Shown: one piece after another, positions 1-36,713 of the stretch | Numbering within the stretch: position 1 is the stretch's first letter | How the letters are laid out: every line of letters starts with the position of its first letter | DNA from: Saccoglossus kowalevskii | Lineage: Eukaryota; Hemichordata; Enteropneusta; Harrimaniidae | DNA length: 36,713 nt | Assembly: GCF_000003605.2 (NCBI RefSeq) | Contig: NW_003111474.1 | Span: 198,825-235,537, forward strand | Direction of reading: 5' to 3' | Notes under the pieces: model-generated | Told to the model about the DNA's origin: nothing | The model's database searches: none | Seen by the model: only the letters and a program-made list of their open reading frames with translations | Made by a program: the position numbers and the translations under genes

Positions 1-2617
1 TACAGTGCTGTCACATGTGATATTGTTTTGTTCTGCATCGCATATCTTATTCTGTGTCTCAATTAACGTATGTACAGAGAATATATATCATGAGTATAGG
101 GTATATTAATTTAGTGATTTGCACTTACCCTCACAGCCCCCCCCCCCTACCCCCACCCCGATGTCATATTGCTTACTTACCAGGGGCAACTGGTGAAACT
201 AGGGTAGCAGTCTTACATACGATAAATCATGAATTTCACATTTAAAAATATAAATTTCTGCGAGACAAAGAAATTTGCTAAAAAAAATAAAAGTTCGTGT
301 ACACAGTAATTCCAAAATCAAGATGGGATATCAAAACGTGCGTTTTGAGTAATGGTTTTTACGCGAATGCCAAGTGGATTTATTATGCGAATCATCGTAT
401 TATATTCTTGTAGCACCGCATTGTCTTTGATATGGGTGCGTGTAACTAGGAAAAGGTGTCATTATGCCACAGTGATGGTATTTGTCACATATATAAATGA
501 ATGAGATTTATATCAACGTGACTCGGTCAATCGCTATAAAGTTCACCATTCGTTTCACAAAACAGTGCAAAACAACGTTTCGCCAAAATATCCATCACTT
601 ACAGTTAGCGGTATTGACCTGTCTGAACCCTGTACACTCAGGAACATGTTGTTTTTAGATAAGGTCAGATGTTAATATTAATATCATTTAATTTCCGAGG
701 TTTTATTTTAAGAAAATACTATGAGTACTAGAGTGTTATCCCCGATGGAGAGGGGTTATTGTTAAGAGTAAGATTTTATCTCGCTCGCCTTAGGTAAAAC
801 GTATTTGACATTTAAAATATTGTATTGTAATAATAAGTTGCTACCTTTGTGGACAAGTAAGCACTAACTGTTTCGATATTGGGAACCGTCGACAAAAGAA
901 AAATTTTCATTTCACGGACTCGTATGGGCGATAGGAATTAACTTTAGAGAGCAATGTTTTTTGCAGAAATGTTATTCGATTGAGGTACATCTAACCTGTC
1001 AGATGAACAGCTCAGCCAATTTCAATGTATTCACGGTATAAACCAATATTAGACCATTGCCTAGAGTGATTCAAGTATGCAACTCAAACAACATCACAAA
1101 ATGTATATGCTGGCGTAGTAATCAAAAAATGCTTAGGTTTCTGATGTGTAAGGAGATTCATGTCATGATATCATAGCGGGATAGTTTAGATTTCACTTTA
1201 GTATTAGATGTTGTTGTCGACGTTTCTCTTTTATGTTATTGCATAATTTCTTATCAGGCTATCACTCATCGTATGTTGGTGAGTGAATCTTTGACAGATA
1301 TATGTACACTACATCCATTAGCGAGATAATATCACGTCTATTAATTGACTTCCTCTTGAAACAGACAATAAAGTGTATATTACTTGGATAAAAGATCGTA
1401 ACATCGCATATAAATTTCTTGTGCATCAAACACGCTGATATTCTTATTATACGTCACATTTATGACAAACGAAATGATACTGTAATTGTACGAACACACT
1501 ATTAATGTGCATTATATTGATAAAATATTTTGTTTCACTAATACAAGAAAACGTACGATTGACAAATAATAATATATCATGTTGTGACTGATTGGATACA
1601 TACCACCTAAGAGGGAATTCTACTTGAACCTTTTCACCTAACAACCTCGTCATGAACTTGTGTCTCTGTTCTTATTTCGAATTGTCCTTACTTGCAAAAC
1701 ATAGACATAATTTCTCATATCTTGACATTTTCTGAAGCTTTCAGACAAGTGTTTTAAATACTGCACATAACAACATATTATTATGTTAATATTTGTCTAC
1801 ACAGTACATTCCTTTTGAGAATGATTTTATTTGAATAAATATCATTGAATATCATTTGACATGTACAGTGATTGCAAATATGCATACATACAACTGAATC
1901 GCACCCCAACTGAAAACATGGTTGCTTACAATGATATATTGATGTTCATATGAATTTGATGTCAAACTGAATTAGCGCCGCAAAATAATTACCCGTGACC
2001 CGCGACATAGAAATTTCAGTAAACCGCTTTTAGTGAAAAGCATTCAATGCGCCTGTTAGTCAAATAAATTATGCAAAATGAAACATTAAAATAATTACAT
2101 TGAAATATTAAATTAAAAATAACGCCATACATATATCTAAATTTCATGTTATTTCCTTCATAAAGTTTTAGTTATCCTGCCTGTAAAACATAACCTATTC
2201 AGAGAAGGTAATTATGATGACCACGTATTATTTGATTATTAATTGTACATCCGAAGTCATTACCAGTGACACCGGAACACTCTGAACAGTACACTTTTGG
2301 AACGATTGTCTTACATAGTAAAAACAGTCTAGTTGGATCTGTATGAACTATCTGGTCTAATTCTGCCTTCTCGATGTTAAAACTACAAATGTTCGTTCAT
2401 TTTAACACATGCTTAATCTTTCTTCAATCATGCAAATGTAACTAGTTAAATTGTTTTACAAATTCTTAGTACGGAATATAATTTTTTTGTAACTAGTCGA
2501 ACAGCTCAAAATTTGTCACACACTTGACACACTGTTATTTCGACCACCAATATAAAGCACGATTATAATAATTCTAATACCCGAACACGCACTTGTTTTT
2601 GGGTTTTTTTACACAAT

Positions 2618-2647
2618 TGTGTTTTCCATCCGACGATCACGTTTTCC
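2618..2647 (+). repeat. Dispersed repeat motif, copy 1
   Basis: The segment contains CCATCCGACGAT followed two bases later by CGTTTTCC. It is preceded by TGTGTT and by a T-rich stretch with an upstream ACACG. The same arrangement recurs at 5861-5891. It is more GC-rich than its surroundings, so it looks like a remnant of a dispersed element. The family is unknown. Confidence 0.5.
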
Positions 2648-5600
2648 GTTCAATAACCATGAATTGAGCATGGGTAAGAAATAAAACTATTTTGAGAACG
2701 AAAGGGACATCAAATACTATCATACCAATGATATTTCAATATTAAACATATTTTGTTACATAATATCACATTTTGATAGAGTGTTTCTCTTTGATATTTA
2801 CAACCAAACAAAATGTGCATGTATAATTCTAGCACAAGTACGTGACACATAGGTATAGGCACTATATATAATTGTTACAGAGAAATAAGCTAAAGTAAAA
2901 AACTCGTTTTATCCACTCAGACATAAGTGAGTAATATAATCACTATGCGTTCATGTTCATAAAATACTTTTATTATCGGTACGTATACTTCCCCGCATTT
3001 GTGAGTTATAATCTCGTGTTAATATGTTAGTATATATGCCTATAATTTCGATTAGAAATTTACCAGGTAGCTTTCAGAACACCATTTGGTAATACTTAAC
3101 ACTATGTTTAATATATTCCCATATTACATTGAATATATCAATTCAATTACGTTTTCTAGATTTGGTTTTGGATATTTAATATAATCAGTTTTATTTTCAA
3201 AATAATACATGTATTTTAATTGTTCACACTTTATTGTGTTACATTTCATATATTAAATAATGTTTACAGATACATACAAAAGAAATCGACTCAACATTTC
3301 CCTAGTTGATAAGATTGTAAGACAGTTCTTTAAAAAAAGACAACTAAAAGTACATGGGAAAGTTCAGTTATGAGGTATGAATGCTGTCGTTTTTACTTTG
3401 ACGTGCGCGATCAGATAATGTTTGCTTAACATCTGTTACCGGACAACAGGTTATCACAACTGCAGATACCACTACGCCATCAGACTGTTTGATTGAATTG
3501 GTATGTATCGCTCAAGATTGCGTCACCGTTTTTGTAAAGATTGAAAAACCCATTACATGTTAGTATTCGGATGTTATCTGGGAATTATCCCTCAATGCTA
3601 TGTTGTGAAATAAATCTGTTCAGCGTGAGTGAATTTCGTATTAGTATGATTTCGATTTCCTTACATTCATTCATTAAAATGCGGGATTATAGTTGGTATG
3701 TAGGATTTACCAAGATAGTTGTTAATGTATCGAACCACTTTTCTCTCGTAAAATCTAATTTATATTCATTGCGTTAAATTGACATTTCCTTAGTGCCATC
3801 TTGTTAAATCGGGCGTTTAAACTTAATTGATCTCACGTCATATCCTATAATGAAAACGTGTGCTTGTTTAGAGTTGATGATGACATAATAATAGTTCAGT
3901 GAGACATAATTTGCTGCATTGTCCATGCCATTCAATCGAATACTCAGTCTAATTAGTGTTCACATAACAAGCTCCAACCATTCACGACGCATAGCGTGTA
4001 TTGAATGCGTAAACATTTAATATGGTATGCTTGAATGCAAGTTACTGCATCGTGATTTCCACTGGGGCTTAATGAAAAAGTATCTCGCTGTTTTTATTCC
4101 GTTATTAAAAAACAGTGTGTTTCAAAACCAATATAACATATATTAACCAGGAGTATCCAACAATATAATTATTCATTGAGTTCTTTTAATTGGTAATTAT
4201 AGATCGCATTAATTACTAGCTAATGTTGGACATACACCATGTGTGTAGTCAAATATGTCATTGTGACATCATACTTACGTCGAGTACATTATTTGCACGG
4301 TAGTTCTTCTATTGATGTTTTTAGACATTAATCGTCATCAAATAACGAATTGTTTTATGTGTTGTTTGGTGTATAGTATATATTCTATTTTGAAAACTGG
4401 TTTTACAAATCTGTCTTGCGTAAATGGTCAAATACATAATTTTGGTTAGTTTTGGTTTGTTTCATTAACGAGTAGGCTTTGAACAGTTCTTATTATGTGC
4501 GCCTCGTGCCGAAAACGTATAGGTTCCACCCATCCCCGTACGTAATATCATTCATCATTATAAGTTCCAGTATTCTGTTCAGACCACCTGTAACACCGTA
4601 TCCTCAGTATAGGTTGAAAGTGAAGCTCGCATCTTATTATGGTCGAACGGTTGACTTATTTCTTCAAGTTAGTTCTCTGCAATGTTTAATAGTACCTTTC
4701 ATTGCGATATTTTCATATCTATATAATTTGAATTTAATCTGTCAAACAGTATCGAGGAAATGGATATGATAAACGGATAATAAAAAGAAATAGTCAGACA
4801 TTTATAATCAAATTACAAAAAAGTGATGCTGTTTCCTGTTTTTAAATATTTTGGATTTTGTTCACAAAATATATGCAGTATTTTATGGAATTGACATGCT
4901 TGGCTAATATAAGTAAGCATATGAAACGCAAAGAAGTCACGAAGTTCTAATTAAATTGTTCACTACATATAGCGTAGTTTCATGCACCGATCTTCTTCAC
5001 CCTCCCACGATGTCAACCTTTTGAACGTCTCCGGAAAACCTTTAATTTAATAACTTTAAACAAAGAAGACTGTGTGTAACCTCAGTGCAAATCGGATTAT
5101 AAATCAGACATAGCGAATAGCGGGGGATTTGTATAGACCAGGGAATGGGGAAATTCAGTTTAACGTTCACATTTGATTACATCTAGAAAATAGAAAAAAA
5201 GAAACAAATCAGTGTATTTACCTATGTGACAAAAAGCACATTACAATGTTATGTGATAATTAATTGATTTATTCGGGAATTATGTTATGGGTGAACCCGA
5301 GCACGAGAACAGTACTGACTCACAGGTAAAGTAAAAATGAAATAATTCCGAACAAATGTAAAATGTAAAATAAACATTTTACGGAGAGTGTTTCGCTGAA
5401 TCACGAAATATCACTGCTAACCTCCTAGCTGAAAGCACGCAAATAACAATACGGGTTAGGTGAAACCCAAGCAATCTAAGAACGCAAAAATACTTAATAG
5501 GTGTTAATTACGTTGCATCTTTGTTTGTGCCTGCGTCTTTATTGTGAAGCAGCGTGACGACCATGTACATATTACCAAAGTTGAGTCAAAAACACCCACG

Positions 5601-5860
5601 TAATAATTGTTTTTTTTCGTGTAAAATAATCGTGGTCAATCTCATGGTAATGTTCTAGTAATAACGATCAGTGGAAACTGATTGTTATCAAGCGAGCACT
5701 TACACGTCCTAAATCCAAATATATAATTTCTTTGTTTCACAATTGGCTGCATTATAAAATATAATTATATACAATTCAGATAAGAGCAATTCGCCCTGTA
5801 TTCGCCATTATAACCATCTGTATTAACACGTTGTCTTTTTACAAGTTAAAAGGCAAAGAT

Positions 5861-5891
5861 TGTGTTATTCCATCCGACGATGGCGTTTTCC
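5861..5891 (+). repeat. Dispersed repeat motif, copy 2
   Basis: This is the second copy of the motif at 2618-2647 (TGTGTT, then CCATCCGACGAT, two variable bases, CGTTTTCC). It too has an upstream ACACG and a T-rich spacer. Similarity fades quickly on the right side. Confidence 0.5.
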
Positions 5892-7410
5892 AGTCACACT
5901 AACAACCAACATGATTTTCCCTACATTAACCTGAAATTGAATAATTACCTATTTTCGACTAATGTTCACAGCTTTCTTAAAATTCATCATATTCGAATTT
6001 GTATTCTTTCCGCCTGAAATGAAAACTTTATAATATTTTTTCCTCTCCACTGAGAACCTCCCAGTCAATCAAATATAAAAAAATACTTTCCAAATGGAAC
6101 TGACGGAACTGTACAGCTCAACTACCTACTACGCTATATGCTATCAAAAAGCGACATGTAGCCCCATGAAGGCATGTTTTCACAAGACCTCTGTTATTTC
6201 AGAGCGAAGTATCTGAAGATACTGCTTATATTATACTATAAGGCGTTTACTGGGTTATTAACTTGGCCACTTATTTCTTCAATTTGTAGATGACGTTTGC
6301 TTTGCACATAAATATACATGTATGTCTGACTACCACACAAATTGGTGATTATCTGTACATACGTTTTATCTTGGTAATTCATTGGACATTTGTAACAATG
6401 TGTCATATCCTGACAATATAATATAATAGAGTTTGAACAATCGGCATTAGCTGTGTAAATAGAAGTAGCGTGATATGTACGTCTACAGTACATATGTTGA
6501 ATTTATTAATTAGTGATTTATTATCTAATTGCCCTAGGTTCAATACTTGTGATATAGCAGACGTCACAGAGGCGTGCAAGGTGACGTACGTGCTTTTATT
6601 GGGCTCATTGTGTTATTAATGTTATTAAAAAAAATATTTAATAATTAATTAATGTCATTTTAAATCAACACGCTATATGTACCATGAATGAACACTTGAG
6701 TGATTCTATTTAGTTAATTGTAATTGCGTTATGATGTAAAACATTATCCAAAATCCTAAATCGATCATTCTGACATGGTAAACAAAACTTATATGGAAGA
6801 TGTGTAAGACACTCAAAATTAATTATAAAAGTATGATTCAACATTAACACAATTAACACATTATTACAAGTTGCCCATTCCCGTTGTCACATTCCCTATA
6901 GTAACATAATCAATATTTACGTAATGAATCACGAAAATGACGGCGTAAATGTAAAGAAATTATTTTCCAGAGACACAAATAAGAAGTAAATAATCCTTCT
7001 TACTAATATCAAATGTGATATTCCGATTGACAGAATCTTAACTGCTTCTGTAATCATTAAATATATATAACAACGTACGAGTACGAGAGGAGGTACAGCA
7101 TGTACTATTTAACCATACTCATAGGGGAATGATGTCAAGCCAGCTGTGATTAAAAGCATTGAAATATATGTGTACTGATTTTGAGATTATAAATAATGGT
7201 ACATGTATTAAGGTTAACGGGGAATGCGATAGTGATCATGGTCAGCGCATTTCCTTATAGTAACATCACTCACTGCGCGCAACATGAAACTAGTTATATA
7301 TCAAAAATCTAGTTTTCCAATTCGAGATTTTTAAATTCAGAGAAAAGATATTTTTCGTTTGAGACTCAGACCTTTTAAAACAATAACATCTTGTATTGAT
7401 ATTTGAAGCA

Positions 7411-9066
7411 TGACCCTTAGAATTCACATGTGTTTTGGGGCCTTTTTAATTCACATGTCATGCATTGCTCTTTGTGGTGTTTTGAACCCACATATTTAAG
7501 CTTCGTGACCTTTTCAATTCACAGGTCAAGCATTGTTCTTTGTGACCTTTTGAACTCACATTTTTAAGCTTCGTGACCTTTTCAATTCACAGGTCAAGCA
7601 TTGTTCTTTGTGACCTTTTGAACTCACATTTTTAAGCTTCGTGACCTTTTCAATTCACATGTCAAGCATTGTTCTTTGTGACCTTTTGAACTCACATTTT
7701 TAAGCTTCATGACCTTTTCAATTCACAGGTCAAGCATTGTTCTTTGTGACCTTATGAACTCATATTTCAAGCTTCGTGACCTTTTAAATTCATAGGTCAA
7801 GCATTGTTCTTTGTGACCTTTTGAACTCACATTTTTAAGCTTCGTGACCTTTTCGATTCACAGGTCAAGCATTGTTCTTTGTGACTTTTTGAATTAACAT
7901 GTCAGGTATTATCCTTTTTGACCTTTTGAATTCACATGTCAAGCATTGTTCTTTGTGACCTTAAGAATTCACATTTCAAGCTTCGTGACCTTTTGAATTC
8001 ACATGTCAGGCATTATCCTTTTTGGCCTTTTGAATTCTCATTTCAGGCATTATCCGTTTTGATCTTTTGAATTCACATGTCAAGCATTATTCTTTGTGAT
8101 CTTATGAACTCATATTTCAAGCTTCGTGACCATTTAAATTCATAGGTCAAGCATTGTTTTTTGTGACCTTTTGAACTCACATTTTTAAGCTTCGTGACCT
8201 TTTCAAATCATAGGTCAAGCATTATACTTTGGGAACATTTTAATACACATGTCAAGCATTGTTCTTTGTGACTTTTTCAATTAACATGTCAGGTATTATC
8301 CTTTTTGACCTTTTGAATTCACATGTTAGGCATTATCTTTTTTTACCTTTTGACTTCACATGTCAAGCATTATTCTTTGTGACCTTATGAATTCACATGT
8401 CAAGCTTCGTGACCTTTTGAATTCACATGTCAGGCATTATCATTTGTGACCTTTTCAATTCACATGTCAATCATTATCTTTATTGACCTTTTGAATTCAC
8501 ATGTCAATCATTATCTTTTGGGACCTTTTGAATTCACAGGTCAAGCATTATACATTGGGACCTTTTGAATTCACATGTCAAGCATTATCGTTTTTGACCT
8601 TTTGAATTCACATGTCAATCATTATCTTTTGTGACCTTTTGAGTTCACATGTCAGGCATTATCATTTGTGACCTTTTCAATTCATATGTCAAGCATTATC
8701 TTTTTTGACCTTTTAAATTCACAGGTCAAGCATTATCTTTTGTGACCTTTTGAATTCACAGGTCAAGCATTATACATTGGGACCTTTTGAGTTCACATGT
8801 CAGGCATTATCATTTGTGACCTTTTCAATTCACATGTTAAGCATTATCTTTTTTGACATTTTCAATTCACATGTCAATCATTATCTTTTGGGACCTTTTG
8901 AATTTATATGTCAAGCATTATTCTTTGAGATCTTTTGAATCCACGTGTCAAGCATTGTTTTTTGTCACCTTTTGAATTCACATGTCAAGCATAATCTTTT
9001 GTGACCTTTTGAATTCACATTTGAAGCATTACAATTCAAAGCGTCATTCTTTGTGACATATTGAAC
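7411..9066 (+). repeat. Satellite array of 37-bp and 31-bp units (68-bp higher-order repeat)
   Basis: The basic 37-bp unit starts with TGACCTTTTGAATTCACATG, followed by TCAAGCATT and a T-rich end. A shorter 31-bp variant ends in TTTTTAAGCTTC. In the left part, roughly 7501-7870, the two alternate: the TTAAGCTTCGTGACC landmark recurs at about 7501, 7569, 7637, 7705, 7772 and 7840, a 68-bp higher-order period. To the right the array is mostly 37-bp units with point changes, for roughly 45 units in all. Many units carry an EcoRI-type GAATTC at the centre of an imperfect 23-bp palindrome (TGAC...GAATTC...GTCA). No unique spacers are present, so this is not a CRISPR array. Open frames inside it are repeat artefacts. 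Confidence 0.95.
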
Positions 9067-12000
9067 GTTAAAAGCATCATCCAATCAATGTGCCGTTCAC
9101 ATTACTGCTCATATTCTTCATGCCAAACATCAAAAAGCAGACCATGTGACAATAATTTGCAATTGAATTTGACGAAATATCAGATCCAACAGTGTTTTGT
9201 TTTTGTGAAAAAATTACAAAGCAATTGGAATTTAATTTAATTTGTAACATTCATTAAACGCAGGTAATCTTTTCTAAGCGTTCGAGTTAAGCTCCAACGA
9301 GAAACAGTTGATTACTGATTTAGATTAGAGTTGAGGATCGTTATCGGCATAAATGTGACGTAATAATAATGATAGTGTAGTTGATTAGATACTACATAGT
9401 GTTTGTCGTCGTTTGTTCTCACATGAATATGCATACTTTTGTCGCGTTTTTTCTCAAGAAAAAATAAATGATTTTTTGTTTTGTTTTTGGATTTGTGTGA
9501 TAGTATTGTGGTAAAAATGCTACAAATCTGTGGTAAAGCGAAATGCTATTTTTCATTTTTAGAAGTTGTATACACAATAAAATTATTGTTAATATAGTAT
9601 TCCGAATATACAATATATAATTTCAATTATTTAAATGATGGAGCAACTGGCCCCGGTGAAAAGAACGTATAATACGAATTGCCCTGTGATTTACAATGCT
9701 AATTTATCTTTCTGTATCTTTCAAAATAACATAGCTATTCGATAACTATTTTCGATTCGATTAACTAAACACGTTTCATGATTTGGATAGTTTTGTAATA
9801 ACTTCATGTTAACTCATCGACATGTTAACTTAATGAGTTGCACGATATCGCTAGACTCAAAGAGATGATCTACAATTCTGCCGCTCACGTTGTCATGGTT
9901 ACACGGTGTTATACAGAACACACGAACTTGTCTAGAATGTAATTGACAGTTTTGTAATATACTAATGAGAAATGTGGCATGCAATTACTCGTCTTTTTCA
10001 CTCGGGTTTTCTGTAAATCTTTGAGCGCTCCCAAAGTCACACGTTCCGCGTCACCCTGATAACCAACTTAGCGGGCTGTCACAGTATGGTGTCTTAATAT
10101 CACTTTTTCTATTGTACCATTACATGTTATTTCTGGCCTTGATTGCGAGGCAATGTTTGTTGATTGGTTTGATGTCACTGTGTTCCATATATTACGACTG
10201 ACATGTATCACTTGCAGGCAAACATCGCGAACATCATTTTGCCTAGATTTGACAATCACTCGTTGTATTACATTATACTCATGGTAGTTCACCTGATAAC
10301 GTTTCGAATAGTACGGCACTATGCGTACTTCATCGGGAATTGTACTTTATTATACACGGCTTATAAATGTTATTCATAAGACAAAAACCAACAACTGCAT
10401 ATCTTATGGTGCGTACTTTTGATGACTTTACATACATCAAAGGTAACAAGTATGAAATATCGTCATTAAGACAAACTACACAAGAATCGCTATGAAATCA
10501 CATGTAATATGGTTGTTTAATGATGGGTTTTTATTTAAATTTGAATCTATAAAACGATACCTTCCAGATGGTCCGTTGCCATAACAACCTGTCAAGCGTG
10601 ATTAGCTGGCAACCATCAGTAGTTTTTTTTTTCCATTTTACAAACAATCGAGCATTGTTTATTTTTTTTCATAAGTGTCATGTGACAGGCGATCAATACG
10701 TCGTACGTCCCTCTTATCTGAGCATCGCGTGTATGCAAAGTGACAATAATTGCAATGAAATGTGGTCGTTTGACAGTGCCAAAAAAGAAATGTCAAAATG
10801 AGAACCTAAAGTTTAAATAAATACCTAATTGCGACAAGACTAGCACTATACATTTCACTTTTCAAAGCACTTCAACCGCCAATGCTTGCATTTCATCACA
10901 TGTCTACTAATATATTATGCAGTTATAATCACTGGCCATATAACTATCCAAACTTTGATTGACAGATTTAGATAGATCAATAGAACTATAAAACGACCCT
11001 GGTTAGTTTTGCATACCATATATACTCATGATTTGCCCGAAATGTCATTACTATAACGTATAATTCCAGACAACCTCTCGTACCGTACGTCTTGTCCTCA
11101 CGCTTTACATCAGTTGCAAAGATACGGTCGTTATTTCGAACAACTCGGAGATCGTGGCGGCCATATTCGACCCACGTCAAAAATCCTTTTTGGTGAAGCA
11201 CTCACGGTGTCACATGGTAACGGTAGATTTATTTAGGTTCAGTTAGACACCGCGGGCTAGGCTTTTTTCAACTAGTATGTGTTTTCCATAAAAGTTACTT
11301 TACAATACCGTACTTGTAGATGTGTTGGCACTAATACGTGACATGGTTATGGTATGAATTGAGGGGAGACGTGTCCTATGTATCATTTCAACAATTCTCG
11401 TTCGATTGCTTCAGCTTCTCGTGTGAGTGTTTGCTGAGTTTTCATTGCAATGCATGTGGATTCACGACGATTAACGCTTGCTACGAGTTACTGCCACCTG
11501 AAGTAATTCGAAATAAAAGCGACAATCCCATTACTGCGCACATGTTCATGCCATCAAATTATTAGTCGTAAATTACCAATACAAAATGTATAATCTCAGC
11601 GTGTAGCACCAAAACTCACACACAAAAAGGCAGTAACGGAAATATAATTTCGTTACGTTGACCTGTGATTGTGTGCAGAATTTAATTTTAGAAAAACGTC
11701 TTTATTTCACGATAAATCACACTGTAACTTCTCTACAGACTTTTTAAAGTTAAGATATAAAACAAAATATTCAAACCTGCTCAAAAAAAACCACAATGCC
11801 TCTTTAATTGTAAGAAGGCGCGATACTGTTGAATGCTATTCAACATACAAATAGTTTACGATCTTTGAATTACAGTAAGTTATTTCTAGATTTAGAGAAA
11901 TAAAAAAAACATCGCGTTATGATAAGGCTGTGCGCATAGTTGAATAGATTTGGAATATATAACAGTATAATTAGCTTTTCATCGAAAAAATTTATTATGA

Positions 12001-12526
12001 TAATGGCAGAGTCGATTCAAGATAAATAGATATCAGTGTGTATTGAGTGAAACGAATCATGAAATTCAGCGATTAGACAGACCTAAATTAACCCCGGTAC
12101 GATTGCTGAATAGAGATCGAGAAAACTCCACTAGATAACTGTCTCATTGTAATACATAAATATATGATAGCATTTAATTTCCATCATTTACTTATTTGTG
12201 TTCAATATTTCTTCAAGCGTGGTATATTTGAGCAACATTGGGTCTGTTCAAAATTTGTTGAAATAAATGTCATAAATTTTCCCGCCAAAATTGTTAAACA
12301 ACATTTTGTCGGTTTAGGGTTAAATGGAAACAATTTCTTGCAGATCTTTAGTGAATAATCTGGAAAAGTTTTGACACGGTTTATCTTATAACAACAGTTG
12401 ACTTACAGGGTTGACTTCAGTATTCAAAGACTTGGCCCTAGTGTTGATAAGTTTGAACTTGTCGTTCAGGGTTGGCATTGGGATTCAATAAATGACCTTG
12501 GCTTTAATATTTCACCTTTACCTTCT

Positions 12527-12642
12527 CTGTATTTTCGCTAATTCAAGATGGCTACCTAAGTAATTTTTTGCTAATTCAAGATGTAGTTAATTTAGCTACA
12601 CTGTATTTTCGCTAATTCGAGACGTATCCAATTTAGCTACTA
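12527..12642 (+). repeat. Short tandem repeat with TTTTCGCTAATTC core
   Basis: CTGTATTTTCGCTAATTC occurs at 12527 and again at 12601 (74-bp spacing). A third, partial copy of TTTGCTAATTCAAGATG lies between them. An opposite-strand echo (GCTGAATTAGCC near 12700) suggests the remnant of an element with inverted ends. The CTGTATTTTCGCT string resembles the termini of the MITE-like element at 21208-21419. Confidence 0.45.
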
Positions 12643-13181
12643 TTTATTTATTTGTTTTTTTTTCTATTCTTATGATGATGAACTGTAGGCTCCTTAACTT
12701 AGCTGAATTAGCCAGATGCATCGCAGACATGGCGTGTATGGTATACCTGGCGAGGAAAGGAGTCGCTCAACAATAACACCCAGATACTAAAGTGAAATAC
12801 GATATACCAATGGAGGGCCCCGGGCGTATGTCAGAATGATTTCCGTAACATGTCTCAAGTTAAAGCGAGAAATCATGACAATTTAATAAACACACAGACC
12901 ATGTGAGTCATTAATTTTATAAATAGACTCAATAATTGAAAATATGAATGAAATGAAAACGAAATTACTTCCTAGTACGTACCAAACAGTATTAATTTTG
13001 AATACTCAGAAACCCACTGGCGTCGGCATTTAACATCAAATCCCCAAGTGGGTGAAAGTCTCACTACGGTTACTACTTGTACAATGTGCGAGTACTTTTT
13101 GGCATTTTTCTACTGAAAGAACTTGAAATTAAAGAAATGATAACACATTGCAGCATATCCTCGTCGTGACGTTCGATTTAC

Positions 13182-13187
13182 TTTAAT
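13182..13187 (-). terminator. Candidate polyadenylation signal ATTAAA for the GPCR
   Basis: On the minus strand this reads ATTAAA, the common variant of AATAAA, about 40 bp beyond the receptor stop codon. I saw no canonical AATAAA in the first 300 bp downstream. Assignment is by position only. Confidence 0.3.
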
Positions 13188-13225
13188 AAAGCTTTCGCCT
13201 TAAGCGTAAACTCAATTAATAACAT

Positions 13226-14695
13226 TCAGACATTATAAGACATCCCTTTCTCCTTTTCAACGCACGAGGGCGTACAATGCTTGCAACTGCCGAAGGTAAG
13301 CATCCAGAACGTCCGCCGAAAGTCGACATTGAAAAATGCGTAGATAATCGGATTAAGGGCCGAATTCAGGTAACCGAGCCACACAAACGAACTAGTTAAC
13401 ATTGTTGGCACGTGACATTGTCTACAAAATGGCGCTATAATGTAAACAAGGAAAAAGGGCAGCCAACACACAGTAAAACATCCCACAACGATAGCCAGTG
13501 TCTTCGCTACCTTTCTCTCCTTTCGCAGAAGCATGCGCGCTTTTTTTCTCTCGTCGCTTTTTCCAGACTTTCCCCGCCGAGTCGGGGAGTTGCACACCGC
13601 GGATACCGGGCTTTCTGTCACCAACTTTTTCAACCTCAGCATAGCGACACTAGAAGAACGAAGTGGTGTGTGTCCGCATTCCCGTGGCAGCGTTGGCGTA
13701 GATTGACAGCTATGATACTCTACTATTCCATTTTGACTGCCCTGTAGTTTCACTTTAGAAACACGTCTGTTAAGCATCGGCGTTCCATAGATGAGCGTAG
13801 TTTTCACTTTATGCTCGTTTGTAAGCGATGATCTTGATATTAATTTCAATGTTTTGACTTTTTCCGGTTTTAGCAAAATATTTCCTTTCTGTTTTTCCTC
13901 GCTGCTAAAACTGTACTGCGAATCGAAAGAATCGGATTTCTCCAAGGTAGTAGTGGTGTTTTTCTGGCCGTTGTTGAATTTTCTCCTCAAACCAAACTTT
14001 TTCTCGCTCTTTGATGCGGCCTGGAATATTCGACAATAAACAAAAATCATGACTAAAAGTGGAAAGTAAAAAGAGCCGCATGCCGAGTATATGACATAAC
14101 CTGGAGCCTGTGTTAGCTGGCACCGTGTAGGGTCTCTTCCGTGATCCGGGTCTTTCCACCCAAAGATAGGCGGGGATGTGATCAATGCAGAAGCGATCCA
14201 AACACCCGCGATCATGCTAAAGCATAGGCGCTTGGAACGCTTGGCTGCGTACTTGAGAGGCTCTGTTATAGCAAAGTACCTATCTAAACTAATGCAACAT
14301 AGGTTTAATATCGACGCAGTACATAAAAGAACGTCCAGTGAAATCCAAATGTTACAAAAGACGACACCGAGCCACCACCTGCCCGTAATTTCTCCTACCA
14401 CGTGGAACGGCATCACGAACAGAGCGACCAAAAAATCCGCCCATGCAAGCGATACGATATAATAGTTCGTCACTGTCCGCAAACGACGCTGTGAGTATAC
14501 AGAAGCTATCACGAGAATATTTCCAATAACTGCGGCGAGAATGATACACGAGAGAACAACAAGGACCAATACGTGAGGATGAGGAGAAAACAATACCCCG
14601 TCGTGTCCGTGATCATCGCTTCCCAACGAGTCGTTATGGTTTCCCGAATAGTAGGATCCATTATAATACACATCAGCAAAAATAACGTGTGACAT
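13226..14695 (-). CDS. Class A aminergic GPCR (octopamine/tyramine/dopamine/5-HT1-like), complete, intronless
   Basis: This is a 489-aa seven-helix receptor for a biogenic amine, expected in the plasma membrane and coupled to G proteins. The short N-terminus has two N-glycosylation sequons (N12, N21). Visible landmarks are N59 in TM1; D87 (2.50) in TM2; C114 and C192 for the TM3-ECL2 disulfide; D121 (3.32), the amine-binding Asp; DRY at 138-140; W166 in TM4; S204 and S208 (5.42 and 5.46) with P212 in TM5, as in receptors for catechol or phenol amines; CWLPFF at 410-415 in TM6; W439 and Y442 in TM7; NPIIY at 448-452. The third intracellular loop is long (about 225-395), basic and Ser/Thr-rich, and the tail is short with several Cys (possible palmitoylation). 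A long loop with a short tail is the layout of alpha2/D2/5-HT1/tyramine receptors, which often couple to Gi/o. SPPIFGW at the end of TM4 and the GYVIYSACGSFY stretch recall invertebrate octopamine/tyramine receptors. The ligand cannot be settled by eye. The frame is unbroken from ATG to stop, so the coding region has no intron. The long open frames overlapping it on both strands are shadows. Confidence 0.95.
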   Translation of the reverse strand: MSHVIFADVYYNGSYYSGNHNDSLGSDDHGHDGVLFSPHPHVLVLVVLSCIILAAVIGNILVIASVYSQRRLRTVTNYYIVSLAWADFLVALFVMPFHVVGEITGRWWLGVVFCNIWISLDVLLCTASILNLCCISLDRYFAITEPLKYAAKRSKRLCFSMIAGVWIASALITSPPIFGWKDPDHGRDPTRCQLTQAPGYVIYSACGSFYFPLLVMIFVYCRIFQAASKSEKKFGLRRKFNNGQKNTTTTLEKSDSFDSQYSFSSEEKQKGNILLKPEKVKTLKLISRSSLTNEHKVKTTLIYGTPMLNRRVSKVKLQGSQNGIVEYHSCQSTPTLPRECGHTPLRSSSVAMLRLKKLVTESPVSAVCNSPTRRGKSGKSDERKKARMLLRKERKVAKTLAIVVGCFTVCWLPFFLVYIIAPFCRQCHVPTMLTSSFVWLGYLNSALNPIIYAFFNVDFRRTFWMLTFGSCKHCTPSCVEKEKGMSYNV

Positions 14696-14986
14696 TTTCT
14701 TGAATATTTATGGGAATAAACCATCCGAAAGGTACGCACAAGTCGTTTTCTACATCGTATCCATATTTGGCGCCGTCCAACTTATAAAAGCTATGCGAAT
14801 TTAATGGAACGTTCTTCCGGTCCGTTGTCGTTTATCGGAGTGATATATGTAGTTCACTGGTTCATATAGATTTACTGTTGGTGATTCCATTATACGATAG
14901 GTAAGTCAGCACACTATGTTCTTGAGCTATAAACACTGCTATGCTTCGAAGCACGCAGTGTAAAATCGTGGTGTTTACATTGTTCG

Positions 14987-14994
14987 TGACGTCA
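14987..14994. promoter_or_regulatory. Palindromic CRE (TGACGTCA) upstream of the GPCR
   Basis: This is a perfect eight-base CREB/ATF palindrome about 290 bp upstream of the GPCR start codon. The position suits a proximal promoter element, and cAMP-responsive control of an amine receptor is plausible. An eight-base site can arise by chance, and no transcription start is known here. Confidence 0.4.
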
Positions 14995-15647
14995 ACATAT
15001 TTGACACCAAAAGAGACACACATGCCGATGTTTACACATATAAAATCTGCTGTCAAGTCTTAGGATATTTGATTCAAAACACAAACTTAAATATAACCAT
15101 ATTGTGAAAATCTGATCTTGAAAATTTGAACTATTTATTGCGTGTAAAACGCGTGTGAGCACTACTTTTTCATTAAATATGTTAAGTTTTAGGATTCAAT
15201 TCACGTAGCTGCAGGTGTTTCACATAATTAATAAGGGTTACAAACCCCTATCACCTTGTATTTCACTTCTAAACATTGCCTGCATATGAATGAACGTTAA
15301 ACAAACATCCAAACATCATATTTTAATTGTTTGTTTTATCAATGTGATGACCAATATACACTTCTACCGACCTTTTGTGATCCTCATAAAAGCGTGTTTT
15401 AAATGACACCATTTATCGCAACAGATTTATTAAACTGTCTGATTTCAGAACGTATATGACATGACATGCTATGTGTCAATTTCATTATCTATTATGCTAT
15501 TTAAAAAAGCGTGGTAAAAAGGGTGAATCCGTGGCGCAATATGTGGACTCACGTGAGACACGTCGCTGTAACGCCAACATTATATTCTATTAACTCTTCA
15601 TATCGTTAGATATCGGACACAACAATGATTGGTTGACTGACATCTTT

Positions 15648-15837
15648 AATTTAAAGTGATTATAAATACTGACAGGCTACCATAGATACGGATCACCATG
15701 GCGACATTCTGTTTGTGTATTTTTATAGCTTGTAGTATCCTCAATTTACAGTGATTACAATATTGGCGGTTACTATAGATACAATTTACTATGGCGACAT
15801 CCTCTTCGTGTATTTTTGTAGCTGGTAGTGTTATAAA
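15648..15837 (+). repeat. 95-bp imperfect tandem duplication
   Basis: Two diverged copies start at 15648 and 15743. Shared blocks are AATTTAnAGTGATTA, CTATAGATAC or CCATAGATAC, ATGGCGACAT and CGTGTATTTTT or TGTGTATTTTT followed by TAGCT. A minus-strand open frame of 81 aa across it only reflects the duplication. Confidence 0.75.
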
Positions 15838-17299
15838 AAACATTATTGATCGGTTATAATAATTTTGTGAACGATTGTGTATGACTGCCACTATATAAGT
15901 CGCAATAGATCAACAGATATCGTGTTTTATTGTGCGGTATAATAAAACGTGAGAGAAGGAGTCATTGACAAAATTACATTTTCGACTCGGGTGGAATAAC
16001 CTACAAGGGTATACTTGTAACATGTTATAATTACTATATACATGTATCTTGTCATGGTGATAAAATCTAAGCATTAACATCACCTCCCGTGTGTATCACG
16101 TGTTTCAGTATTATTTACCATTTATTGCAGTGTTCCCCCCGGGTAAATTCACAAGCATACCGGACATTTTGCATGAATAATACTATCTGATTTACATGTG
16201 TGTTTTATTAAAATGGAAATCATTAACACGTCTATAACCTCTATTAAAGTTAAAGTTCGGCATTTTAGCTACCAAGCATCGTAAAACTCGGTGCCATGCT
16301 TAAAATTCCATGTATGTATACAGTGGTTGTTATGGAATGATGCGTACTAGTTGTAAGATTATAATCGTGAAACGGTTAAATTAGAAATATGTGACGGATG
16401 CAATAGTCAATGCAATAATGTGTATTACTATTTGCAAACGTGTTTTAGCGGAGTTCATCACCCATTTTCGTATACGCACCGTTAGGCTTAGTTTTACTCA
16501 TAATTGTTTCCGTTAATCTGACCGAACTCTTTTTTTTATGATCTTGACCTCTATTGAAAATAATTGCTGAATATTTATCTTCTTTTTTTCACCTTATTTT
16601 TATTGAAAACGATTGAATTCGTGATTAGATACTGTTAAAATATGTGACTAATCCTTGGTCGGTTTTATTAGCTTTTTTGTTATTTAGCCTATATGGATTT
16701 GATTATAAGCACTGGCATGTAAGCATGATTCCGGTGCTACACGGTAAAGGTAGTTTTCAAGCTTCAAGTCACAATATAATTATACGCGGAGTTTCATTAT
16801 GTATAGATGGAATGAAGTCAAATTGCATTTATTAATATACGTTGGAATAAAATGAATTAATGCACAGAAAACACCAAAAAATAGCTATGATGTTAAAACA
16901 ATACCCGACAAAACAGAATTGGCAAGATAATTGCATGTCACAAATATATTCAGATAGTGCTGTCTAGGGTCGAAGCAGATTTTTAAAATACTGGTCTAAA
17001 AGGGTTACAAGAACGAAAAGTTCATATCTCTTTGTCGACCATTATGGCAAACAAATATGAACGTTAATTTTTTCCATATTCTGCTTCTAACTTAACTTAA
17101 CTGGACTCGGGATTCTTCGTCTGGAAACTGAATTTTTTTTACTTTTTTTCTCATATATTTACATGTATTAACTCCGTTATCCACTTACAGAAATATCACG
17201 TTTATATCAAAAAACTTGAAGCAATATATTCGCAAATTATAAACAAAAAATATAAAAACTTTCTTGAATTTGTATTGAGCAGGATGCTTCTGCAGGAAA

Positions 17300-17307
17300 T
17301 GACGTCA
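17300..17307. promoter_or_regulatory. Palindromic CRE (TGACGTCA)
   Basis: A perfect TGACGTCA palindrome in the intergenic space, 419 bp from a second one at 17719-17726. Functional meaning is unproven; it is listed because three perfect copies occur between the two divergent genes. Confidence 0.25.
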
Positions 17308-17390
17308 CAAAAGTGTGTCTATCTCAATTAAGAATATTGAGGTGTGCATGTGTGTGTTTGAGTTCAAGTATACCATTTCAGTTGCTAGTA

Positions 17391-17445
17391 ATTTAGTATG
17401 ACGTATGAATTTAGTATAACGTATGAAATTTAGTATGACGTATTG
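17391..17445 (+). repeat. Three-copy short tandem repeat (ATTTAGTATGACGTAT)
   Basis: Three near-identical units of 18-19 bp, each ATTTAGTATRACGTAT, lie in a row. Each carries a core resembling a CRE half-site (GACGTA or AACGTA). Confidence 0.75.
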
Positions 17446-17718
17446 TAAATTATAAACTTCAATATTCAATAATACGGCGACACCTATGTTCGTTGACACT
17501 TATATTCAAACCCATGCTTATCATTAAAGATAACAATTTATCCGGACCGCTTATTATTTAGAACTATAATGGAAGTTTCTGAAATTTACGTTTTTGTAAT
17601 CGAATAAAACCATTGTTGCCCCTATAACGCTCATTTTTGACTTTTTTCATTCATGTTCTATAACAAGTTGAACGTATAAACTGATGTGCGGTATAAAACA
17701 TGTGTTACATTTGTTGAA

Positions 17719-17726
17719 TGACGTCA
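17719..17726. promoter_or_regulatory. Palindromic CRE (TGACGTCA)
   Basis: A perfect TGACGTCA palindrome about 1 kb upstream of the polymerase start codon. It is the third such palindrome in the intergenic interval and is supported only by its sequence. Confidence 0.25.
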
Positions 17727-18438
17727 TTAATTATGCAAATGATATATCAAAACAATACAATTGTCATATTTTGGGGGGGGATTTCGATCTCTGTTTTTTT
17801 TTTGTATTTTACGGTAGTTAGTTATGCTATTTATATATTCGATTGCATGTTTTATAGGGAAACAATGAGAATTGGATATCTGCCAAATTCGCTGTAAATA
17901 AATAGTCCTTCTTAAAAATGTATTTTGGGAAGTTTTACGAAAAAAGTTGAGTGCAATGACAGTGTAATCTGGATACATAAGACAGCTAATTCTTAAGTTA
18001 TTTAATAATGACGAATGACAACATTCTATATCTAAGTTATATCAGATCTTATGAATAAGTTAATTAAATTAGGGCTTAGATGGCAGCTTTGTTTGACACC
18101 GGATGTGAATAGAAAACCAGTTGTTAGTCCTTTATATTCACGTTATACAGTCGGTTTTATTACATTAGCGTACATGTCCTTAATAATGTTGAGAATTTGT
18201 GAAAATAAAATGTTGTGACATTTTATTTTAAAAGCTTTGTTTGAAAAGCCGCTGCTAAATAACTTTCCGAGATCTACAAATCATGCATCAATCGTATTTG
18301 AATTCCTGTTCTCTCGCTAGTTGTTCTTGACTGTAATAAATGTGTGGGTGTGGGTTGACATGTTATTCTGAAACCAAACTACTAGTATTCATTTTGAAAA
18401 TCAACTAGGTCTAGCCGATTTGGCAAGAAAAACTTGGA

Positions 18439-18658
18439 TACTGTAAAATGACTAATTTCCACTGGGTTTAAATTTCGCTGATTTACCATTTCAGGCATAT
18501 TCAGTGGGTTTTAATGTAAATTCACGGTTTTATCATTTAGATAATATGTTCTATGCTAAACTTTACATATTCAATGGGTTTGTTTTAATTTAGCGCATTT
18601 TCCAGTCAGCAAAATAAGCAAAATTAAAACCCAGTGAGTAATTAACCCTTTTACAGTA
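18439..18658. mobile_element. MITE-like element with TACTGTAAAA inverted ends, promoter-proximal
   Basis: The 220-bp segment starts TACTGTAAAATGACTAATTT and ends in TTTTACAGTA. The right end, read in reverse complement, gives TACTGTAAAAGGGTTAATTA and then CACTGGGTTT, which matches the left end over about 30 bp with small gaps. Inside are repeated CACTGGGTTT/CAGTGGGTTT/CAATGGGTTT blocks. Flanking or terminal TA dinucleotides fit a Tc1/mariner-type TA duplication. There is no coding capacity. It ends about 95 bp before the polymerase start codon and may supply promoter sequence. Confidence 0.75.
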
Positions 18659-18693
18659 AGCTCGCTTGAACATTTCTTGGTGAATCACAGGCA

Positions 18694-18707
18694 GCGCCCT
18701 CTGTCGG
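18694..18707 (-). promoter_or_regulatory. Weak CTCF-like motif near the polymerase promoter
   Basis: GCGCCCTCTGTCGG matches 12 of 14 positions of the CTCF core on the minus strand. It lies between the MITE-like element and the start codon. With two mismatches this is a suggestion only. Confidence 0.2.
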
Positions 18708-18750
18708 TTTACGTTCTCTGTCATGTACTAGTAATCGGTATAAATAAACC

Positions 18751-18761
18751 AAGATGGCTGC
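18751..18761 (+). promoter_or_regulatory. YY1-type motif overlapping the start codon
   Basis: AAGATGGCTGC overlaps the initiator ATG and closely matches the AAGATGGCGGC type of YY1 site, which in many animal housekeeping genes sits around the start codon. The ATG context (A at -3, G at +4) is also a strong Kozak context, which supports this start. A TATAAATA string at 18739-18746 lies only 8 bp before the ATG, too close to act as a TATA box for this start. Confidence 0.5.
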
Positions 18762-18932
18762 GCCCAGTAAAAGACGGAAAGTTGAAAAGGGGCCTGCTGT
18801 TAAGCAACAATTTACGATTAAATTCCCCGGAACCCTTCTTTATATTGTAGACGCCAAGATTCCAAGGGTGAGAGTGGATCATCTGAAAAAGCTTGCCAGG
18901 GGGAAAGGTATTCCAGTTGCGGATAATCTCAG
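18754..18932 (+). CDS. POLM: Polymerase exon 1 (nuclear signal, start of BRCT)
   Basis: Encodes residues 1-59 and two bases of codon 60. The donor is CTCAG/GTATGT. It contains KRRK and the first BRCT strand and helix, including DHLKKLARGKGI, which matches the MELARRKGF-type helix of TdT. Reading on into the intron adds only a short tail before a stop at 18958. Confidence 0.93.
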
Positions 18933-21900
18933 GTATGTTCTGCAGGGCTCATACCACTAATTGAATTTCCATAGACGACAATGTTAACATATGACGAGAT
19001 TGCTATATGAAAATGACGAAGAAAGTTGAAAATATGGCTCAAAAATGGGAAATCAACATGCCAGTAATCAACCATATGAAAAAAACTAACATGTTGGCCA
19101 GCTCAAACTCTTGCAAATCTCAGGTAAACAAGACACACCTACTGTATTTGGATTGCACCAAGAGAAATCACTGGAAAAACACCAAGATTAGAACATCCAT
19201 TAACACACAGAATAAACCCACAGGTACACAGCCGCTAAGTAGTAAACAAAAGACCACATGTTGGTCTCACCTCTGACCCAGGTGATTACGCCCTCAAATA
19301 GGAAGCACCTGAGAAAAATAATATTTAAAAAATTTCATTGGTTCTTGCTAGGCATTTAAATTGACGAGCAGCCATTGGTTAATTAGTGGCATGAGACCTG
19401 CACAGCTGGTGAGGCTTTCTAAACACATCTTCGCTGTCTCTGTAATTTGTGTAAAAATGGTACTATGGTAGCCCTGTTTACAGACATCCTCATGATAAAA
19501 TCACCTGTGATTCCGCGTTACATTGCACAATCAGTGCTGTCAGTGGTTCTAGAGCGGTGCCGGCGGCTAAGTACATATCCGACTCTTTTAGCACCTGTTT
19601 ATTACCCTAGAAACACAGTACCGAGTGCCTTTGGCGGTAAATTAATAAGAATAACAAAATAAGTAACAATATCAATGAATATGTGTAAACATGTTAAATG
19701 TGGATCCCATGCAACTTTTACACCGGACACCAAGGTTTAATGATCGGGATAATTATTTTCCTAGCAATCGTCCTTGCAACATTGCAATATTCCTAGGAAC
19801 ATTGTTAGTTATTTTGACTTTGACACTCCCGGACACAACAATATTCAAATAGATTTATTGCTTTAACTCATCCAATTTGATCACTAACCCTTATATGTGT
19901 CTCATTACAGTAATGACGTCACTCACATCATATCTGAACTTGAGACAAGAGACAAAGTATTAGAAATATTGAATAAAAGGTACAGAGATGTGAAACACGT
20001 TTATCTGGAAAATGAAGTTGAAATTGTCTCCATTCACTGGTTCACTGCCAGCATGGAAGAGAATAAACCAATCAAAGTTACTGCTGAACACAAACTTCCA
20101 CAAGAACAAAAGGTATATTGATACTGTGCCATGAGTAGGTGCTCTGCCAGAACCAGTAATGAGCAAGATCACACAATGTTTTTTTTGTTGCATTTCTCAT
20201 GCATTAACCAGTTGTCTGCCACTCAAAGACATAAGTACTTTGTCTTTTACTTACATCATGTTACGCTCAATTTTTGAATTTGTGGATTCAGTCTCAAGAG
20301 ATCAAATTCACCAATTTTTGTTATCTTAGTCTATTATACAGATAGACATTGATCTAAAAATGCGTAGTTGCTAAGGGCTTGGTACAAATTTCTGCATCTA
20401 TAGCTGTTGAGCTTATACACTGCTGATGTAACAAAAGACTGATTTATCTAGAAATTTTAAGTGTTATATTGCACAAATGGTTTGCACTCTAACTAGCATA
20501 GTTTGCAGTTGTTGATTGAAGGTCAGTTTCCATAGATGTCATTATTAAACGCCACAGGTTTATCCAATAGGGTTGAATGTAATAGCGATTTTGACCAGCA
20601 CTAAAACTAGTTCCCAGTTGTTTATTGAGCTAGAGTTTCAATAAGGAGCATTATTACTGCTAATAAACACACAAATGGAGTTAATACAAAGCAGTGGGAC
20701 TGACATTTGATAGCTACATATAAAACTGTGGACAATAAACTAGACAAGACGAGTGAATCATTGGTAACACCACTTTCAAATTTGTCTGCGATGCTTTAGT
20801 ATACTTCTTGGAAGAACACTGCAAAGATGATCACTTTAGGAAATGTCAGAGTAGCAAACTATTTTGTCAATAGTTGTCAATCTCTATGTGAAAAGCCAGT
20901 AAAACAGCAATTGGATTAGGCTAATTAGGCAGTCAGGGCATAACTTAACTTTCGAGGTGGTTATCATGGCTTTGCCTATTCATGAGATTTATTAATTTTT
21001 AAAGCAAGTAACATTGTCATCAATGATTTCAACTTATTCTTTGTAGTATTTACCTATGTTACTAATATAAGACATATTTAGACAGATTACCCTGCATAAT
21101 TTCAACTTGTTCTTTGTAGTATTTACCTATGTTACTAATGTAAGACATATTTAGACAGATTATTCTGTACAATTTAGATAAGTGGAAGTTTGAAAATCTG
21201 AACCAAATACTGTAGAATACTTTATTTTCGCTTGGAATTTATTTTCGCTATTTTCGCTGAAGGGATGATTCCGTGAAAATAAAAACCAGCGAATATAAAT
21301 TTTTTCCTATATTTTACATTAATCTCATCAAAAATCAGTGAAAATAAATTCCAAGCAAAACTCCCAAAAACCCTTTTCAGTGAAAATTAATTCCAGCGAA
21401 AATAAAGTATTCCACAGTACATAGTTATTGTATTGTAATTTGAAAACAAATTACAGATCCATAACTGACAGTTTTTGCTTTTAGGAAACCATAGCAACCA
21501 TAGAAGATGAAGCTGAGTATCAAGATACTAAATATGCCTGTCAGAGGAGAACACCACTTAAACACCACAACAAGATATTTACAGTGAGTAAAGTTTATTC
21601 AATCAAGCTGTTGTCAATAGACACTGCTCATGTCACATGTGACATCAGAACTAGAAAGCACTCCATAAGTACAAACCTCCATCGCACTTGCAAAATACAT
21701 AATCTTGTGGGACATAATGTATTATATGTATTTGTGAAGTTTGAACATGATTGGGCCAATAGAGTTCTAGAACAGGATTTAAGAAAAAAAAAGAAATGGC
21801 CACCAGTCAGCCATTATGAATCTGATATGCAAAACAAAGTGATGTGCATTAAGGTTTCCTAATTCCCGATATATGTACCAACTTTGAATGGCAGAAATTT

Positions 21901-24900
21901 TATTTACTTGTTAGCACTAACATCTTAAATTGTATAACAAATAAATGTTCATGGGTATGTATCTCAAATGTATGGTGTAACAGTGTGAATGTCCAGGCAG
22001 AGATACAAATTTGGACACACGGATGCATAGACGTGCAGAGGTGAAATTGTCTGTGTTAGTGCCAATGCTAAATGAAATCAAATGTGGCTAATTAGATTTA
22101 TATTTCATCAGCCACAATAACTACTTAATATCTAAAATTACGATATCATGCACCTCTATAACACAATGTATGATGTAAAGAAATAATATCTCCTATAAAG
22201 CAGGGCACCAATATAATGAGGGATTTTTAACAAATGATAGTGTGCACAGTGGCAAGTATTATTGTTGAGTACACACATTCTAATCTGCTATAACAAATAG
22301 GAAAAATAAACATGATTTTTCATTAGCTAATATTACTAAGAGTAATTGAATAAAAAACAAAAATTAATTGTGTTATTTGTGTTAGTGGCAAAAACTATTT
22401 TTATCCTCAGTAGCCAAGAATGGTCCCTAGGGTAGACATATCCATTCCAGTTATTGGAGTCTTCTATTGTCTATGGAAATACTCAATGAATATTATGTTA
22501 TTCTTCAGTTATGAAATTACTACAGGTCCTAAGTGCTGATATTTACAAATCATTTTCCAGGATGCTTTAGAGGTACTTGAAAAGAACGCTGATTACACTG
22601 GTGGTGATCAGGATTACTCTAGAGCGTTGGCTTTCAGGAGAGCGTCGGCTTCCTTGAAATCATTACCACATACTGTAACGAGTATGAGAGATGTTGCTAA
22701 TTTGAAAGACATCGGCAAGCATTGTAAAGATGTTATTAGGGTGAGTAATAAATTACATCAAATACAATTATTGTCTTTTGAATCTACATTTGTACAAATA
22801 TGAATGTTAGAAATATCTACAATTTTGTATCTAGTGAGTCGATCATGAAGAAACCTATGATTATCATCATTTTGAATTGTCACAAAGTTACTGCCCGTAT
22901 TATATTTGTATAATCATTTGAGTCAATAAAATCTGAATCAACCCAGGCACATGATGGGTAGCTTTGCAACCAGTAAATCCAAAAATCTTTTATTGCAATC
23001 CCAGTTCTCCTGATTTTTCACAATAATTTAATTTTCAGGAAATATTAGAGAAAGGTTACTCAACTGAAATAGAAGACATCAAGTCAAGTGAATGGTTTAA
23101 AACTATACAGGTATACATGTATATATTACCTGGTATCAGCAGTGTGTCAATTTGAGGACAGCGCCCTCATGGTTTTATCATGGTTTATTTTTAACCCAGA
23201 AAAATAAGTAATTGTTATCTACATTCAAAAAACAGCTGTATGTACACCTCTTGAGACGATAACAAGGTTATACCTTTTAGTTATTTGTAGGTATCTATGG
23301 TTGTGGCCCGGCTACAGCACGAAAATGGTACAATATGGGATATCGAACATTGGAGGATATCAAGAAATCAACAACTATTCATCTAACAGCAGATCAAAGA
23401 AATGGTATTATAATAGTTATTTAAACCTTGTCTGGTTTTGTCTGTTTTTTTGTTTGTTTTGTTTTGTAGCAGCATCTTGTGTTTGCTTCACCATTTTGTT
23501 TTTATCATTCATCGGAAAATCTATACAATTTCCACGGTCATTGACAATGTAGCAACTTAGTCCAATTGCTTGATTTGATGAAGTACTGTCACCATGGATA
23601 CCAATGCAAAACCAAAGATATGAAAAAGTTTAAATAACATAATGAAGAAATTGTATTTTTTTTTTAGTCTGTTCTGAACCTCGTTCCCACACAATTCTGC
23701 TGACACCATATATTCTCTCTCATTGCTGATTTCAACAACCCACCCTGCCCCCAAGTTTTTGTTTGCAGTTTTTATTTTCTTTGTTCAGGTATAAGGTTTT
23801 ATGATGATCTACAAACTCCGGTGATAAGACGGGAAGCTGAGGCTATCAGGAATTTCATAATTGAAGAGATAAAGGAAATATCCAATGATTTTACTGTTGT
23901 TATAACAGGAGGATTCATAAGGTATGAAGAATTATTATTTAATTAGTCCCCGTTCGAACGCAGTCTGAAAACGGGACTTATGTTTTGACCTCTGTGTGTC
24001 CGTGCGTCTGGACCTGTATCTTAGAAATGCCTGGACCAATCACAATCAAACTTCACACGTACATCATACATGATATTATACATATGCACATCAATTTGTT
24101 TCACGATCTGATTCAAGATGGCCAAATGGCAGTCATTTTTGTGCTAAAAAATCATCAAAATCAAGCATTTCTCAGCTGTTTACAGATGGATTTTGTTCAA
24201 ACTTGGTATATACGTTGGATATTATAGGACCTTGATGCACGTCATTTTGTTTTTCAGATAAGATTCAAAATGGCCAACTGGTGGCTTTTTTGTTTTAATG
24301 AATGTGGTTCTAGTGCCATATCTCTGACTTGCTTTGACTGATTATGTTCAAATTTTAAATATTCATTATATATCATGTCATGGATATGCAGAAATATTGG
24401 TTTGACGATCCTTTTAAAAAATGGCTGAATGGTGGCCATTTTTGTGCTAAAAAATAATTTTATTTTTCAGATCGGATTCAGAATGGCTGACTAGCGGCCA
24501 TTTTGTTTTAATGAATGGGCTTCTAGAGCCATATCTCTGACATGCTTTGACTGATTATGTTCAAATTTTATATACATGTATTCATTATACATGTATTCAA
24601 AATGGCTGATTTTGTTTTAATTAATGCTGTTCCAGAGCAATATCTCTCAATACTCGTTTGACAATCAGAAAGAAATGTCAATCATTTTAATGTTAAACAA
24701 TCATCATAATCATATTCCTGACATGTTTATATTCCAGCTATATTACTATAAACAAAACTATATATCTTAAAATTGATAACTAACGGGCCATGCATGGCTT
24801 GTTAAGTTAGGAAGAATACAATCCAGCCAATAAATTTAGCAAGGAATATTGTCATTCAGACCCACAAAAATTGGAATGAAATCCTTGTTTAATGTGATTT

Positions 24901-27552
24901 TACAAAAATAGTGTCTATTGTGATATGTGTCCTTTGAAAGCAAATTCTCGTTATTTGTTCATTATGCAACACAATGTATCATTGGTGGATGTGTATGTAA
25001 CACAGTTTACCATTGGTGGAGGTGTATGTAACACATTGTACCATTGGTGGATCGGTATGTAACACAGTTTACCATTGGTGAATCTGTATGTAACAGAGTG
25101 TACCATTGGTGGATGCGAGTGTAACAGAGTGTACTATTGGTGGATTTGTGTGTAACACAGTGTACTATTGGTGGATCGGTATGTAACACAATGTACCATT
25201 AGTGGATTTGTATGTAACACAGTGTACCATTGGTGGATCTGTGTAACAGAGTGCACCATTGGTGGATGTGAGTGTAACACAGTTTACCATTGGTGGATCT
25301 GTATGTAACAGAGTTTACCATTGGTGGATTTGTATGTAACAGAGTTTACCATTGGTTGATTTGTATGTCATTGTTGTATTTTGTATTCTTAACCACAGGG
25401 GAAAAGATTCTGGACATGATGTTGATTTATTGATGTCCCACCCAGATAATGGAAAGGAGAAAGGTGTCCTTCAAAAACTGATCACAAACTTAAAACAGAA
25501 GAATCTTTTACTGGAATGCAGTCTACAAGCCAATACATTTCACAAAGAATCGTTGAAATCCCCAAAACACTACAAATCAAGTATGTTGGATCATTTTGAA
25601 AAAAGTTTGAGCATCTTCAGACTTGAAAAATCTATGGTTGACAAGTATACCAGTTGTGGTGGTGCGTCTAAAACGACAGAAAAGGTTCAAGGTGGCAAGT
25701 CATGCTCCTCAAATACAAAATCCGATGACTATATACTAAAGCACACAGATAGCTTTGATCTTCCAAAAGACAGAACATGGAGGGCTGTGAGAGTGGATTT
25801 TGTTGTGTGTCCACAAAGTCAGTATGGATATGCATTGTTAGGATGGGTTGGTTCCAAAATGTTCAATAGATCCATCAGACTCTATGCTGACAGAGAACTT
25901 GGTATGATGCTATCAAGTCATGGTCTCTATGATAGAATTAATGTAAGTTATCACATTATATCTAGTACTGTGTCGCATACGACTTATTTACCACTTCCGT
26001 GTCACTGAGAATGTTCTAGAACCGTGCTGTGTCTGGGTGGAATATTCTAGATTTTTTTTAGAAACTGGTTGAATAGGTAATAGAACAACTGTAGGAGACA
26101 ATAGAAGGTAATGGAACATTCTAGAAATTTATAGTAAATTCCAGACTCATTATGTATGCTGATGTAATGGTCTATTTATAGACAGTGTGGGTATATATAG
26201 GGGAGTTGTTCAGCACTGAGATCAGATCGGAGATCTCGTTGAATTGTATTGGAGTTTAAGTATCTAGTTATTGGAGTAGTGGAGTTTTACCGCGTTATTG
26301 TACTTGATTTTTGCAGAGTATAATAATACCAGTACCAGTTGAAACCTCATCTGATGGCTCCGTGTTCGTATTTTATCATTGCCGCCAGGGAAGTCTTTCT
26401 GTTACTGTTGCCATTTTGGTATTTGAACCATCACACCTGTACTATACCAATTACGGTAATCGTTGCGTGTGACATACTGCTGCAGTCAGCTGCAGTAAAG
26501 CTAACACAGTATAAAACCATGTTCAATTGATGCTTTGAAAGATTTATATTTTTTGCATGCAGTCCATATGACTTGTAAAATAACAAAAAATAGTATGCAA
26601 AATTAAAAATATCTATTACACAATCAGCACCAATCGGCACATAAACTCAGGATGTATATACTAACAGAAAGCCCAATGGCAATCTGGAGACTTACAATGC
26701 AATATAACAAAAATTGAAAGAATGGCACAGAACGTGCAGTATACCCTTGATATACATCGATATGATCTGGACCATGTAAGAAATTAGTGGGAATACCTCT
26801 AATTGGCTGAATATAAATAATTGAAACAAAAAGAACAAACTGCAACGGTTTCTACCATGTTCGCTCTCATGCCGTCGCCGCACTTCAGAATCGGTATTTT
26901 GAAACAATGTATGATAAGTCAGGATACTCTGATGATGAGTAAAGTGTGTAACAAATATTGCATGTTTCAATTACAATGCTTCACAGATAAATCATTCAGT
27001 AATTACTCCGACATGACTATTGACTCAAGGGCAAATGCAAAAACTCATAATTATATTTTATTTATTTGAATGTTACAACAATGAATATTCACAACCCAGA
27101 AGAGAACAGTAACCAGGTTTTAGTGTTTTAAAAAAATGAATGGCATTGGAAATGAATCATAGCCATAACACATTACTTCTATTACACCAATAAGTGAGTG
27201 TCTAGAAATTGATATAGAAAAGTTATTGGAGTGGATGGACTGAAATAGTGGTCAAAATAAAGTCAAGTTTAAAAGTCTGTTCTACCCACAGGAATTGCAA
27301 AAAAAATGTGTTTAATAAAATTACCATGGCCATATTACAATTTATTATGACAATTTAATTTTTTTTGCATCTCCTTTGAAAAATTAGACACTGTTACCAT
27401 GCTTTTTAATGTGATATTGTTGAATGCAAGTCTGTAATAGTTTCACTATGTTCTGTCATTTCCAGCAACAATACATCCCGGCATCATCAGAACAAGAAAT
27501 CTTTGAACATTTGAAGCTGACTTGGATAGAACATGAAGATAGGAACTGTTGA
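18754..27552 (+). CDS. POLM: DNA polymerase mu / terminal transferase-like family X polymerase, complete nine-exon gene
   Basis: Joined exons are 18754-18932, 19911-20112, 21485-21583, 22561-22740, 23039-23110, 23281-23404, 23789-23921, 25399-25942 and 27466-27552. All introns are GT-AG and the phases agree, giving 539 aa (vertebrate Pol mu and TdT are about 500). The enzyme adds nucleotides at broken DNA ends in non-homologous end joining in the nucleus, and the family differs in how far it needs a template. Visible parts are a basic KRRK at 6-9 (likely nuclear signal); a BRCT domain at about 18-115 with the conserved Trp (W103); the 8-kDa domain (YACQRRT and SLKSLP motifs); a helix-hairpin-helix with GIYGCG near 248-253; palm GGFIRGK with HDVD giving catalytic D337 and D339; third catalytic D463 in RVDFVV; GW at 478-479; and SHGLYD at 503-508. 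GW in place of Tyr-Phe and the BRCT place it in the Pol mu/TdT branch rather than beta or lambda; SHGLYD favours mu. Oddities are V480 where the branch has Thr (GWTGS) and about 51 residues (406-456) between IFRL and WRAVRVD. DNTT-like activity cannot be excluded. Confidence 0.93.
19911..20112 (+). CDS. POLM: Polymerase exon 2 (rest of BRCT)
   Basis: The acceptor CATTACAG precedes it and the donor is AAAAG/GTATAT. The first base completes Ser60 and the exon ends in phase 0 at residue 127. NDVTHII and the SIHWF Trp are classic BRCT marks. Confidence 0.93.
21026..21172 (+). repeat. 73-bp tandem duplication in polymerase intron 2
   Basis: Two nearly identical copies of 73 bp start at 21026 and 21099 (ATTTCAACTTRTTCTTTGTA and onward). 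Only a few differences separate them, so the duplication is recent. Confidence 0.9.
21208..21419. mobile_element. MITE-like element with TACTGTRGAATACTTTATTTTC ends, in intron 2
   Basis: The 212-bp segment has long inverted ends: the left end TACTGTAGAATACTTTATTT and the reverse complement of the right end TACTGTGGAATACTTTATTT continue to match for about 38 bp. TTTTCGCT and AGCGAAAA blocks repeat inside. It has no coding capacity, and the terminal TA fits a TA target duplication. The TACTGTA start is shared with the element at 18439-18658, so the two may belong to related families. Confidence 0.85.
21485..21583 (+). CDS. POLM: Polymerase exon 3 (linker to 8-kDa domain)
   Basis: 33 codons (128-160), phase 0 on both sides. 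The acceptor is TTGCTTTTAG and the donor ACA/GTGAGT. KYACQRRTPL matches the YACQRRT motif at the start of the TdT/Pol mu catalytic core. Confidence 0.93.
22561..22740 (+). CDS. POLM: Polymerase exon 4 (8-kDa domain)
   Basis: 60 codons (161-220), phase 0 on both sides, between CATTTTCCAG and GTGAGT. It encodes FRRASASLKSLP, the typical family X 8-kDa motif, and the start of the first helix-hairpin-helix. Confidence 0.95.
23039..23110 (+). CDS. POLM: Polymerase exon 5
   Basis: 24 codons (221-244), phase 0 on both sides, after ATTTTCAG and before GTATAC. It completes the first helix-hairpin-helix region (EILEKG) and runs toward the fingers (SEWFKTIQ). Confidence 0.9.
23281..23404 (+). CDS. POLM: Polymerase exon 6 (second helix-hairpin-helix)
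   Basis: The acceptor is the AG at 23279-23280 (CCTTTTAG). A second AG ten bases later (23289-23290) would shift the frame. Only the first gives LFVGIYGCGPATARKWY, which matches the LFTSVFGVG region of TdT. The exon ends in phase 1 at ATG/GTATTA. Confidence 0.9.
23789..23921 (+). CDS. POLM: Polymerase exon 7 (start of palm)
   Basis: Encodes residues 286-329 plus two bases of Arg330, between TTGTTCAG and GTATGA. It carries the RREAEAI helix and ends within the GGFIR part of the nucleotide-binding motif, so the intron splits this motif from the catalytic Asp pair in exon 8. Confidence 0.93.
23946..24660 (+). repeat. Decayed dispersed repeat in polymerase intron 7
   Basis: It begins with a hairpin, GTCCCCGTT paired with AACGGGAC (23946-23977). 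Diverged sub-units then recur, each with GATTCARAATGGCYRA, TTTTGTTTTAATGAATG, CCATATCTCTGAC and TTTGACTGATTATGTTCAAA. The best pair starts near 24255 and 24468 (213-bp spacing), with partial copies near 24110 and 24591. I associate this type of sequence, from memory, with abundant repeats in mollusc genomes. It has no coding capacity. Confidence 0.75.
24966..25369 (+). repeat. 31-bp minisatellite next to polymerase exon 8
   Basis: About thirteen units of roughly 31 bp, each with ACCATTGGTGGATSTGTATG followed by TAACASAGTKT. The array ends about 30 bp before the exon 8 acceptor. Copy number is likely variable between individuals. A minus-strand open frame across it merely repeats a 10-11 aa motif. 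Confidence 0.95.
25399..25942 (+). CDS. POLM: Polymerase exon 8 (catalytic core)
   Basis: The acceptor is AACCACAG and the donor AAT/GTAAGT. The exon encodes Arg330 (last base) to Asn511. It holds catalytic D337 and D339 (HDVD), the IFRL strand, third catalytic D463, the GWVGSK motif at 478-483 and SHGLYD. At 544 bp it covers what vertebrate genes divide among several exons. The open frame continues upstream of the acceptor only by chance. Confidence 0.96.
26009..26021 (+). promoter_or_regulatory. Perfect heat-shock element (GAAnnTTCnnGAA), LTR site 1
   Basis: GAATGTTCTAGAA is a perfect three-unit binding site for heat-shock factor, within the solo LTR. A weaker version (GAATATTCTAGAT) lies at 26040-26052. 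Confidence 0.6.
26114..26126 (+). promoter_or_regulatory. Perfect heat-shock element, LTR site 2
   Basis: GAACATTCTAGAA is a second perfect three-unit site, about 66 bp upstream of the LTR TATA box at 26192. Confidence 0.6.
26192..26200 (+). promoter_or_regulatory. TATA box of the solo LTR
   Basis: TATATATAG lies downstream of the heat-shock elements. A TTCAGCACT initiator-like string follows about 20 bp later. It would drive transcription in the sense direction of the polymerase gene. Confidence 0.5.
27466..27552 (+). CDS. POLM: Polymerase exon 9 (C-terminus)
   Basis: 28 codons plus TGA after TTTCCAG. The sequence ends IFEHLKLTWIEHEDRNC, matching the IFRHLGLEY...RNA type C-terminus of Pol mu/TdT, so the protein is complete. 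Confidence 0.94.
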   Translation, partial: QQYIPASSEQEIFEHLKLTWIEHEDRNC

Positions 27553-27663
27553 ACCAGAAATTCAAATCTGTCAAACACCACTTCTTCTTTTTTGCTTATC
27601 GTCATCACTTTATTAGGCCTTGCTGCATTATGTTCCAGATCCTCCTTTCTCTTTTACAAAAAA

Positions 27664-27669
27664 AAATAA
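27664..27669 (+). terminator. Polyadenylation signal AATAAA for the polymerase
   Basis: The first canonical AATAAA, about 110 bp after the stop codon. Further AATAAA sites at 27979-27984 and 28203-28208 close the two copies of the duplicated downstream segment, so longer 3' ends are possible. Confidence 0.6.
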
Positions 27670-27740
27670 AGATATTTGATAGGACTGATCCATGATCATT
27701 TTAACTTATTATAAATAGATTGTACATATCAATTTCAACT

Positions 27741-28215
27741 TTAATTTCACTGATATTGTATAAAGATAATGACTGTGATAAATTGTATTTACTACCAATA
27801 CATTGTAAAACTTTTTAATGTAATTTAACATTTTTATAATGGCTTTAGTGGACATATTTTAATGTATTTCATTAAGTTACTAATGAGGATATGTATCCCG
27901 ATGTAAAATATACAATTTTTTTTTTATTTAGAATAATTATTTATTTGTATTTCAATGTTTTGTGTATATTTTTTACTGAATAAATTAATTTTTAATTTCA
28001 CTGATATTGTGTAAAGATGACTATGATAAATTATATATATACTACCAATACATTGTAAAACTTTTTAACGTATTTAATATTTTTATAATGGCTTTAGTGG
28101 GCATATTTTAGTCAATTTTATTAAATTACCAGTAATTATTTGTATCCCAATGTAAAATACACAATCTTTTTTTTATTTAGAATACTTCATAATCATAAAC
28201 TGAATAAATTAAATT
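27741..28215 (+). repeat. Tandem duplication of the 3'-flank polyadenylation segment
   Basis: Copy 1 (27741-27991) and copy 2 (27992-28215) share TTAATTTCACTGATATTGT, CTACCAATACATTGTAAAAC, TTTTTATAATGGCTTTAGTG and a T-rich run followed by ATTTAGAATA. Each ends with CTGAATAAATTAA and so carries its own AATAAA. Copy 2 has small deletions. Confidence 0.92.
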
Positions 28216-28894
28216 AAAAGATGTTTTTGTAAAAAAAAAATATTCCTTATTTATTGGTTTCCCATGAGTCTGGTAATGAAGTGTTGGTAACACACATTAG
28301 CAGCTTCTGGTCAAATTTGTTGTCATGACAATGGATTTGTCTTCTTTTTTTTAATGAAAATTCTGAAAAAAGTTTTTTTTAACCAATTTGTGTTTTTATC
28401 ACAATATTGGCAAAGATTAACTCGTATGTTTCTGTTTGTACACCCTATAGCTGTATCCAAATGTCTTGAACCACCAACTATTCTATCAGTCCTCAAATTA
28501 TATTGTGGTTGTTAGTCAATGTTTCTTTGTGTGTTTTTTTCTGTATGTTGAATGGTAGAAGAGTTAACAAATCTGTGTGTTTTATTTACATCCATTCTGT
28601 AGACGTTTGATCTGGAGAACATCATACCTGGTGAAAATTTGATTACATAATACATCGTTATGGCAGAGCATGTAGTATGTATTCTCGTCTTCTCTGTTTT
28701 AAACTATTAAGTCAAGGGTTTATAAGAGAAGACTGATCTTGTCATTTAAAAAGTTCTATGGCAAGTATCATCAGCTTGTGGACAAGTATCATGTTTCTAT
28801 GAAATAGATGGTAATAGAAGCGCTGGATGTCAATTGTCTTGCACGAGGATGACCTGAAAATTCACGATTGTGACTCAGAGAGATATATGGTGGG

Positions 28895-28947
28895 TGCCAC
28901 ATGTGGAGCAGGATGTGCTCACTCTTTTCGAAACACCTGACATCACC
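28895..28947 (+). repeat. Possible SINE-like or transcript-end repeat segment
   Basis: GTGGAGCAGGATGTGCTCAC followed by a CACCTGACATCACC string resembles, from memory, a segment often seen at 3' ends of bivalve transcripts (GGGCAGGATCTGCT... CACCTGA..TCACC) and possibly a SINE domain. The match is by recollection only, and element borders are not visible. Confidence 0.3.
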
Positions 28948-29247
28948 TATTGGTTTGTGTCTTGAGGTCCATGTATCTCTCTCACCGATTTGACAGTATG
29001 TTGTTTGTTTTGTTTGTGTGTCCCCTGTGTGTTCTCGAATTTGTAAATATTGCCTTTTGACATTGATTGTTTGGATTATTGTTGCTTGGATTTTTCCATA
29101 TTGTTTCAACAATTTTGAACAATATTTCGACTTTTGAAACCTGTGTTTTTTGGGGGGGATTCAATCAATTGTTACATTGTCATCTATTTAGTGGTATGAT
29201 ACATACTCACCATGTAAACCCACGTATTTTGCATTTTCCTATTGTTG

Positions 29248-29261
29248 CCACTAGATGGCAG
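29248..29261 (+). promoter_or_regulatory. Perfect CTCF-core motif
   Basis: CCACTAGATGGCAG matches all 14 positions of the CTCF core CCASYAGRKGGCRS. It lies in the interval between the polymerase gene and the cysteine-rich gene, where an insulator would make sense. Binding is not shown. Confidence 0.45.
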
Positions 29262-31070
29262 AAATGTCAACACGTGGTTTTCTAATGTCTAAAACTTCAG
29301 TTGCCGATATTTAGTCAGAGAAAGTTAATTATAAAAAACATAGAAAACGTGCTGGGCCTATAAATTGAAAATTCTGTTATTTTTATATGATTTGATGAAG
29401 CATGGATTAATCAAGGTGTGGGTTATGAGAAATGTTTGCTGGCCGCTTTTAAGTCATGATGTTCTGACATCGATTATCATAGTTGGCAGGAAGAACTGAA
29501 TCGTCATTCCAAACTAGATCTGTATAAAAATCTAAAATTATCTTGCACGAAAAAAAAAAAAAATATTCACTCTGTATTGATAATGCGGATTTCTTGCACA
29601 TTTTACTGAGGTTTTGTGTTTCAATATTGAAAGAGGCTGGCATGTCAGATTGAGATGAAATCTAATCTAGTCACTAAATAGTGCGAAATGAACAGTATAG
29701 CGTCCTAACATGCAATATATAAACCCAGTTTTCTATTATTGACATTATTGCAATATATTTACAAAGCGATATCTGTCTGACTCGATGTAGCATTGTAATT
29801 GGGTAGCGTCATGTTACCTTTTACCGATTATGAACCTTAAATTCATCGTTGTCAAAGATATACATCATGGTATTTTTATACTGACTACTGGTTTTATTAT
29901 ATTGTCTGTATTGGAATTTAATTCAATTAATAATTAGGGAAGAATAAAGACAATAATTCTCCAGGTTGTAAGACCGTGGGGAATAGCTAGGGGAGTACTT
30001 AGTTTGCAATTAAGATATTCTAGATGAGTTTACTAAACATATAGCATTCCATATCTTTTCAAGAAATTGGCGACTTGCCTGTGAAATAAATTTATTTTGC
30101 AACAAATCAAAACTAACAGAACACTAAAATTTGCCGGATTCAGTGTTATTCTATATTACTCCCCTATTTCAAGGCTGTTCATCACGAAGCAATATGTCTT
30201 ATGCTCTTTATAAGTCTAACAATTCAGCAATAACAAATCCTATACACACTTCGTTTGCTCATTATCTTAATTGTAGAAATGTTGGTCATGTAGGATGATT
30301 GAACGACAAGACTCGGTTCATCCGAGTGGATTTATTTTTCTTCCATGACATTTTCCATAACTTAATCTTGCGCGCAAACAATAACATGAGACGCATGACT
30401 TCTTTCTATATTTCATATTGTTATAGTGACATCTGAAATCCGTAAAACGAAATGAACTTCATCCTCAACCTCGCCAGGTTAAAATGTCTTCATAGTCTGT
30501 GTTCTACTACGATACCAGGTGTTTTCTTATGACAATGTGAATTTATTCCATCATCATGAAGAATAAGGTGATATATTTCCATAGCAACTATGTTTGCTCT
30601 TGTAGTAAATTGCATCCTATAGTCAGTAAATAATGCATGGAAGTTCCCATCAAACGATATGAATTAATTTCCGATGATTGAAAATATTATTTTGGTTATC
30701 AACATGTATAATTTCTCAGCCAATCAATGTCACGGTCACAAACTGACAGGGAAGATAAAATCTATGTAGTTAATTCCACACAAAAGTGGAAATTTAGCCT
30801 ATACCAAGTGGATTTGACTCGGCTTTAATATTTTTTAACTATCTTTTTATTTACGACAACCTAATCGCATTGACCTTATTTAACCCTTCCCCAAATCATA
30901 CATCGTGTGTTGCGTGTCAATAGTGTACTCTACTATTTATATGGAATGAGTATTACGTAATGCTTTAACCATACAACAGGTATCGAATATTGTGAGTGTT
31001 ATGTCATATAATCTGTACACTGGTATAATTCAATAAAACAAGGCAATATGAGGCAAATTATTCTAGTTTT

Positions 31071-31087
31071 TGTGTGTGTGTGTGTGT
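31071..31087 (+). repeat. (TG)n microsatellite
   Basis: An uninterrupted run of TG dinucleotides followed by TATGTATGCATG. Confidence 0.9.
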
Positions 31088-31120
31088 ATGTATGCATGTT
31101 CAATATCCATAAAATAGTAT

Positions 31121-31150
31121 ATAATAATAGTAATAATAATAATAATAATT
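31121..31150 (+). repeat. (AAT)n microsatellite
   Basis: About nine AAT units with one AGT interruption. Confidence 0.9.
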
Positions 31151-31759
31151 TTATTACACAACTAAATCATCAGAGGATTTAGTAAGGTAATGAGAATAAA
31201 AAGACATAAATAAACAAATGTAATAAAAAAAATACTGTATGTACACAATTTTACACTTGTGTTTGTGTTTGTGTAATTTGAAAAAAAGGGAAATCGAAGC
31301 AGATTGATAAATTAGATAAAAATAAATATATAAAATGAGAGAATGAATAAAATCATTGCGACAGGGATTTACTTTATACATTTTTTTTCTTTAGTTTAAT
31401 TTTAATGTTGTGTTCTTTTTTTATTTTTTGTTTCCATATTGCTTAAGTAATCCTGGTACATGTTTTCTAATACATGTAGTTATCACATCCTTACATGTAA
31501 GCAAACATACATTATTATTACCCCCCTCCCCCCCACGAGTATGGTTAACAAGAATTAACGGCTTGTTTTGAGAGCTCTTAATAATACATGTACAAAGTTT
31601 TAGTCGCAGGTTACGAGCGACTGTGCACGCGAGAAAAAACCTAAGTTGCAGAAGACTGTTTGACCTTTGAACCATTGAACTCTAATAATCACATGACACA
31701 GCCAGCCAGCCGGATATCAGAAAATACAACTTATCACACGATGGATAAATCTGGCGGCG

Positions 31760-31767
31760 TGACGTAA
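31760..31767 (+). promoter_or_regulatory. CRE-like site TGACGTAA upstream of the cysteine-rich gene
   Basis: TGACGTAA, a one-mismatch CREB/ATF site, lies 48 bp before the start codon. Only sequence supports it. Confidence 0.25.
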
Positions 31768-31814
31768 TTATGGCCGAATTTTAACTACTGTCTGCGTTAA
31801 ATATCGAATTTAAG

Positions 31815-31869
31815 ATGTCGAATAAGCGCCTGGTCACACAGGGGTGCATCTTGCTTGCGTTTTTACCCG
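31815..31869 (+). CDS. Cysteine-rich gene exon 1 (signal peptide start)
   Basis: 18 codons plus one base. The donor is CCG/GTAAGT. Too short for an ordinary open-frame search, it was found by joining in phase to exon 2, which completes the hydrophobic core. Confidence 0.8.
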
Positions 31870-34800
31870 GTAAGTACCCGTGTAAAAATGGGTCGAGTTG
31901 CCAAGTCGGCATGTAAATGATGTCTATGAATTGTATAGCACTACATAAAAGATACACCCAGGGTCACTAATGAAATCAATTATATTGATTTTTGTTTTCG
32001 TGTTTATATGTATTTTTGTATAAATTTGAAGCGTACATGTATGTCATTATGTGATCATGTTCTGTTGTTTCTCACGCCAGAGAGGTGTTACAGTTCGAAT
32101 CTGATGGTACGTCACGAGGACATAATAAATGTACATGCTAGTATTCAAGTAATTATGATTTAAAAGTCATGTCGAATAATAGTGAATAAGCTTATTGCCT
32201 GATTTGATATTTAAAATAAATATTTTGACAAAATAACGTGTGTCAACGTTGGCACCTTTGCTCCATGACTAAGGTCACGTGATAACGTCATTATGTCGCA
32301 TTATTGGTTATAATTTACAGATCTGTTACTAACTATGAAATATTTATTTTTAGTCTCATTAATTTATTAATAAAAATTATCTTCAATTCCAATAGTTCAC
32401 ACAAATTATTTTGATCAGTAATAAGTATAATATACAGGTGTTATTTAAAGAGTTGCAAGTGCTACACTGCTGCATATTCAATATGGGACCCATGAAGACG
32501 TACAGAACGCATGTACAATACATTGTTTGAACATTTTGTAGTAAATGCCAATGAAATGTTCATTGCTACAAAAGTAACTGTGATTCAGGCTATTAGCCAG
32601 GAATTTGCAACTGCCAGTCAAAAACAAATCAACTTCATAAAAAATGTAGATGGTTTTGGATATATTTTGGTAAAATTATCAAAGAACAATACAAAAAAGC
32701 AGAAAAAAGTTACTGTGACTTGCTGTTTCAAAGTTCCGAAATGAAATGTTCTTTGCTACTAAATTACTGTGAACACTATTTCAAATGTTCTTATATTTTT
32801 ATTTGCAGTTATACTCGGTGGTGGTGGTGGTATTATTTCATCATGGAGTTTTACACCATACAATGTCTTACATCATTTATTCTCAAGAAGTGTATCTGAT
32901 TCTGGTGACTGTACACATGTTGATCCATCACTGTGTGAAGAATGTCCAAATGGAACATATGCAAATCACAGTAAGTATTGGCAACAATTTTCATAAAGAC
33001 TTGTAGCCAAAAGAAAATTATATTTGTTCAGTCTAAAATTAGTAAAGAAATTATAGAAAAATATATTATATTTGCAAAATACAGCATCAGAATTTTCACA
33101 GGAAAATGGACCAAATGCCAGTATCTTGAATATAAATGCATGTGGCTTTCGACTGTTTTCATTGCATCATAGGAATATATGACATATGCTGAAAATTGGC
33201 ATTTGTGACATATTTTATCAGCTTATTCATAAGACTCAAAATAGATGATATTTGTAAATTCACTTACCGGGTATATTACACTCTAATTATATCTGCTCTG
33301 CATTTTTGCAATCACTGTCTAGCAAAACAATTTAGTATTTTAGAACACAAAATCTGAAAACCACAAAATTGAACTGAACTGATCATTATTTGGCTGCTTG
33401 TAAAGAATATTGCTGTATTAGAAGCAGATGTGAGGCAAACACACTGGTTCATTTATTCGAACTTTTGACTGATCATATGTACTTCCGTTGATACTACCGG
33501 GTATATCTGTTATCAATTGTATCATTTGTATTAATTTCTATGCAGTTGTCTTGTTCTGAAATTATTGACATAAATTTGTTATCAACCTTTTTATAGTAAG
33601 AAATATATAAATTAATGGTTATGAATATTTTTACACCGATTCAATAATTATTTTATTTTACAGAAAATCTTTCTTGTACTTGTTGTTATGCTGGTATGTG
33701 TAATACAACAAAAGCCTGTACAGAATGCGCAATTGGTCATTTCCAAAATATGAAAAACAAGACTGCTTGTATGTTGTGTCCTCCTGGGTCTGCAACAAAG
33801 TAAGTACCCCCTGGCATTGCTTGTTTTTTTCATTCCTGAAAAAATTCAAAAAGAATGCAGTTTTATATTTGTGTGTGTGTTAAGATTATTCAGTATGTCA
33901 AAAACAAGATCTGTGTTCAACATTTAATATTGGGGCTTGTTTAATATTGTGATACATTTTCTTTCAGTGAAACTGGTAGTGTTCTGTGTACAGAGTGTAA
34001 AGCTGGCCATTATGCTAATATATCAGGCAAAGATGTCTGTTCACAATGTAAGGCAGGTACAAGTTGCAATTCAACAGGCTGTACAACATGTAAATTATGT
34101 CAAACTGGACATTACCAAGATAAAGAAGGAAAGACTAGTTGTAAACAGTGTGCAATTGGTACATATTCAAAGTAAGTATACAAAAACCAGATGGGTACAT
34201 TGCTTACTAGACTCACTGAACATATATAGTACATATAGGGGTAGGGGTGTCATGTGACCTCAACGTTATTATGAACACTCCCTTATAAGATACATGCAGC
34301 CAATATAATATGATATAAGTTCTACATTTGACATGTATGTATGACTAAGATTTGCAGAAAATCATACATTAATATTATGAAAATCATGGTACTATAGTTA
34401 TCAAATTTGTAATTTGGTAAAACAAAATTCACTTTTTATGAATGAAATCTGACTGCAGGATTTTTGTTTGTGTCGCAAGTCACCTATATAGTCACATACA
34501 ATTTTATTTACTTTTTCTTAAAGGCCAACATCCCAAGCAGTCAGAATTTCTATAAAATCAGTCCTGTCAGAGGGCACATACATACATTTCCTTCCTCCAT
34601 TACTAAAGCACGCAGTAATTCTTTTCAAGCTTTCTTTGATTATGTATTTTAGAATAATTGGGTTGTTAACTTTTTCACAAAATCGATATACTTTTCCATT
34701 GACTAAAGGTTATGATCAATTTTTTTTACTAATACGGAAAACAATTTAATATGCAGGTTTAGTTTGTGCAAGGTGACAAATGGTGCCATTAACATTTGGC

Positions 34801-36022
34801 ACTTAAACTACATTTGTACCTTGAATTAATTATTATATAAAATGATTGTCAAATCAAATTTAAAAAAATTACACACAAAGTCTTTAATTTAATCACAGTT
34901 TGAGCTTCAGGTTTGTTACCAATAGCATTTGGAGGAATGCCCGTTATTTTGAGATGTATTTATATGTACATCTAAGTAATTGGCAGTATTATTGGATACA
35001 TAATTAACTCAGGAACTCAATATATCTGAAACATGAATCCTTTACATTGTTTTGCAGAGTAAAAGGAGCAGCTAAGTGTTTACCCTGTCAAAAAGGTCAT
35101 TTTGGTAACACAACTGGAGAAACAGCATGTTCAGAGTGCCCCAAAGGTAATTTTTGAGTCTTGATACTTTCAGGATATTTTGCTAGAAAAAAAAAACTGT
35201 TTTTCATTGTGGTTACTGTTGATGTAGCTTGGGAGAGACTGTGGGTGCAACTAACACAAGACAAATACTGAAATATTGATTGAAATTTTCACTGCAGATT
35301 TATTTCTATTGATGTTTACCCAAAAACTGTCATTTGTAGCCTTGTATCAAAGCATCTGGAGGAGGGCAGTTCATGTCTATAATTAGGGGTGACAGTGACA
35401 ACATTTCCCAAATCTGTGATTCTTGTCTTGTGGGGATCCCAGTGAAACTTCCTCTGCTAAAAATTTCTTGATTTTCCAAGACTCTTGAGCTAACTTTATA
35501 TCTGGCTACTTCTTCAGTTGCCATAGTAACGAGTATGATAGACTGTGAAATGAAATTAGCTTCTGCATATTTAAAGATGTATTCTACGTCATTTGATTAT
35601 ATATGACTGCAATGATCTCATTCAAAATATGACACAAATATATCTATATATACTACTAAAAACACAATTCAATGTCAGTTTTTATTTCAACTCATCCAAC
35701 AGGCACATACAACAATAAACTGAATGCCAGTAAATGTCTCCCATGTGATTTTGGTCATCATCAGTCAGTGACTGGACAATCGGCATGTAATCCGTGTACC
35801 AAAGGATCCTATTGCAATGTAACTGGCTGTATTAACTGTAAGAAATGTCCCGGGGGATATGAATCATTACAGGAAGGTGCTCTTACTTGTACCCCATGTG
35901 AGAAGGGACATTATAAGCCTGAGACAAGTGCTGGCGTTTGTTTGCCATGCCCAGCTGGTTGGTATCAAATGCATTCTGGGCAGGTCATGTGTAGTGAATG
36001 TCAAGAAGGTTTCTTCTGTCCG
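31815..36022 (+). CDS. Secreted or membrane cysteine-rich protein with GCC2/GCC3 (ephrin-receptor-like) repeats; 3' end outside window
   Basis: Six joined exons (31815-31869, 32809-32970, 33664-33799, 33968-34171, 35058-35146, 35703-36022) give 322 codons in one frame, all with GT-AG introns. The last donor (CCG/GTAAGT, phase 0) shows the gene goes on. The start has a good context (A at -3) and a signal peptide: basic KR at 4-5, hydrophobic CILLAFLPVIL at 11-21, then five Gly. From about residue 53 on, Cys recur as CxxCxxGxY or GHY, then GxxxCxxC, the GCC2/GCC3 (Pfam PF07699-type) pattern of Eph-like, SVEP1/SCUBE-like and other extracellular proteins, with N-glycosylation sequons between. A second motif, GxxCNxTGCxxCKxC, occurs at C151 and C253, with a weaker form at C85. 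The role is unknown. With the end missing it could be a secreted protein, a receptor or a GPCR ectodomain. The intron breaks fall inside the repeats. Confidence 0.88.
32809..32970 (+). CDS. Cysteine-rich gene exon 2
   Basis: The acceptor is ATTTGCAG and the donor CACA/GTAAGT. It encodes residues 19-72 (with one base of codon 73): the end of the signal peptide with poly-Gly, a linker, and the first CEECPNGTY repeat start. Confidence 0.88.
33664..33799 (+). CDS. Cysteine-rich gene exon 3
   Basis: Between TTTTACAG and GTAAGT. It encodes the CTCCYAGMCNTT block and the CTECAIGHF...CMLCPPG repeat. Confidence 0.9.
33968..34171 (+). CDS. Cysteine-rich gene exon 4
   Basis: Between CTTTCAG and GTAAGT. 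It encodes two GHY-type repeats around the GTSCNSTGCTTCKLC block (C151-C162). Confidence 0.92.
35058..35146 (+). CDS. Cysteine-rich gene exon 5
   Basis: Between TTTTGCAG and GTAATT. It encodes CLPCQKGHFGNTTGETACSE and ends in the CPKG turn, one repeat. Confidence 0.9.
35703..36022 (+). CDS. Cysteine-rich gene exon 6 (last in window)
   Basis: The acceptor is CATCCAACAG and the donor CCG/GTAAGT. It encodes residues 217-322, about three repeats including GSYCNVTGCINCKKC, and ends in GFFCP. The open frame beyond the donor is intron. Confidence 0.92.
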
Positions 36023-36713
36023 GTAAGTAGCAATCCATCGCTTATTATCAGATGGGGGGAGTGTGAACGCATGATGGAAAAGCTAGTTGGTGAAAGCAGG
36101 AGAGACCGGATGATTGGCATAGCAATTATGACATAAAGGAATCAACCTACCAGCTCTAAAAATTGTTGAACTGTCTACCTAGGTGAAGAATGATCGAATT
36201 GAATGTTTGTGTGATTGAAATAAAAAGGGCATAAAATGCTGTTCGTCTCAATCAAACACAATGTAAAATCAAAATGGTGTCACAAATTTTGATGGTTGAA
36301 AACCTTGTGGCCACAATTGCATTTTATTATTGCTAAAACTATTTCTAGAAGGTTTATGACTGGCAGGATTAAGTAAAAACACACTGGAAAGGTGAATAAT
36401 GGCAGGCATGAAACAGACGACTGACACTACATCAGAATACATACCAACTATTATTATATCTGTATACATAGCAAATATATTGTAATTCTAGTCAACACAG
36501 AAAAATAGCCACAATAAATATTTAATTTAAGTTTTACTGGATTCTGCAGACATAACTTGATTTGGTTCTATTTAATAAATTGCTGTACAGAGACTCATAA
36601 ATTTAGTTTATTTTTTCAATGTCAATGGAGGTGAAAATTGGTATCAATTAACAAAGTGAAAAGAAGACACTTCTTCAGGACTGTTAGAAAAATCAAAATA
36701 AAAGAACAATTTG
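36023..36713. other. Intron of the cysteine-rich gene, right edge of window
   Basis: AT-rich sequence after the exon 6 donor. I see no further in-phase cysteine-rich exon before the window ends. Confidence 0.6.

Follow-up and report, generated by a model that had tools for sequence, protein, structure and literature searches.

A solo LTR with putative heat-shock elements, from a repeated LTR retrotransposon family, in an intron of a TdT/pol-mu-like gene of Saccoglossus kowalevskii

In plants, the LTRs of retrotransposons are known to carry heat-shock elements (PMC3907296, PMC5059998), and for fungi such elements have been predicted (PMC12810828), according to the portions of these papers on which we draw here and below. 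The LTR of the Arabidopsis element ONSEN (COPIA78) is driven by heat-shock factor and has a promoter free of CG sites (PMC3907296), and the 16 fragments or solo LTRs of ONSEN in A. thaliana all lack a functional heat-responsive element (PMC5059998). In Cryptococcus, the LTRs of TCN12 and TCN3 carry putative heat-shock elements and mobilisation was observed at 37 degrees C; the same source also mentions demonstrated cases of heat-shock-induced activation via the host machinery from both plants and animals (PMC12810828). Among animals, the closest case that we found is a DNA transposon: Caenorhabditis Helitrons with heat-shock elements are associated with HSF-1 recruitment and with induction of nearby genes, as far as the consulted part of that paper goes (PMC6927752).

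The family described here resembles ONSEN in its clustered GAA-type heat-shock elements, its CG-free promoter and the expected role of a host heat-shock factor as driver (PMC3907296, PMC5059998). It resembles the Helitrons in being a repeat family that carries NGAANNTTCNNGAAN elements across an animal genome (PMC6927752), and TCN12 and TCN3 in having LTRs whose heat-shock elements are, there as here, predicted (PMC12810828). It differs from the rolling-circle Helitrons in being an LTR element (PMC6927752), and from both ONSEN, a plant copia whose heat induction and binding by HSFA2 are proven (PMC3907296, PMC5059998), and the mobilised fungal elements (PMC12810828) in being an animal family, of Ty3/gypsy type, that is known from its sequence. 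Moreover, in contrast to what the consulted part of PMC5059998 reports for ONSEN solo LTRs, most of the solo copies read here keep their heat-shock motifs. Among the best matches of a literature search, covering titles and abstract openings, nothing was recognisable as this LTR family, nor was any family of LTRs bearing heat-shock elements named for a mollusc or oyster.

The window, that is, the whole stretch of 36,713 nucleotides analysed, contains a gene for a family-X DNA polymerase closest to TdT/pol mu, which agrees with the original prediction that the segment of interest lies inside a polymerase gene. Exon 8 of this gene ends in phase 0 at 25942 with the donor GTAAGT. A letter-by-letter reading places a segment bounded by TGTC...GACA, with TACTG on both sides, 28 bp past this exon end, exactly as had been described, and the two perfect and one near-perfect triplets proposed to lie 5' of TATATATA were found there (table 1). 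No second copy of the LTR was found within the window, and scans of the window with Rfam (gathering scores) and for tRNAs gave no match.

Table 1. Coordinates in the window of the solo LTR, its sequence features and the neighbouring exons.
Feature	Position	Strand	Remarks
TSD, left copy TACTG	25966..25970	.	Read from the sequence
Solo LTR, 504 bp, TGTC...GACA	25971..26474	+	Same orientation as the gene; full-length matches in the genome
Heat-shock element 1 (HSE1), perfect GAAnnTTCnnGAA	26009..26021	+	Perfect in 38/40 copies
Heat-shock element 3, one mismatch (GAAnnTTCnnGAT)	26040..26052	+	GAAnnTTCnnGA kept in 33/40 copies
Heat-shock element 2 (HSE2), perfect GAAnnTTCnnGAA	26114..26126	+	Perfect in 37/40 copies
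CpG-free promoter stretch of the LTR	26024..26227	.	0 CpG vs 5.0 expected from composition
TATA box (TATATATA)	26192..26199	+	TATATATAG in 37/40 copies
Initiator-like TCAG, ~30 bp 3' of the TATA box	26222..26225	+	Predicted from sequence only
TSD, right copy TACTG	26475..26479	.	Read from the sequence
Reading frame with exon 8 of the TdT/pol-mu-like host gene	25340..25942	+	Left edge of the exon not fixed
Exon 9, last coding exon	27466..27552	+	28 residues + stop

The whole arrangement might be accidental, and the duplication with its inverted ends is indeed at chance level when taken alone. Searching for 5-bp duplications combined with 4-bp inverted ends at a spacing of 150-1500 bp, we obtained 32 pairs in the window, the pair at this locus included, while 200 shuffles of the window gave a mean of 34.9 and reached 32 in 132 cases; intron 8 by itself holds two such pairs, and at least one occurred in 91 of 200 shuffles of this intron. 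These frequencies rule out the TACTG duplication as stand-alone proof of an insertion. The paired heat-shock triplets are rarer. The window has one case of two perfect triplets at most 150 bp apart, and 2 of 200 window shuffles have such a pair; of 5000 shuffles of the LTR, none contains two perfect triplets within its 504 bp. Both tests were chosen after the motif had been noticed. Neither a perfect triplet nor a copy of the LTR was present in the 89,367 readable bases (of 200,000) taken from two other contigs of the same genome.

The question is settled by copies elsewhere in the genome. We searched the species' own assembly (572,110,611 bases in 4830 contigs) with a 514-bp query made of the LTR and both TACTG copies, which returned 595 first-look candidates. 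The best 40 were scored, and all of them, each on a different contig, match at 96-100% identity, starting at query positions 1-6 and ending at 509-514; 18 cover exactly positions 6-509, which is the LTR by itself. The 40 copies that we read, among them the copy in the window, were chosen as the best matches to the latter and are thus not a random sample. TGTC starts 39 and GACA ends all 40, and a perfect 5-bp direct repeat lies directly outside the LTR in 34, again including the window copy; two further copies (L025 and L048) have a 5-bp duplication with one mismatch, and no flanking repeat of 4 or 6 bp was recorded among the 40. Each copy has its own duplicated word, except that ATGAC is present twice. 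One copy, L022, lies within an AT repeat, where its duplication carries little meaning. The end-to-end matches over 504 bp raise the whole pattern above chance and, together with the 5-bp duplications of the copies, refute the view that this is plain intron sequence in which repeats and motifs arose by accident, to which we give hardly any credence. There is strong support for identifying the segment as a solo LTR from a repeated LTR retrotransposon.

Among these 40 best copies, 36 look solo, three are the ends of elements and one (L056, with N on its left) could not be assigned; the share of solo LTRs may be too high, given the N runs in L024, L025, L038 and L056 and the sampling of best matches. 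The original prediction of a solo LTR flanked by a 5-bp target duplication thus holds as regards the genomic copies, the 34 exact duplications and the element features seen in three copies, while its other expected sign, a copy whose two LTRs enclose an interior, was not seen in the stretches read around the 40 best copies. Comparison of the LTR with viral contigs, genome contigs, phages and plasmids gave no match, which carries little weight as these are not animal DNA collections.

Elements of the Ty3/gypsy group (Metaviridae) are characterised by TG...CA ends, 5-bp duplications, a primer-binding site, a polypurine tract and a Ty3-type RNase H. Signs of each were found in the family examined here, the primer-binding site and polypurine tract being recognised by eye in 3 of the 40 copies (L038, L050 and L024). 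In L038 and L050, the right flank runs into TCTGGGGGCTCGTCCGGGAACAG (TC-TGGGGGCTCGTCCGGGA), a likely primer-binding site which we take to resemble the proline-tRNA type. In L024, a polypurine tract, AGAGGGGAGG-CA, lies directly left of the LTR, and an open piece of 120 residues ends 321 bp before it. This piece matches the Pfam families RT_RNaseH_2 (PF17919, E-value 1.4e-35) and RT_RNaseH (PF17917, E-value 2e-33), and its best relative of solved structure (PDB) is the Ty3-G Gag-Pol. With this Ty3-type RNase H upstream of its LTR, the family most likely belongs to Ty3/gypsy, the coding link coming from one copy, L024. That copy must be deleted or chimeric, because only 321 bp, which hold no further sense frame of at least 50 residues, separate RNase H and LTR. 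A gag-like charged piece adjoining L050 matched no Pfam family, and the stretch right of L038 (L061) consists of a 50-base gap followed by sequence with no sense frame of at least 80 residues. In the copies read here we saw neither an intact coding region of the family nor an integrase, a difference from known Ty3/gypsy elements.

The heat-inducible promoter architecture ascribed to the segment was borne out at the level of sequence, with three heat-shock elements 5' of the TATA box that most copies keep. With its two perfect triplets and one near-triplet, the LTR contains at least three adjacent GAA units in its promoter, the criterion given in the consulted part of PMC5059998. Positions 54-250 of the LTR are free of CpG in 36 of the 40 copies. 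A transcription start is predicted near 26224. Neither AATAAA nor ATTAAA is present in any of the 40 LTRs.

Whether these motifs still work is a separate matter. The segment may be a solo LTR whose heat-shock elements are ancestral and functionless now, the family having spread without heat and its copies in methylated gene bodies being silent, a reading that we regard as a serious possibility. It is in line with the conservation of the elements within the family, which is unremarkable: in a permutation test on the 40 copies, the HSE1 and HSE2 columns showed no significant excess of conservation over the remaining LTR (P = 0.23), nor did the set of columns with site 3 added (P = 0.52), a site that varies more than most of the LTR does. 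When the mask of each element was slid over the LTR, conservation was equal or higher at 138 of the 491 places for site 1, at 165 for site 2 and at 404 for site 3. Selection on the heat-shock elements within the family therefore received no support from this test, which has little power because the copies are probably too young; for the same reason, neutral decay would hardly separate functional from functionless elements. On the other side, the two perfect triplets and the near one 5' of the TATA box exceed chance, as none of the 5000 LTR shuffles holds two, and both perfect sites are retained together in 35 of the 40 copies. Given the unremarkable conservation, heat induction has to be argued from the anatomy of the promoter and the proven plant case, from which we infer with good reason that the LTR would be heat-inducible.

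A young age is suggested by the similarity of the copies and by the CpG content of the window copy. Pairwise differences among the 40 LTRs average 2.8% and range from 1.0 to 4.5%. The window copy, which is nearest to L024 (1.6% difference), has seven private alignment columns, made of three substitutions and a four-column gap. The CpG observed/expected ratio is 0.79 in the LTR against 0.37 in the surrounding gene body (Poisson P 0.008), and the value of the LTR lies above those of all 316 gene-body windows compared. This contrast and the mean divergence of 2.8% fit a recent insertion into a gene body depleted of CpG. As a mark unique to the LTR the CpG contrast was rejected, since 351 of 725 windows of the whole stretch reach or exceed its ratio. 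The value of 0.37 also suggests that the gene body around the LTR is methylated, which would suit the reading of silent, functionless elements.

Turning to the host gene, the LTR could have been co-opted there, either as a switch that responds to stress or as an alternative 3' end of the polymerase gene, which we consider very improbable. In favour of it, the LTR lies in sense orientation 28 bp past the exon 8 donor, and if exon 8 were spliced to 26317, the reading frame would be kept in phase and stay open for 51 codons, until a TGA where the LTR ends. A T at 26309, private to the window copy (1/40), gives a T5 tract and lengthens the pyrimidine tract before CAG. However, an open frame of 51 codons is not rare, the tract is short, the candidate acceptor at 26317 failed the pyrimidine cut-off of the splice-site scan, and the LTR has no canonical poly(A) signal. 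A transcript started in the LTR might use donor-like intronic sites, for example at 26776 or 27194, for splicing to exon 9. As this exon encodes just the last 28 residues of the polymerase, with no methionine among them, a transcript limited to exon 9, of the kind originally suggested, would not make the polymerase, and an LTR-started transcript spliced to it would be a non-coding by-product. An influence of the LTR on the TdT/pol-mu-like gene is unsupported.

Taken as a whole, the evidence leads us to regard as probable that the segment is a Ty3/gypsy-type solo LTR with a compact promoter driven by heat-shock factor, which at this locus would be a passive remnant with little effect on the polymerase. 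A full element would have inserted into intron 8, duplicating TACTG, and recombination between its two LTRs would then have deleted the interior. The remaining LTR would constitute a compact promoter in which the three heat-shock elements are combined with a core free of CpG, the TATA box and the initiator-like site. Under heat or protein stress, trimers of heat-shock factor may bind the two perfect sites and element transcription would start at about 26224. In intron 8, the solo LTR is probably passive; it may give rise, under stress, to a non-coding sense transcript that runs over the last part of the intron, and the polymerase itself would be little affected.

A bolder proposal, which we put forward as doubtful, is that a young Ty3/gypsy-type family, present mostly as solo LTRs, has scattered near-identical, CpG-poor promoters driven by heat-shock factor over the genome and wires genes, including the polymerase, to heat stress, as do the Caenorhabditis Helitrons. 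If heat drives the family, each solo LTR would provide this animal's genome with a heat-shock promoter that is mobile and ready for use. The many near-identical inserts with exact duplications would then form a clean natural set for testing whether transposons spread stress wiring, and such testing would go beyond the plant and worm cases.

Inside the solo LTR of intron 8 of the polymerase gene, the pyrimidine tract ahead of a CAG, a candidate acceptor, is lengthened by a T that is private to the window copy, being found in one of the 40 scored LTR family copies (the 40 best of 595 candidates). Read in the exon 8 phase, the frame past this CAG stays open for 51 codons. A short way 3' of the exon 9 stop codon are direct repeats spaced about 250 bp apart, likely located in the 3' UTR of the gene.

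L062 lies beside L050, a family copy running rightward into a likely primer-binding site. Past this site, it contains open-frame pieces with a high E, K, and R content and a gag-like look; the longer piece had no match in Pfam.

The window also holds an intronless open frame of 493 codons matching rhodopsin-family GPCRs (Pfam 7tm_1, E 5.7e-75), and two minisatellites, one with a 37-bp unit (about 43 units, including 30-bp variants and variants with 68-bp spacing), the other with a 31-bp unit (13 units), which extends across the left boundary of the open frame holding exon 8. Three further stretches share 69-92% identity with repeats from a small sample of the same genome. In the greater part of the first 18 kb, and around 31.3-32 kb as well, CpG o/e is near 1 or higher, whereas it is about 0.37 across the polymerase gene. 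This mosaic is consistent with gene-body methylation in an invertebrate, the methylation itself being what we infer.

Positions of the features in the window, except where L062 is named
Feature	Position	Strand
High CpG o/e	1-18600; ~31.3-32 kb	
37-bp minisatellite	7501-9031	
GPCR-like frame	13226-14707	minus
Repeat-like stretches	18438-18658; 21204-21422; 23943-24592	
Low CpG o/e	19600-29000	
31-bp minisatellite	24963-25368	
Private T and candidate acceptor	26309-26317	
Direct repeats	27698-28187	
E/K/R-rich pieces	L062 1-483
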